Source of the DNA: a virus
DNA: 45,149 nucleotides
Direction: 5' to 3' (one strand)
IMG/VR virus record: IMGVR_UViG_3300028920_000115
Location: 1-45,149 of that record
Under the pieces are notes generated by a model that worked only from the letters and a program-made list of their open reading frames with translations, did not search any database and was not told the origin of the DNA. How positions within the stretch are numbered: the first letter of the stretch is position 1; every line of letters starts with the position of its first letter. This document shows positions 1-45,149 of the stretch, piece after piece. A program made the translations under genes and the position numbers.

Positions 1-126
1 CTTAAAAGAAAAACAGAAAGAACACAACATCCCTGATAGCGAAATATACGGACATAGAGATTTCAGTAATACCATCTGCCCAGGCAAATATGTTATGGAG
101 TTCTTAAATGAATACCGCAAGACGAC
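1..126. repeat. Terminal direct repeat (left copy)
   Basis: Bases 1-126 are identical to 45021-45146. The last three bases of the window differ from 127-129. The amidase reading frame runs through the join without a break. This is what a circular or circularly permuted genome looks like when its assembly overlaps itself. A true packaged terminal repeat is also possible but would be unusually short. Confidence 0.9.
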
Positions 127-262
127 CCAAAGTACCACTAAGCCCCCAAAAACCCCACAGAAGCCAACTGAGGGCGAATTAAACGCATTACAGAAACAAC
201 TTAATACAATAAAGGAGATGATAAAGAAGTTAGTAGCAATGTTTTCCAAGTTTATTTCTTGA
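2..262 (+). CDS. N-acetylmuramoyl-L-alanine amidase, C-terminal part (endolysin)
   Basis: This is the end of the endolysin that begins at 44749. Joined across the terminal repeat the gene encodes 177 residues. The part here carries GHRD and TICPGK, the His and Cys zinc ligands of the amidase_2/PGRP family, spaced eight residues apart as in T7 lysozyme. A Pro/Thr/Lys-rich linker and a short hydrophobic-basic tail (KKLVAMFSKFIS) follow, perhaps a membrane or wall anchor. The reading frame enters at base 2 and stops with TGA at 260-262. The promoter at 259-287 overlaps the stop. Confidence 0.9.
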   Translation, partial: LKEKQKEHNIPDSEIYGHRDFSNTICPGKYVMEFLNEYRKTTQSTTKPPKTPQKPTEGELNALQKQLNTIKEMIKKLVAMFSKFIS

Positions 263-287
263 CAATTTAATACCAATAGCTTATAAT
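259..287 (+). promoter_or_regulatory. Consensus sigma70 promoter
   Basis: TTGACA at 259-264 and TATAAT at 282-287 are separated by exactly 17 bp. Transcription would start near 294, at the foot of the hairpin that begins at 297. The element sits at the very end of the lysin gene, so it starts a new transcript inside the lysis region. Confidence 0.85.
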
Positions 288-293
288 TAATAT

Positions 294-353
294 AAGCCTA
301 GTAAGCAAACATTATTATCGTGTCCTCCCGCTTACTAGGTTGGGAGGGCTTTT
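294..353 (+). ncRNA. Putative small RNA with two interlocking hairpins
   Basis: Directly after the consensus promoter, CCTAGTAAGC (297-306) is perfectly complementary to GCTTACTAGG (330-339). CCTCCC (324-329), in the loop of that hairpin, is complementary to GGGAGG (342-347), which is followed by GCTTTTAATT. The second hairpin resembles a weak terminator. With only two bases between the 3' arms the two stems probably cannot form together, so they may be alternative states. It is either a short RNA of about 60 nt or an attenuator before the HNH gene. Confidence 0.6.
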
Positions 354-366
354 AATTATAAGAGGT

Positions 367-780
367 ATGAATGAAGAAACAAAACAATATTATAGGGAGT
401 ATTATCAGAAGAACAAAAAAAGAATTTTAGAGAATCGGAAAATCTGGCTAAAGAAAAATCCATATTATTACAAAACTCCAGAGAGACTAGAACATAAAAG
501 AGAACGTGATAAAATATACTCTAGAAGAAAGAGAGCTAATGGTAAAATTAATAAAACTGAAGAATATAGAATATGGAGAGAGAAGAACCCTGAAAAAGTT
601 AGAGCTCACCAATCGTTAAATAGAAAAATAAAAAGTGGAGAAATAAAAAGGGAGCCTTGTCAGATATGTGGAAAAATCAAGGTTCACGCACATCACGAGG
701 ACTACAATAAACCACTAGAGGTCGTCTGGTTGTGTCCTGCTCATCATCAACAATTACATCTTGGGCAGATAAAATTGTAG
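367..780 (+). CDS. HNH endonuclease
   Basis: The 137-residue product has a highly basic N-terminal half (many Lys, Arg and Tyr, likely DNA binding). A C-terminal HNH module follows: CQICGK, HAHHEDY, then WLCPAHH, the zinc-bound beta-beta-alpha metal fold. The start at 367 follows AGAGGT. An upstream in-frame ATG at 340 lies inside the hairpin element and is less likely. It sits between the endolysin and a holin-like gene, a typical site for a free-standing homing nuclease in a phage lysis region. Confidence 0.88.
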   Translation: MNEETKQYYREYYQKNKKRILENRKIWLKKNPYYYKTPERLEHKRERDKIYSRRKRANGKINKTEEYRIWREKNPEKVRAHQSLNRKIKSGEIKREPCQICGKIKVHAHHEDYNKPLEVVWLCPAHHQQLHLGQIKL

Positions 781-816
781 TCGCCATAATTAATCTACTA
801 AAGAGAATACAAGAAT

Positions 817-969
817 ATGTTAAAAGGTAAACTTACTTATTCGGTAGCTGTAGTAGCAATTATCTGGGCTATCGTAGGATTAGTAATAGGACAATTAGAC
901 GGGGCTACTGCTGGAAACGTAATCTTAGCATCACTTGCCGCTTTCGGGGTAAGACGTGCCATTAAATGA
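817..969 (+). CDS. Small membrane protein, holin-like
   Basis: This 50-residue protein has a hydrophobic segment (about residues 9-24), a short polar turn (QLDGATAG), a second hydrophobic segment and a basic end (VRRAIK). That is the layout of a small two-span holin, which would permeabilise the inner membrane so the amidase can reach the wall. It lies just past the endolysin and HNH genes. Holins share little sequence, so the call rests on size, topology and position. Confidence 0.6.
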   Translation: MLKGKLTYSVAVVAIIWAIVGLVIGQLDGATAGNVILASLAAFGVRRAIK

Positions 970-1052
970 CCTTCATCAAAATCATAGTGATAGAAATATG
1001 TCTTGTATTAGAGGCATTCATTTGCTGGATACTTGATTTTTTTGAGGAGTAA
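966..1052 (+). CDS. Tiny membrane peptide coupled to the holin-like gene
   Basis: A 28-residue ORF whose ATG overlaps the stop of the previous gene (ATGA). It is almost one hydrophobic helix (IKIIVIEICLVLEAFICWIL) ending in acidic residues (DFFEE). It could be an accessory lysis peptide. It may also be chance, because it is very short, but the tight coupling favours a real gene. Confidence 0.4.
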   Translation: MTFIKIIVIEICLVLEAFICWILDFFEE

Positions 1053-1066
1053 GGTATAATAGAAGA

Positions 1067-1189
1067 AGCGAACCCACAAGTATTCACATCCTTTGAGGTA
1101 ATGGCTTCAAGCTCTACTTTGTTATAAGTAGAGAACGTAAAAAATATTATAACTTCATCGGGGGAAGTGAAACAATCTATGGGTTGGCT
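1067..1189 (+). ncRNA. Structured noncoding region after the lysis genes
   Basis: An outer stem pairs 1067-1076 with 1180-1189 (AGC, one G-G mismatch, AACCCA). It encloses a perfect 8-bp hairpin, CTCTACTT (1112-1119) with AAGTAGAG (1126-1133), and a short hairpin ACTTC/GAAGT (1152-1156, 1164-1168). No ORF explains the stretch. It ends just before the terminator at 1195, so it would form the 3' end of the lysis transcript. Confidence 0.45.
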
Positions 1190-1194
1190 ACATT

Positions 1195-1220
1195 AAACCG
1201 CTTCGGCGGTTTTTTGTTTT
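1195..1220 (+). terminator. Rho-independent terminator with UUCG tetraloop
   Basis: AAACCGC (1195-1201) and GCGGTTT (1206-1212) form a 7-bp stem closed by a C-TTCG-G tetraloop. A T-rich tail with one interrupting G follows. It ends the lysis transcription unit immediately before the early promoter at 1227. Confidence 0.92.
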
Positions 1221-1255
1221 CCACACTTGACAACACCACTTGATTGGTATATAAT
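1217..1255 (+). promoter_or_regulatory. Early promoter, perfect sigma70 consensus, with upstream TTTTCCACA box
   Basis: TTGACA (1227-1232) and TATAAT (1250-1255) are 17 bp apart. TTTTCCACA, one base from a DnaA box, lies at 1217-1225 directly upstream. The first early gene starts at 1284. The same 9-mer precedes the minus-strand promoter at 11318-11346, so it may be a shared regulatory site. Confidence 0.9.
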
Positions 1256-1283
1256 GGAATAAAGTGAAAATAACAACAACAAT

Positions 1284-1472
1284 ATGCAACAACATTTAAG
1301 AAAAAAAAGAGACGCCACAATTAAGGAATGGTATTTAGAGGAACAAAAGAGGGAATTCCCAATGAACGACAGGGACTTTCTAAAAGAAGTAAACGATATA
1401 TTTACAACTAAGATACCAACAACAACATTTTATAGAATAATCAAAAACTATGACAAGAGAAATAAAATTTAG
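1284..1472 (+). CDS. Hypothetical early protein, possible helix-turn-helix
   Basis: First gene of the plus-strand early unit, 62 residues, rich in Lys, Arg and Asp. The second half (FLKEVNDIFTTKIPTTTFYR and on) could be a short helix-turn-helix with a TTTFYR recognition helix. I do not recognise a family. As the first gene after a strong promoter it could be a regulator or host-takeover protein. Its end overlaps the next gene by 23 bases. Confidence 0.65.
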   Translation: MQQHLRKKRDATIKEWYLEEQKREFPMNDRDFLKEVNDIFTTKIPTTTFYRIIKNYDKRNKI

Positions 1473-1818
1473 AGCTTGGAATGGAGTAATATTAATAAAT
1501 AATTTTGCTCATATTGGAGAAAATGGTCGGATGTTTACAATACATCACGGAGCACCAGAACCAGAATATAAAGTTATGCAATACACAGGGCTAAAAGACA
1601 AGAATGGAGTTGAGATATATGAGGGGGACATTTTGCTTAACACAACTATAAAACCTCAAAAGATAAAGATAGTATTTGATAAAAAAGCGATTGGAACTTT
1701 TGGCGGGGCTTTCAAAATTGAAAAACTACAAGGAGAAGAAGGAATGACTTGGAGATATGATATGGATAAATTAGAAGTAATAGGAAACATATATCAGAAT
1801 AAAGATTTATTAAAATGA
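1450..1818 (+). CDS. YopX family protein
   Basis: The 122-residue protein opens with REIKFRAW and carries MQYTGLKDKNGVEIYEGDI, the signature of the YopX family common in phages and prophages. The rest is beta-rich and ends in VIGNIYQN, also typical. The family's biochemical role is not established. It lies in a chain of overlapping small early genes, and its stop overlaps the next start as ATGA. Confidence 0.9.
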   Translation: MTREIKFRAWNGVILINNFAHIGENGRMFTIHHGAPEPEYKVMQYTGLKDKNGVEIYEGDILLNTTIKPQKIKIVFDKKAIGTFGGAFKIEKLQGEEGMTWRYDMDKLEVIGNIYQNKDLLK

Positions 1819-2012
1819 GCGACAATAAACCTATACGCACATTAGTAGTTGTGGGCAAAGACAAAATAGAAATCTTTAAACATTTAAAAGCCCGTAAAGA
1901 AAAACTAGATAACGAACACTACACCAACGGGCATTTCGTAGACTACTTACTATCATTAGCAATTAACGACATAGAATATGAAGATAGAAATAAAAAACAA
2001 AGAAATAATTAA
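1815..2012 (+). CDS. Hypothetical early protein
   Basis: 65 residues, starting by ATGA overlap with the YopX-like gene. It begins with a short strand-like segment (IRTLVVVG), followed by Lys-rich helices and a polar tail. No family recognised. Tight coupling supports a real gene. Confidence 0.65.
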   Translation: MSDNKPIRTLVVVGKDKIEIFKHLKARKEKLDNEHYTNGHFVDYLLSLAINDIEYEDRNKKQRNN

Positions 2013-2175
2013 AAAAGTTTTAAAAGAAGTTAGAGATGTTTATAGAAAATATAATGCTTACCCAATGATGAATATAGACATCAGAACTGGTGACGGAAAA
2101 TACACACTCTATGAACTAGACAAACTAACCGAGGCAGAAAAGAAAGGAACACTTCAAGGAAACACTAACTATTAA
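1978..2175 (+). CDS. Hypothetical early protein
   Basis: 65 residues, overlapping the previous gene by 35 bases in another frame. The N-terminus is Lys/Ile-rich; the middle holds MMNIDIRTGDGKYTLYELDK, a probable beta hairpin. No known domain. It lies on the same early transcript. Confidence 0.6.
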   Translation: MKIEIKNKEIIKKVLKEVRDVYRKYNAYPMMNIDIRTGDGKYTLYELDKLTEAEKKGTLQGNTNY

Positions 2176-2180
2176 AAATT

Positions 2181-2345
2181 ATGGAAAAAGAAACATTAAA
2201 AGAATACGCCCAAACTCTTAAAGACGAGGCACACAGAGAAGAAGAATATAATGAGTGTGAGGAGTGCGGGGCATTACCTACCAAACCTTATATTTACGGA
2301 GACGAATATAAATATCTCTGCAAAGACCATTATCCAAAGATATGA
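2181..2345 (+). CDS. Small zinc-finger-like protein
   Basis: 54 residues with an acidic helical N-terminus, then CEECG and CKDH about 20 residues apart, a CxxC...CxxH zinc-binding pattern. The start ATGGAAAAAG at 2181 follows an A-rich stretch; the stop overlaps the next gene as ATGA. Small zinc-ribbon proteins of this size are common in phage early regions, usually without a known partner. Confidence 0.65.
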   Translation: MEKETLKEYAQTLKDEAHREEEYNECEECGALPTKPYIYGDEYKYLCKDHYPKI

Positions 2346-2584
2346 AATTAAGAAATGAAATAGTAAAACAGGCAATAAGAGATTTTGTGGGTAGTGCTAA
2401 AATAGAAACAACTCCAATAATGAAGTATATGTTGAAAAGAAATAAACCCACACTAACAGATGAGCAAAAAGCTGTAGTATGGTATGTTAAGGAAAATCTA
2501 AAGGATAAGGGATACTACAAAGCCCTCTCAGATAGCGTCTTAAATCAATTATTTCCTCAGGATAAACATAATAAAAAACATTAA
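2342..2584 (+). CDS. Hypothetical early protein
   Basis: 80 residues, mostly alpha-helical, basic overall. It starts by ATGA overlap with the zinc-finger-like gene. It contains LTDEQKAVVWYVKENLKDKG, which looks like two short helices. No family recognised. Confidence 0.65.
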   Translation: MKLRNEIVKQAIRDFVGSAKIETTPIMKYMLKRNKPTLTDEQKAVVWYVKENLKDKGYYKALSDSVLNQLFPQDKHNKKH

Positions 2585-2597
2585 CCCCCTTAAACAT

Positions 2598-2825
2598 ATG
2601 AAACAACCCATAACACAAGAACAATACGATAACCACGATTGTCACGCCTCACCAGAAGATGGGTGTCAAGTATGTGAGGACTGGCAAAATCAGGCACTAT
2701 GGGACAAAGAAACCATAGAAAACAACTTAAAGGTCCTAAAAGCCCACGAAATGCAATTCAAAATGATAGAAGAAAAACTATTAAAAGCAAAAGCCGAGGG
2801 TAAAAAAACAGTTAACTTAAAATAA
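2598..2825 (+). CDS. Hypothetical early protein with Cys/His cluster
   Basis: 75 residues. The N-terminal 30 hold HDCHASPEDGCQVCEDW, a cluster of Cys and His that could bind a metal. The remainder is a charged helix, perhaps a coiled coil (HEMQFKMIEEKLLKAKAEGK). No known domain. It is spaced 13 bases from the gene before it. Confidence 0.65.
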   Translation: MKQPITQEQYDNHDCHASPEDGCQVCEDWQNQALWDKETIENNLKVLKAHEMQFKMIEEKLLKAKAEGKKTVNLK

Positions 2826-2826
2826 T

Positions 2827-2991
2827 ATGGAAAAAGAATTTAAAGTAAATTTAAAAGCCCCAAAAAAAGACCATTTACTACTCGTGGCAATAAAGAACAA
2901 TAAGTTTGTTAAGACTGAACTACCACCAGATTATACAGAAGAGTCGGCTAAAACTATGGCAGAAGAATTAATTTATCAATTAAACAAATAG
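2827..2991 (+). CDS. Hypothetical early protein
   Basis: 54 residues, starting MEKEFKVNLKAPKKDHLLLV. It is small, charged and probably alpha/beta. The stop TAG supplies the first G of the next structured element, so the gene and the RNA at 2991-3082 abut exactly. Confidence 0.6.
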   Translation: MEKEFKVNLKAPKKDHLLLVAIKNNKFVKTELPPDYTEESAKTMAEELIYQLNK

Positions 2992-3082
2992 GTGGTGTCT
3001 GGGTCTGCGGAGGGCTTCGCATTTGCTCACATGGTATCCCAGATTAAATGACCTGAAGTCCGCCATAGATAGGTCAGCCACC
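2991..3082 (+). ncRNA. Three-way-junction RNA element between early genes
   Basis: P1 pairs GGTGG (2991-2995) with CCACC (3078-3082). P2 pairs TCTGGG (2998-3003) with CCCAGA (3038-3043) and holds an inner TGCG/CGCA hairpin (3006-3009, 3018-3021). P3 pairs TGACCT (3049-3054) with AGGTCA (3071-3076). The element fills the gap between two genes and is far more GC-rich than its surroundings. It could be a leader regulating the nuclease gene pair downstream, or a processed RNA. No known class recognised. Confidence 0.6.
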
Positions 3083-3092
3083 AACTAAATAT

Positions 3093-3326
3093 ATGGCAAC
3101 AACAAATAACAATATGTCCAAACAAGAGTGGGCACAAAAAGAAAAAAGGGAGCTATTCTGTAAATTTGTTAATTCAAGAATGATGAGCAAACCAGATAGT
3201 AATTTAAGAGATGTTATTCAAGAAGCCTCAGAAGTAGTTGGAAGGGCATTTGAGAACTACCCAGATAAAGCTGAAGAGAGTAAAGAAGATACCAACGATA
3301 CTAAAGATAAAGTAATTCCCTTTTAA
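3093..3326 (+). CDS. Hypothetical protein upstream of the Cas4-like nuclease
   Basis: 77 residues, starting after AAATAT. The middle is helical (LRDVIQEASEVVGRAFENY) and the tail acidic and Lys/Asp-rich, ending KVIPF. The last A of its TAA is the first base of the nuclease start, so the two are translationally coupled and may act together. Confidence 0.65.
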   Translation: MATTNNNMSKQEWAQKEKRELFCKFVNSRMMSKPDSNLRDVIQEASEVVGRAFENYPDKAEESKEDTNDTKDKVIPF

Positions 3327-3976
3327 TGATTGATTTAACAGAGAAATTATTAAAGAGATACCCGCCAAAACCTGGGAAAGTAGGAAGATACAGTTGTAGC
3401 AAAATATGGGCGTTCATAAATGGATACTGTACCCCCCAACAATACCTAGATGGAGAAGAAGTAGATTTTAAGGGGGCAATGAATATGTTTAACGGAACCC
3501 ATAAGCACGCTATGATACAGAGCTTACTAGAAGATGACTACTTTATGGAGTATAAAAAAGAGAAATACATGTCTGTTGGAGATTGCCCCAAGTGTGGAGA
3601 AAAAGAATTAGAAATAGCAACTATCAACTCTCCACTTGATGAAACAAGTACTTATTATTGTCCAAGGTGTGATAAATTTGTAGAAATACCAAACTTCACA
3701 ATAGTAGGAGTAGCAGATTGTATAAACCAAAATGAGATACTAGAAATTAAGACCTCCCAGAAAGTCCACGATAAAGCGAAACCTTGGGCGGCTCACCAAT
3801 TAAAACTATACCTAACCCTATTTGAAATACCAAAAGGGCGGATAGTCCAACCCATTATAAGTAAAGGTCTATATTTAAAGGTCTTAGGAGAATATAAACG
3901 AAACGACCAATGGTTTGAGAAAGAGATGCTCAAACTAGCGGAGTTTCATAAACAATTATGCCAGAAAAATCAATAG
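3326..3976 (+). CDS. Cas4/RecB-like PD-(D/E)XK nuclease with zinc-ribbon insert
   Basis: The 216-residue protein shows the PD-(D/E)XK core: GVAD (Asp131), EILEIKTS (Glu140, Lys142) and a QLKLYL helix (Gln158, Tyr162). His59 or His61 may be the upstream metal ligand. Between His and the core is a zinc ribbon, CPKCG (87, 90) and CPRCD (112, 115). The size and QxxxY helix resemble phage Cas4-like exonucleases, which process DNA ends in recombination or replication; an iron-sulfur cluster is not evident. It is the clearest DNA-metabolism enzyme in the early region besides the methyltransferase. Confidence 0.8.
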   Translation: MIDLTEKLLKRYPPKPGKVGRYSCSKIWAFINGYCTPQQYLDGEEVDFKGAMNMFNGTHKHAMIQSLLEDDYFMEYKKEKYMSVGDCPKCGEKELEIATINSPLDETSTYYCPRCDKFVEIPNFTIVGVADCINQNEILEIKTSQKVHDKAKPWAAHQLKLYLTLFEIPKGRIVQPIISKGLYLKVLGEYKRNDQWFEKEMLKLAEFHKQLCQKNQ

Positions 3977-4182
3977 AAACAAGTAAATGTTGTAACGCAC
4001 CAATATCTTGGGATTTATATTGCGATGTAGAGAGAAGCTATTGCACTAAATGCAGGAAATGGTGTGAAAAAAACATTGAAGAAATAAACAAAGAGTTAGA
4101 CCAAGCGTCTAATGATGAAGACCCTGAGTATGAGCCAGAGGTCGTGGCTGAGAATCAGTGGTTAGATAATCAAATAAAATAA
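3958..4182 (+). CDS. Zinc-ribbon protein
   Basis: 74 residues, overlapping the nuclease by 19 bases. It carries KCCNAPISWD and then YCTKCRKWC, a CC...CxxC zinc-ribbon pattern seen in many small phage proteins. The second half is acidic (NDEDPEYEPEVVAEN). Function unknown; the overlap suggests co-translation with the nuclease. Confidence 0.7.
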   Translation: MPEKSIETSKCCNAPISWDLYCDVERSYCTKCRKWCEKNIEEINKELDQASNDEDPEYEPEVVAENQWLDNQIK

Positions 4183-4186
4183 ATAT

Positions 4187-4402
4187 ATGGATTTTATATT
4201 AGAAGTAATCTTACCAATATTGTTAGTTGTGGCGTTGCTTATTGGAGTTGGAGTAGGACTTGGATATGTTTTTGCCGCCAAATCTGTCAACATATATAAC
4301 CAACAAAACGGAACTAATTGGACTGCTTGGGACTTCTTCTGGGCATCTGACCAAATCAATAGTCAAACTCAAACAATAAACCTTAATCAAATAAATAAAT
4401 AA
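4187..4402 (+). CDS. Small membrane protein
   Basis: 71 residues. Residues 4-28 form one strongly hydrophobic helix with Gly repeats (LIGVGVGLGYVF). The rest is polar, rich in Asn and Gln. The start at 4187 follows TAAATAT. It may be an inner-membrane protein acting early in infection, such as superinfection exclusion. That is a guess from topology alone. Confidence 0.65.
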   Translation: MDFILEVILPILLVVALLIGVGVGLGYVFAAKSVNIYNQQNGTNWTAWDFFWASDQINSQTQTINLNQINK

Positions 4403-4404
4403 CT

Positions 4405-4812
4405 ATGGCAGAAATACTAATAGAAAAAGTAGAACCAAAAACAAAAAAGGACGGAACACCAATAGCAGGTGAAAGTCCAAAAGGTAGATGGCAAATATGG
4501 AGAGTCAATGATAAGTATGATTACTTTTCAGGGGCAACTCTAGTATTAGAGGTCGGCAAAACTTACAACGGAACAATAGAAACTAAAACCAAGGATGGCT
4601 ATACTAACTCTACTCTGATAATCAAAGACCATACTCCTATTATTAGCGTAGATGAGGATTATCATACAGGAGAGGTAGCCCCAGATTTTCTACAACCAGA
4701 GGGCAAACAAACTGGCGACCAACTCTTAATGGAAGAAATCCAAAGTTTTAGAAAAGAAATAAACGATAGGTTTGACTCACTGGGGCATTACTTATCATCT
4801 AAACTAAAATAA
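4405..4812 (+). CDS. Hypothetical protein, possible OB-fold DNA-binding role
   Basis: 135 residues. The first 90 are beta-rich with KGRWQIWRVNDKYDYFSGA and a repeated K-DG pattern, compatible with a small beta barrel. The C-terminus is helical (EEIQSFRKEINDRF). The context, just after a recombination-type nuclease, would fit a single-strand binding or annealing partner, but I see no diagnostic motif. The start ATGGCAGAAA is preceded by AATAACT. Confidence 0.6.
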   Translation: MAEILIEKVEPKTKKDGTPIAGESPKGRWQIWRVNDKYDYFSGATLVLEVGKTYNGTIETKTKDGYTNSTLIIKDHTPIISVDEDYHTGEVAPDFLQPEGKQTGDQLLMEEIQSFRKEINDRFDSLGHYLSSKLK

Positions 4813-4825
4813 TCTATTACTTTAT

Positions 4826-5032
4826 ATGAGAAGTGAAATAAAACTAATCGGGCTTCAAGTTAAGTCGTTAGAGAAGCTCAAATTATTAAGCAATTTATTA
4901 GATACAATGGAAAAAGAGTTTGGTATTAAGCAAGTAAGAATAACAATAGAAGATTGCTTTATCTGCCCCGATATTGAGATAAATAAATTGGGCGACAAAC
5001 CAATGGATAAATTATTAAAAGAAATATTATGA
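4826..5032 (+). CDS. Hypothetical early protein
   Basis: 68 residues: a helix (VKSLEKLKLLSNLLDTMEKE), a strand pair (IKQVRITIEDCFICPDIEI) and another helix. It resembles a small alpha/beta adaptor; no family recognised. Its stop overlaps the next gene as ATGA. Confidence 0.6.
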   Translation: MRSEIKLIGLQVKSLEKLKLLSNLLDTMEKEFGIKQVRITIEDCFICPDIEINKLGDKPMDKLLKEIL

Positions 5033-5247
5033 AAACACTATCTATCATCTTAATAATAGCCGTAGCCCTGAATGTCTTATGTATGACGCTATACTTAATA
5101 AGATTATTTGAGCCCAATACTTGTGCGGGCTACAGAAAAACCATTAACGAATTACAAGTAGAAAAGAAACAACTTATCCAAACAATAGCAGAGAAAGACC
5201 AACTAATTACTAATATGGCTGATGAGAATTGGCTTAAAGGATTATGA
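5029..5247 (+). CDS. Membrane-anchored coiled-coil protein, spanin-like topology
   Basis: 72 residues. A single N-terminal helix (LSIILIIAVALNVLCMTLYL) is followed by a charged coiled-coil region (NELQVEKKQLIQTIAEKDQL). That is the layout of an inner-membrane spanin, but it lies in the early region, far from the lysin, so another membrane role is as likely. Coupled by ATGA to the genes on both sides. Confidence 0.6.
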   Translation: MKTLSIILIIAVALNVLCMTLYLIRLFEPNTCAGYRKTINELQVEKKQLIQTIAEKDQLITNMADENWLKGL

Positions 5248-5441
5248 AAAAATATATAGAAAAATATGGGTTTGAGTATATTACAACAGAACTATCGGTA
5301 GGAAAGGTTTTTACATATCAAATTAAAATACCAGATATTGTTGTAAACAATGGGGAGAAAGAGTTTAAAAGGGCGTATATTGATGCTTTAAAAGATTACG
5401 AAAAAGCAATAAGAAGAGAGATTAACAAGTATGAAAAGTAA
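5244..5441 (+). CDS. Hypothetical early protein
   Basis: 65 residues, alpha/beta, Lys- and Tyr-rich, starting by ATGA overlap. The end (YIDALKDYEKAIRREINKYE) is a charged helix. No family recognised. A possible 18-codon ORF (5431-5487) overlaps its end and may only be a leader. Confidence 0.6.
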   Translation: MKKYIEKYGFEYITTELSVGKVFTYQIKIPDIVVNNGEKEFKRAYIDALKDYEKAIRREINKYEK

Positions 5442-5488
5442 GGAGATTATAACTAATATGGCGGATTTAGAATACTTTAATAGATAAT

Positions 5489-5638
5489 ATGAAAAGTAAA
5501 AAGAAAATAGAGAAGATATACAAAATACTTGAAGATTTGTTATCAGGAATCGTGATTGATGATTTGGGCGAGCCAACAATTAGCGGCGGTAAAATAGAAA
5601 AAGCTGTTAAAAAACTAATCAATCTCCAAGATAAATAA
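5489..5638 (+). CDS. Small hypothetical protein
   Basis: 49 residues: a Lys-rich helix (KKKIEKIYKILEDLL), a short hydrophobic strand and a second helix. The start is preceded by CTTTAATAGATAAT, and nearly the same leader precedes the methyltransferase start at 5822, with a partial copy at 5643. Function unknown. Confidence 0.55.
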   Translation: MKSKKKIEKIYKILEDLLSGIVIDDLGEPTISGGKIEKAVKKLINLQDK

Positions 5639-5664
5639 ACCCCACTTTAATAGATAACAGATAG

Positions 5665-5803
5665 TTCTTTTAATAGGAGAGTGTCAACTTATTAAGATAG
5701 GGTAAGCATCCTGATTTCTGTTAAGCGATGCTAGAGGATGATGTATGGTTGGAACCCTTCCTAGCGACCTTAATAAGAATCCTCGGCTCTCCTATTAAGA
5801 GAA
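5665..5803 (+). ncRNA. Structured RNA with 17-bp closing helix, upstream of the methyltransferase
   Basis: 5665-5681 pairs with 5787-5803 over 17 bp with a single G-U. Inside, CTTATTAAG (5688-5696) pairs with CTTAATAAG (5769-5777), AGCATC (5705-5710) with GATGCT (5727-5732), and GGGT (5700-5703) with ACCC (5754-5757). No ORF occupies the region. It ends 18 bases before the methyltransferase start and could be its regulatory leader or a stand-alone RNA. No known class recognised. Confidence 0.7.
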
Positions 5804-5821
5804 TAATCTTTAATAGATAAT

Positions 5822-7054
5822 ATGAATAAAATAATACAAGGCGACTGCATTGAAGAAATGCGTAAGCTAGAACCAAATTCAGTTGATACTATTATTACAG
5901 ACCCACCATACGGACTATCCTTTATGGGTAAGAAGTGGGATTATGATGTTCCGAGCATAGATACATTCAAAGAAATGTTAAGAGTAGCAAAGCCAGGAGC
6001 AACAATGCTATGTTTCGCTGGAACAAGAACTCAACACAGAATGGCAGTAAATATAGAAGACGCTGGTTGGATATTAAAAGATTGTATTATGTGGCTCTAT
6101 GGCTCAGGCTTTCCAAAGGCTACTGATATTAGTAAGCAGTTGGATAAGGGACATAAGAGAGAGGTTGTGGGGAAAGGTAAATCTGGTAAAACGGCTATTT
6201 GGCAAGAGCAAGGTGGTATGGGTAATTTTGATATAACCACCCCCAAGACAGACCAAGCCAAATTATGGAACGGATGGAAATCACACGGATTAAAACCAGC
6301 ATACGAACCTATCATAGTAGCAATGAAACCTAATGAAGGTTCTTACGCCCAGAACGCCCTAAAGCACGGAGTAGCTGGATTGAATATAGATGGGGGAAGG
6401 ATAGGAACGGAAGATAGTTTAGGGAGAAAAAATAATGTTAATCCCTATGGAAGTTCAAGGACTTGGTCGGTTAGTAAAACTCCACCACAAGATAATAGAG
6501 ATAATCCCCCTCAAGGCAGATTCCCAGCCAATATCATATTAGATGAAGAAGCAGGAAGAATGTTAGATGAGCAGAGTGGGATAATTAAAACAGGAAATAT
6601 TAAACCACATATAAATCAAGGCAGTTCGTTTCAAGCAAGTAAAAAAATAACAGCTACATTTGCTGGCGACAAAGGAGGAGCATCAAGATTCTTCTATGTA
6701 GCCAAAGCAAGTAAGGCAGAGAGAAATCTGGGGTGTGAGGAGTTGGAGGAGAAGCAGAATATAGGAGTAAGATATACAACGATGGCTGGAGATGGTAGAG
6801 ATAACCCAGAGGTAAAGCCAGTGTCAGGCAAGAACAACCACCCAACTGTAAAACCTATCAAGCTAATGGAATACCTATGCTTACTAACCAAGACACCAAC
6901 AGGAGGAACAGTATTAGACCCATTTGCTGGAAGTGGCACAACAGCGTTAGCGTGTATAAGAACAGGTAGACCATATATTATGATAGAGAAAGACCCAGAG
7001 TATATTAAAATAATTAAAGCAAGAGTAAAAGGTCAGCAGACACCATTAATATGA
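5822..7054 (+). CDS. DNA methyltransferase, DPPY type (N6-adenine or N4-cytosine)
   Basis: The 410-residue protein begins IIQGDCIEEM and has the catalytic DPPY at residues 27-30. HPTVKP is followed by DPFAGSGTT, the SAM-binding loop, at about 366-374. The order catalytic motif first, SAM loop last, is that of beta-class amino-methyltransferases. A long middle section (about 100-330) is presumably the target-recognition domain. No restriction enzyme is adjacent apart from the small HNH gene that overlaps its end. It probably protects phage DNA from host restriction. DPPY alone does not settle the base modified. Confidence 0.9.
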   Translation: MNKIIQGDCIEEMRKLEPNSVDTIITDPPYGLSFMGKKWDYDVPSIDTFKEMLRVAKPGATMLCFAGTRTQHRMAVNIEDAGWILKDCIMWLYGSGFPKATDISKQLDKGHKREVVGKGKSGKTAIWQEQGGMGNFDITTPKTDQAKLWNGWKSHGLKPAYEPIIVAMKPNEGSYAQNALKHGVAGLNIDGGRIGTEDSLGRKNNVNPYGSSRTWSVSKTPPQDNRDNPPQGRFPANIILDEEAGRMLDEQSGIIKTGNIKPHINQGSSFQASKKITATFAGDKGGASRFFYVAKASKAERNLGCEELEEKQNIGVRYTTMAGDGRDNPEVKPVSGKNNHPTVKPIKLMEYLCLLTKTPTGGTVLDPFAGSGTTALACIRTGRPYIMIEKDPEYIKIIKARVKGQQTPLI

Positions 7055-7395
7055 AAAGTAAAAAGAGCAAACTTCAAAGCAAGGCAGATAAGCTCTGGTT
7101 CTTACATAATCTAAAAGATAAATGTGAAGTTTGTGGCAAAAAAGCCATACAAGTTCATCACTTCTTTCCTAAAGGTAGATTTGGGCATTTAAGATACGAG
7201 GATGATAATGCTATTTCAATTTGTATGGGCTGTCATTTTAATCATCATCACGCTGGAGACCCCACTATCCACCAAACTATAATCAAAAAACGGGGGCAAG
7301 ATTGGTACAACAATTTAGAGGCAAAAGCCAAACAGAACCCCAAATCATTTAAAACAATTAAGTATTACGAGGACATTATAAATAAACTTAAATAG
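7051..7395 (+). CDS. HNH endonuclease
   Basis: 114 residues. A basic start leads into CEVCGKKAIQVHHFFPKG, then CMGCHFNHHHAGD, the zinc-supported HNH fold with the HH catalytic pair. It starts by ATGA overlap with the methyltransferase. It may be a small homing-type nuclease or, given the coupling, part of a modification-linked nuclease pair. It lacks any separate DNA-recognition domain. Confidence 0.88.
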   Translation: MKSKKSKLQSKADKLWFLHNLKDKCEVCGKKAIQVHHFFPKGRFGHLRYEDDNAISICMGCHFNHHHAGDPTIHQTIIKKRGQDWYNNLEAKAKQNPKSFKTIKYYEDIINKLK

Positions 7396-7399
7396 ATAT

Positions 7400-7492
7400 A
7401 TGGACGATTTAATCTTTACAATGGTATATGGAATTATTATAGGATTTATCGCTGGCGGATACTCAATGGGGAGATATTTAACAGACGATTAA
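7400..7492 (+). CDS. Tiny membrane protein
   Basis: 30 residues with one Gly-rich hydrophobic helix (FTMVYGIIIGFIAGGYSMG) and an acidic end (TDD). It begins five bases after the HNH gene, after TAGATAT. Function unknown. Confidence 0.5.
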   Translation: MDDLIFTMVYGIIIGFIAGGYSMGRYLTDD

Positions 7493-7513
7493 CCAAAAGA
7501 ATAAGTAAGAAGA

Positions 7514-7752
7514 TATAGTTTGTTAAAGGGGGAAGTGGCGGAATAGCCGTGTGCGAGAGGGTCAAGAGCGAATAGCATCGCCCTCTCCGAAAAAGTAAAC
7601 GCTATTATATTTGGCGTCTAAGTCTTTAAAAGAGTTTGAGACTTACCCATTGGGAGACTTAGATACGAAAAATTGATGAGGAAAGCCATAGTTACGCTCA
7701 TCTTGTAGGGTGGCAAAGCGGGAATCCCTACCTTCCCCTTTAGCAAACTATA
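7514..7752 (+). ncRNA. Large ornate RNA with 21-bp closing helix
   Basis: 7514-7535 pairs with 7732-7752: 18 contiguous pairs (one G-U), one bulged G, then three more. Enclosed are hairpins GGC/GCC (7537-7548), GAGAGGG/CCCTCTC (7555-7561, 7581-7587), ACGC/GCGT (7599-7617), GATGAG/CTCATC (7675-7680, 7697-7702) and GTAGGG/CCCTAC (7705-7710, 7726-7731). CTAAGTCT (7618-7625) has two competing partners, 7639-7645 and 7655-7662. No ORF lies here. Its start recalls a tRNA-Leu 5' end but no anticodon arm or T arm fits. Class unknown. Confidence 0.75.
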
Positions 7753-7761
7753 CTTAATAAA

Positions 7762-7824
7762 CCGGCTTGGGTATCAACGAACGTTCACAAGCTCGGGGCT
7801 AAATAAAAATACCGAATAAGCCCC
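7762..7824 (+). ncRNA. Two overlapping hairpins after the ornate RNA
   Basis: CCG-GCTTG (7762-7769) pairs with CAAGC-T-CGG (7788-7796), and GGGGCT (7795-7800) pairs with AGCCCC (7819-7824). They share two bases, so they compete. They may be a 3' module of the preceding RNA or the leader of the small gene at 7852. No T-run follows, so this is not a standard terminator. Confidence 0.5.
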
Positions 7825-7851
7825 AATATTTACTAATTAAATATAACATAT

Positions 7852-7956
7852 ATGAAGAAAAAGAAGCCCAAAAAAAAGAAATTAACCCAAGAACAAAAGT
7901 TAGTAATAGCTAGATTAAAGGAGATACCACCCAATAAAATAATTAGTATAGGTTGA
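7852..7956 (+). CDS. Tiny Lys-rich protein
   Basis: 34 residues. The first ten are nearly all Lys (KKKKPKKKK), so it probably binds nucleic acid or ribosomes; a short helix follows. The 25-base stretch ending in its start codon (7832-7856) recurs with one change before the gene at 8013. Confidence 0.5.
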   Translation: MKKKKPKKKKLTQEQKLVIARLKEIPPNKIISIG

Positions 7957-8012
7957 CCAATAATAACTAAGAGATTGTTCTCTTAAAAGGTAACTAATTA
8001 AATATAATATAT

Positions 8013-8129
8013 ATGAATAAAGAAACTGAAGAAAAATATCAAGAGTTTAGAGAGCTAGGATATGACCACCAGAAAGCGAGAGAACTAGCTTTTTTGGCGG
8101 AAGAAGAAACTTCAAATGAAAATAAATAA
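8013..8129 (+). CDS. Tiny acidic helical protein
   Basis: 38 residues, glutamate-rich. KYQEFRELGYDHQKARELA resembles a single UBA-like or helical hairpin motif. It shares its start leader with the genes at 7852 and 8701. Function unknown. Confidence 0.5.
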   Translation: MNKETEEKYQEFRELGYDHQKARELAFLAEEETSNENK

Positions 8130-8130
8130 T

Positions 8131-8247
8131 ATGAAAATAGTTGAGTTAATAACAGATATTATATTTGATACAGGTTCAGTTGTAATAATAATAATGTTAA
8201 TAATCGCCTTAATAAAAATAATTAACTTATTTAGTAATATCGCCTAG
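8131..8247 (+). CDS. Tiny membrane protein
   Basis: 38 residues, dominated by one hydrophobic helix (SVVIIIMLIIALIKIINLF). It starts one base after the preceding stop. One of several single-span peptides in this region. Confidence 0.5.
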   Translation: MKIVELITDIIFDTGSVVIIIMLIIALIKIINLFSNIA

Positions 8248-8290
8248 AGATGATAAACAAGGTAATCAAATCTAAATAACCCCTAATATA

Positions 8291-8545
8291 ATGAAAGAAG
8301 AAGAGAAAATACCAATTTATAAAATAGAACTTTATCTCATAGATGTTAATGAGTATAATTATTCTTTAGAGGACATAAAAGAAACTATTGAAGAATCTCA
8401 AGATGGAGTCGCTATATCAAATATGTGTCTTTGGGGCGATTGTAAGAAGAAACATCTAAAATTGAAAGATTTTGATAATAGTAAATGGAATAAAACCAGT
8501 AAAGAAAAAGAATGTTTAAGAGAGGCAAGAAAATTATTTAAATAA
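8291..8545 (+). CDS. Hypothetical early protein
   Basis: 84 residues, alpha/beta, with a strand (IYKIELYLIDV) and CLWGDCKKKHLK, a possible metal site. Its leader AACCCCTAATATAATG closely matches that of the next gene (AACCCTAATACAATG). No family recognised. Confidence 0.6.
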   Translation: MKEEEKIPIYKIELYLIDVNEYNYSLEDIKETIEESQDGVAISNMCLWGDCKKKHLKLKDFDNSKWNKTSKEKECLREARKLFK

Positions 8546-8555
8546 CCCTAATACA

Positions 8556-8681
8556 ATGAAACAAGAAAAGAAATGTAAATATTGTGGCGTCAAAGGTAAT
8601 ATGTTTATTTTTAGAATTGATTTTAATTATGTTATTATTTGTTGTAAAAAATGTGCGGAAATGAAAAAAATAGAATGGTAA
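8556..8681 (+). CDS. Small zinc-finger protein
   Basis: 41 residues with CKYCG and CKKC about 20 apart, a four-Cys zinc ribbon (an extra Cys precedes the second pair). Starts ten bases after the previous gene with a repeated leader. Probably nucleic-acid binding. Confidence 0.6.
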   Translation: MKQEKKCKYCGVKGNMFIFRIDFNYVIICCKKCAEMKKIEW

Positions 8682-8700
8682 ACAAATTAATATAATATAT

Positions 8701-8799
8701 ATGAAACACCTAGACCTAATACTAAATATCCTAATTATTATCCTAGCTCTTTTAGGAATATGGTTAACTGGTTGGATTATTATGGATATAGTGTTTTAG
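8701..8799 (+). CDS. Tiny membrane protein
   Basis: 32 residues, essentially one transmembrane helix (LILNILIIILALLGIWLTGW). Last gene of the plus-strand early unit, directly before the bidirectional terminator. Its leader shares AATATAATATATATGAA with the gene at 8013. Confidence 0.5.
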   Translation: MKHLDLILNILIIILALLGIWLTGWIIMDIVF

Positions 8800-8806
8800 T
8801 CAGCCC

Positions 8807-8851
8807 GAAAGAAAAGCCCCCCTTAACGGAGGGCTGAAAGATTATCTTTTT
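8807..8851. terminator. Bidirectional terminator between convergent early units
   Basis: AGCCCCCC (8815-8822) and GGAGGGCT (8828-8835) pair with one C-A mismatch. On the minus strand the stem is followed by CTTTTCTTTC, and on the plus strand by a T-run at 8846-8851. An alternative stem, CAGCCC/GGGCTG (8801-8806, 8831-8836), uses the same 3' arm. Confidence 0.8.
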
Positions 8852-8922
8852 GCTAGGCATTTTCCTGCTTCTTATACATATGACGAAAAGATTACAATAC
8901 TATTACACTTTTGTCAATACTA

Positions 8923-9144
8923 TTATACTTCTAAATCATAGATAAGGTCGTCAACTTTTTCCTGTTCTTCTTCGCTTAACTTATCATAAATATCTTTTCC
9001 TTCAATAAAATCCCATTCGGCTTCACAATTATTATCGCTTTCTTCTACCCATTTATTTATTTCTATTTCCTTTCCATTATCTAATTCAATGGTGAAGTCC
9101 TTGCTAATTCTTCTACTTTGTAAATACTCATTTGTTATTTTCAT
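8923..9144 (-). CDS. Small acidic protein, minus-strand array
   Basis: 73 residues, about a third Asp or Glu, with a beta-type N-terminus (FTIELDNGKEIEINKW) and acidic helical end. The start is preceded by CCCGAAAAAT and a GGG/CCC mini-hairpin (9152-9162). Acidic proteins of this size in phage early units are often DNA mimics or inhibitors of host defences. No such function can be shown here. Confidence 0.6.
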   Translation of the reverse strand: MKITNEYLQSRRISKDFTIELDNGKEIEINKWVEESDNNCEAEWDFIEGKDIYDKLSEEEQEKVDDLIYDLEV

Positions 9145-9165
9145 ATTTTTCGGGCAAATCCCTCT

Positions 9166-9315
9166 TTAAAGGATTAACCAATTAACTAATAATACATAAC
9201 TATTAACTATTATAACAGCCCCAGCGACTATTAAGATTGTTATAAGTAGCTCTTTTTTCCAATTTCTCTTTGTTTTATAGCTCTTTTTATAGCTTCCGTA
9301 GTATGTTTTATACAT
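9166..9315 (-). CDS. Small membrane protein, minus-strand array
   Basis: 49 residues. The N-terminal 24 are basic and Tyr-rich (MYKTYYGSYKKSYKTKRNWK), followed by one membrane helix (LLITILIVAGAVIIV) and a hydrophobic tail. Starts two bases after the upstream gene ends. Positive-inside topology puts the basic end in the cytoplasm. Confidence 0.55.
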   Translation of the reverse strand: MYKTYYGSYKKSYKTKRNWKKELLITILIVAGAVIIVNSYVLLVNWLIL

Positions 9316-9316
9316 A

Positions 9317-9451
9317 TTATTTATAATAACTTTTATTTAATTTATCGGTCGCCCAATTTCCTATTTCCTGCGGTAAATATCCAAATACTATACATATAGT
9401 CCTGATTAGATAATACATTTTTTCTTTATTGTTTAGGTGTTTCCATTTCAT
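9317..9451 (-). CDS. Small hypothetical protein, minus-strand array
   Basis: 44 residues, MKWKHLNNKEKMYYLIRTIC at the start, aromatic and basic. The start follows AATATAATAAT. No family recognised. It fills what would otherwise look like an empty stretch together with its two neighbours. Confidence 0.55.
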   Translation of the reverse strand: MKWKHLNNKEKMYYLIRTICIVFGYLPQEIGNWATDKLNKSYYK

Positions 9452-9466
9452 ATTATTATATTTATT

Positions 9467-9607
9467 TTATAATTCTTTTACTTCTAATTGTGTATCTATT
9501 AACTCTTCTTCCATATCTAACAGCTTTTCAATCAATTCTTTCTTTGATAGTTTATTATATTCCTCTTTTAATTCTTCTTCTTTATCTCTTAAATATGTTC
9601 TTTCCAT
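9467..9607 (-). CDS. Small charged coiled-coil protein, minus-strand array
   Basis: 46 residues, almost entirely Glu, Lys and Leu in heptad-like order (EEELKEEYNKLSKKELIEKL), so a single coiled coil. Function unknown. Confidence 0.55.
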   Translation of the reverse strand: MERTYLRDKEEELKEEYNKLSKKELIEKLLDMEEELIDTQLEVKEL

Positions 9608-9673
9608 AATTTTCTATTAATTAATAATTACCCCGATAGGATAGACAAACAAGTTATCTACCCTACGGACTAA

Positions 9674-9823
9674 CTAATCTTCTACAATTTCAGTATGTTC
9701 GGTTAAATAAGCATCTAATCCACCGATGCCCATATCTATTCCCTCCCAAAACCTCTCCATTGCTTCTTCCTTACTTTCAGCGTCTACTTCTTCCTCCGCT
9801 TTTATTATAATCTTATACTTCAT
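9674..9823 (-). CDS. Small acidic protein, minus-strand array
   Basis: 49 residues: a strand (KYKIIIKAEEEVDA), an acidic helix (ESKEEAMERFWEG) and a second strand. The start at 9823 follows GCCAAAAAAT, the element shared by this array. A 9-bp hairpin, GCGGTATAA/TTATACCAC (9832-9840, 9852-9860), sits just upstream, and the longer in-frame start at 9862 would fall before it, so 9823 is preferred. Confidence 0.6.
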   Translation of the reverse strand: MKYKIIIKAEEEVDAESKEEAMERFWEGIDMGIGGLDAYLTEHTEIVED

Positions 9824-9914
9824 ATTTTTTGGCGGTATAAAAATTATCCTCTTATACCACATTTAATTTACTTAATAAGAGAGTAGAACCCTTTTCAACT
9901 CCCCTATAAGGAAA

Positions 9915-10106
9915 CTAATTCTTTGGTAATTCTCTTTCTATATCTTCATACCATTCAATAATTTCTTCGTCTTTCATATCTTTGTATGGCTCTACTCCAT
10001 TATAGAGTAGAGAAAACAATTCCCTGTCTTTCGTTATTCCTGCTATATCATATTCTATAATTTCTTCTATTGCTTCTTTTCTTTGCTTTTTTGTTAGCTT
10101 CTTCAT
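9915..10106 (-). CDS. Small acidic protein, minus-strand array
   Basis: 63 residues with a basic beginning (KKLTKKQRKEAIEEI) and acidic helical remainder (KDEEIIEWYEDIERELPKN). Upstream lies a 9-bp hairpin CATACCACC/GGCGGTATG (10114-10141). Function unknown. Confidence 0.6.
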   Translation of the reverse strand: MKKLTKKQRKEAIEEIIEYDIAGITKDRELFSLLYNGVEPYKDMKDEEIIEWYEDIERELPKN

Positions 10107-10212
10107 TTTATTTCATACCACCTTATGTTTTCGGCGGTATGTATTACTAATGAACTAATCGGCTCTATAAGGGATACAATAACTTATTCTATCCCCTAAC
10201 AACTGATTAAAC

Positions 10213-10443
10213 TTAATCATTCAAGTATTTTCTCATAAAGTTTCCTACTCCCTCCATATACCATACATACCAGACAGAACCTTCTGTTTCCATTTTCTCT
10301 TTAATATCATTCCAGTTCCCATAAAAACATTTTTTTAGTATATTTCTTGCTCTTGTTTTTCCTGCTCTTGCTTGTGTATATAAGTCATTGACTATATAGC
10401 AAGCCATTTCCTCGTTTGGTGTTTCTAATTTCCAAACTACCAT
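10213..10443 (-). CDS. Hypothetical protein, minus-strand array
   Basis: 76 residues from the start at 10443, which follows GGGAAAAAAT; an earlier ATG at 10455 lies inside that element. It contains VWKLETPNEEMACYIVNDLY and a basic segment (ARAGKTRARNILKKC). Aromatic-rich end (WYVWYMEGVGNFMRKYL). No family recognised. Confidence 0.6.
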   Translation of the reverse strand: MVVWKLETPNEEMACYIVNDLYTQARAGKTRARNILKKCFYGNWNDIKEKMETEGSVWYVWYMEGVGNFMRKYLND

Positions 10444-10533
10444 ATTTTTTCCCATTATCTTATTTATTCAATAATGGTTGTTTAATGAGCTTAATGGATA
10501 GCACAACCCCTTGTTATGCTATCTATAAACTAA

Positions 10534-10794
10534 TTATTCTTTTAGTTTTTCAACTTTTTTAGCTAACTCTTGAAACTTTGTTAACGGGTGATACCAAATG
10601 AATAATGTATAATATAGGTGTCTTTTGTTTTTAAAAACATAATCGCTTAATTTACAATATCCCTCTTTATTCCCGCTATTCCAAAACTTCTTGACCTTAT
10701 AGAATAGCTCTTCAAACTCTTCGTCCATTAAGCAAGTTTGGTGTTTTTTAGGCAACCGAGCTTGATTAATCTTTTGTATTTCACATAATTCCAT
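10534..10794 (-). CDS. Hypothetical protein, minus-strand array
   Basis: 86 residues, helical, with charged and aromatic residues (YYTLFIWYHPLTKFQELAKK). The start follows CCGCCGAAAAAT, and GCGG/CCGC (10803-10816) forms a hairpin directly before it. No known domain. Confidence 0.6.
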   Translation of the reverse strand: MELCEIQKINQARLPKKHQTCLMDEEFEELFYKVKKFWNSGNKEGYCKLSDYVFKNKRHLYYTLFIWYHPLTKFQELAKKVEKLKE

Positions 10795-10886
10795 ATTTTT
10801 CGGCGGTATTACCCGCTGTTACTTAATAATGAGCTTAATAATCAACTGGCTATTGCCTCCCCGTAAAGAGGCAATGTGTCAACTGG

Positions 10887-11081
10887 TTATATATTTTTAC
10901 AAGGCATAGTTTTTTTACCGATAAATCTTTTCAATTCTCTTAAGTAGTCAATGGCTTCTTTTTCTTCTTCAAAAACTGCTTTTTTCACGCTTAACGTTCC
11001 TTCTTCTTCTTGTGCGTAGTCAATGACGTAAAGTCCTTTTTCTTTTTCTATCTCGGGCATAATATATATTATCTTTTCCAT
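10887..11081 (-). CDS. Hypothetical protein, first gene of the minus-strand array
   Basis: 64 residues: strand (KIIYIMPEIEKEKGLYVID), acidic loop (AQEEEGTLSV) and helix (EEEKEAIDYLRELKRF), a small alpha/beta fold. It is nearest the promoter, behind the 230-nt structured leader. Likely the most strongly expressed of the array; function unknown. Confidence 0.6.
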   Translation of the reverse strand: MEKIIYIMPEIEKEKGLYVIDYAQEEEGTLSVKKAVFEEEKEAIDYLRELKRFIGKKTMPCKNI

Positions 11082-11311
11082 ATTATTTAATTGTTAAACT
11101 AATAAACCTCCCAACCTTAACATTACCCGTTTAAACCTCCAGCGATGGTTAGGAGTAAACGGGTAATATCAAGGCAAGGAGGTTGCGCCTATGCGTTCGG
11201 TTATCTATAATATGATATATGAACGAGGCAAAAAAATACGCCCTTGCGAGGCGATAAAACTTGTTTGTCTTAATCTCGCTGGTGATTAAACTATTGGTAA
11301 TGTTAAGGTCT
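11082..11311 (-). ncRNA. Two-state leader RNA of the minus-strand array
   Basis: Read on the minus strand. State one: the 5' end (11296-11309) pairs perfectly over 14 bp with 11114-11127. State two: 11123-11134 pairs over 12 bp with 11156-11167 and extends through CCTT/AAGG to AACCTCC/GGAGGTT (11105-11111, 11178-11184), with CTCC/GGAG at the tip. The states share bases 11123-11127 and exclude each other. No ORF fits. This looks like a riboregulator between promoter and array. Confidence 0.7.
11230..11253 (-). terminator. Candidate attenuator within the minus-strand leader
   Basis: On the minus strand CGCC (11250-11253) and GGCG (11239-11242) form a short stem, followed by TA and a run of seven T (11230-11236). 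GCGAG upstream could pair with CTCGC inside the stem and prevent it. The stem is only four to five pairs, so efficiency may be low. Confidence 0.5.
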
Positions 11312-11317
11312 ACTTCC

Positions 11318-11346
11318 AGTATAGCAAAATCAAGAATCATTGTCAA
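11318..11346 (-). promoter_or_regulatory. Sigma70 promoter of the minus-strand array
   Basis: On the minus strand TTGACA (11346-11341), 17 bp, TATACT (11323-11318). Transcription should begin near 11311, at the first paired base of the leader. TTTTCCACA lies upstream at 11364-11356, as at the other early promoter. Confidence 0.85.
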
Positions 11347-11481
11347 GCCCTAACCTGTGGAAAACTTATGAGGGTTAAAAATGTTCCAAAAATGGCGGTA
11401 AAAACCCATAACTAAAAGATGATACAAACTACCACTTAACCCCTAAAAACCCCTTACAAGGCAATCTGAAGCCCCGTTCTA
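11347..11481. other. Intergenic region between divergent promoters
   Basis: No ORF. It holds the minus-strand TTTTCCACA box (11356-11364) and A/C-rich runs with repeated AACCCC-type tracts (about 11437-11456). It is the natural place for operators controlling the early-to-late switch or for a replication origin, but I see no iterons or clear palindromes. Confidence 0.45.
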
Positions 11482-11510
11482 TTGACTTTTTAATCAAATT
11501 ATGCTATATT
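11482..11510 (+). promoter_or_regulatory. Promoter of the packaging and head operon
   Basis: TTGACT (11482-11487) and TATATT (11505-11510), 17 bp apart, 39 bases before the terminase small subunit start. It deviates from consensus by one base in each hexamer. No phage RNA polymerase is seen, so the late operon is probably read by host polymerase. Confidence 0.8.
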
Positions 11511-11548
11511 GGAGTAATAACTCAATTAACTACGATTAACTACGATAC

Positions 11549-11896
11549 ATGGCTAAACCAACAATTAGGCAAAAACTAACATTTAAGGATTTATTAACCG
11601 CGATAGAAACAGGCGGTTCTTTTAATCTAAAAGAGATAATGATTAAGAACGGCTATTCAGAACAAACGGCTAATCACCCAACAGCTAACCTATTAGAAAA
11701 GCAGGGCTTTAAACAATTACTAGCACAGATAGATGATAACGTAATACTAGCTAAGTTATATGAGATACTTATAAGCGATGATAAGAGGTCAAGCTTATCG
11801 GCAATAGACATGCTAATGAAATTAAAGAACGCTTACCCTGACAAGAAGTTAAAGATAGAAAGTATTGAATCAACACTCAATGAATTAAGGGAATAA
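11549..11896 (+). CDS. Terminase small subunit
   Basis: 115 residues. NGYSEQTANHPTANLLEKQG is the helix-turn-helix region typical of small terminases that recognise DNA. GFKQLLAQIDDNVILAKLYE and the end (SAIDMLMKLKNAYPDKKLK) form the oligomerisation part. It stands first in the packaging operon, upstream of the large subunit, as usual, although an AbrB-like gene intervenes. It would bind the packaging site and load the large subunit. Confidence 0.85.
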   Translation: MAKPTIRQKLTFKDLLTAIETGGSFNLKEIMIKNGYSEQTANHPTANLLEKQGFKQLLAQIDDNVILAKLYEILISDDKRSSLSAIDMLMKLKNAYPDKKLKIESIESTLNELRE

Positions 11897-12087
11897 TCCG
11901 GGCAATAAAGCTCATTAAGAAGAAAGACATAACATTATATACCCCTTATTATACCTCCTGATAGATACCCTTATAGATATACTATCCCTCCACTCATAAA
12001 CACTTATAGACATAAAGGGGGGGAGGATACCCACTGGAAATGTTTATAAAAGTAATAATATAGTCGTAAAACAGACAAAATGAGAAT
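11897..12087 (+). other. Noncoding gap with hairpins between terminase small subunit and AbrB-like gene
   Basis: No ORF. TATCC (in 11980-11990) can pair with GGATA near 12030 and continue through a CTCC/GGGG-type arm with a wobble and a mismatch. GATAG/CTATC forms a second hairpin just before. This might be a cos or pac region read by the small subunit, or a leader; the sequence does not decide. Confidence 0.35.
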
Positions 12088-12363
12088 ATGACATTTAAAG
12101 CTAAATTAAGAAAGGTGGGGAATAGTCTAGGGGTGCTTATACCTAAGGAGGTTATAACGCATTTAGAGGATGAATGGGGTGTTAATGTTATAACTGCTGG
12201 GGATAGTATTTACCTAGATGTTATAACTAAAGATATTGAGCATGCTGATACGCCTTGTGGAGTTCTACCTTTAGTGCCCGAGAATAGTGTTCCCCATCCA
12301 AGTCAGATGAAGACAGGTCGTATGGTGTTTAATTATAATAAAGGTGTGTATGAGAGAAAATGA
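12088..12363 (+). CDS. SpoVT/AbrB-fold DNA-binding protein (MazE-like)
   Basis: 91 residues. KLRKVGNSLGVLIPKEVI at the N-terminus is the swapped-hairpin AbrB/MazE fold, which binds DNA as a dimer. The C-terminal 45 residues are not typical of antitoxins, and no toxin gene follows; instead ATGA overlap couples it to the large terminase. It may regulate the late operon or assist packaging. Codons here and in the terminase use more G/T than the neighbours. Confidence 0.85.
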   Translation: MTFKAKLRKVGNSLGVLIPKEVITHLEDEWGVNVITAGDSIYLDVITKDIEHADTPCGVLPLVPENSVPHPSQMKTGRMVFNYNKGVYERK

Positions 12364-13685
12364 ACAAATTACAAAAGAAAATAGGTTGGGAGCCTCATGA
12401 TGCCCAGAAGAAGATATTAGCCTCGGATAGTAAAGATATTGTAATCTGTGCTGGTAGACGTTTTGGAAAGAGTGCCCTGTGTGCGTACGTTATCTTAGAA
12501 GCCTTGGTTAAGAGTTGTATGGACATATTAGATGGTAAGGATGTTAAGCCTGCTAGGATATGGATTGTAGCCCCGAATTATGATTTAACAGATAAAGTGT
12601 TTCAAGAGTTAATTAGGTTCTTTTTAAAGGTGTTCCCTGATTGGGGTAAATGTGTCACTACCAGAACGCCAGCGATGATTAAGACGCCCCTTGGTCCAGA
12701 AGTTCGTTGTAAGAGTGCAGATAACCCTCAATCCCTATTAGGAGAAGAATTGGATTTATTGGTAATAGATGAATGCTCACGTGTTAAAAAGAGTACTTAT
12801 GAAGTAAATCTGTATCCAACTACTACCAATAGACCGAATTGTAGAAGATTTTACATTAGTACCCCGTTTGGAAAGAATTGGTTCTATGACGAATGGTTGA
12901 GAGCCAAAAAGAAAGGAGGTGCCTTTCATTTCACCACTAAAGACAATACAACGATTGTTGACGTAGAAAAGATGTGGGAAGACAGTAAGTCTCGTTTACC
13001 TGCTGATGTGTTTGCCCAGGAATTTGAAGCTGCTTTCCTAGATAGTGCCAGTGCGGTCTTCAGAGGCGTGAGAGACTGTATAGATGCCCGTTTAGAGGGT
13101 GGTAAAGAGCCTCAGAGAGGACATCAATACCTAATGGGTGTAGATATAGCGAAATTCAATGATTTTACCGTTTTAACCGTAATAGACAAGAATACCCACG
13201 AAGTTGTGGCTATAGACAGGTTTAACAAGATAGATTATCCTTTACAAAAGAGACGTATCTATTCATTGGCTAACAAGTATGGAGCCAAAATAGTAATGGA
13301 TGCTATGAATGCAGGAGCCAGCATTAGTGATGATTTAAAGGCAGAAGGATTACATATTATTGACTTCAAGGCGGCAGAAGTAAAACAAGCAGACTGGCAG
13401 AAGAAAAGTAGTAAAGTCTTAATGATAGATAAATTGAGTTCATTTATACAGGAGAAGAATATTAAAATTCCTCCCAACCAGGCGTTAATAGATGAATTAG
13501 AAGCCTTCGGTTATACTATGACTGAAAGTGGAAATATCACCTATGAAGCTCCCCCAGGACTACATGATGACATGGTTAATTCCTTGGGATTAGCAGTCTG
13601 GTTATTGCAAGGGAAAACAAAAAGAGAATTAACAGAGGCAGTAAAGTCGATACCGCCTGCTAAAAAACCATTTCAATACGTATGA
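12360..13685 (+). CDS. Terminase large subunit
   Basis: 441 residues. The ATPase half has Walker A AGRRFGKS (31-38) and Walker B LLVIDE (133-138); SRVKKST and the ISTPFG motif follow. The nuclease half has MGVDIAKFNDFT (Asp262), IVMDAMNAG (Asp314) and HDDMVNS (Asp403-404), the acidic RNase H-like cluster. The length is usual for the family. It pumps DNA into the prohead and cuts concatemers. Start chosen by ATGA overlap with the AbrB-like gene. Confidence 0.96.
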   Translation: MNKLQKKIGWEPHDAQKKILASDSKDIVICAGRRFGKSALCAYVILEALVKSCMDILDGKDVKPARIWIVAPNYDLTDKVFQELIRFFLKVFPDWGKCVTTRTPAMIKTPLGPEVRCKSADNPQSLLGEELDLLVIDECSRVKKSTYEVNLYPTTTNRPNCRRFYISTPFGKNWFYDEWLRAKKKGGAFHFTTKDNTTIVDVEKMWEDSKSRLPADVFAQEFEAAFLDSASAVFRGVRDCIDARLEGGKEPQRGHQYLMGVDIAKFNDFTVLTVIDKNTHEVVAIDRFNKIDYPLQKRRIYSLANKYGAKIVMDAMNAGASISDDLKAEGLHIIDFKAAEVKQADWQKKSSKVLMIDKLSSFIQEKNIKIPPNQALIDELEAFGYTMTESGNITYEAPPGLHDDMVNSLGLAVWLLQGKTKRELTEAVKSIPPAKKPFQYV

Positions 13686-13834
13686 AAGAAGAAAAAAAAG
13701 TAAAAACAAGTAAAAAAGACAAAATTAAAGACCTCATTAGAAAGAGAATTAGTGATGTCTATGACAGAGCCCCAGTTGGTTCATTAAACGAAGCTGACTT
13801 AGGCAAGTTAGCCGAAGATATAGAGAAATTATAA
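13682..13834 (+). CDS. Small hypothetical protein after terminase
   Basis: 50 residues. The first half is nearly all Lys and Glu (KEEKKVKTSKKDKIKDLIRK), the rest helical. Starts by ATGA overlap with the large terminase, so co-translated. It could be a packaging accessory; no family recognised. Confidence 0.6.
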   Translation: MKEEKKVKTSKKDKIKDLIRKRISDVYDRAPVGSLNEADLGKLAEDIEKL

Positions 13835-13836
13835 TT

Positions 13837-14427
13837 ATGTTTTACGCAGGACCTGTGAAAAAAGTCAGGATAACACCTGATAATCTAAATATGTTTAAGA
13901 TTGTGGATGACAGGACAGAACGCCCTGATTTTGTCTTAGATAGAAAGGCTTTAGAAAAAAAGATGATTGCTTATGAGAACGGACAAAATGACATTAGGAC
14001 ATATCCAGAAAGATATGACCTATCTGTCCTAACCTATACCCAATATGTAGACCCTTATCTAGTAAACGATGGTTGCCACAGAATTGAGGCAATGAGAAAT
14101 ATGTTACCAGACAGAATAGATGGATTTGATTTCTGGCTTATTCCAAGTAATGTAGCTGGGGCTCAAACCAAAGAAGAAGCTCTCCGATTAAATGAAATGG
14201 TCGATGAAGAGCTTAAAAAGAATGGTTTACCATTATGGGTAAAGAAATTTGATTTCAAGGAAATAGACGGAAAGCTAGTGGCTTGGAAGAATATCAATAT
14301 TATAGACACTGGCGATATTAATCAACCTCTCCATTTCGGAGTTGACTGGTTCTTAAACGAAGGCATACATTTTGCTGACGGAAAGGAACTAGAAGACCTC
14401 CCAAGATGGAGTGACCTAATAACATGA
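13837..14427 (+). CDS. Hypothetical protein, possible ParB/sulfiredoxin-like fold
   Basis: 196 residues between terminase and portal. LVNDGCHRIEAM resembles the DG-HR motif of ParB/Srx-like nucleases and ADP-ribosyltransferase-adjacent phage proteins, preceded by a plausible strand-helix pattern. The remainder is rich in Asp and Trp and unfamiliar. The stop overlaps the portal start as ATGA, which suggests a structural or packaging role. The fold assignment is tentative. Confidence 0.6.
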   Translation: MFYAGPVKKVRITPDNLNMFKIVDDRTERPDFVLDRKALEKKMIAYENGQNDIRTYPERYDLSVLTYTQYVDPYLVNDGCHRIEAMRNMLPDRIDGFDFWLIPSNVAGAQTKEEALRLNEMVDEELKKNGLPLWVKKFDFKEIDGKLVAWKNINIIDTGDINQPLHFGVDWFLNEGIHFADGKELEDLPRWSDLIT

Positions 14428-16190
14428 CAGATATAGAAAACCCATTACGTTTGGTCGAAGGAGAAATCAGAGACTTTGAATCTAATGAAATTCAAGTGGT
14501 CCCTGGCTTTTATTTTAATCAGAAAGACACTATTGAGCAGATTTACTTGTATCACAATTCTAAATATCAGACAGGAGAAATAGACGCAGATGGTGACCGT
14601 AAGTTCTTCCTCAATATATCCAAGAACCCATGTAAGATTTACACCAAAGCCATAGACTTTGATACCAAGAATATTAAAATCTTAACTGAGGCTGGACAAG
14701 ACCCATTGAAGACTTGGTTCTTTGAGAGGGACTTAAAATACTGGATGAAAGATATTCAATTCGGTAAGGTCTTAAATAGGATTTGTAAAGAATTACCAAT
14801 CTTCGGCAGTGTGGTCTTAAAGATAGTAGATAACGTTCCTATGTTCGTTGACCTTAGGAACTTTTTTGTTGCCCCTAACGCAGACACTTTAGATGACTCA
14901 GACTTTATTACTGAGATTCACCGATATACTATTCCTCAATTTAGAGAGGTGGCCAATAGAATGGGTTTTAAAGATATTGAAAAGACCATTAAAGAATTCA
15001 GAGAAACACGTAAATCTAAATATATTAACGTTTATGAGAGGTATGGCGACATAGAAGAAAAGAACGGATATGTTTACAAGAGAATGTATATTGCTGACGT
15101 TGGAGAAGATACCTATGACCATAACTCAGACAAAGTAATTAACTCAGCAGGAGTAGTTCTTAAAGAGGATGAAATAGAGAAACATCCTTATTGGGAGTTC
15201 CACCTTGACAAAATACCAGGCAGATGGCTTGGTGTTGGAGTGGTAGAATCATTGTTTGAGCCTCAAATTAAACAAAACGAAACAGCTAACTTAGAGTCAA
15301 AGGCAGCTTATCACTTAGCACTTCTCTTGTTCCAAACCAGAGATAGTGCTGTTAATAGGAACTTGCTTAAAGATACAAGAAATGGAGATGTCTTAACTAC
15401 TGACTCAGAGATTACTCAGGTAGGAATGCAATATCCAAACCTTGCCTTCTTTAATGAGCAAACTCGTAAGTGGTTAGAGAACAGAGATGAATTGACCTTT
15501 AGCTATGATGTAGTCCAAGGAGAACGTTTACCAGCAGGAACCCCATTAGGTTCAGCCAGATTGGCGGCTAGTATGACCCTATCTCACTTTGACCAAGTTA
15601 GAGAGAACATAGCTATCACAGTCAAAGAATTACTATTCAAAGTAGTTATTCCTAATTTTGCCAAACAAAATAACAAAGAACATATTGTCAGAATTGCTGG
15701 TGAAGACCTAGATAAGGTTAACAAAATGATTATTAACCAGAAAGCAACAGATGCCTTATTCAGATACATTGTTAGAAACAACAGTCTTCCAAGCAAGGAT
15801 GAATACGAGATAATCAAACTTGGTATCGAGGAGTCAGTAAATCAAGAAAAAGAAGTATTGATTAAGATTCCAAAAGACTTTTACAAGAACCTTAAATACT
15901 CTATTGACATAGATATTACAGGTGAGTCAGTAGATACCAGAGTTAGATTTGCTACACGACAAGCTATCTTACAGGCTATTACCACAGACCCAACAATGAC
16001 CACAGACCCTACTAAGAGAAAGATATTGTTTGGAATGGCAGAAGATGGCGGAATAAACCCTAACGACTTATTTGAACCAATTAAAAAAGGTGTAGAGCAA
16101 ATGATGCCTCAACGTGGAGCTGGTGGTGGCGTGAGTGCCCCTGCTTTTGCCCCAACTGAGATGCCAGGAGCTGAAACCCAAACATTATGA
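14424..16190 (+). CDS. Portal protein
   Basis: 588 residues, right size and position (terminase, then portal, then scaffold and capsid). Typical features: an acidic N-terminus, a central segment with EPQIKQNETANLESKAAYHL (a portal stem helix), GERLPAGTPLGSARLAAS, then a long alpha-helical part and a Gly/Pro-rich C-terminal tail. The twelve-subunit ring forms the DNA channel and the head-tail joint. Confidence 0.82.
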   Translation: MTDIENPLRLVEGEIRDFESNEIQVVPGFYFNQKDTIEQIYLYHNSKYQTGEIDADGDRKFFLNISKNPCKIYTKAIDFDTKNIKILTEAGQDPLKTWFFERDLKYWMKDIQFGKVLNRICKELPIFGSVVLKIVDNVPMFVDLRNFFVAPNADTLDDSDFITEIHRYTIPQFREVANRMGFKDIEKTIKEFRETRKSKYINVYERYGDIEEKNGYVYKRMYIADVGEDTYDHNSDKVINSAGVVLKEDEIEKHPYWEFHLDKIPGRWLGVGVVESLFEPQIKQNETANLESKAAYHLALLLFQTRDSAVNRNLLKDTRNGDVLTTDSEITQVGMQYPNLAFFNEQTRKWLENRDELTFSYDVVQGERLPAGTPLGSARLAASMTLSHFDQVRENIAITVKELLFKVVIPNFAKQNNKEHIVRIAGEDLDKVNKMIINQKATDALFRYIVRNNSLPSKDEYEIIKLGIEESVNQEKEVLIKIPKDFYKNLKYSIDIDITGESVDTRVRFATRQAILQAITTDPTMTTDPTKRKILFGMAEDGGINPNDLFEPIKKGVEQMMPQRGAGGGVSAPAFAPTEMPGAETQTL

Positions 16191-16417
16191 ACAAAGAACA
16201 AATAAATGAACTCGTAAGAGAAATATCTAAAACATCACATGGCGAGGCACTAAGAATATATCTCACAGAGAAAGTAAAAGAGATTAAAGACATAGAAAAG
16301 ATAACAAGCTACGAAGAACTAATAGGAAGAAAGATAGCCAGTAAGTATTTGAACGAGATAATCAGGTTCATTTATTCGAAAGACGTTCCAAAGAAGGGAA
16401 CAAATGAATATGTGTAA
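16187..16417 (+). CDS. Small hypothetical protein
   Basis: 76 residues, helical, starting by ATGA overlap with the portal gene. KVKEIKDIEKITSYEELIGR is a typical short amphipathic helix pair. It lies between portal and scaffold, a common place for head-completion or DNA-ejection accessories. No family recognised. Confidence 0.6.
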   Translation: MNKEQINELVREISKTSHGEALRIYLTEKVKEIKDIEKITSYEELIGRKIASKYLNEIIRFIYSKDVPKKGTNEYV

Positions 16418-16419
16418 AG

Positions 16420-16437
16420 GTCGTATAAGTCGTATAA
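16420..16437 (+). repeat. Tandem 9-bp repeat before the scaffold gene
   Basis: GTCGTATAA occurs twice in tandem (16420-16428, 16429-16437), the second running into TATAAT. No -35 box is seen at the right spacing. A related AGTCGTAAAAC lies near 12063. It might be a regulator site or chance. Confidence 0.4.
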
Positions 16438-16459
16438 TTAGTTTAAATGTTTAAAAAAC

Positions 16460-17050
16460 ATGCAAAACCAAACCTCAGAAGAAACCCAAGAGGAGACACT
16501 AGAGGAACCTGTTGAAGAAACCCTTGAAGACTCCGTCGAGGAAACCTCAGATGAGACGGTGGAGACGGAAACTCCAGAGGAAACCCCATCAGTCGATTAT
16601 GAATCTAAGTTTAAAGCATCTCAATCCGAGGCACTTAAACTTAAAAAGCAACTCGACGAAATGAAGAAGTCAAAGAAGTCTTCTACTACTTCTAACTCAG
16701 AACCGTTAGACGTTGACTCTATCTTAGAAGTCCAAACAGCTACCAAAGGCTTGGATGCCGATGAAGTTGAGGAACTAAGATTAAGAGCCAAAGCTACTGG
16801 TGAAAGTTTAACAGAGGCTAGAAAGAACGATAACTTTGTCTTATGGCGTGAAGCTAAAAAAGCAAAGGTCGCAAAAGAAAAGGCATTGAAGCCTTCTTCT
16901 ACTCAAACCGAGAGTTCTAAGCCAAAGACTTTAGAAGACCGTCTTGCTGAGGCAAAGACATTCGAGGAAAAAGAGAAAATCTTAAGTGAGGTTGGTATGA
17001 ATCCGATGCAACTCGGAACCGATATCAATCACGTTGAAGATTTTATGTAG
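16460..17050 (+). CDS. Scaffold protein
   Basis: 196 residues, directly upstream of the major capsid gene. The N-terminal 50 are Glu, Thr and Val rich in repeats (ETLEEPVEETLEDSVEET). Lys-rich, helical segments follow, with an ordered C-terminus that may contact the capsid. Low-complexity acidic start, coiled helical middle and position all fit an assembly scaffold. Confidence 0.78.
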   Translation: MQNQTSEETQEETLEEPVEETLEDSVEETSDETVETETPEETPSVDYESKFKASQSEALKLKKQLDEMKKSKKSSTTSNSEPLDVDSILEVQTATKGLDADEVEELRLRAKATGESLTEARKNDNFVLWREAKKAKVAKEKALKPSSTQTESSKPKTLEDRLAEAKTFEEKEKILSEVGMNPMQLGTDINHVEDFM

Positions 17051-17069
17051 AGGGCAACAATGAACAAAA

Positions 17070-18020
17070 ATGCCTAATACAGTTAACAACTACGGTTACG
17101 GAACAGGTATTTCCCCTACAATTTGGAGCGAAATGGTGCAGCAACCTCTTTACAAGCAATTAGTTGCTTTAAAGGTTTGTAACACCAGATTAGCCTCTAA
17201 ATTGACTTACGGAAAAGCTATCCAACTACCTAAATTCAACGATGTATCAGCTAAGGTTTATACCCCTGGTACTGACATGACTGCTACTAACCAAGAATGG
17301 TCTTACGATACTATTAACGTATCTACAAGAAAATACACAATGTCATACTTTGATGACACTGAGTTAATCCAAACTAACGTATCAGTTATGAGTGAACTTG
17401 CTAGAGACGCTGGTTATCAATTAAAGAATGCTATCGATACATTTGCATTCACAAAGATTACTGGAGGAACTAGCATTGGATTATCAGCAGTAGACAGAAG
17501 TGATGTTTACGCTGACAGTTCAACTGGAGGTATTACTGCATCAACTGCCGTTATTATCGACTTGTTTGCTGGAGTTACAGAAGTACTTCGAACAAATAAC
17601 GTTGAGGAAATGGGAGACTGGTGTGCAGTAGTTACTCCTAAGGTAGCTAGATTGATTGAGATTAAAGCTGCTAACACAGGATTTAACGTAGCAGATGCTA
17701 CATTGAAGAATGGTTATGCAGGTAAATGGATGGGTTACGAGATTTATATCTCTAACAACCTACCAACAGGTGCAATTTCAGCCTTAGCTCCTTCAACAAT
17801 TGGAGGACCAACAGCTGCTGCATCAACAGTCACAGGAACAGCTTGTTACTTCGGAAGAAAGGGAATGATTGACCTAATCGTTCAAAAGGCACCATCTATG
17901 GAAATGAGAAAACCATCTAACAAGATTGGTACAAACCTCGTTACATGGACATTATACGGTGCTGGAGTAACATACAAGAACAGAGGCAGAGCAAGAAACG
18001 TTGCTCTAGTAGCTCTCTAG
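17070..18020 (+). CDS. Major capsid protein (HK97-type fold)
   Basis: 316 residues. VCNTRLASKLTYGKAIQLPK, the spine and A-domain-like segments (VVTPKVARLIEIKAANTG, GYEIYISNNLP) and a Gly/Thr-rich loop fit an HK97-fold capsid, as does the order scaffold then capsid. The codon use is more polished than the small genes, suggesting high expression. A strong hairpin lies 30 bases after the stop. Confidence 0.85.
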   Translation: MPNTVNNYGYGTGISPTIWSEMVQQPLYKQLVALKVCNTRLASKLTYGKAIQLPKFNDVSAKVYTPGTDMTATNQEWSYDTINVSTRKYTMSYFDDTELIQTNVSVMSELARDAGYQLKNAIDTFAFTKITGGTSIGLSAVDRSDVYADSSTGGITASTAVIIDLFAGVTEVLRTNNVEEMGDWCAVVTPKVARLIEIKAANTGFNVADATLKNGYAGKWMGYEIYISNNLPTGAISALAPSTIGGPTAAASTVTGTACYFGRKGMIDLIVQKAPSMEMRKPSNKIGTNLVTWTLYGAGVTYKNRGRARNVALVAL

Positions 18021-18050
18021 GATATTGTAAATTAAAATTTGTGTAATTCA

Positions 18051-18080
18051 TTGGACTGGGGACTTCGGTCCCTGGTCCAA
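18051..18080 (+). promoter_or_regulatory. Strong UUCG hairpin after the capsid gene
   Basis: TTGGAC, TG, GGGAC, TTCG, GTCCC, TG, GTCCAA: 11 pairs around a UUCG tetraloop, with one 2x2 internal loop. No T-run follows, so it is not a standard terminator. It more likely stabilises the capsid mRNA end or limits read-through into the glycan cassette. Confidence 0.75.
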
Positions 18081-18090
18081 CTCAAACAAT

Positions 18091-18330
18091 ATGAAAAAAA
18101 TTAAAGAGTTTATCTCCAAAATGTATAGAAGATTTGTTGCCTGGAGATGCAAGAGACAATTACTGAAGCGTAGAGTATTTGATTATGAATTAGAACTAAT
18201 AAACGAAAGATGGCTTATTAAGAGAATTCAGGATGGACAAGCTGGTAGAAGACAGGAATTAACCCAATGTCAGGCAAGAATAAAAGAAATAGACATGTTT
18301 ATAAAGTACCTTAAAAATATAAAGAATTAA
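18091..18330 (+). CDS. Small basic helical protein
   Basis: 79 residues, Lys/Arg-rich and almost entirely helical (MYRRFVAWRCKRQLLKRRVF, then a second coiled-coil half). It lies between capsid and glycan cassette. Could be a capsid decoration or DNA-binding virion protein. No family recognised. Confidence 0.6.
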   Translation: MKKIKEFISKMYRRFVAWRCKRQLLKRRVFDYELELINERWLIKRIQDGQAGRRQELTQCQARIKEIDMFIKYLKNIKN

Positions 18331-18334
18331 TATT

Positions 18335-19594
18335 ATGTCAAGAATAGCATTTTATTTAGACAATATAGATATTTGGAAATCAGGCATCTGGTATCATCGC
18401 CAGGATGTCCCAACAAGAGCTTTAATGAAGAGAGGGCATAATGCCATGCAGTTGGTAATGGTAGATAAAATTCCAGACAAGTATATGGAATTCCCTAATA
18501 CAGTTGTAGTGGGAAGAATTTATCCAGACCACTCTAATCCATTAAAAGCAATCAGGGATTACCAGAAACAAGGTAAAAGAGTAATCTGTGATATAGACGA
18601 TAACTATTGGTCAGTGGACCCATCTAATCCTTCTAAGTTTGTTAGTAATGCGTATAAGGATATGTATGAAACTATGCTTAAAGAAGCAGATGCAGTAACT
18701 ACACCAAGTAAATACTTAGCCAAGAAGATTAAGAAGTTAACTAAGAAACCAGTATTCTTCTGTCCTAATGGAATTGATTATGATGATTACAAGGAACGCC
18801 CAAGAATCAATGGTCAATTAGAGAAGAAGAGAGAGGCTGCCTTAGAAAACCTAACTAATGCTTCTGCAGAATTGGGCGTAAAAGACAAAAAGAAGTTCAG
18901 AGAAGCAGTAGACACCATTCTTCCTTATGATAGAAAACTCAAGGTAGGATACATGGGAGCTGCAAGTCACTGGAAAGACCTTCAGCTAATTGCTGATGTC
19001 GTATTAGAGCTCCAAAAGAATTATAACTTTAGCTTTGGACTCTATGGTATGGTTGGTGAACCATTAGAGGCGGCAATGTATAGTTATGGCAAACTTCTAA
19101 CAAGTGGAAGCAAACCAGAACAAAACGAATACTTTAAGGGTGCTTTAGACTTCTATGACAAATTAAAGAATATGGACATGTATCATGTTCCATTCTATCC
19201 ACCAGAGATGCATCCAGAGATACTTTCTGAGTGTGACTTCGATATTGCCTTAGCTCCATTAGAAGATAGCGAGTTTAACCGAGGCAAAAGTAATATTAAA
19301 TTCTATGAGTATGCCGCAGTGGGAACAGTAACTTTAGCCTCAGATGTTCTTCCTTACAAGGAGGAGTGTAACTACCGAGCCAAGAATACCTTTAAAGACT
19401 GGTATAACAAATTAGAGAAGTTGTTAGTTGATGAAGAATTTAGAAACAAGATTCTTAAGCAACAACAAGACTGGGTAAAGGAACACCGAAGTCTTGAAAA
19501 GATAGGATTAGCTTGGGAGATGGCTTGTCAGAAACCAGGAGGATTAGAGGTTACAAATCAACGTGAGTGGAAAAAACACTTCTGGAAATTATGA
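18335..19594 (+). CDS. Glycosyltransferase, GT-B fold (GT4-like)
   Basis: 419 residues. The N-terminal domain has SGIWYHRQDVPTRALMKRGH and DIDDNYW; the C-terminal nucleotide-sugar domain has LKVGYMGAASHWKDL and ALAPLEDSEFNRGKSNIKFYEYAAVG, the EX7E-type region of GT4 enzymes. It would transfer a sugar from a nucleotide donor. First gene of the cassette, starting four bases after the previous gene. The acceptor is unknown; the position inside the head operon suggests a virion component. Confidence 0.85.
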   Translation: MSRIAFYLDNIDIWKSGIWYHRQDVPTRALMKRGHNAMQLVMVDKIPDKYMEFPNTVVVGRIYPDHSNPLKAIRDYQKQGKRVICDIDDNYWSVDPSNPSKFVSNAYKDMYETMLKEADAVTTPSKYLAKKIKKLTKKPVFFCPNGIDYDDYKERPRINGQLEKKREAALENLTNASAELGVKDKKKFREAVDTILPYDRKLKVGYMGAASHWKDLQLIADVVLELQKNYNFSFGLYGMVGEPLEAAMYSYGKLLTSGSKPEQNEYFKGALDFYDKLKNMDMYHVPFYPPEMHPEILSECDFDIALAPLEDSEFNRGKSNIKFYEYAAVGTVTLASDVLPYKEECNYRAKNTFKDWYNKLEKLLVDEEFRNKILKQQQDWVKEHRSLEKIGLAWEMACQKPGGLEVTNQREWKKHFWKL

Positions 19595-20505
19595 AGATTA
19601 ACGCCTACAACTGGAATAGCTGTATTACCAAGGTCTTAGAACGATTAGAAGAAAAGCACGAATTAGTAGAAGAGCCAGAGGATGCTGATGTAGTTGTTCT
19701 CTGGAATGAGATAGAGAAAGCTGGCTGGCTCAATATAGTTAAAAGAGCCCAAGCAAAAGGAATACCAGTTATCCTTTATCAACAGGGAGTATATGGAATA
19801 GACCGAGTAAGACCACCATTTAATGAGAAGATACATTCAGATGTAGTTCTTGTTTGGGGTCCAGGAGACAAAGATAGATTAGTTAAATACGGAGTGCCAG
19901 AAGAAAAGATTATTGTTACTGGTAGCCCAGTAGTTGACCGACTTATTCCTAAACAGAAACACGATGGTAAAAATGTAGTCTTTGCCTTAGAGCATTGGGA
20001 TTGGGGAGATGTTCCAGAAAATCATATCGTAGCTTCAGAGTTACGCAAGTTAACAGATGTTAACCTTATTACTAAAGGATTACATACAGAGAACTATACC
20101 GAGAACTTTGAGAACCCATTGATTTCAGCTAGGTGGTCAAACGACCATTTAGATATCGTTGCTGACCTTTTGTCAAGAACAGACCTAGTCGTGGCAATAT
20201 CTGAAAGCACATTTGCTTTACTAGCAGAAGTATTAGATATACCAGTAATTATCCCAGATGTCTGGGTTCCAAAAGCAAGAGCAGGAGATTATACATTCCT
20301 AGATTTTGAAAAGAACTGCTCTAATGCGGTAACAAAGTGTAGTTTAGAAGATTTAATTCCAACCATTAAAGAGCATTTAAAACACCCAGGGATTAAAAGA
20401 GAGGAGCGTAAGAAGAATGCTATAATGTGTGGTGGTATAGAAGTCGATAACCCAGTAGATAATTATGTAAGTATTATTGAAAAATATGGAAAAAGATTAC
20501 GCTAA
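19591..20505 (+). CDS. GT-B-like enzyme (glycosyl/glycerophosphotransferase or epimerase type)
   Basis: 304 residues from the ATGA overlap at 19591. Two Rossmann halves are visible: VVVLWNEIEKAGW, VILYQQGVYGIDR, and VWGPGDKDRLVKYGVPEEKIIVTGSPVVDRL, then VVAISESTFALLAEVLDIPVI. The pattern of GSP...R and SES-FALLAEV matches CDP-glycerol glycerophosphotransferases, UDP-GlcNAc 2-epimerases and polysialyltransferase-like enzymes. Which substrate is used cannot be told. Confidence 0.72.
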   Translation: MKINAYNWNSCITKVLERLEEKHELVEEPEDADVVVLWNEIEKAGWLNIVKRAQAKGIPVILYQQGVYGIDRVRPPFNEKIHSDVVLVWGPGDKDRLVKYGVPEEKIIVTGSPVVDRLIPKQKHDGKNVVFALEHWDWGDVPENHIVASELRKLTDVNLITKGLHTENYTENFENPLISARWSNDHLDIVADLLSRTDLVVAISESTFALLAEVLDIPVIIPDVWVPKARAGDYTFLDFEKNCSNAVTKCSLEDLIPTIKEHLKHPGIKREERKKNAIMCGGIEVDNPVDNYVSIIEKYGKRLR

Positions 20506-21082
20506 AAAAGACCTCCTAGATATTAAAAAAGTCTTAGACACCAGAGGAATTAAGTTCTTCTTGGCTTATGGAACTGCTCTAGGAGCTTATAGGGACAAAG
20601 ACTTTATAGATGGAGATGATGATATTGACTTGATTATTACCCAGAAACTCACCTTAAAGGAACGTAAGAAGATAGGATGGGCTCTATTGGATATAGGGTT
20701 TAAACGTCAAGACCGAGTAATGTTTAACGTCTTTGGTAGGTTTGAACAAGTTGGAGAAGGATATGACGGGACAGAGGAAACGGGCATAATAGTCTGTGAA
20801 AGATATGTTCCAGTAACTATATTCTTCTTTAGTGATGAAGAGAAGATGAAGTGTATTCCAAAGTTAGGTTCATTCCCAGTATTAGAAACCAAAGACAAAT
20901 TCTTTAAAGAGGGCGAAAAGATTAAGTTCTTAAAAGAAGATTTCTTAATTCCTAGTCCGATAGAAGAATACCTAGAATACACTTATGATGATTGGAAGAC
21001 TCCAGTTAGCGGAGAACACGCCAAACAATATTCAGAGATATATGGTGAAGAACATTTAAGACAAAAATATGGATTGGACTAG
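20486..21082 (+). CDS. LicD-family nucleotidyltransferase-fold protein
   Basis: 198 residues from the start at 20486. FLAYGTALGAYRDKDF then GDDDIDLII gives the Gly-Thr and DDDID motifs of LicD enzymes, which transfer phosphocholine or similar phospho-groups to surface glycans. The start overlaps the previous gene by 20 bases. Much of the C-terminal LicD region is shorter than the usual 250-270 residues. With a cytidylyltransferase in the same cassette it may attach a CDP-linked group. Confidence 0.82.
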   Translation: MEKDYAKKDLLDIKKVLDTRGIKFFLAYGTALGAYRDKDFIDGDDDIDLIITQKLTLKERKKIGWALLDIGFKRQDRVMFNVFGRFEQVGEGYDGTEETGIIVCERYVPVTIFFFSDEEKMKCIPKLGSFPVLETKDKFFKEGEKIKFLKEDFLIPSPIEEYLEYTYDDWKTPVSGEHAKQYSEIYGEEHLRQKYGLD

Positions 21083-21599
21083 ATTTTATGAAATGCACGC
21101 AAAAGAGTTAGGTGAACCAAGTAATTTCGCTAGGTTTGTCTCTGAGCATGTAAGACCAGGAGATGAATTAGTTGACCTCGGAGCTGGCAATGGAAAAGAC
21201 GTTAAATACTTTAAAGAGAAAAGCATTGATGCTTATGGAATAGATGATGCCTTTGAGAGTGAAGATGTTATCAAGTTAAACGTCAAAGACTATATTAGAA
21301 AAAACCCTTCTCCTAAATACGTATATACTAGATTCTTCTGGCATTCAATAGACAGGGAAACTCAATTAAGTATTCTTGATTGGACAAAAGATACTCTCTT
21401 TATTGAGGCAAGAACCTCATTAGATATTCCAGATAATATCTTTTGCAACAAAAAAAGAAACTTAGTATTTGTTTCAGAGTTAGTAAAAGACTTAAAGAGT
21501 TATGGGTTTGATATAGTTTTTGCCACAGAAGGCAGAGGATTATCTCCTTTCTTACAAGAAGACCCACATTTAATAAGAATAATATGTAAAAAAATATGA
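21069..21599 (+). CDS. SAM-dependent methyltransferase, class I
   Basis: 176 residues with VDLGAGNGKDVKYF, the SAM-binding glycine loop, then DAYGIDDAF (acidic residue after strand 2). Methylates an unknown acceptor; the cassette suggests a sugar or lipid-linked intermediate. Overlaps LicD by 14 bases. The small size suggests a minimal fold without a substrate cap. Confidence 0.72.
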   Translation: MDWTRFYEMHAKELGEPSNFARFVSEHVRPGDELVDLGAGNGKDVKYFKEKSIDAYGIDDAFESEDVIKLNVKDYIRKNPSPKYVYTRFFWHSIDRETQLSILDWTKDTLFIEARTSLDIPDNIFCNKKRNLVFVSELVKDLKSYGFDIVFATEGRGLSPFLQEDPHLIRIICKKI

Positions 21600-21745
21600 C
21601 ATTTGTAATGGGGGTAGCTGATTTATTGGCTGTAGTAATAATAGGTTCATTATTATTAGGTAGTGTGCCACCATGGCCACTAACCGCAATAGTATGTTTC
21701 ATATTAGTGTTTAAGGGTATACCAAGTTTAACATTAAGAGTATGA
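21596..21745 (+). CDS. Small two-span membrane protein in the glycan cassette
   Basis: 49 residues. Two hydrophobic stretches (LLAVVIIGSLLLG and LTAIVCFILVFKG) are joined by a VPPWP turn. It overlaps both neighbours by ATGA. It could anchor the cassette's enzymes at the membrane. No family recognised. Confidence 0.6.
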   Translation: MTFVMGVADLLAVVIIGSLLLGSVPPWPLTAIVCFILVFKGIPSLTLRV

Positions 21746-23232
21746 GGGCTGTCTTAATTAGCCCAACATTAATAATGGAAGCACCGATGCCACTAGCTAT
21801 GCTGGCTCCAATATTCAAGGAAGCAGGATATGAGGTAGAGGCAGTTGTTAACACATTTAAAAAGCCATTAGAGTTATCAGACTTTCTAACTAAGTGTGCT
21901 GGGGCAGACATAGTTGGGATAAATATGCTTACATTTGAGGTTAATAAGACCTATAAGCTGATGAGAGCCCTTAAGAACATAGGAATACCAACAGTAATCG
22001 TAGGAGGACCACACCCAACAGACTGCCCAGAAGAGTGTATTGAAGCAGGAGCAGATGTGGTCGTAGTTGGCGAAGGAGAGGCAGTATTGAAGAAGTGGCT
22101 AAAAGATACCTCTAAGCGTGGAATACTCGACAGAGAGCCTCCTGTGGACTTACAGAGCCTACATTTACCAGACCTCAGTATCTTTGACCCAGAACAGTTT
22201 AGAGATGAGACAGGATTGATTAGAGGTTTCCACAGGATATATACAAGCAGAGGTTGTCCAGGGATGTGCACCTTCTGTGATTGGCAAGTATTCAAACAGA
22301 ACTTCAGATTTTATCCAGTAGATGACATTATCTCAGAGATTAAGAGAAGAAGAGACGAGTATGGGATTACGTCCTTCTCTATAGCAGATGACTGTTTCAC
22401 CGTAGGCAAAAGTAGAGTATATGAGTTCTGTGAAAAGATTAAACCTTTAAATGTTAAATGGAGAGCCAATTCAAGAGCCAACCTAGCAGACGAGGACATG
22501 TTCAGAGCAATGAAAGACGCAGGTTGTCACTCAATAGCCTTTGGACTAGAGAACGGAGACCCTGAAACCCTAGAAAAGATAAGAAAGATGGTCACCTTAG
22601 AGCAGAACATAGAAGCCCCTTGGATGGCTCATAGAGCAGGATTAGAAGTATATGGCTGTATGATGACAGGATTTCCTTGGGAAAATGTGAGCCACGTTAA
22701 AAATAATATAGAGTTTTTAAAAAAGACATGGGATGCTGTATCATTGTATCAAGTATCAGGAGGTTTAATGCCATTTCCAGGCACTCAGATTTACAGAGAC
22801 TATCACGAAGAACACGGTTTTACTAAGTATTGGTTGAGACCAGATTATCAGAACTTTGGAATACAGGTATATCAAAATGCTGTTAATCCATTAGCAATGA
22901 GTACCTTATACCAGCGATACTTGTGGGACGATACATATATCCAGAACGATTATTTCTTTAAATATACCAAGGAATACAAGAAAGCAGTTAGAGAGTTTGC
23001 CAAGGCTATAGGGCGGCACAACCTACCATTTATGCTTAAGAGTAAGTGGAAAGCCAAACTAATGTATTGGGCTTGTCTAGCCTCAATGAAGCTATACGAT
23101 ATTAACCCACACATAGAAATGGCAATAGGGGGCTGGTTCTATGAAAAGTTCGGACATGGTAGAAGAACTAAAGTAGAATCATTAAGAGAAAAAAGAAGAG
23201 GAATTGTAAAAACTTATGATAATCCAAACTAG
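21742..23232 (+). CDS. B12-binding radical SAM enzyme
   Basis: 496 residues. The N-terminal cobalamin-binding domain has GADIVGINMLTF, VIVGGPHPT and VVVVGEGEAV. The radical SAM core has RGCPGMCTFCDW, with the CxxxCxxC cluster cysteines at 172, 176 and 179. Family members methylate unreactive carbons or phosphinates or rearrange rings, using SAM and cobalamin. In this cassette it would alter a sugar, lipid or side group. A phage-borne member of this class is unusual. Start chosen by ATGA overlap. Confidence 0.9.
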   Translation: MRAVLISPTLIMEAPMPLAMLAPIFKEAGYEVEAVVNTFKKPLELSDFLTKCAGADIVGINMLTFEVNKTYKLMRALKNIGIPTVIVGGPHPTDCPEECIEAGADVVVVGEGEAVLKKWLKDTSKRGILDREPPVDLQSLHLPDLSIFDPEQFRDETGLIRGFHRIYTSRGCPGMCTFCDWQVFKQNFRFYPVDDIISEIKRRRDEYGITSFSIADDCFTVGKSRVYEFCEKIKPLNVKWRANSRANLADEDMFRAMKDAGCHSIAFGLENGDPETLEKIRKMVTLEQNIEAPWMAHRAGLEVYGCMMTGFPWENVSHVKNNIEFLKKTWDAVSLYQVSGGLMPFPGTQIYRDYHEEHGFTKYWLRPDYQNFGIQVYQNAVNPLAMSTLYQRYLWDDTYIQNDYFFKYTKEYKKAVREFAKAIGRHNLPFMLKSKWKAKLMYWACLASMKLYDINPHIEMAIGGWFYEKFGHGRRTKVESLREKRRGIVKTYDNPN

Positions 23233-23235
23233 AAT

Positions 23236-23706
23236 ATGAATAAATTACCAAAAATAAAAGACAAGCATCTTAAAATAGAGATAGGTTGTGGTAACACAAA
23301 GCAACCAGGCTTTATAGGAATAGATGTACGAGACTGTGGACAAGAGATAATCTGGGATGTAAGAGGAGGTATTCCACTACCAGATGAATCAGTTAGTGAA
23401 ATCTATTCAAGCCACGTCTTAGAACACTTTGATAACGAGGAATTAAAAGCATTGTTCAAAGAGTTTGTAAGGGTGTTAGAGCCAGGAGGAAAGATAGGAG
23501 CTAGACTTCCACATCAATTAGACCCATCAGCTTATTACTTTGACCACAAGACATTTTGGAACGAGGGTAGAGTTGATACATTACCGGGAGTTCCAGGGCT
23601 TGGCTGTTTAAAGGTAACTAAAAATGAAGCAACTAATAAACTAAATAATGTAGGGTTCATGGAGTTATTCTTTGAACTTAAAAAATATGAAAAACTTGAT
23701 AAATGA
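23236..23706 (+). CDS. SAM-dependent methyltransferase, class I (type 11-like)
   Basis: 156 residues: IEIGCGNTKQPGFIGIDVRD is the SAM-binding loop, then SEIYSSHVLEHFDNEEL and RVLEPGGKIGARLP, typical of the Methyltransf_11 group. A short member without lid domain. The second methyltransferase of the cassette. Confidence 0.82.
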   Translation: MNKLPKIKDKHLKIEIGCGNTKQPGFIGIDVRDCGQEIIWDVRGGIPLPDESVSEIYSSHVLEHFDNEELKALFKEFVRVLEPGGKIGARLPHQLDPSAYYFDHKTFWNEGRVDTLPGVPGLGCLKVTKNEATNKLNNVGFMELFFELKKYEKLDK

Positions 23707-24952
23707 TTTGTATAAGTTAAAACCACAACTATTAGGAGTTGGTTATGACAACTGTATAAAATATATACAGCATTTAATAAAACTAGATGTATTAGAGTTC
23801 CCAAGTGGAACTGAATTTGAAAGCTGGACTGTTCCAGATGAGTGGGTAGTGAAAGAGGCCTGGGTTAAATACAAGGGCAAAAAGATAATTGATTTTAATA
23901 AGGAACCATTATCATTAATGGTGTATTCCCAACCATTTAAAGGAAAGATTGACAGAGATGAATTAAAGAAACACCTTTACTTCTCAGAAGAACAGAAGGA
24001 TGCTTATCCTTATGAGTATTCCTTTTATGAGAAGAAATGGGGAGTATGTCTACCATATAATAAGATATTTGACAAAGACGGAAAAGACAAACTAAAGGAA
24101 GGAGAGTATGAAGTCAATATAGATGTTGAATTCAAACCAGGAACAATGAAAGTAGGCGTTCACACTATTCCAGGTAAAACAGACAGAGAGATATTGTTGT
24201 TAGCCCATTTAGACCACCCACACCAGGCAAATGATAACTTAAGTGGAGTAGCCTGTTTATTTGAATATATCAAGAAGAACCTTCCAAAAAAGATAGACCA
24301 TACAGTTAAAATCGTATTCTGCCCAGAAACGATAGGTTCTATTGCTTACACTCAAACACAGGATTTAAGCAAAGTAGACTTTGTTATTTCAGTAGATATT
24401 TGCGGCAACGATAATGGAGTGTTATACCAGAGAACATTTGAGGAAGAACATCGATTAAATAGGATTGTAGATTTGGCTGTCAAGGAGTCAATAACTGGGG
24501 ATAAGTCAGAAGAATACAGATTTGGTGAGTGGAGGCACATGATAGGCTCAGACGAATATCCATTTACAGACCCACAGATTGGAATTCCAGGAATACTTCT
24601 TACCAGATACCCATATCGTGAATATCACAGTTCAAATGATAAACCTGAAATTATAGACGAGAAAAAAATAAAGCACGTTCAAAAGATTATTCAAAATATA
24701 ATCAAGATTTACGAGAAAGACTATATTCCTGTAAGAGTAGGAAAACTACCAATTCATAGAAGTAAATATGGACTCCAAGCCCCATTTCATCAGATAAACC
24801 GTTCACTTGATTATTTGCTATTCAATGTAGACGGAGAAAAGTACTTATCAGACATAGTTTACTCGTTAAACTTAAATTATGAATTCTGTTATGAGTATTT
24901 TGAAAGGTTGAAAAAAGACGGTCTAATAATAGATAAAAAACTAATGCCATGA
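23687..24952 (+). CDS. M28-like aminopeptidase-fold protein (DUF4910/DUF2172 type)
   Basis: 421 residues. LLAHLDHPHQANDNLSG holds the zinc-binding His-Asp pattern of this group; EYHSSNDKPEII and further His/Asp residues follow. An insert of 60 residues before the active site fits the DUF2172 domain. Proteins of this group recur in surface-polysaccharide clusters, where a role on glycan intermediates is suspected. The start at 23687 overlaps the methyltransferase by 20 bases. Confidence 0.78.
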   Translation: MKNLINDLYKLKPQLLGVGYDNCIKYIQHLIKLDVLEFPSGTEFESWTVPDEWVVKEAWVKYKGKKIIDFNKEPLSLMVYSQPFKGKIDRDELKKHLYFSEEQKDAYPYEYSFYEKKWGVCLPYNKIFDKDGKDKLKEGEYEVNIDVEFKPGTMKVGVHTIPGKTDREILLLAHLDHPHQANDNLSGVACLFEYIKKNLPKKIDHTVKIVFCPETIGSIAYTQTQDLSKVDFVISVDICGNDNGVLYQRTFEEEHRLNRIVDLAVKESITGDKSEEYRFGEWRHMIGSDEYPFTDPQIGIPGILLTRYPYREYHSSNDKPEIIDEKKIKHVQKIIQNIIKIYEKDYIPVRVGKLPIHRSKYGLQAPFHQINRSLDYLLFNVDGEKYLSDIVYSLNLNYEFCYEYFERLKKDGLIIDKKLMP

Positions 24953-25509
24953 AAATTACAGGATTAATGCTTGTCAAGGAACAAAGCTCAAGATTAAAGA
25001 ACAAGAATTGGAGGTCATATAAAGGCAAACCAATGTTTCAGTGGAATCTTGAGAAGATGTTATTGGTCTTTGATGAAGTATATGTTAGTTCTGATAATGA
25101 AGGTATCTTGCGTCAATCACAAGAGTTAGGGGCAAGAGGAATTAAGAGACCACCAGAGTTATTAGAGGCAACAAATATAGACTGTTATAGACACGCCCAA
25201 GGGTTCATGCAAGCAGACGCATTTGTAGCAGTGCAGGCAAATAGCCCAGAAACAGGAATAAAGTTAATTAAATACGCTAAAGACCTTTTAGAATTAGGAC
25301 ACGAAGAAGTCAAGACCTGTCATGTAGATGGGAAAGACTATGGTTCAATCTGGGGGATGACAGATGAAAGACTAATGACCTACCAAGACCCATACCATTC
25401 AAATCCAACTAAATGGATAAAAGACTTCAGCATAGATATACATACCATAGATGACTTATGGAAAAGCTATAATTCTTATAGAGAATATAAAATGAAATAT
25501 AAAAAGTAA
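24949..25509 (+). CDS. Acylneuraminate cytidylyltransferase-like protein (NeuA-like)
   Basis: 186 residues. SSRLKNKNWRSYKGKPMFQW and EVYVSSDNEGILRQSQELGA are the nucleotide-binding features of CMP-sialate and KDO cytidylyltransferases; ANSPETG follows. It is shorter than the usual ~220 and the first loop lacks the canonical Arg-x-Gly-Ser (here KEQSSRL). It would activate a nonulosonic acid as the CMP sugar. The next gene is NeuB-like, the usual pairing. Start by ATGA overlap. Confidence 0.8.
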   Translation: MKITGLMLVKEQSSRLKNKNWRSYKGKPMFQWNLEKMLLVFDEVYVSSDNEGILRQSQELGARGIKRPPELLEATNIDCYRHAQGFMQADAFVAVQANSPETGIKLIKYAKDLLELGHEEVKTCHVDGKDYGSIWGMTDERLMTYQDPYHSNPTKWIKDFSIDIHTIDDLWKSYNSYREYKMKYKK

Positions 25510-25510
25510 T

Positions 25511-26194
25511 ATGTGTGATGTAATATTTGAAGTAGGCCATAATGGAAATGGCAACATGCGTCTTAACAAACTAATGATAGAGGAGGTTAAGAAGTGTGGC
25601 GGACAAGTTGTGAAGTTCCAATTATATGATACTGATAAGATTAAGAAACCTTGGCAGTCAAGATATATGGAATTAAAGATGGCAGAACTGACTAAATATG
25701 ACTTACTGGAATTGAAAGAACACGCTGATAAATGTGGACTAGAATTCATGGCTAGTGCATTTGACCCAGAAAGGGTAGGGTGGCTAGAGGAGATAGGCGT
25801 TAAACGCCATAAATTGGCTTCTAGGAGCATTTATGACACTGAGACGATAAAAGCTATGGAAAAGACAGGAAAGCCCATTATAGCGTCTCTGGGGGCGTAT
25901 AAAGAGAAATCACTCCCAAAGATAAAAAACGCTCAATTTCTCTATTGTGTCGCAGAATATCCAGCATATATTAAAGATTTACCAAGTTTCAAAGAATATG
26001 ATGGGTTCTCAGACCACACAGTAGGTATGTATTGGGCAAGAGAGGCAGTTAAAAGAGGAGCTAAAATTATAGAAAAGCACTTTACATTAAGTAGGGAGTT
26101 ACCAGGGCATAATCAAAAAGGCTCAGCCGAGCCTTGGGAAATGAAAGATTTTATGACGTATGTTAAACAACACGAACGGGGAGCAATGTACTAA
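25511..26194 (+). CDS. NeuB-like sialic acid synthase, short form
   Basis: 227 residues of TIM-barrel NeuB: EVGHNGNGN, GGQVVKFQ, GVKRHKLASR, GFSDHTVG and IIEKHFTL. NeuB condenses PEP with a hexosamine such as ManNAc to make a nonulosonic acid. Normal enzymes are about 340 residues because of a C-terminal SAF (antifreeze-like) domain that contributes an Arg across the dimer; it is missing here. It may still act alone, or be an altered synthase. One base separates it from the NeuA-like gene. Confidence 0.86.
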   Translation: MCDVIFEVGHNGNGNMRLNKLMIEEVKKCGGQVVKFQLYDTDKIKKPWQSRYMELKMAELTKYDLLELKEHADKCGLEFMASAFDPERVGWLEEIGVKRHKLASRSIYDTETIKAMEKTGKPIIASLGAYKEKSLPKIKNAQFLYCVAEYPAYIKDLPSFKEYDGFSDHTVGMYWAREAVKRGAKIIEKHFTLSRELPGHNQKGSAEPWEMKDFMTYVKQHERGAMY

Positions 26195-26197
26195 AAA

Positions 26198-26268
26198 AGC
26201 CCTCAGGACTTAGTAGTTTACTGAAGGCTCTATTACCCCCATCGTTTAACTCCTTTTGAGAGCTAAAC
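26198..26268 (+). promoter_or_regulatory. Structured leader before the HAD-cytidylyltransferase pair
   Basis: AGCC-C-TCAG (26198-26206) pairs with CTGA-A-GGCT (26221-26229) with one mismatch, and GTTTA-A-CTC (26244-26252) pairs with GAG-AGC-TAAAC (26258-26268). The next gene begins at 26341 after a further 70 noncoding bases. No clear promoter box is seen. The element may be a 5' leader of an independently regulated two-gene module. Confidence 0.45.
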
Positions 26269-26340
26269 AACTGCGTCTTCCCGTTTCCAGGTGCAACGTC
26301 TTACAATGAACTAATTAATAATTAACACAAAAAAAGAACT

Positions 26341-26634
26341 ATGTCAAGAGTATATATTGTGGATATCGATAATACGATAACAAAAACAGAGGGAGAGGAT
26401 TATGAGAACGCTCAACCAATCCCAGAACGTATAAGTATATTAAACGAATATCATAAAAAGGGGCATAAGATAATATATGCCACAGCCAGAGGACAAGAAA
26501 GTGGAAAGAACTACGAAACATTAACAAGAAAACAATTAAAGGAATGGGGGGCTAACTACCACTCATTAATTGAAAAACCATATGCAGATGTCATAGTCGA
26601 TGACAAAGCACATAATAGTGAGAAGTTCTTTTAA
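26341..26634 (+). CDS. HAD-superfamily phosphatase
   Basis: 97 residues: DIDNTI (motif I DxDxT-like) near the start, then IIYATARGQESG and DVIVDDKAHN (motif IV). A small HAD of the capsule-biosynthesis type that would remove phosphate from a sugar phosphate. It is followed by the cytidylyltransferase gene, as in some D-glycero-sugar or glycerol-based pathways. Confidence 0.82.
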   Translation: MSRVYIVDIDNTITKTEGEDYENAQPIPERISILNEYHKKGHKIIYATARGQESGKNYETLTRKQLKEWGANYHSLIEKPYADVIVDDKAHNSEKFF

Positions 26635-26645
26635 GGAGATGTGTT

Positions 26646-27104
26646 ATGAAAAAGGTATTCTTTCAAGGTACATTTGATATTCTGAACTGGGGACATGTTA
26701 TGGCATTTCGTGATGCCAAAGCCCAGGGAGACTATCTAATTGTTGGATTAAATAGCGACAAACTTGTAAGTGATTACAAGAATAGAGAACCAATCCTTCC
26801 CTTTTGGCAAAGAAAAGCTATTCTTGAGTCAATTAGATGGATAGACGAAGTTGTCGAAATCCACACCTTTAGCCCTTTAAAAGAGTTAAGGGAATTGAAA
26901 ATCGATGTCTATATCATTGGCTCTGAGTGGAAAGCCAGCAAGGTCAAGGAGATGAACTACATGAAGTCTATCGGTGGTTCAGTATTCTTTACTCCTGAAT
27001 ATGACGGCGTTATTCATTCCAGTGAAATACGGAAACGATGTGTTTCCGAAGAAACCAAAAAACATCTTCAAAAAATGGAGAAACAAGGAAAAGTGTGGCG
27101 GTAA
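26646..27104 (+). CDS. Cytidylyltransferase-like nucleotidyltransferase (TagD/RfaE type)
   Basis: 152 residues. GTFDILNWGH (8-17) is the HxGH motif, but its first His is Asn14. GLNSDKLVSDYK and IIGSEWK complete a TagD-like fold; the ISSTxIR-type region is replaced by GVIHSSEIRKR. TagD makes CDP-glycerol; relatives make other CDP or ADP sugars. The Asn change may alter activity. AAGGAGATG precedes the start, an SD rarely seen in this genome. Confidence 0.82.
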   Translation: MKKVFFQGTFDILNWGHVMAFRDAKAQGDYLIVGLNSDKLVSDYKNREPILPFWQRKAILESIRWIDEVVEIHTFSPLKELRELKIDVYIIGSEWKASKVKEMNYMKSIGGSVFFTPEYDGVIHSSEIRKRCVSEETKKHLQKMEKQGKVWR

Positions 27105-27110
27105 GCCTAA

Positions 27111-27137
27111 ATAGGGCGGACCAAAACACCGCCCTAT
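27111..27137 (+). terminator. Hairpin after the HAD-cytidylyltransferase pair
   Basis: ATAGGGCGG (27111-27119) and CCGCCCTAT (27129-27137) form a perfect 9-bp stem with a 9-base loop, then AATTTAAC. The tail is weak in T, so it may be a partial terminator or mRNA stabiliser. It closes the two-gene module before the connector gene. Confidence 0.72.
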
Positions 27138-27151
27138 AATTTAACAAATTT

Positions 27152-27862
27152 ATGCAATTTAATTACAAAGCAGACGAAAACTCAATATACGATGATATAG
27201 ACTTCTTATGTGGGTCTACATCAGCAACTTATCCAATCCTAGATAAACGTAGGAACATTTTAGCTGCCTACAATGATGTTAGTAGAATGATATGGGAAGT
27301 AGCCTATGGCTGGCAGTATGATGATAGTAATAGAACAGATTTACCGATAGCTGTAACTGATTTAGTAGACGGACAGGCAGATTATGGATTACCTACTAAT
27401 GCTCAAAGAATTGAAAGAGTAGAGGTAATGAATAGTCAAGGAGATTATCAGAAATTAAGAAACGTAGACACTAGAGACATTAGTATTGGTATAGATGAAT
27501 TTGAGGGAACTAATGGTATGCCCCAGTATTATGATATGATTGGGCGTTCCATTATGTTATACCCTACTCCTGCTAGTGGAGATGTTACTCTTACCAGTGG
27601 GCTACAAATAGTAGTGTCAAGAGACGTGTCTGCTTTTGCAAGTGCTAGTACGGCCGAGCCTGGATTTGCAAGACCCTTCCACAGAATACTATCTTTAGGA
27701 GCAGCAATAGATTTCGTAAGAGACCCAAGTGAAAGAAAGAGATTTGTAGAAATGAGAGACCGACTAGAAAGAGGCTTAGTTAGATTTTACAGCAAAAGAG
27801 AAGAAGAAGGTAAGACACGAATAGAACCAACTAATAAAAAGAATTGGTCACAATATGTTTAA
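27152..27862 (+). CDS. Head-tail connector/adaptor protein
   Basis: 236 residues. DKRRNILAAYNDVSRMIWEVAYGW, YGLPTNAQRIERVEV, RSIMLYPTPASGDVTL and an alpha-helical end match the gp4-like adaptor of P22-type short-tailed phages, which sits under the portal. First structural gene after the glycan cassette. The match is by pattern, not alignment. Confidence 0.68.
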   Translation: MQFNYKADENSIYDDIDFLCGSTSATYPILDKRRNILAAYNDVSRMIWEVAYGWQYDDSNRTDLPIAVTDLVDGQADYGLPTNAQRIERVEVMNSQGDYQKLRNVDTRDISIGIDEFEGTNGMPQYYDMIGRSIMLYPTPASGDVTLTSGLQIVVSRDVSAFASASTAEPGFARPFHRILSLGAAIDFVRDPSERKRFVEMRDRLERGLVRFYSKREEEGKTRIEPTNKKNWSQYV

Positions 27863-28193
27863 AGATTACAAGTTTTGGTTTATTAGGAGAGATGATGATG
27901 GTTTCATAACAGAAGCTGGTATTAACTTTTATGAAGGAGAATACGAAGAAAGACTAAATCCTGAAACCAATGAACTAGAATCTGTATATGTCAGAAAGAA
28001 TAAATTGAAAGATGTTAGTTTCAACAAAAAGCCGAAAACACTTAAACGAAAAGATGGAAGTGAATCAATGCAATATACTCAAGATGACTTTGGAATGATT
28101 AAGACAGATGATGAATTAAGAACGTTCCTTAACAAGGAGTTAGATAACGTCAAAGGACGGGAAGCTATCCCTCAACAAAAATGGCAGAATTAA
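27855..28193 (+). CDS. Hypothetical structural protein
   Basis: 112 residues, beta then Lys-rich, with AGINFYEGEYEERLNPETNEL. Overlaps both neighbours by 8-13 bases. It may be a second small connector or joint protein. No family recognised. Confidence 0.6.
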   Translation: MFKDYKFWFIRRDDDGFITEAGINFYEGEYEERLNPETNELESVYVRKNKLKDVSFNKKPKTLKRKDGSESMQYTQDDFGMIKTDDELRTFLNKELDNVKGREAIPQQKWQN

Positions 28194-29548
28194 CAGTATA
28201 TACGGAAGCAGGTGATGGAAAAGTTGGTTCAAGAAATTCTAATTGGGACACTTGTCACGATGAAACCGATGGTTTTTATGCTGATTATACCACTAGCGAA
28301 GATACTATTTGTAAGACTAAATATGATGATTCAAATTATGATATATGGAGAGGATTTTTACCATTTGATACTTCTGCTTTAGGGGTTGGGGCAACGGTAA
28401 GTGCCGCCGTTCTAAGTTTGTATGCGGTTTGGGCAGACGATGCTGACAATGACGGTGATGACTGGTTAAATATCGTTCAAGCAAGTCAGGCCAGTTCAAC
28501 TACCTTGTCAACCACTGATTTTGATAATTGTGGGGCAGTTGATAATCCTACAGAGGGAGCAACAAGAATTGATATTGGAGATATTTCAACATCGGCATAT
28601 AATGCTTGGACTCTTAATGCTACAGGTAGAGGTTGGATAGTTGTTGACGGAATTAGTTATTTTGGAATAAGAGAGGGTCACGATTGTATTGATAGTGCAT
28701 TTACACCAACATCAAGTGAAAATGGTTTAGGAGTAAGAATATCTAATTACGCAGGAACAGACTACGACCCTAAATTAGTTATTACCTATACGTCAGTATC
28801 TGCTTCACTTTCTCCCTCTGTAAGTCCTAGTTTATCACCTTCACCAAGTCCAAGTTTATCACCAAGTTCTAGTCCAAGTGTTTCACCTTCTGCGTCGCCA
28901 AGTATTAGCCCGTCTTCATCTATATCACCTAGTTTTTCCCCATCAGCATCGCCAAGTGTGTCACCTTCAGTATCACCTAGTAGCTCAATCAGTCCATCAC
29001 CATCACCTTCAGTTAGTCCTTCTGTCTCTCCATCAGTATCCCCTAGTAGTTCTATCTCACCTAGCCCCAGTCCTTCAGCAAGTCCTAGTGTCAGTCCTTC
29101 GGTTAGTCCATCTTCTAGTTTGAGTCCTTCAATTAGCCCGAGCCCATCACCTTCTGTAAGTCCAAGTCCCAGCCCATCTACATCCCCAAGTGTCAGTCCA
29201 TCCGTCAGTCCTAGTAGTTCAATATCACCGAGTCCTTCACCATCTACAAGTCCTAGCGTCTCACCGAGTGTAAGTCCGTCTTCTTCATTATCCCCATCCT
29301 CCAGTCCTTCAGTATCTCCGAGTTTATCGCCCTCTCCTAGCTCATCAGTATCTCCAAGTGTCTCACCAAGTGTTAGTTCATCGGTTTCACCGAGTGCATC
29401 TTCATCAATTTCACCATCATCAAGTCCGAGTATTAGTCCAAGCCCTAGTCCAGCAGATTGGACATATAAAGATAAAAACGATGCCAGTTGGTCTCAAGAT
29501 ACTAAGAACAGTGCCAGCTGGGATTATAGACCTAAAGAATCAACATAA
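28181..29548 (+). CDS. Surface protein: carbohydrate-binding-like head with long Ser/Pro repeat
   Basis: 455 residues. Residues 1-205 look like a DNRLRE-type beta domain (WRGFLPFDTSALGVGATVSA; FGIREGHDC). From about 206 to 430 it is a low-complexity repeat of SPS, SPSVSPS and SPSASPS with hardly any other residue. The end (DWTYKDKNDASWSQDTKNSA) is a short ordered tag. Ser/Pro repeats are rigid and a classic site of O-glycosylation, so this could be the acceptor of the phage's glycosyltransferases. Virion surface is likely, given the neighbouring connector and tail genes. Confidence 0.8.
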   Translation: MAELTVYTEAGDGKVGSRNSNWDTCHDETDGFYADYTTSEDTICKTKYDDSNYDIWRGFLPFDTSALGVGATVSAAVLSLYAVWADDADNDGDDWLNIVQASQASSTTLSTTDFDNCGAVDNPTEGATRIDIGDISTSAYNAWTLNATGRGWIVVDGISYFGIREGHDCIDSAFTPTSSENGLGVRISNYAGTDYDPKLVITYTSVSASLSPSVSPSLSPSPSPSLSPSSSPSVSPSASPSISPSSSISPSFSPSASPSVSPSVSPSSSISPSPSPSVSPSVSPSVSPSSSISPSPSPSASPSVSPSVSPSSSLSPSISPSPSPSVSPSPSPSTSPSVSPSVSPSSSISPSPSPSTSPSVSPSVSPSSSLSPSSSPSVSPSLSPSPSSSVSPSVSPSVSSSVSPSASSSISPSSSPSISPSPSPADWTYKDKNDASWSQDTKNSASWDYRPKEST

Positions 29549-29549
29549 T

Positions 29550-31061
29550 ATGGCAAAACAAGTATACAAAGCAGAGAACGCATTTCTAGGGGGATTAACA
29601 CCTTCCTCGGATTTGTTTGGTCCAGAGGGCACTTATGCCGAGGCAAGAGATATAGACCCTCACAGAAAGATAGGATACATAATGCCTGGCTGGGCTGAGA
29701 GTACTGTTGCCCACAGTTCAGCAAGTGTTTTAAGTGGTTTAGTATTGGATGCAGTAGTAGACCCAAATGATACAACCATTACCCCAGATGTATATGCTAT
29801 TGACACAAACGCTGTTTATCATGTTAATAATGGTGCTATTTTCACAAACACAAGTGCCTGGCCACATACATTCTCTAATGGAGAGGAATTAGCAATCTAT
29901 CCTATTAGTTCTACTAATTATCTATGGTATGCAAGCAATACAGATATTGGTAAGTGTAATATAAGTGCCACTAACGTTACTTTTGATGATGACTATATGT
30001 CTACTTCAGCAATTGGAGCTGCTAGTTTAAATGATGCATCGCATCCAATTTTAGAGTGGAAAACTTATATGTGGATTGGCAATGGAAGATATTTGAGTAA
30101 GTTTGATGGTCAAGCCACTGGCTCTGCTAGTGCCGTCGGACAATTTACAGAACAGGCATTAGACCTACCTAATAAATGGGAAATTACAGACTTATTCCCT
30201 ACAAGGAACCATATTGGGATATGTGCTTGGAAAAAACCTGGGGTTGATACAAGTAGAACCGAATCTAAAGTATTTATGTGGGATGGTGTGTCTGAAGACT
30301 ATAACTACTCAATTCCTGTTCAAGATAATAAGATAGTAGCTTCAATCAACACTGACGATGGTATTCAAATAGTAACTCAAGGTAGAGAGTCTCAAAGCAC
30401 ACTAAGACAACTAACAGAAAATGGTGGAGAAGAAATAGAACACCTTAAAACAGTATCAGGAAGTGCTTTTAAATATTGGAATGTAAACCACAGAAATGCT
30501 ATTGATGAATTTCACGGTAGAACTCTCTTGGGGGCTACATCTATTGAGAATCGTATCTTTGCCTATGGTAGACCTACTAGAAATCTACCAATATCATTTA
30601 GTCAACCATATTCAGACAGAAGAGTTGGTGGTTCTGCTGATACTGGATTTGTGGGATTACTGCAGCAAAATATAATCTTTGCTTCATTTAGAAGCAATAC
30701 TGATAATTATGTATTTAGTAAGTTCAATACTACAACTCAATCAGGAAATGCTGAGTGGAGGGGAAAATACTTCTGTCCTGGGGCTAAGATGAGAATAAAC
30801 TACGTTCAGTTCTTCTTTGACCCACTAGCCACTGGCGATGATATTACGCCTACATTGGATGTTGATTTTGGAACATCCTTTACACTAAATGACCCAAGAG
30901 GAAATACAAATATTAGTTATACAAACGACGGAGCAATAGTATCCAAGAAGTTTAAAAACGTCGGTAAAGACTGTTATTCATTCAGACCTGTTCTTAAATG
31001 GACAGCTGGAGATACAGCCTTTAGTAAAATAATAATTGATTATGATTTCATACCAGAATAA
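29550..31061 (+). CDS. Tail or virion protein, beta-rich
   Basis: 503 residues from the start at 29550 (an upstream in-frame extension from 29358 overlaps the repeat gene and is rejected). It begins KAENAFLGGLTPSSDLFGPEGTY and is beta-rich with many short repeats; it could be a tail-hub or nozzle-type protein (propeller-like). Role inferred from place in the operon. Confidence 0.65.
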   Translation: MAKQVYKAENAFLGGLTPSSDLFGPEGTYAEARDIDPHRKIGYIMPGWAESTVAHSSASVLSGLVLDAVVDPNDTTITPDVYAIDTNAVYHVNNGAIFTNTSAWPHTFSNGEELAIYPISSTNYLWYASNTDIGKCNISATNVTFDDDYMSTSAIGAASLNDASHPILEWKTYMWIGNGRYLSKFDGQATGSASAVGQFTEQALDLPNKWEITDLFPTRNHIGICAWKKPGVDTSRTESKVFMWDGVSEDYNYSIPVQDNKIVASINTDDGIQIVTQGRESQSTLRQLTENGGEEIEHLKTVSGSAFKYWNVNHRNAIDEFHGRTLLGATSIENRIFAYGRPTRNLPISFSQPYSDRRVGGSADTGFVGLLQQNIIFASFRSNTDNYVFSKFNTTTQSGNAEWRGKYFCPGAKMRINYVQFFFDPLATGDDITPTLDVDFGTSFTLNDPRGNTNISYTNDGAIVSKKFKNVGKDCYSFRPVLKWTAGDTAFSKIIIDYDFIPE

Positions 31062-31062
31062 T

Positions 31063-32037
31063 ATGCCTAGCCCAGACGAAAACAAACAATTAATAGATGA
31101 GTTAAATTCAAAGATTGCCCGATTAGAGCAACGACCTCTTGATGATAAGAAACAACAGTTTGAAGATATTAAGAGTTATGACTTATTAAAAGTTAGACTG
31201 CTTCACATGGGTCTTCCTATCTTTACCTCTGTTCCTACTTATACAGGATTCCAAGGGGAGATGGTGGTATATGATAGTGGCAGTGGATTAACACTTTATT
31301 CTTATATAGATGGAAGTTGGCAATCAACCAGTGGAGTAACAGACCACGGGGCATTAGATGGATTAGGAGACGATGACCACTCAGCTATATATTATAATAA
31401 AACAGCCATAGATGGGTTTACAGTTAAGTTGACGGGTAATCAAAATGTAGGTGGAGTAAAAGCCTTTAGCTCGTTCCCTACTACTCCTAGTTCAGCACCT
31501 TCTACTAATTACCAAATGGCTAATAAGAAGTATGTTGATGATAATACTACTACTGGTGGAATATCCGTTCTAATGAACGATATGACTGGTGGTAGTGAAA
31601 CTATTGATGGTACCACGGCTATTGAAATAGTAAGATATGTTTTAGCTGGAGGAACACTAGGAATTAATGACGCTATAAGAATCAGGGCTCAAATTAGAAC
31701 TGATGCTACTTCTTGGGTTGGGGAGGTTAATTTACAAATAGGAGACGTAGATGTTTCTGGAGAATCTGCTGGAATAACAATAGTTAGAGCCAGTGGTGAT
31801 AATAGTCAAATATGGGAACTAGATTGTATTATGAAAAACATAGGTGCTGTTGACTCTCAAAAGATTGCTGGAAGAGCAATACAAATCGACGGTACTAACG
31901 TAATATTTACAGATACTAAATCAGACGATACTTCAGATGATGTTGTTATCTCTATCGATGGGAAAAGAGATAGTGGCGGAACAACTGGAGTATTATCTGT
32001 CGTCCACTGGATGATAGAACTATTAAAAGCCCCTTAA
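31063..32037 (+). CDS. Tail fibre protein
   Basis: 324 residues from 31063. DHGALDGLGDDDHSAIYY is a motif common in phage fibres, followed by a trimerisation-like part (MANKKYVDDN). The C-terminal half is beta-rich. Likely host-binding or fibre base. Confidence 0.75.
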   Translation: MPSPDENKQLIDELNSKIARLEQRPLDDKKQQFEDIKSYDLLKVRLLHMGLPIFTSVPTYTGFQGEMVVYDSGSGLTLYSYIDGSWQSTSGVTDHGALDGLGDDDHSAIYYNKTAIDGFTVKLTGNQNVGGVKAFSSFPTTPSSAPSTNYQMANKKYVDDNTTTGGISVLMNDMTGGSETIDGTTAIEIVRYVLAGGTLGINDAIRIRAQIRTDATSWVGEVNLQIGDVDVSGESAGITIVRASGDNSQIWELDCIMKNIGAVDSQKIAGRAIQIDGTNVIFTDTKSDDTSDDVVISIDGKRDSGGTTGVLSVVHWMIELLKAP

Positions 32038-32054
32038 TTAATTAAATAAAAAAC

Positions 32055-33710
32055 ATGGCAGAAGATAAACAAGTACCAAAAGAATTAGAAGAAAACCTTA
32101 TGAAAATACAAGGTAGTGTTAGGGATCTAACAAACCAGGTCGCTACTGAAGGTATACAACCAACTGGTCAAATTGGGTTACCTGGTGGACCAATAGGCGG
32201 AAAGAATCCACCTCCACCCAACGTGGAGGATTTAGCTGGTGCTAATAATCTGGAAATACCTGATACTACGCCCGATATTTCTACGATAGAGGGAGCTGAT
32301 GCTTATACAGCGGCTGCTAAGATTAAACAGGAAGAAGCTGATAGAGCTAAGGCCGAGGCTGATAAGCTAAAGACAGAGACACCAGAACGACCAAAGCATT
32401 GGACAGACTTCTTAACTTGGATAGGAAAAGATAAACCATCTGATTATAGAGAAGACGTAGAAGAAGAATACGGAGTAGATACTGCTGAATACCTATCTGA
32501 TAAAAAGGCTAGAAGAGCTGAAATAGAAACCCTAAGCACTGATTATAACAAGTATGTGGCTATGAGAGACCAACAGATAGCAGATATGATGGGACGCCCT
32601 GGAATTGGTATGGACTTTATGAATAATGCTGTAGCTCAGATTAACAGAAATGCGGCAGTAGTTCTTAATCAGAAAGCAGCTAATATTAATGCTAAATCAG
32701 CTACTTTAGCAGCTATAAGTCAGGACTTTGCCGAGGCTCAAAATCTAGTAGATAAAGCAGTAGATGCCTATACCAAAGACCTACAATTTGAATACCAAGT
32801 ATTTAGCGACTTTATCACGGCTAATGAAAGTAAGATTGACAAACTAGATACTGAATACAGACAAGCACTAGATGATGCTATGAATCTTAAATTAAAACAA
32901 TATGAAGAGACTAAGGCTGAAAAAACACAAGTTGGTAGTTTAATGATTGACTTCCCTAATGCTGGTATTAATATTGGTGATACCTTAGAAGAGGCAACCA
33001 CTAAAGCCAGTATGGCAGCGGCTACTATTATTCCAGAAGAAGATATATTGAGTGTTTCTGAAGCTAAATCATTAGGAGTTCCTTATGGAACAACTAAACA
33101 ACAGGCCTATGGAATAACGCCAGGAGAAACAGGGGTGCTCCCGGGAGCAGAGATAGCCCCAGGACAATTGTCTCCGATAGCTAAAGCCGTATATGATGGA
33201 ACTATTAAATTAACAGACATAACCCCTACTCAAAGGGCTCAAATAGCACCAGAATTAAATGCTGTTGGATATACTTCCGTGATAGACTCTGAAACAAAAC
33301 AGTCTGTTAGCTATATTAAGAATGAAATGACTAATGTTCTTGATTCTTGGAAGAGTGTTCCTAAAAATCTAAAGGGATTACTACAGGGTCCAATAAGTAA
33401 ATTCTTTGGCTCTGGAAAGTGGAACAAAGAGGTGGCAAAATTCAATGCATCAGTCGGAATTGTTGGTATGCAATTAACTAGATTATATGAGAAAGGAAGA
33501 ATATCTGATGCAGATAGAAGGTTCTATATGAGCTTGATGCCTAATTTATCAATGAATGAAGATGCTGCTAAGGCTGGTGCCGAAGAATTAACTAGATTAT
33601 TAGAAGAAAAACTTACCAGTCAATTAGAGGGATTTGAGACAACCAAAGGTTCTAGTAAAGGTTCTAGTAGCACCGAAATAAATTCATTAAGAGATAAATA
33701 TAACTACTAA
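32055..33710 (+). CDS. Internal virion/ejection-type protein, coiled coil
   Basis: 551 residues. A Gly/Pro-rich N-terminus (GLPGGPIGGKNPPPP) leads into long Lys/Glu/Ala helices, then a globular end (VSEAKSLGVPYGTTKQQAYG, found in many uncultured phage proteins). Too short for a tape measure of a long tail. A DNA-ejection or tail-internal role is likely. Confidence 0.68.
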   Translation: MAEDKQVPKELEENLMKIQGSVRDLTNQVATEGIQPTGQIGLPGGPIGGKNPPPPNVEDLAGANNLEIPDTTPDISTIEGADAYTAAAKIKQEEADRAKAEADKLKTETPERPKHWTDFLTWIGKDKPSDYREDVEEEYGVDTAEYLSDKKARRAEIETLSTDYNKYVAMRDQQIADMMGRPGIGMDFMNNAVAQINRNAAVVLNQKAANINAKSATLAAISQDFAEAQNLVDKAVDAYTKDLQFEYQVFSDFITANESKIDKLDTEYRQALDDAMNLKLKQYEETKAEKTQVGSLMIDFPNAGINIGDTLEEATTKASMAAATIIPEEDILSVSEAKSLGVPYGTTKQQAYGITPGETGVLPGAEIAPGQLSPIAKAVYDGTIKLTDITPTQRAQIAPELNAVGYTSVIDSETKQSVSYIKNEMTNVLDSWKSVPKNLKGLLQGPISKFFGSGKWNKEVAKFNASVGIVGMQLTRLYEKGRISDADRRFYMSLMPNLSMNEDAAKAGAEELTRLLEEKLTSQLEGFETTKGSSKGSSSTEINSLRDKYNY

Positions 33711-33714
33711 AAAT

Positions 33715-35097
33715 ATGCTTACAGAACAAAGAAGAAAACAACTAGACGATATAGTTCAACAAATGGTTTCTAATAAAGAACCAGATAAGAACATCGAAGC
33801 TGTTGTTGGCGACTTCAAAGCGAAATATGGCTCAGAAGGTAGGCAAGAAAGGATTGCTCAATACCAGAAAGAAGCCACTGGGTTTAGAGAGGAAGCTAAA
33901 AAGAAGGGTAGTTTCTGGGGAACAGTAAAAGAAACAGTTAAGGGATTACCAAAGGCAACTTATCAAGTTGGAGTTGAAACCCCAGCTAAGTTTATTGCCT
34001 CTGCTACCGAGGTTCCTAGAACACTGGCTACTGGAAAGGCAAGTCAGAAAGAATACAAGGTTCCTGGTCTTAAACCATTTAAGAGCTATATCTCTGAAGC
34101 CGAAAACAGAGCTGTTGATATAATCGACGGTAAAAAGCCGCTATATACAGCGGCTAGTCCTTTTATTGAAGTTCCTCTGGCGGGGATAGAGATAGCGATG
34201 ATGGGCAAGGGGTTATTTGGAGACCGTGTTTTAACTGGTAATAATAAAGGTAATGTTAGTAAGGGATTCATATCTTATCTTAATGATATTAATAAAAAAG
34301 CAAAACTAGAAAAAAAAGCAAGTCTTGTTTCTAAGCAACAGTATAAGAAAGGGGCGATAAGTGCCTTTGAAAAGTCTGGTGGTCCAGGCGGTGCTAAGGT
34401 TAGTGGTGTTACAAGAAAAATAACTTATCAACCAAGTCAGAAAGATATAGAGTTGGCTAAGTCTGTAGAAAACACAATAAACTCTAAGGGGAACCCAGTT
34501 AGTAATCTTCAAAAAATAAATAAGCAAATAAAGAAAATATCTGAAGAACAGGTTGCTCCATTTTTGAAGAGTTCACCGATAGACAATAAATTTACAGCTA
34601 TTGATTTGCTTGAAGATATAGATAGGGTAACACCATCACTTTCTACTAAGTCAGATGCTACTTTAAATAGGATTTTCAAAAGCGTCAAAAAGCTATCTAA
34701 GGAAACGGTAATGAATAGTACTGATGATAATTATGAATTATGGAGAGCAAGAATAGAACTAGATAATTTACTAGAAAGAGAGTTCCCAAATCTATTTCAG
34801 AATCCAGAAAAGGCAACTGCTGTTAAGGATGCCTATTTGAAAATAAGAAGGACTATAAACAACTTCATAGTAAAAAGAACCCCAGGGGCAACCGAAGGGT
34901 TTGCTAGTAAGTTAGATGAATTGAATAATTTGTATTCAGTCAGATTTAATTTGGCTGAAAAATCATACAAGTTAATGGATAGTAGTGCCTTTCAAAGATA
35001 CCTAGAGATGCACCCAATGTTAAGAAGCATAGGACAGAATATAGTAAGGGCTGGGGCTGTTTATGGAGCTTATAAAATAATAAGTCCAGAGAAATAA
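33715..35097 (+). CDS. Internal virion protein, helical
   Basis: 460 residues, mostly helical and basic, starting four bases after the previous gene and probably its partner. FIASATEVPRTLATGK and a hydrophobic segment (PLAGIEIAMMGKGLFG) could insert in the host envelope during ejection. Ends against the minus-strand insert. Confidence 0.62.
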   Translation: MLTEQRRKQLDDIVQQMVSNKEPDKNIEAVVGDFKAKYGSEGRQERIAQYQKEATGFREEAKKKGSFWGTVKETVKGLPKATYQVGVETPAKFIASATEVPRTLATGKASQKEYKVPGLKPFKSYISEAENRAVDIIDGKKPLYTAASPFIEVPLAGIEIAMMGKGLFGDRVLTGNNKGNVSKGFISYLNDINKKAKLEKKASLVSKQQYKKGAISAFEKSGGPGGAKVSGVTRKITYQPSQKDIELAKSVENTINSKGNPVSNLQKINKQIKKISEEQVAPFLKSSPIDNKFTAIDLLEDIDRVTPSLSTKSDATLNRIFKSVKKLSKETVMNSTDDNYELWRARIELDNLLEREFPNLFQNPEKATAVKDAYLKIRRTINNFIVKRTPGATEGFASKLDELNNLYSVRFNLAEKSYKLMDSSAFQRYLEMHPMLRSIGQNIVRAGAVYGAYKIISPEK

Positions 35098-35166
35098 TTA
35101 CCCAAGTATTCCATATAAGAATAGTGCCAGTATGATTATTGTAGCTAAATCTTTTGTGTTAAACAT
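35098..35166 (-). CDS. Tiny membrane peptide (minus-strand insert)
   Basis: 22 residues, MFNTKDLATIIILALFLYGI then LG: one hydrophobic helix. Convergent with the plus gene, stop to stop. Very short, so possibly spurious, but its neighbour has the same design. Confidence 0.35.
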   Translation of the reverse strand: MFNTKDLATIIILALFLYGILG

Positions 35167-35172
35167 AGTTCT

Positions 35173-35241
35173 TTACAAAGCTATTAAGCATATAACAGCC
35201 AAGATTATTATTAAATAGATGAATACTAATGATTTAGTCAT
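35173..35241 (-). CDS. Tiny membrane peptide (minus-strand insert)
   Basis: 22 residues, MTKSLVFIYLIIILAVICLI then AL: one hydrophobic helix. Six bases from the other small peptide. Start follows AACAAAT. Could be a toxin-like or exclusion peptide. Confidence 0.4.
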   Translation of the reverse strand: MTKSLVFIYLIIILAVICLIAL

Positions 35242-35258
35242 ATTTGTTTATTAATTAA

Positions 35259-35603
35259 TTATAGAGTTTTAGCGATTTCTGCCGATTTTTCTAAGAATTT
35301 AATGACCTTTTCCTTAGTTTCTTTACCGTCACAATACTCATAAATAATATCAGAATCAGAATCACGACAATACATTTCTTCTTTTAAAACATCAGAAGGT
35401 AAATCAGTTAATGATTGAACGCCATATTCATTACATAATTCAACGGTATTGTCTTCTGGAATCCCGAAATCACTTATAATTGAATCTGCTATTTTGCTTA
35501 TTAAATAACTTAATTTAGTTTCGTCGCCATTTTTTGAAAGAATTGCAGTTGTAAGATTATTTTCAAACTCCGATATTTCCTTAATAATGTCTAATTTATC
35601 CAT
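35259..35603 (-). CDS. Hypothetical acidic protein (minus-strand insert)
   Basis: 114 residues, helical and acidic, with CRDSDSDIIYEYCDGKETKE in the middle. No family recognised. It is the only sizeable minus-strand gene in the late half, with a folded noncoding region before it, so it may be an independently expressed moron. Confidence 0.7.
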   Translation of the reverse strand: MDKLDIIKEISEFENNLTTAILSKNGDETKLSYLISKIADSIISDFGIPEDNTVELCNEYGVQSLTDLPSDVLKEEMYCRDSDSDIIYEYCDGKETKEKVIKFLEKSAEIAKTL

Positions 35604-35639
35604 ATATTTTGTTAATTAATTATAATTTTCCCTGCCCCA

Positions 35640-36052
35640 ACCCCCGAAACCCTGCAGCGGCATAGATATCCCCCTATAGCAATGCAAGTGCCTCGGTGAT
35701 TAGAACTTATTAATCTGTTTTATCTCAGTAAGTTCATTCCGTAACTGTATTAATGATACTACCTCCGCTTCCCTGTCAAAGACTGAAGTTTCCTCGGTAT
35801 CCCCATTAACCTACTCCTTAATTCGCAAACGGAATACATCTTAACGAATTAAGCGATGGGTATCAGCGTATATAGCACAGGATTTCCATAGCTCCCTGAT
35901 AAGCTACCCTCCACACGGACTTTAAACTGCAGATAAGATATTAGTAGCTTGGTCCGATTGTGGGTTAGCAGTCCTACTAATAAATATAGAAATTATTGTT
36001 AAAAGCAAATCCCACACTCAGTTGGCACAGAAATGTGGGAATTTGCCAACTG
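35640..36052. ncRNA. Large structured noncoding region with interlocking stems
   Basis: No ORF in 35604-36100. Perfect stems: GAACTT/AAGTTC (about 35704, 35730), CTTAATTCG/CGAATTAAG (about 35817, 35844) under CCCAT/ATGGG, TATCAG/CTGATA, and ATTAGTAG/CTACTAAT interlocked with CGGAC/GTCCG. The last two, TCCCACA/TGTGGGA (36010-36016, 36034-36040) and CAGTTGGCA/TGCCAACTG (36019-36027, 36044-36052), also interlock. ATTCCGT upstream pairs with ACGGAAT in the 35817 loop, a possible pseudoknot. Strand of the RNA is undecided. Confidence 0.6.
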
Positions 36053-36100
36053 AAAATATTTAATTTACTTTCAATTCCATACTAGCATAATTAAAAACAT

Positions 36101-36976
36101 ATGTCAATACCCCTAACCAAATTACGTAAAATACAAAAGCAAATAGGAATCATTATCAATAAAATTGAGAAGGAGGCTGTTGATAATGGAGAGGATATTT
36201 CTACAGAGGAGTTCCGTGAAGGAATAAAGTTATTAACAGATAAGTTACTAACACAATACGGAACCACCCCAGAAGAATACAAATCTACCTTAGAAGAAAT
36301 ATCTATTAAAAAGAAAGAAACTGTGGAAAAAGAAAAGGCAGAAATGAAAGAAGATAGAAACCAAACCAAAGAGATATTTGAAAAGATTACTCAAATTAAG
36401 GGTGATAAAGGGGATAAGGGAGACGTTGGTCCGCAAGGAAAAACAGGACCACAAGGACCACAAGGGGAACGTGGACCCAAAGGGGAGAAGGGAGATAAGG
36501 GAGACAGAGGTCCAGAGGGTAAAAGAGGAAAAGATGGTAAGAACGGCAAGAACGGAAGAGACGGCAAAACCTACCTACTTCCAAACATTAAAAAGACAGT
36601 TAGAAAAGAAATAGATTCATTTAGAAAAGAAGTTGACACAATGATTAAGGCGGCAATAAAAGATAGTGCCGACCTTATTATGCAAAACCCAGAGCTAATT
36701 AAGATGCCTGCCTTTAGAGCCTTGGGAATGGGGCTACAAGCACAAATAGATGATTCCATCTTATCAGTAGCAACCATAGACTTAGACAGCCAATGTGATG
36801 GAAGTAATCAAACATTCTCTTTGGGCAGAAAGGTAAAAGGTGTTATACTTGTTAATAATAATGGTGGTTTAGTTAGCGATGCTGGATGGACCCTAAACGA
36901 TAATAAAAATCAAATAACTTTAAACGACTATGCTCCTGAAAATGGAGAGGAGCTAGAAGTCGTGGCACTAGTATGA
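36101..36976 (+). CDS. Collagen-like tail fibre
   Basis: 291 residues. Helical N-terminus (1-100), then an uninterrupted Gly-X-Y stretch (101-156, GDKGDKGDVGPQGKTGPQGP and on). A coiled segment follows, then a beta C-terminus (SDAGWTLNDNKNQITLNDYA). The collagen triple helix would form the trimeric fibre shaft. Common in phage fibres; the C-terminus may bind the host. Confidence 0.85.
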   Translation: MSIPLTKLRKIQKQIGIIINKIEKEAVDNGEDISTEEFREGIKLLTDKLLTQYGTTPEEYKSTLEEISIKKKETVEKEKAEMKEDRNQTKEIFEKITQIKGDKGDKGDVGPQGKTGPQGPQGERGPKGEKGDKGDRGPEGKRGKDGKNGKNGRDGKTYLLPNIKKTVRKEIDSFRKEVDTMIKAAIKDSADLIMQNPELIKMPAFRALGMGLQAQIDDSILSVATIDLDSQCDGSNQTFSLGRKVKGVILVNNNGGLVSDAGWTLNDNKNQITLNDYAPENGEELEVVALV

Positions 36977-39345
36977 TAAAAACAATCAAAAAAATACTCA
37001 CAATTTCAATAGTCGGTATTCTAATAGCTGGCGGAGTAAATGCTTACTTCTCTCAATATTGGAAATTTAATCAAGATTTAGATTGTAGGACAGCAGGCAC
37101 TTGTGATATTACAGGAATAGGAACAATGGACGTAGATGTCCTAGATGTAGCCACCATGTCTGTATCTAAAACCTTTTTATTAGAAGGAGTAGTTGGAACT
37201 GGCGGAATAGACCTCAACGGCGAAAACATTGCTCTTAATGGAGGATATGTTAGTGGAGATGGCGATGATGAAGGATTATATGTTGACTCTTCAGGCAACG
37301 TCGGAATTGGGACTACGAGCCCAGGAAATACTTTGCACGTATATAAGGATGCTTCAATAGGGGGTTTTGGTTCTTTAACTTTAGCCAATGCAGGATTAAG
37401 AGTTGAGGATTCATCTATTAGTGCTTACTTTGACGGTAATACTTGGGTTTCAGATGGGTCAGGAAATCTTAATATAGGAACAGTTAACGAACAAGATATT
37501 AATTTTGGAACAAATGATACTACACGAATGACAATAGCAGATAACGGTGATATGGGAATAGGAGATACAACCCCTGATGCAATGCTTGAAGTAGTGACTA
37601 GAGGCGATACAGATGTCTTTAATCTTTCAAGAGGAGCAAGTGGAGACGGAGACCTTATGACTGTTACCGCCGAAGGTTTAGTTGGGATTGGGACGACGAG
37701 CCCGGAGGCGAAGTTACACGTCGGTGAAAGCACAGGAGCAAATATTTTGTTAAATAGACAACAAGGCTCCGGTGTTTTAGTAGATTATTTATTAGGACAA
37801 ATTTTATTTGATAGCTCTGATGGGGGTGTCTCTAGTGTTGATGCCCCAGTAATGATAAGAGCTTATGCTGCGGAAGCTCAAGGCTCTAATAATAAGGGGG
37901 GATATTTAACTTTTGAGACAAAAGCAAAAGTCGTTCCTGAAGAAGGAGAAGCTACAGAGCGTATGAGAATAGACTCCTCAGGTAACGTCGGGATTGGGAC
38001 TACGAGTCCTGGGGCGTTACTACATATTAGGCAACCTGCAACAGCTGACTCTTCTCCGATAGAGGCTTTAAGAATATCTATGGATGATGGTGATTTGGTT
38101 AATATGCAAGCGGGGATGGGTTCCAAAATATCTTTCTATATGCCAAATAACGAAGATACAACTAGCTTTGAAGGAGCATTTATTGCTTCTGTTAAGGAAA
38201 GTGCTACTGATAATAATGATGATACGGCTTTGATTTTTGGGACAACCGTTGAAGGGGGAACTGTAACGGAACAAATGAGAATTGATAAAGATGGCAACGT
38301 AGGGATTGGGACGACGAGTCCAAATAGCGAACTAGAGGTATCTTCAGATACTGAAAATGCATATATTTATATAAATTCCCCCACGGAAGATGATTCTGGA
38401 ATTCATTTTAGAGAAAATAATGTGAAAAAATGGGGAATATATAATGATGGTTCTGATTCTAATAAATTTAAAATAGCAGATGATGGAGATATAAGGTTAA
38501 TAATACAACAAGATGGCAACGTCGGGATTGGAACGACGAGCCCAGATAGTAAATTAGAAGTTGTCGGAGATATCCAAATAACAGACACAAGTCCAGCCTT
38601 AAAGTTTGTGGATAGCACAGCTGATGCAGACTCTTTTAATATTCAAGTTAATTCAAATAGATTAGAAGTTTTTTCTGGAGATTTAAGGAATATAATTAAT
38701 TTTATGGGAGAAAGTGATGCAAACGCAGGCAACGTCGGGATTGGGACAGAGAGTCCTGGGTATAAACTAGAAGTCCTAGCAGTAACTACTCAATTAGTCC
38801 TTACTCATACAGACGGAGTAGATGAGACACAATTCAGCGTAGATAGTAATGGGGATTTAAGAATAGAACCAAGTGGTGGTGATGTGGTTGTAGACGCATA
38901 TATCAGACCAACTAAAATCTGGCACGCTTACGGTGGATTCCAAGACCAATCAGAAACACTTGATATTGGAGTAGAAACTTGGACTCACGTTACTAACTCT
39001 GGTAATGATTTATGGACAGGTATAGAATCTGATGGATTAACATTAGTAGATGATGAAATGGTTATTACTAACGCTGGTGATTATACTGGTAGTATGTCGG
39101 TAACATTTGAGGGTGGTCAAAGCAAAGATTACATATTCAGAATATACAACGTAACTCAGTCAGCTCAAGCAGGATACAAGATAGGAGCAACAGGGCAAGG
39201 AAATGGAAACTATACAAATGTAACTGTTCCAATATACTTAGAAGCAAACGCAGGCGATACCTTCCAATTTCAGGTATATACAGCCGATGGAACAGACGCT
39301 GACTTTATTAATTCAATTTTTGAACTTCATTATTTACACGAATAA
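36973..39345 (+). CDS. Fibre-like protein with GNVGIGTTSP repeats and N-terminal signal/anchor
   Basis: 790 residues. It begins with a hydrophobic segment (KILTISIVGILIAGGVNAYF) that looks like a signal peptide or anchor, unusual for a virion protein. Seven copies of G-x-x-GIG-TTSP-type motifs sit among variable beta segments; the C-terminal 150 residues form a likely binding domain. Six DNA copies of a ~29-base GC-rich unit code most of them. Coupled to the collagen-like gene by overlap. Host recognition is likely. Confidence 0.82.
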   Translation: MIKTIKKILTISIVGILIAGGVNAYFSQYWKFNQDLDCRTAGTCDITGIGTMDVDVLDVATMSVSKTFLLEGVVGTGGIDLNGENIALNGGYVSGDGDDEGLYVDSSGNVGIGTTSPGNTLHVYKDASIGGFGSLTLANAGLRVEDSSISAYFDGNTWVSDGSGNLNIGTVNEQDINFGTNDTTRMTIADNGDMGIGDTTPDAMLEVVTRGDTDVFNLSRGASGDGDLMTVTAEGLVGIGTTSPEAKLHVGESTGANILLNRQQGSGVLVDYLLGQILFDSSDGGVSSVDAPVMIRAYAAEAQGSNNKGGYLTFETKAKVVPEEGEATERMRIDSSGNVGIGTTSPGALLHIRQPATADSSPIEALRISMDDGDLVNMQAGMGSKISFYMPNNEDTTSFEGAFIASVKESATDNNDDTALIFGTTVEGGTVTEQMRIDKDGNVGIGTTSPNSELEVSSDTENAYIYINSPTEDDSGIHFRENNVKKWGIYNDGSDSNKFKIADDGDIRLIIQQDGNVGIGTTSPDSKLEVVGDIQITDTSPALKFVDSTADADSFNIQVNSNRLEVFSGDLRNIINFMGESDANAGNVGIGTESPGYKLEVLAVTTQLVLTHTDGVDETQFSVDSNGDLRIEPSGGDVVVDAYIRPTKIWHAYGGFQDQSETLDIGVETWTHVTNSGNDLWTGIESDGLTLVDDEMVITNAGDYTGSMSVTFEGGQSKDYIFRIYNVTQSAQAGYKIGATGQGNGNYTNVTVPIYLEANAGDTFQFQVYTADGTDADFINSIFELHYLHE
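37294..38756 (+). repeat. DNA-level repeats coding GNVGIGTTSP
   Basis: Copies of a unit like GGCAACGTCGGGATTGGGAC at 37294-37322, 37681-37703 (shorter), 37981-38009, 38293-38321, 38515-38543 and 38728-38756. They differ by only a few bases each, including at silent sites, and are GC-rich in an AT-rich gene. Identity beyond what the protein needs suggests recombination within or between fibre genes. Confidence 0.8.
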
Positions 39346-39346
39346 T

Positions 39347-39682
39347 ATGACAAAAGAAATACTAGATTACTTAAAAAAAGCAGGGGTAGTCGTAACCATA
39401 GCCACAATGGGTGGAGTCGGGGGATATTTTATCTCGGACACTCAACCAACAGAAGTAATAGAAGTTCCAGTGTTTAACTACTGGGGCGAAGAAGGAAAAA
39501 TAGTAATGGATGTTTGGAATGAAATGCTGGCGGTTAAAAAGTTAAATTGCGAGGAAGAAGATGATTGTGTAGTAGAAGAAGGAGTCCCAAGCGTGGTCTT
39601 TGAGAACATAGACAAAGACGATATTCCCACCCAATTAAAAACCAAGTTAAGTGATTATGAAATCAAGTTAGAGAAAAAATAA
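39347..39682 (+). CDS. Membrane-anchored acidic protein
   Basis: 111 residues from 39347. One hydrophobic, Gly-rich helix (AGVVVTIATMGGVGGYFI) near the N-terminus, then an acidic region with two close Cys (NCEEEDDCVVEEG) and a charged helical end. Function unknown; it follows the fibre gene by one base. Confidence 0.65.
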   Translation: MTKEILDYLKKAGVVVTIATMGGVGGYFISDTQPTEVIEVPVFNYWGEEGKIVMDVWNEMLAVKKLNCEEEDDCVVEEGVPSVVFENIDKDDIPTQLKTKLSDYEIKLEKK

Positions 39683-39683
39683 T

Positions 39684-40466
39684 ATGATTAGTGTAATAAT
39701 ACCAATATTTAAAGATGCTCTTTCAAAACCAACAATAGAATCATTATTAGAGAACGCAAAAGGACCAATAGAGGTCATTGCAGTGCTAGACGGAGGCTGG
39801 TTAGCCCCAGAACACATGGTAGAAGACCCAAGAGTTAATTATCTTCACCTCGGCAAGAAGCGAGGTATGAGAGACGCTATCAACGCAGGGGTAAGTATAG
39901 CCAGAGGAGACTACCTTATGAGAACAGATAGTCATTGTATGTTTGCCCCAGGTTACGACAAAGAGATAACAGAAAATATGGAAGACAACTGGATAGTTAC
40001 TCCAAGAAGGTATTTCTTAGACCCAGTTAAATGGGAAGTAATGGATTTACCACCAGTTGACTATGAGAGACTAGGAATACAAACAATAGGTAATGGCAAG
40101 AAGTTCTGTGGAATGCCATGGGACAGACCAGATAGAAAAGATGTCCCAATAGACGAAAGTATGGGAATGCAAGGCTCCTGCTGGTTTATGAAGAAGAGCT
40201 GGTGGGACAAAGTAATTAAAAACCTAAACAGCAAGAAGTATGGACCACTCTTACAAGACAGCCACGAAATGATATTTAAAACATGGAAAGCTGGCGGTAA
40301 GATGATGGTTAATAAGAACACTTGGTTTGCCCATAAGCACGTCAGCTTCCCTAGGACACACCAACACTCAACTAAAGAGGCAGAGACAGAAACCAGAGCC
40401 TTTTATGAAGAGTGGAAAGATTATTATTATAATGAAATAAAACCAAAATGGAAAAAGTTAGTGTAA
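39684..40466 (+). CDS. Glycosyltransferase family 2 (GT-A), paralogue 1
   Basis: 260 residues. ISVIIPIF, IEVIAVLDGGW, KKRGMRDAINAGVSIARG and RTDSHCMF (metal-binding DxH variant of DxD), then QGSCWFMKKSWWDK and MMVNKNTWFAHKH. The shared motif set QGSCWFM and TW(F/Y)AHK occurs in two further genes downstream. Transfers a sugar to an unknown acceptor. One base after the previous gene. Confidence 0.85.
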   Translation: MISVIIPIFKDALSKPTIESLLENAKGPIEVIAVLDGGWLAPEHMVEDPRVNYLHLGKKRGMRDAINAGVSIARGDYLMRTDSHCMFAPGYDKEITENMEDNWIVTPRRYFLDPVKWEVMDLPPVDYERLGIQTIGNGKKFCGMPWDRPDRKDVPIDESMGMQGSCWFMKKSWWDKVIKNLNSKKYGPLLQDSHEMIFKTWKAGGKMMVNKNTWFAHKHVSFPRTHQHSTKEAETETRAFYEEWKDYYYNEIKPKWKKLV

Positions 40467-41905
40467 TTATTCCAAGTAGAAACGAACTCTATTTGGATAA
40501 AACTGTAGATAGTTTAATAAAGAACGCCAAAGAAGAAGTAGAGATAATTGTAGTCTTAGATGGCTACGAAAAGAAACCTGACCTACCTAAAGGAGTTAAG
40601 ACCATTTGGAGAAAGAAATCCAAGGGTATGAGAAACTCCGTTAACGAGGGGGTTAAAAAGGCTACTGGTAAATACATAATGAAATGTGATGCTCATTGTG
40701 CTTTCGACGAAGGATATGATGTCAAGCTCAAAAAGAGCTGTAAGGACAACTGGGTAGTAGTTCCTAGAAGATACGCTATTGATAAGAATACCTGGGGGCA
40801 ACACAAGGAAGGCATTTACTATGACTTTCAATACATCTCACACCCCAAAGACCCTAACTACACTTTTAAGGGAGTAGATTGGCCAGGATATTCTTCCAGA
40901 GTTCCTAAAGACCAACAGATAGTTGACCTAATGACATCTCAAGGAAGTTGCTGGTTTATGCACAAAAGTTTCTTTGAAAAGATAGGCGGACTAGATGAGG
41001 AGAACTATGGCACTATGGGAGCAGAAGCCCAAGAGGTTTGCTTAAAGACCTACCAAGCAGGAGGAAGATATGTTCTTAACAGAGGTACGTGGTATGCTCA
41101 TAAGAAGAAACGAGTAGGTAAGCGTGGTAATGACCGAGGCTACAAGAAACCAGGCAATGAATGGAAGAAGTCCAGAAAATACGCTATAGATTATTGGGTT
41201 AGAGGAGAGGGAAGACCTACCTTAGATAAAGTTCTTAAAATGTTCAAACCAGTTCCAGGATGGAACACCAAATGGGAAACAGTAGAAACAGAGAGATTTA
41301 TACTAGATAGGTTCAAATTAAACCAAGGGACAGAAAAATGGCCGAGAGTAATTAAAGATTTAAACAGAGAAGGGCTAATAGAGTTATGGCGTGACCTAGG
41401 ATACAAGATAGGAGCTGAAGTAGGAGTCCAGTATGGAGAGTTCAGTAAAGCTATTCTTAAAGGAATACCAGGTTCAAAAATGTATCTAGTTGACCCTTAT
41501 TATGATTACGCAGGCAGTAAAAACCACAATGGAAGGCACCCTGAGATTAAAGACGTGGCTCACAAAACTCTTAGAAAGTATAATGGAATATGGATACAAG
41601 AGAAAAGTGAAACAGCCTTTAACAAGATAATAGACAAGTCACTAGATTTTGTTTACATAGACGGCAATCACGATTATGATTTTGTAATGTTAGATATACT
41701 ATTGTGGCAAAGAAAGGTTAGAAGAGGAGGGATGGTTTGTGGGCACGATTACCAGACAGATAAAAACCCAAAGACCAGACACGTGAAAGTGGCAGTTGAT
41801 AACTACACATCGCTTCACCAAATATCACCAGTATATTTAACAGACATTAAAAACCAAAAAACACCAGCAGACCGACATGCTAGTTGGTTCTGGGTAAAAT
41901 CATGA
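40448..41905 (+). CDS. Fused GT2 glycosyltransferase and class I methyltransferase, paralogue 2
   Basis: 485 residues. The first 250 carry the GT2 motifs (VSVIIPSRNELYLDKTVDSL; KCDAHCAFDEGYD; QGSCWFMHKS; TWYAHKK). The C-terminal 190 form a methyltransferase: GYKIGAEVGVQYGEFSKAI, LVDPYYDY and FVYIDGNHDYDFVMLDI, of the Methyltransf_24 type. One protein that may both add and methylate a sugar. Overlaps the preceding gene by 19 bases. Confidence 0.87.
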   Translation: MEKVSVIIPSRNELYLDKTVDSLIKNAKEEVEIIVVLDGYEKKPDLPKGVKTIWRKKSKGMRNSVNEGVKKATGKYIMKCDAHCAFDEGYDVKLKKSCKDNWVVVPRRYAIDKNTWGQHKEGIYYDFQYISHPKDPNYTFKGVDWPGYSSRVPKDQQIVDLMTSQGSCWFMHKSFFEKIGGLDEENYGTMGAEAQEVCLKTYQAGGRYVLNRGTWYAHKKKRVGKRGNDRGYKKPGNEWKKSRKYAIDYWVRGEGRPTLDKVLKMFKPVPGWNTKWETVETERFILDRFKLNQGTEKWPRVIKDLNREGLIELWRDLGYKIGAEVGVQYGEFSKAILKGIPGSKMYLVDPYYDYAGSKNHNGRHPEIKDVAHKTLRKYNGIWIQEKSETAFNKIIDKSLDFVYIDGNHDYDFVMLDILLWQRKVRRGGMVCGHDYQTDKNPKTRHVKVAVDNYTSLHQISPVYLTDIKNQKTPADRHASWFWVKS

Positions 41906-42588
41906 AACAAATATTGTATTACACAGCACACGAGATGAAGAATCAGAAAGTCTTCAAACTTGTACAAGAACAATTAAAAAATGCGGAACTACCAATAATA
42001 TCAGTTTCACTTAATAAGCCATTAGACTTTGGAGAGAACTATGTTGTTAAGGGCGAGAAAGGATACCTCTCAATGTTCAAACAGATATTACACGGACTTA
42101 AAAAGAGTAAAGCAGACTACATCTTTATGGCAGAACACGATGTCCTATACCACCCATCACACTTTAAGTTCACTCCACCCAGAGATGACACTTACTACTA
42201 CAACAGCAACGCCTATAAGTTCAAACTAAAAACAGGCAAGATAGTAAAGTATGACCATAGGTGGCTATCCCAACTATGTGCCAATAGAAAACTCCTAATA
42301 CAACACTATGAGAAGAAAATTAAAATAATTGAGGAGGGCAAGCCAAGAAAGTTCTATGGTTATGAGCCAGGAACAGGACACAGTAGAAATGTGGATAACT
42401 ATGGGTTTGACTACTTTGAGAGTGAGTTGCCCAATATAGACATAAGACATGGAAAAAACCTATCAGGAACTGGGCGGATGAAGGTAGAAGACTTCCGAGA
42501 CAAAAAAACTTGTAAGAACTTTAAAGAATACAAACTAGACCAGATACCTGGCTGGGATGTAGAATTTTTATGCGACCTTGTGACTTAA
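41902..42588 (+). CDS. Glycosyltransferase-like protein
   Basis: 228 residues from the ATGA overlap at 41902. YIFMAEHDVLYHPSHF looks like a GT-A metal site (EHD), with DTYYYNSNAYKFKLKTGK after. The N-terminal half resembles a GT2 core, but the motifs of its neighbours are absent, so the call is moderate. GPxRKFYGYEPG-like region (KPRKFYGYEPGTGHS) may be the acceptor part. Confidence 0.68.
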   Translation: MKQILYYTAHEMKNQKVFKLVQEQLKNAELPIISVSLNKPLDFGENYVVKGEKGYLSMFKQILHGLKKSKADYIFMAEHDVLYHPSHFKFTPPRDDTYYYNSNAYKFKLKTGKIVKYDHRWLSQLCANRKLLIQHYEKKIKIIEEGKPRKFYGYEPGTGHSRNVDNYGFDYFESELPNIDIRHGKNLSGTGRMKVEDFRDKKTCKNFKEYKLDQIPGWDVEFLCDLVT

Positions 42589-43523
42589 GCATTTTAATAC
42601 CTGCTAGGAACGAAGAATTCTTGGTTAGGACAATCCAGGACATACTGGATAACATTGAGGCAGACACAGAAGTAATAGCTGTCCTAGATGGATACTGGCC
42701 TAACCCAGGCATACCAATACACGACAGAGTAACTGTTCTCCATTTAGGGGAGGCAGTGGGACAGAGGGCGGCTACCAATTTTGCAGCCAGACTCGCTCGA
42801 GGCAAATATTTGATGAAAGTAGACGCCCACTGCTCTTTTGACAAGGGCTTTGACAGAAAGATGATTGATGAGATGCACGATGACTGGACCATGGTTCCTA
42901 CTATGAAGAACTTACACGCCTTTGATTGGGTCTGTGAGTGTGGCGAAAGAAAGTATCAGGACAAGGGTGGGACATGTAAGTGTGGAAAACAAATGACTAA
43001 GGACATTAAATGGCTTGCTAAAAAGAGACCAAACAGCAATTCTTATTGTTTTGATAGCACCCCTCATTTTCAATACTTCGGAGAATACAACAAGAGACCT
43101 GAGGGCAAAGGTGACCTAACAGAGACAATGAGTTTACAAGGAAGTTGCTTTATGTGTACCAAGGACAAGTACTGGGAATTAAACCTATCAGATGAGACAT
43201 TAGGAAACTGGGGCAACCAAGGAATAGAGGTAGCTTGTAAGACCTGGTTATCAGGAGGCAAATGTATGGTAAACCATAAGACATGGTATTCCCACATGTT
43301 TAGAACCAAACAAGTAAATGACTTCGGATTCCCTTGGCCTATTAGTGGAAAGGAAACACAAAAGACAAGGAACAAAGTAAAAGCTCTATTCTGGAACAAC
43401 AACAATTACAAATATCCACTTAGTTGGTTGGTAGAAAGATTTTGGCCAGTCAAGGGGTGGGACGAAAGGTCGCTAGAAGAAATTAAAACTAATCAAAACA
43501 ATGATAACAAAAAAACAACTTAG
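42570..43523 (+). CDS. Glycosyltransferase family 2 with zinc-ribbon insert, paralogue 3
   Basis: 317 residues. SILIPARNEEFLVRTIQDIL, EVIAVLDGYWP, KVDAHCSFDKGFD, LQGSCFMCTKDKYW and MVNHKTWYSH match the other two paralogues. An insert, CECGERKYQDKGGTCKCGK, adds a four-Cys zinc ribbon missing from them. Overlaps the previous gene by 19 bases. Confidence 0.85.
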   Translation: MRPCDLSILIPARNEEFLVRTIQDILDNIEADTEVIAVLDGYWPNPGIPIHDRVTVLHLGEAVGQRAATNFAARLARGKYLMKVDAHCSFDKGFDRKMIDEMHDDWTMVPTMKNLHAFDWVCECGERKYQDKGGTCKCGKQMTKDIKWLAKKRPNSNSYCFDSTPHFQYFGEYNKRPEGKGDLTETMSLQGSCFMCTKDKYWELNLSDETLGNWGNQGIEVACKTWLSGGKCMVNHKTWYSHMFRTKQVNDFGFPWPISGKETQKTRNKVKALFWNNNNYKYPLSWLVERFWPVKGWDERSLEEIKTNQNNDNKKTT

Positions 43524-43794
43524 ACAAAGTATAACAAAGAACCGTTCTTTGAGTAGGGCGGGCAAAATCAAAAGGTATAACAAACAAACAGCTGTTCTAA
43601 GAACAAAGGCAGCTAAGGATAAAAGAGACATATTAAAGAACACTATTAAAGGATTGCCAAGAGCCGCAGTGAGTGGAATCACTGGACCAAGAAAGGCAAT
43701 GAAAGCAAGAAATAAAAGAGTCTTAGAAGAAAAAGCAAGAATTAGAGCTAGTCGAGCTAAAAGAGGAATTAAAAAATCATTTTTCGGATACTAA
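43501..43794 (+). CDS. Small, very basic protein
   Basis: 97 residues, about a third Lys or Arg, spread evenly (KNRSLSRAGKIKRYNKQTAV, then more). It could neutralise DNA in the capsid or bind RNA. Overlaps the GT2 gene by 23 bases. No family recognised. Confidence 0.6.
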   Translation: MITKKQLRQSITKNRSLSRAGKIKRYNKQTAVLRTKAAKDKRDILKNTIKGLPRAAVSGITGPRKAMKARNKRVLEEKARIRASRAKRGIKKSFFGY

Positions 43795-43795
43795 T

Positions 43796-44035
43796 ATGAT
43801 TCAACCAACATACGTCAATCTAAAAGTATTTCTAGCTGCACTTACAATAATAGTAGCTGCTTTCGGATATACAAACTATCAAGTAGGTAGAGCCACCGAA
43901 AGAGCATATGAAGCTATTGGGCGTTCAAGAGATAACGAAGTAGTTATCGGGCGATTAGAAGAAAGAATGAATAGCTTAGAGAAACTACTTAATGGTATTT
44001 TAACAGAGGTTCAACATATAAACGAAAAAATATAG
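43796..44035 (+). CDS. Membrane protein with coiled coil (spanin or holin-like)
   Basis: 79 residues: one hydrophobic helix (FLAALTIIVAAFGYTNYQ) and a coiled coil (NEVVIGRLEERMNSLEKLLN). It lies just before the endolysin, which suits an inner-membrane spanin or a class III-type holin. Position and topology only. Confidence 0.6.
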   Translation: MIQPTYVNLKVFLAALTIIVAAFGYTNYQVGRATERAYEAIGRSRDNEVVIGRLEERMNSLEKLLNGILTEVQHINEKI

Positions 44036-44056
44036 TTCTTTTAAAAAGGAGAGAAG

Positions 44057-44290
44057 ATGATTCTTTACAACCAGAGGATTCAACATGAGAGCCAGGTCAG
44101 AGAGATTTACGCTATTCTGGTGGCAAACATATCACCAGAAGTTGTGGCAACCTCTTTTAAAGGGAAGAAGCCCCTCTATAAAGATGTTGTTGAAACATCA
44201 GAGATAGCATTCAGGGTCAAGGAATATATTAGAAATCATTTCCGAAAATCAAACAAATTACGGTTAAAAATAGAGAGGATAGAACAATGA
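44057..44290 (+). CDS. Hypothetical protein with a Shine-Dalgarno site
   Basis: 77 residues, basic and helical (REIYAILVANISPEVVATSF; HFRKSNKLRLKIERIEQ). The start follows AAAAGGAGAGAAG, a clear SD, which is rare here. Probably acquired from a source with normal initiation signals. Function unknown. Confidence 0.6.
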   Translation: MILYNQRIQHESQVREIYAILVANISPEVVATSFKGKKPLYKDVVETSEIAFRVKEYIRNHFRKSNKLRLKIERIEQ

Positions 44291-44616
44291 CAAAGCAAGT
44301 GCTTCCAAGAGAAGGTAGGTATATGTCTATCAGCACCATCAGGGACTGCATCTCGGTCAGAAACTACATTGATTGGCATATCAACCAAGAGGAACTCCGA
44401 GCTTTCACAAAGTGGGGCAATGAGTGTAGAGTATTCAAGTTTCGTTGTCAGAACGATATTATGACCTTCTATGCTTATCTGCTCAACCACATGGGCTTTG
44501 ATGGATTCAAAATCAGAGTCAAGAAAAGAGTTCTTTCAAAACCGTCAAACCCAAGCAGAACAGCACACCCAAGATTCAACAAGCATCTCTCTCCTCCTTC
44601 AAAGCGACAGGGATAG
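44287..44616 (+). CDS. Hypothetical protein
   Basis: 109 residues, beginning at an ATGA overlap with the previous gene and preceded by GAGAGGATAGAAC, an SD-like stretch. It has a basic C-terminus rich in Pro and Ser (KPSNPSRTAHPRFNKHLSPP). No known domain. Confidence 0.6.
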   Translation: MTKQVLPREGRYMSISTIRDCISVRNYIDWHINQEELRAFTKWGNECRVFKFRCQNDIMTFYAYLLNHMGFDGFKIRVKKRVLSKPSNPSRTAHPRFNKHLSPPSKRQG

Positions 44617-44677
44617 GACTCACAAATCCTCCCCTGTCTTAAAAGTAATGCCCTAGAGTATCTAGTGGCTTACACAA

Positions 44678-44722
44678 GGGGGGCTCGGCTTAATACAGCT
44701 ATCCTTATAAAGGAAGCCCCCC
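44678..44722 (+). terminator. Hairpin before the endolysin
   Basis: GGGGGGCT (44678-44685) pairs with AGCCCCCC (44715-44722), with TCCTT/AAGGA (44702-44706, 44710-44714) forming a second stem stacked beneath its 3' arm. ATATTTTA follows. The T-run is weak, so it may terminate poorly and instead shape the 5' leader of the endolysin. CTAGA/TCTAG (44653-44665) is a further small hairpin upstream. Confidence 0.6.
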
Positions 44723-44748
44723 ATATTTTACAACTTAACATAGAAACT

Positions 44749-45149
44749 ATGAAACTCATTTTACATCACGTGGGATTTAATCATTCATTTTATTCAGTAA
44801 ACTCATATCACAAGAAGAAGTATGGTATGAAATCTAGTTTAGGTTGGTATGCGGCTTACAACTATTTTATTGATAATAGCGGAAAACTATTCAAAGCAAG
44901 AGAAGATGGCGAAGAAGGTTGTCATACCAAAGGGTATAATAATGATATAGCGATATGTTTACGGGGCAACTTAGATGAAAAGAAACCTACTAAACAACAA
45001 CTCAAAACATTAGAAGCTCTCTTAAAAGAAAAACAGAAAGAACACAACATCCCTGATAGCGAAATATACGGACATAGAGATTTCAGTAATACCATCTGCC
45101 CAGGCAAATATGTTATGGAGTTCTTAAATGAATACCGCAAGACGACACC
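44749..45149 (+). CDS. N-acetylmuramoyl-L-alanine amidase, N-terminal part (endolysin)
   Basis: Starts MKLILHHVGFNHSFY: HH supplies a zinc ligand; GCHTKGYNNDIAICLRGN follows, then GHRDFSNTICPGK with His109 and Cys117. This is the amidase_2/PGRP core that cuts the amide between MurNAc and the stem peptide. The coding frame runs off the end of the window and continues to 262, so the joined product has 177 residues. It needs a holin or other membrane-permeabilising partner. Confidence 0.93.
   Translation, partial: MKLILHHVGFNHSFYSVNSYHKKKYGMKSSLGWYAAYNYFIDNSGKLFKAREDGEEGCHTKGYNNDIAICLRGNLDEKKPTKQQLKTLEALLKEKQKEHNIPDSEIYGHRDFSNTICPGKYVMEFLNEYRKTT
45021..45146. repeat. Terminal direct repeat (right copy)
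   Basis: Identical to 1-126; see the left copy. The final three bases (45147-45149) differ from 127-129, which suggests an assembly artefact or minor variation at the join. Confidence 0.9.

Follow-up and report, generated by a model that had tools for sequence, protein, structure and literature searches.

The stretch of DNA analysed here (the window) comprises the 45,149 nucleotides of an IMG/VR virus record of a tailed phage from an environmental sample; for its terminase, portal, and capsid proteins the phage collection contains no more than remote relatives. A DNA N6/N4 methyltransferase gene (5822-7054, + strand; Pfam PF01555, 8.6e-32) is followed by the gene for a small HNH endonuclease of 114 aa (7051-7395, + strand), which matches PHROG NinG/Rap and HNH families with E values of about 1e-7 and the Pfam HNH model slightly below cut-off. 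Downstream of both genes, between a 30-aa open frame and a group of small + strand ORFs, lies a non-coding gap (7494-7853) in which the sole ORF of at least 40 aa, a TTG frame of 42 aa, is read from the - strand. This gap is filled by a candidate helix-capped structured RNA of 239 nt (7514-7752, + strand), which we call RNA-B. Between 3000 and 9000, a Shine-Dalgarno sequence is missing from most genes, whose starts follow AT-rich leaders, for example TTTAATAGATAATATG or AATTAAATATAATATATATG. Further along the window, inside the structural genes, a sugar-modification-like cassette (18335-27101) encodes glycosyltransferase-like proteins, a radical SAM protein with a B12-binding domain, an M28-like peptidase, cytidylyltransferases, and a NeuB family protein.

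The ends of RNA-B are joined by a closing helix (5′ strand 7514-7535, 3′ strand 7732-7752) that can be drawn on the + strand either as 20 uninterrupted pairs between 7514-7533 and 7733-7752, two of them G-U, or as 21 pairs around a bulged G7528; the 21-pair helix described in a sequence-only reading of this DNA is indeed there. An exhaustive scan of the window for uninterrupted helices around 100-450 nt, with G-U counted as a pair, ranks it as the longest; when the whole window was dinucleotide-shuffled 60 times, the longest helix averaged 14.5 pairs and never exceeded 17. RNA-B as a whole (44% G+C, against 37% for the window) is predicted to fold at -90.4 kcal/mol, with a z-score of -6.2 on the + strand, where none of 200 shuffles folds as well, and of -4.6 on the - strand. 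Much of this statistical signal is located in the closing helix; taken by itself, the interior stands out only moderately (z -2.1 for 196 nt and -3.0 for the central 151 nt). A window-wide sliding fold scan in 120-nt steps missed the closing helices of both RNA-B and a second element, RNA-A (5664-5804, + strand); no frame contained both strands of either helix.

G-U pairs make up 10 of the 82 pairs predicted for RNA-B on the + strand, and the tolerance of the closing helices for G-U is confined to that strand, on which the surrounding genes are also read and where 20 pairs (RNA-B) and 19 pairs (RNA-A) run without interruption. On the - strand the RNA-A helix shrinks to 12 uninterrupted pairs, and the six longest helices listed for that strand, of 15 down to 12 pairs, do not include that of RNA-B. 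Because the uninterrupted helices are shorter on the - strand, the + strand is the one indicated as the RNA strand. The same evidence bears on two ways of dispensing with an RNA. That an AT-rich intergenic stretch simply folds well by accident is extremely improbable: we have a single sequence to judge by and its interior z-score is modest, but the 20-pair helix exceeds the longest in 60 of 60 shuffled windows, and two helix-capped elements occur inside 2.1 kb, both in non-coding gaps and both with their wobble pairs on the + strand. A DNA-level element, namely a small non-autonomous MITE-like transposon bounded by terminal inverted repeats of 21 bp, perhaps with a TA duplication, would explain the near-perfect inverted repeats at both ends and the TATA at start and end; we nevertheless regard it as very unlikely, given that the record holds one copy and the collections searched none, that the interior carries additional hairpins, and that the repeats differ at two points, by a G-U-compatible change and by a bulge, both of which a + strand RNA tolerates.

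RNA-A is shorter (141 nt; z -5.2) and consists of three hairpins enclosed by a 19-pair closing helix, the second-longest in the window. It lies 1.9 kb from RNA-B, directly upstream of the methyltransferase gene, and ends 17 nt ahead of the methyltransferase start. Before it stands a 13-nt gene-leader repeat, CTTTAATAGATAA (5645-5657, + strand), present in three exact copies of which the others are at 5475 (ahead of an ORF at 5489) and 5808 (ahead of the methyltransferase); RNA-A therefore sits behind the same type of leader as its protein-coding neighbours. Any words common to RNA-A and RNA-B are shorter than 7 letters, so they share a style, not a family. Like RNA-B, RNA-A has no credible match in Rfam, and searches for its relatives (model R3, blastn) returned only the sequence itself. 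It also contains a two-partner arm, CUUAUUAAG (5688-5696), able to pair with CUUAAUAAG (5769-5777). Judged by predicted structure, the phage thus has at least one further element built like RNA-B, namely RNA-A.

Within the closing helix of RNA-B, four + strand hairpins are well supported, with mean pair probabilities of 0.73 to 0.95: hairpin 1 (7555-7587; 0.95), with 8 + 4 pairs and a bulged CAA; hairpin 2 (7599-7617; 0.73); hairpin 3 (7618-7662); and hairpin 4 (7675-7702; 0.86), which reads GATGAG-GAA-AGC-CATA-GTT-ACG-CTCATC. In the minimum fold the junction TGGCGGAATAGCCGTGTGC (7536-7554, + strand) extends the closing helix inward. An alternative fold at -86.2 kcal/mol, 4.2 above the minimum of -90.4, instead forms a hairpin GTAGGG...CCCTAC (7705-7731, + strand; ensemble probability about 0.02) that directly abuts the closing helix and whose loop, with the insert GGCAAAGCGG, could pair with 7546-7550. 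The description of the interior as five hairpins plus one arm fits this costlier fold; in the minimum, two of the hairpins give way to the inward extension of the closing helix.

The arm in question, CTAAGTCT (7618-7625), has both of the perfect partners ascribed to it, letter for letter: AGACTTA at 7639-7645 and AGACTTAG at 7655-7662. AGACTTA occurs twice, 16 nt apart, and so a two-partner arm is literally present. The predicted ensemble assigns about 93% to the pairing with 7655-7662 and about 6% to that with 7639-7645, the best folds of each lying 1 kcal/mol apart, and an arm with two equivalent partners arises in 375 of 20,000 shuffles (1.9%). Since one pairing dominates the ensemble and equivalent arms occur at that rate in shuffled sequence, the proposal that the arm acts as a switch is unproven and not favoured by the energies; on the letters, a two-partner switch is possible.

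The sequence-only reading had also proposed a search against Rfam and drawn a comparison with GOLLD and ROOL. RNA-B gave no credible match to any of 4227 Rfam families, either at the gathering thresholds or at E values up to 10, and this includes the GOLLD, ROOL, and OLE covariance models. These large ornate RNAs of bacteria and phages resemble RNA-B in being non-coding, in occurring in phages, and in having a strongly predicted multi-branched fold (PMC12286853), but the ROOL described there is 659 nt long and many of the GOLLD members exceed 800 nt (PMC12286853), whereas RNA-B has 239 nt, no tRNA in its window, no relatives among the sequences searched, and no covariation; the comparison thus finds no support. 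The statement that RNA-B is not a tRNA, tmRNA, or recognisable group I intron agrees with the searches: ARAGORN makes no standard tRNA or tmRNA call, and the Rfam group I and group II intron models do not match. Like a tmRNA, RNA-B has ends joined by a helix with branched structure between them, but in the window ARAGORN at a lowered threshold yields only untagged, spurious tmRNA calls and Rfam gives no match. A T-box and a group I intron had been suggested by similar short words and were dropped for want of an Rfam match. As for RNAs that accompany particular proteins, searches of the record found no tRNA (ARAGORN, Rfam), no reverse transcriptase (RVT_1) such as would accompany a retron RNA, and no TnpB/Cas12f-like nuclease (PF07282) such as would accompany a TnpB-type guide RNA; a HEARO or IscB-type omega RNA has no Rfam match here, and the neighbouring HNH protein, with its 114 aa, is NinG/HNH-like and not of IscB length. 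By the tests made, then, RNA-B is not GOLLD, ROOL, a tRNA, a tmRNA, an intron, a retron, or a guide RNA.

We were unable to find relatives of RNA-B. A search through the HNH protein (viral_contigs) led to two distant HNH proteins beside which the RNA was not found, and one through the terminase led to none; RNA-B was in none of 80 methyltransferase loci examined by nhmmer, blastn, a closing-helix scan, and model R1, and model R1 found nothing in 50 whole phage records. Of the DNA patterns tried in viral_contigs and genome_contigs, GGAAGTGGCGGAATAGCCG had 0 matches; GGTGGCAAAGCGGGAAT had 6, apparently coding, with no RNA-B-like closing helix seen around them; GTGGCGGAAN{151,181}GTGGCAAAGC had 16, mostly apparently coding and none with an RNA-B-like helix; and GTGGCGGAAN{119,149}GAGGAAAGCC and GTGGCGGAATN{151,181}GTGGCAAAGC (genome_contigs) had 8 and 37, without a significant match to R1. 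In the phage collection, blastn with RNA-B returned only a coding match, to a Streptomyces phage integrase. As these scans rely on exact short words or close protein relatives, the absence of relatives of RNA-B and RNA-A is weak evidence, and it leaves both without covariation. By these sequence searches, RNA-B is an orphan structured RNA in all the collections covered.

Other phage loci contain a different, recurrent RNA of 85-105 nt composed of UGUGGCGG, a variable hairpin, CUGGU, and a stem-loop with AAUCACAUAA (alignment A2, model R2). It occurs at 3028-3256 of locus L006 (contig IMGVR_UViG_3300005096_000107), in two tandem copies, and in about 25-30 of loci L094-L154; a UGUG/CACA pseudoknot is likely, and the stem around AAUCACAUAA varies between members with its pairing kept. 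The search pattern itself imposed UGUGGCGG and AAUCACAUAA, and filtering demanded a stem; neither step imposed CUGGU. In the four loci compared with Rfam, no match appeared at E values up to 1. The family shares with RNA-B a closing helix, a position beside methyltransferase genes (in L006), and the word GUGGCGG, but its members are less than half as long, and RNA-B was rejected as a member, model R2 having no above-chance match in the window and the combination of UGUGGCGG with AAUCACAUAA being absent as well. Further phage stretches capped by helices of 16-29 pairs, their interiors all different, lie at L006:1165-1304, L007:3583-3679, and L171:30160-30280 and 13470-13570; some of the L171 cases may be simple long hairpins.

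RNA-B can also be laid out as a class II tRNA, and one explanation, which we consider doubtful, is that it is a tRNA-Leu(CAA)-derived or tRNA-mimicking RNA that serves as a decoy for a protein binding or cutting tRNA-Leu. In such a layout GGGGAAG/CUUCCCC would form a 7-pair acceptor, extended outward by 14 pairs; the junction at 7536-7554 would supply U8-G9 and a D-arm with a 3-pair stem and an 11-nt loop; hairpin 1 would occupy the anticodon-arm position, with U33-CAA-G37 and a loop opening G-U-CAA-G-A; and the hairpin at 7705-7731 would be the T-stem, abutting the acceptor. Three insertions are needed: the anticodon loop takes a hairpin of 14 nt, the variable arm about 110 nt, and the T-loop 10 nt; the T-loop so enlarged could pair with the D-loop. 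Because it has no free CCA end, RNA-B is not an ordinary tRNA; as a mimic, with its acceptor end locked in the 21-pair helix, it could not be charged, and its target would be a host protein. Several observations suit this layout: i) GAAGTGGCGGAAT, just inside the closing helix, is identical to positions 4-16 of tRNA-Leu, as a comparison with library tRNA-Leu genes shows; ii) shuffling the interior reproduces the joint set (U8, D-stem, A14, anticodon stem, U33, R37, T-stem, with the stems in tRNA order) only 6 times in 150,000 dinucleotide shuffles and 18 times in 300,000 mononucleotide ones; iii) the D-arm letters, the 3-pair D-stem, the anticodon CAA in its U33-R37 setting, and the large variable region all indicate Leu; and iv) ARAGORN at a lowered threshold, with the inserts removed by hand, calls tRNA-Leu(caa).

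Against this, the features were picked after inspection, and the molecule departs from tRNA-Leu in having G18 without G19, UGGCAAAGCGGGAAU in place of UUCRA in the T-loop, and no CCA after an acceptor that is 14 pairs too long. On the real sequence neither the Rfam tRNA model nor ARAGORN finds anything credible, and ARAGORN with introns and lowered thresholds makes different, unconvincing calls; in a local alignment to 48 tRNAs, 257 of 300 shuffles match the score, and the score of the 20-nt D-region is equalled by 16% of random 20-mers. The T-like stem takes up about 2% of the predicted ensemble, the favoured pairing being 4.2 kcal/mol better, and RNA-A lacks the tRNA-like features. With three insertions, the acceptor, D, anticodon, and T stems are attainable but are not the favoured fold.

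RNA-B is real and unusual as an RNA candidate, which bears out the sequence-only reading in its general idea, and the explanation we prefer, although we would rate it somewhat below an even chance, is a structured non-coding RNA in a + strand phage operon, released or protected by means of its closing helix and acting as an RNA. Positions 7514-7752 would be co-transcribed in the sense of the neighbouring genes, and the closing helix of 20-21 pairs would join the ends and set RNA-B apart from the messenger. Duplexes this long are what RNase III-type enzymes normally process, so a compact multi-branched RNA, either excised from the transcript or protected within it, would be the likely result and would then function as RNA. 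Promoter-like sites near RNA-B do not rise above chance, and the absence of a strong promoter directly upstream fits processing from a longer transcript. What we observe in RNA-B are the features of its sequence, including a helix beyond the range of the shuffles and + strand wobble pairs in a non-coding gap, the lack of an Rfam match, and a predicted architecture that recurs in RNA-A; from these we infer transcription, processing, stability, and action in trans. The orphan status of RNA-B and the modest z-scores of its interior (-2 to -3) weigh against an excised RNA, and a cis-acting role in the messenger accounts equally for the facts.

Such a role, in which the long stem of an intercistronic element stabilises or separates messenger segments and no free RNA has a function, is the main alternative together with the tRNA-mimic reading, and seems to us unlikely on balance. 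The stem would block exonucleases or mark where the transcript is processed, between the HNH part and the small genes that follow. RNA-B does lie between genes that point the same way, and no clear promoter or terminator belonging to it was found; RNA-A lies immediately before the methyltransferase start. In a third structured region (11094-11310), which begins close to where a - strand promoter (11346-11318) is predicted to start transcription, the RNA would form the leader of a - operon. For a stabiliser, however, a simple hairpin would be enough, and four internal hairpins exceed its needs. The third region has features of its own: the structure across 11094-11346 is strong (an 89-nt hairpin has z -8.6 on the - strand), the promoter matches at 11 of 12 positions (TTGACA-17-TATACT), a terminator-like site lies at 11253-11239 (- strand), and an 18-nt arm system has CCTTAACATTACC with two partners; the whole looks like a leader or attenuator of a - operon. 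On the + strand, AAGGAGGT precedes a 32-aa ORF whose start is at 11192.

We wish to stress that the structured RNAs of phages have been little explored, and that this phage carries at least two predicted helix-capped RNAs with no known family. If expressed, RNA-A and RNA-B would be new RNA genes; and if the likeness of RNA-B to tRNA-Leu were to prove true, decoy RNAs against tRNA-targeting enzymes would become directly testable.

Follow-up and report, generated by a model that had tools for sequence, protein, structure and literature searches.

Layout of the capsid-adaptor interval

The window (the whole 45,149-nt stretch analyzed here, positions 1 to 45,149 of IMG/VR record IMGVR_UViG_3300028920_000115) carries, at 18335-27104, twelve open reading frames (ORFs), all on the + strand and with intergenic spacings of -29 to +146 nt, flanked on the left by a Phage_capsid_4 protein (17070-18020) and on the right by an SU10_adaptor protein (27152-27862). 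An earlier note on this DNA had described twelve adjacent genes between capsid and connector, and the ORFs, strand, coordinates, and Pfam assignments of both flanks agree with that description. Every ORF is present where that note placed it, but the starts of the second glycosyltransferase, LicD, and DUF4910 genes are revised, the membrane peptide is assigned to 21596-21745, and an additional gene, absent from the first description, occupies 18091-18330 between the capsid gene and the cassette. The features are as follows.

17070..18020, +, major capsid protein (MCP), Phage_capsid_4 (Pfam PF25209, E 4e-10); fixed left border
18021..18090, +, strong GC-rich hairpin (stem of 13 bp, UUCG loop; from sequence) 3' of the capsid gene
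18091..18330, +, small basic conserved protein, 79 aa, in the capsid/GT1 interval (in 43/54 clusters; alignment A9)
18335..19594, +, GT1, GT4-like GT-B glycosyltransferase, family core gene (Pfam below cut-off, E 1e-4; AF2 model)
19591..20505, +, GT2, small GT-B enzyme (AF2 model; ORF opens at GTG 19567, probable start ATG 19591)
20486..21082, +, putative LicD-family phosphotransferase (PF04991, E 1e-7; ORF opens at TTG 20477, probable start ATG 20486)
21069..21599, +, MT1, SAM methyltransferase-like (MetW 2e-4, barely above its cut-off; phrog_29440 1e-13)
21596..21745, +, hydrophobic (membrane) peptide, 49 aa (from sequence)
21742..23232, +, B12-binding radical SAM enzyme (PF02310 5e-17, PF04055 4e-21)
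23236..23706, +, MT2, SAM methyltransferase (PF08241 4e-8)
23687..24952, +, DUF4910/DUF2172 metallopeptidase-like protein (PF16254 2e-46; PDB 3k9t 3e-46; probable start ATG 23687)
24949..25509, +, NeuA-like CMP-sugar synthetase, short form (PF02348, CTP_transf_3, 1e-9; NeuA structures, E 1e-4; motif)
25511..26194, +, putative NeuB-like PEP-condensing synthase, SAF-less (PF03102 2e-40; PDB NeuB/SpsE/PseI)
26195..26340, +, noncoding gap 3' of NeuB with a terminator-like hairpin (fold)
26341..26634, +, small HAD-type phosphatase-like protein, 97 aa (phrog_1238 8e-27; EcbF/BcbF NCBIfam)
26646..27104, +, TagD/ECT/Fom1-type cytidylyltransferase (PF01467, CTP_transf_like, 2e-17; PDB 3elb, 1coz, 5x3d)
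27152..27862, +, adaptor of SU10 type (head-tail connector), closing the locus on the right (PF24175 1e-9)
39684..43523, +, second glycan module (PF00535 1e-13 to 6e-18, PF13578)

The hairpin region behind the capsid gene has a minimum free energy of -21.9 kcal/mol over 70 nt and may act as an attenuator that reduces cassette expression. The second glycan module, located 3' of the tail-fiber genes, comprises an unknown ORF and three glycosyltransferases of GT-A type, one of which is a methyltransferase fusion.

Glycosyltransferases and tailoring enzymes

Structure models bear out the presence of two GT-B enzymes, as the earlier note had proposed. The GT1 model (AF2 pLDDT 79) matches BshA/MshA/PimA-type glycosyltransferases with a VIA Z score of 27, and that of GT2 (pLDDT 94.7) matches TarL (18.6), TagF (18.0), and UDP-GlcNAc 2-epimerase (17.9) in what amounts to a tie. 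This tie raised a 2-epimerase as a candidate role for GT2, which we disfavor because the sequence motifs differ: GT2 has QHG or QQG in place of EAG, and its alignment to the epimerase reaches an E value of only 0.009. In the epimerase itself, catalysis is ascribed to Glu residues within the "EAGLR" and "PEE" motifs. QHG occurs in 41 of 43 GT2 homologues, and QQG in the window and in contig L003, such that the GT2 of the window lacks a His that its homologues otherwise conserve. More distant glycosyltransferase fold matches include DNA alpha-glucosyltransferases.

The LicD match scores 32 bits, above its cut-off, with an alignment confined to 34 N-terminal positions out of 227, and the HAD protein matches the NCBIfam capsule phosphatase EcbF/BcbF model weakly (6e-11, under the cut-off of that model). 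The cytidylyltransferase probably makes the donor for LicD, and the B12 radical SAM enzyme may perform C-methylation or other tailoring of the sugar. The gene first described as aminopeptidase-like encodes a DUF4910/DUF2172 protein (2e-46), a type that occurs in polysaccharide loci (PMC4000134).

Nonulosonic acid genes

The NeuA-like protein carries the N-terminal motif S-x-R-L-x-x-K-N as SSRLKNKN and has zero deviations at the columns of alignment A7 with at least 85% conservation. NeuB shows clear TIM-barrel homology (PF03102, E 2e-40; PDB 6ncs, 4e-49 using profile A1), and its residues E7, K35, Q37, K101, S104, S126, S167, H169, E188, and H190, all invariant in A1, are equivalent to E25, K53, Q55, K129, S132, S154, S213, H215, E234, and H236 of NmNeuB, which we take to form the PEP and metal site. 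The window protein, at 227 aa, is missing the SAF (antifreeze-like) domain, as are those of 16 relatives (224 to 245 aa for this SAF-less form), and has Asn201 at the position of NmNeuB Asp247; Arg314 of NmNeuB, in the C-terminal SAF domain, presumably has a functional role. NeuB with SAF is encoded elsewhere in this phage family, and L192 has a NeuA-NeuB fusion. Because the core motifs are kept and relatives have NeuB with SAF or the fusion, it is a sound inference from these sequences that the locus encodes synthesis of a CMP-nonulosonic-acid-type sugar. The description of a glycan-synthesis locus with such genes in the head operon stands, but sialic acid as such does not follow, since NeuB and NeuA by themselves do not establish it. 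No 2-epimerase or ManNAc source was recognized with confidence, and the sugar acceptor for the NeuB reaction is thus probably supplied by the host.

Distribution and divergence among relatives

A search of relatives for the same cassette, as the earlier note had proposed, found it linked to the capsid gene across the lineage. Starting from NeuB, we recovered 13 contigs with the order MCP-GT1-GT2-DUF4910-NeuA-NeuB-adaptor (some cut by contig ends), and a capsid-started scan yielded 64 species-level clusters. Among the 54 clusters with at least 1.5 kb of readable sequence downstream, GT1 stands behind the capsid gene in 52, coupling a phage-encoded glycosyltransferase to structural genes; NeuB lies within the capsid-adaptor interval in 16 of the 20 clusters in which the adaptor is also visible. 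Recurrence of the arrangement in dozens of related contigs, together with low dN/dS in cassette genes (0.04 to 0.28, from few unsaturated pairs), places the cassette beyond chance.

Divergence of GT1 follows that of the capsid protein and divergence of NeuB does not (Mantel r of 0.86 for MCP-GT1, 0.70 for MCP-portal, and 0.14 for MCP-NeuB). NeuB has given way to unrelated lineages, among them a NeuB+SAF lineage at the same position, and the variable part of the cassette includes LicD, methyltransferases, and dehydratases, joined in about eight clusters by PEP mutase, phosphonopyruvate decarboxylase, and a dehydrogenase. Content across relatives is overwhelmingly sugar chemistry, and HNH-like ORFs intrude into the cassette of some. 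Mere adjacency of the MCP and GT1 genes could explain their codivergence.

In distinct phages, GT1-like genes stand behind different capsid genes (SU10_MCP in L228; also L229 and MW202801), and the related phage MW202577 lacks the cassette and has MCP, small ORFs, and adaptor. The closest cellular neighborhoods belong to surface-polysaccharide loci, such as one of Omnitrophota (L023) with NeuB, CTP_transf_3, and DUF4910. A near-DNA search of GenBank phages returned zero matches, and portal, capsid, and NeuB searches across 50,697 phage records returned distant matches only; there is therefore no close cultured relative among them. As judged from these comparisons, the cassette is lineage-wide in this group of uncultured bacterial viruses and would be ancestral to it, inherited yet with swappable parts.

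Export, integration, regulation, and host

At most two membrane segments are predicted in any of the 883 cassette ORFs, and no flippase or ABC exporter, polymerase, ligase, or initiating transferase was seen among them (by hydropathy only, which a one-segment initiating transferase would escape). Phage_integrase had no match in seven records in which controls were positive, making lysogenic conversion unlikely. Sigma-70 promoters and a Bacteroidota-type promoter pattern occur at chance level and terminators near chance, and Rfam gave no match, including in the gap at 26195..26340. Just two ORFs in the early region reach 200 aa, and neither a hydroxymethylase nor a thymidylate-synthase-like gene was seen. 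L023 and L025 prompted a host search in Omnitrophota: DNA comparison gave short, nearly all imperfect matches, mostly to the tail-fiber gene, with no convincing CRISPR-like match, and portal (3) and capsid (2) searches of Omnitrophota genomes were empty.

DISCUSSION

We consider it somewhat better than an even bet that this late-operon locus makes a short glycan on a virion protein during assembly. We infer the chemistry, the acceptor, and the benefit of the cassette from its genes. NeuB would join PEP to a host-derived hexosamine-type sugar, and NeuA would convert the product to a CMP-sugar; methyltransferases, the B12 radical SAM enzyme, and DUF4910 would tailor the sugar, and the cytidylyltransferase and LicD would attach a phosphate-type substituent (phosphonate in some relatives). 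Working in the cytoplasm while particles form, the soluble enzymes GT1 and GT2 would assemble the short glycan on a virion protein, MCP being the likeliest acceptor. Donor-making genes would be traded between phages, giving a coat with serotype-like variation. Weighing against this reading are the SAF-less NeuB with its Asn201, the missing His of GT2, and a 2-epimerase not recognized with confidence.

Alternatively, host surface-glycan precursors might be modified in the cytoplasm and displayed by a host flippase and ligase, masking receptors on infected cells or freeing progeny from debris. LPS and capsule loci typically hold NeuA, NeuB, and LicD, the nearest cellular neighborhoods are surface-polysaccharide loci such as L023, and some DUF4910 loci include carbohydrate exporters (PMC4000134), but the cassette has no visible exporter, polymerase, ligase, or initiating transferase, its genes are late and lie between head genes, and the capsid gene is coupled to GT1; with no integrase found to suggest lysogenic conversion, we regard host-surface change as rather unlikely and less favored than addition to the virion. 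Cytoplasmic glycosylation of a virion protein is favored over host-surface remodeling because no cassette ORF is polytopic and no integrase matched in the seven records, and virion addition because GT1 stays fixed at the capsid gene and diverges in step with it, export, polymerase, and ligase genes are lacking, and the position is in the late operon.

Collagen repeats are glycosylated in other systems, such as BclA and mimivirus. The acceptor could be a tail fiber, such as the collagen-repeat protein encoded at 36101-36976, instead of the head, with the second glycosyltransferase module directly behind the fiber genes; the cassette, however, adjoins the capsid gene and not the fiber genes, that module was not recovered in relatives with the query used, and fiber matches to relatives are weak, which makes a fiber acceptor improbable. 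A neutral hotspot of host-derived passenger genes would account for the variable periphery, the replacement of NeuB, and the intruding HNH-like ORFs but sits poorly with preserved core gene order across the lineage, low dN/dS, intact motifs, and content so dominated by sugar chemistry, and we deem it very improbable. Hypermodification of phage DNA recalls known virus-encoded DNA-modifying glycosyltransferases (Pyle 2024, as cited in PMC12619734) and the DNA alpha-glucosyltransferases among the distant fold matches; NeuA, NeuB, LicD, and PEP mutase instead suit surface glycans, and we reject this explanation, the least probable of all, because base-modifying partner genes are lacking.

Addition of glycan to the virion would not, as first supposed, represent a new type of coat modification in phages: the capsid proteins of mycobacteriophages Che8 and Rita are described as bearing covalent glycans (PMC11256854 and PMC12619734, citing Freeman 2023). 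Phage-encoded glycosyltransferases are common to both systems, but as these sources present them, the mycobacteriophage genes lie near the genome end (told for the related phage Maravista) and the glycans serve as a shield, whereas the cassette sets twelve genes between capsid and adaptor and includes its own donor-making genes (NeuA/NeuB, LicD, and B12 radical SAM, with phosphonate genes in relatives). Bacterial DUF4910 + spsE/spsF loci, such as CA_C2186-2199 (PMC4000134), likewise combine NeuB-, NeuA/SpsF-, and DUF4910-type genes with glycosyltransferases, methyltransferases, and a variable periphery but are cellular and in several cases have exporters, unlike the phage locus, which lies among head genes without membrane export. 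Borg glycoconjugate clusters (PMC12660748) also include PEP mutase and are proposed to decorate the host surface or capsid-like proteins, although Borgs are huge archaeal elements without a tailed-phage head operon. The Manatee Spring podovirus MW202801 has MCP, radical SAM-like, glycosyltransferase, PhyH, methyltransferase, NodB, and GT1-like genes followed by a phage stabilization protein; with other head genes and no annotated NeuA/NeuB, it seems either independent of the present case or very distantly related to it.

To our knowledge, the glycosylation genes of chlorovirus PBCV-1 are not grouped as a single capsid-linked cassette. This virus resembles the present case in encoding most of the machinery and glycosylating its capsid protein in the cytoplasm but is a eukaryotic algal virus with a jelly-roll capsid, and NulO and phosphonate genes go unmentioned in the passages of PMC7019647 consulted. 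In the open-access literature, we found no phage head operon with a NulO or phosphonate cassette, which is weak as evidence of absence. Phage capsid glycosylation itself is known, and the new element is a capsid-linked locus resembling those for O-antigens, for NulO and phosphonate chemistry.

We tentatively suggest, at somewhat less than even likelihood, that this is an O-antigen-like "coat serotype" locus, in which a fixed, capsid-coupled glycosyltransferase is combined with exchangeable donor modules (nonulosonic acid, phosphonate, methyl, and deoxysugar), such that the virion would show a variable, host-like, charged glycan diversified by module swapping. If so, tailed phages would carry nearly the whole glycan chemistry of their own particles, in swappable form, and sialic-acid-type and phosphonate groups, hitherto tied to cell surfaces, would occur on phage particles. 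Genome-based reading of virion charge, stability, mucus or biofilm adhesion, antibody recognition, and receptor mimicry would be altered, and one locus, always at the capsid gene, would provide a genetic handle for glycosylated phages in metagenomes.

Gene content and layout of the head operon

The virus record, of 45,149 bases, is probably close to a complete circular map, since its first 50 bases (1 to 50) recur near its end, at about 45,021 (about 45021 to 45070). All genes from capsid through adaptor lie on the + strand, with most neighbors abutting or overlapping, and the head region is arranged as follows.

12360, TerL (head gene)
14424, portal (head gene)
16460, 196-aa open reading frame (ORF), scaffold as assigned by position only
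17070, + strand, capsid protein (Phage_capsid_4)
18091, + strand, 79-aa basic protein between the capsid gene and GT1, the first cassette gene
18335-27104, + strand, cassette of twelve genes
27152, + strand, SU10-type adaptor

The gene list that the earlier note had given for the cassette, all on the + strand within 18335-27104, was correct in content, some gene starts being corrected. At 18021-18090, directly 3' of the capsid gene, is a very stable hairpin with a UUCG loop, a possible attenuator.

Conservation of the cassette among relatives

A NeuB-based scan of IMG/VR detected the same layout in 13 contigs. To avoid finding merely what was searched for, we seeded a second scan with the capsid protein, which yielded 113 loci (re-hits included) forming 64 clusters at 95% capsid identity. 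Downstream sequence of 1.5 kb or more is available for 54 of the clusters; GT1 lies behind the capsid gene in 52 of these, GT2 (the second cassette gene) in 46, and the 79-aa protein in 43. The capsid search patterns were derived from cassette-bearing seeds, such that very distant cassette-free relatives would escape. The cassette recognized in the earlier note is, by both scans, present in relatives. Where the adaptor is also visible (20 clusters), the interval contains GT1 in 18, GT2 in 17, DUF4910 in 16, NeuA in 15, and NeuB in 16.

Arrangements vary: phage MW202577 is a cassette-free relative with only small ORFs from capsid to adaptor; in L194 and L197, several genes sit between TerL and portal instead, GT1 still being near the capsid gene; and in L192, the locus is split. 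Other phages, too, have a GT1-like gene behind that for the capsid: L228, whose capsid is of the SU10 type, L229, and MW202801.

Predicted activities of the cassette enzymes

As modeled (pLDDT of 79), GT1 is a GT4-like GT-B enzyme, with structure matches to BshA, MshA, and PimA-type enzymes (Z scores of 26 to 27). GT2 is predicted to be a compact GT-B protein (pLDDT of 94.7) that is matched best by the teichoic acid polymerases TarL (Z score of 18.6, with an rmsd of 3.5 over 272) and TagF (18.0), in a tie with UDP-GlcNAc 2-epimerases (17.9); its sequence hints are divided among GT4, Kdo transferase, and epimerase families. A QHG-type motif occurs in 41 of 43 GT2 homologues, and the window and L003 have QQG in its place, so the chemistry of the window's GT2 may differ.

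The window's NeuA retains its N-terminal motif. Its NeuB lacks a SAF domain and, when aligned to the meningococcal enzyme, retains the residues equivalent to those of the PEP and metal site of that enzyme. The last cassette product, CTlike, is similar to TagD, to ethanolamine-phosphate cytidylyltransferase, and to the cytidylyltransferase chain 5x3d (Fom1), whose deposited name is PEP mutase; it is a plausible donor maker for LicD. The DUF4910 protein is homologous to CA_C2195 (PDB 3k9t; E value of 3e-46), to which the authors of the structure ascribed a role in modified polysaccharide synthesis, inferred from gene neighborhoods containing spsE, spsF, glycosyltransferases, and methyltransferases (PMC4000134).

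In about eight clusters (L002, L145/L220, L146, L156, L162, L177, L200, and others), a PEP mutase lies beside LicD inside the phage head operon; that of L220 matches PF13714 (E value of 2e-47) and PDB 5unc (6e-42) and has the EDK..PKRNS motif. Most also encode two split TPP-enzyme halves (phosphonopyruvate decarboxylase-like), an iron-type alcohol dehydrogenase, and CTlike, with a class III aminotransferase additionally in L200. By established pathway logic, these clusters could make a phosphonate of the hydroxyethyl or aminoethyl type and convert it into the CMP ester, to be attached by LicD. The window has no PEP mutase, and its CTlike and LicD more likely handle a phospho-alcohol.

Evolution of the locus

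Pairwise divergence of GT1 tracks that of the capsid (Mantel r of 0.86, n = 52), the portal being coupled to the capsid more loosely (0.70) and NeuB not being correlated with it (0.14, P = 0.11). In the NeuB tree, the NeuB slot of the locus was filled from two sources or more. One is a SAF-less clade of 17 rows that includes the window, and its wider group also holds further viral proteins and three from cells; another is a full-length clade of 9 rows near cellular enzymes. Pfam confirmed NeuB with SAF in L139, L145, and L177, as well as a NeuA-NeuB fusion upstream of the portal gene in L192 (3959-5218). That one NeuB has been replaced by another argues that the reaction it would catalyze is needed. 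Cassette genes have dN/dS values of 0.04 to 0.28, estimated from the few pairs per gene (one to seven) that are not saturated. The periphery is variable, as in O-antigen loci, with an RmlB-like dehydratase in 10 clusters, GT-A enzymes in 13, and methyltransferases, RmlA, DegT aminotransferase, ATP-grasp, and deacetylase genes.

SAF-less NeuB also occurs in three Omnitrophota and Bdellovibrionales contigs (L023, L024, and L025); in L023 (3766-9707), its neighbors are CTP_transf_3, DUF4910, and an asparagine-synthase-like gene, so that the phage trio has a counterpart in a cellular genome. Three other viral contigs (L015, L016, and L018) have SAF-less NeuB with B12 radical SAM genes nearby and gave no match to window-type head genes.

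Host leads and tail-associated genes

In eight contigs (the window, G001, G002, G003, G004, G005, G008, and G010), Shine-Dalgarno-like sites before ATG starts are below background (0.00 to 0.10 versus 0.10 to 0.15) and leaders are A rich, which suggests, as a lead only, a host that starts translation in an unusual way and does not use such sites.

A collagen-repeat protein (36101-36976) ahead of a 790-aa tail-fiber protein is another possible target for glycan attachment. The tail-fiber genes are followed, at 39684-43523, by a second glycan module, which comprises an unknown ORF and three glycosyltransferases of the GT-A type, one of them in fusion with a methyltransferase; the module was not found in ten related records (query, 40448-41905).

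Site of synthesis and acceptor

Virus-directed glycosylation has precedents in mycobacteriophages Che8 and Rita, whose capsids carry glycans (PMC11256854), and in chlorovirus capsids (PMC7019647); the open-access papers searched yielded no cassette of like composition and position. Among 883 cassette ORFs, not one is predicted, by hydropathy only, to contain three or more membrane segments, so there is no sign of a flippase, polymerase, ligase, or oligosaccharyltransferase. The glycan would then be completed in the cytoplasm, where the virion proteins are. Possibly, the enzymes change host precursors. Phage_integrase had no match in seven records, and controls gave matches; this absence, the late position of the cassette, and the coupling of GT1 to the capsid point to a virion protein as the acceptor.
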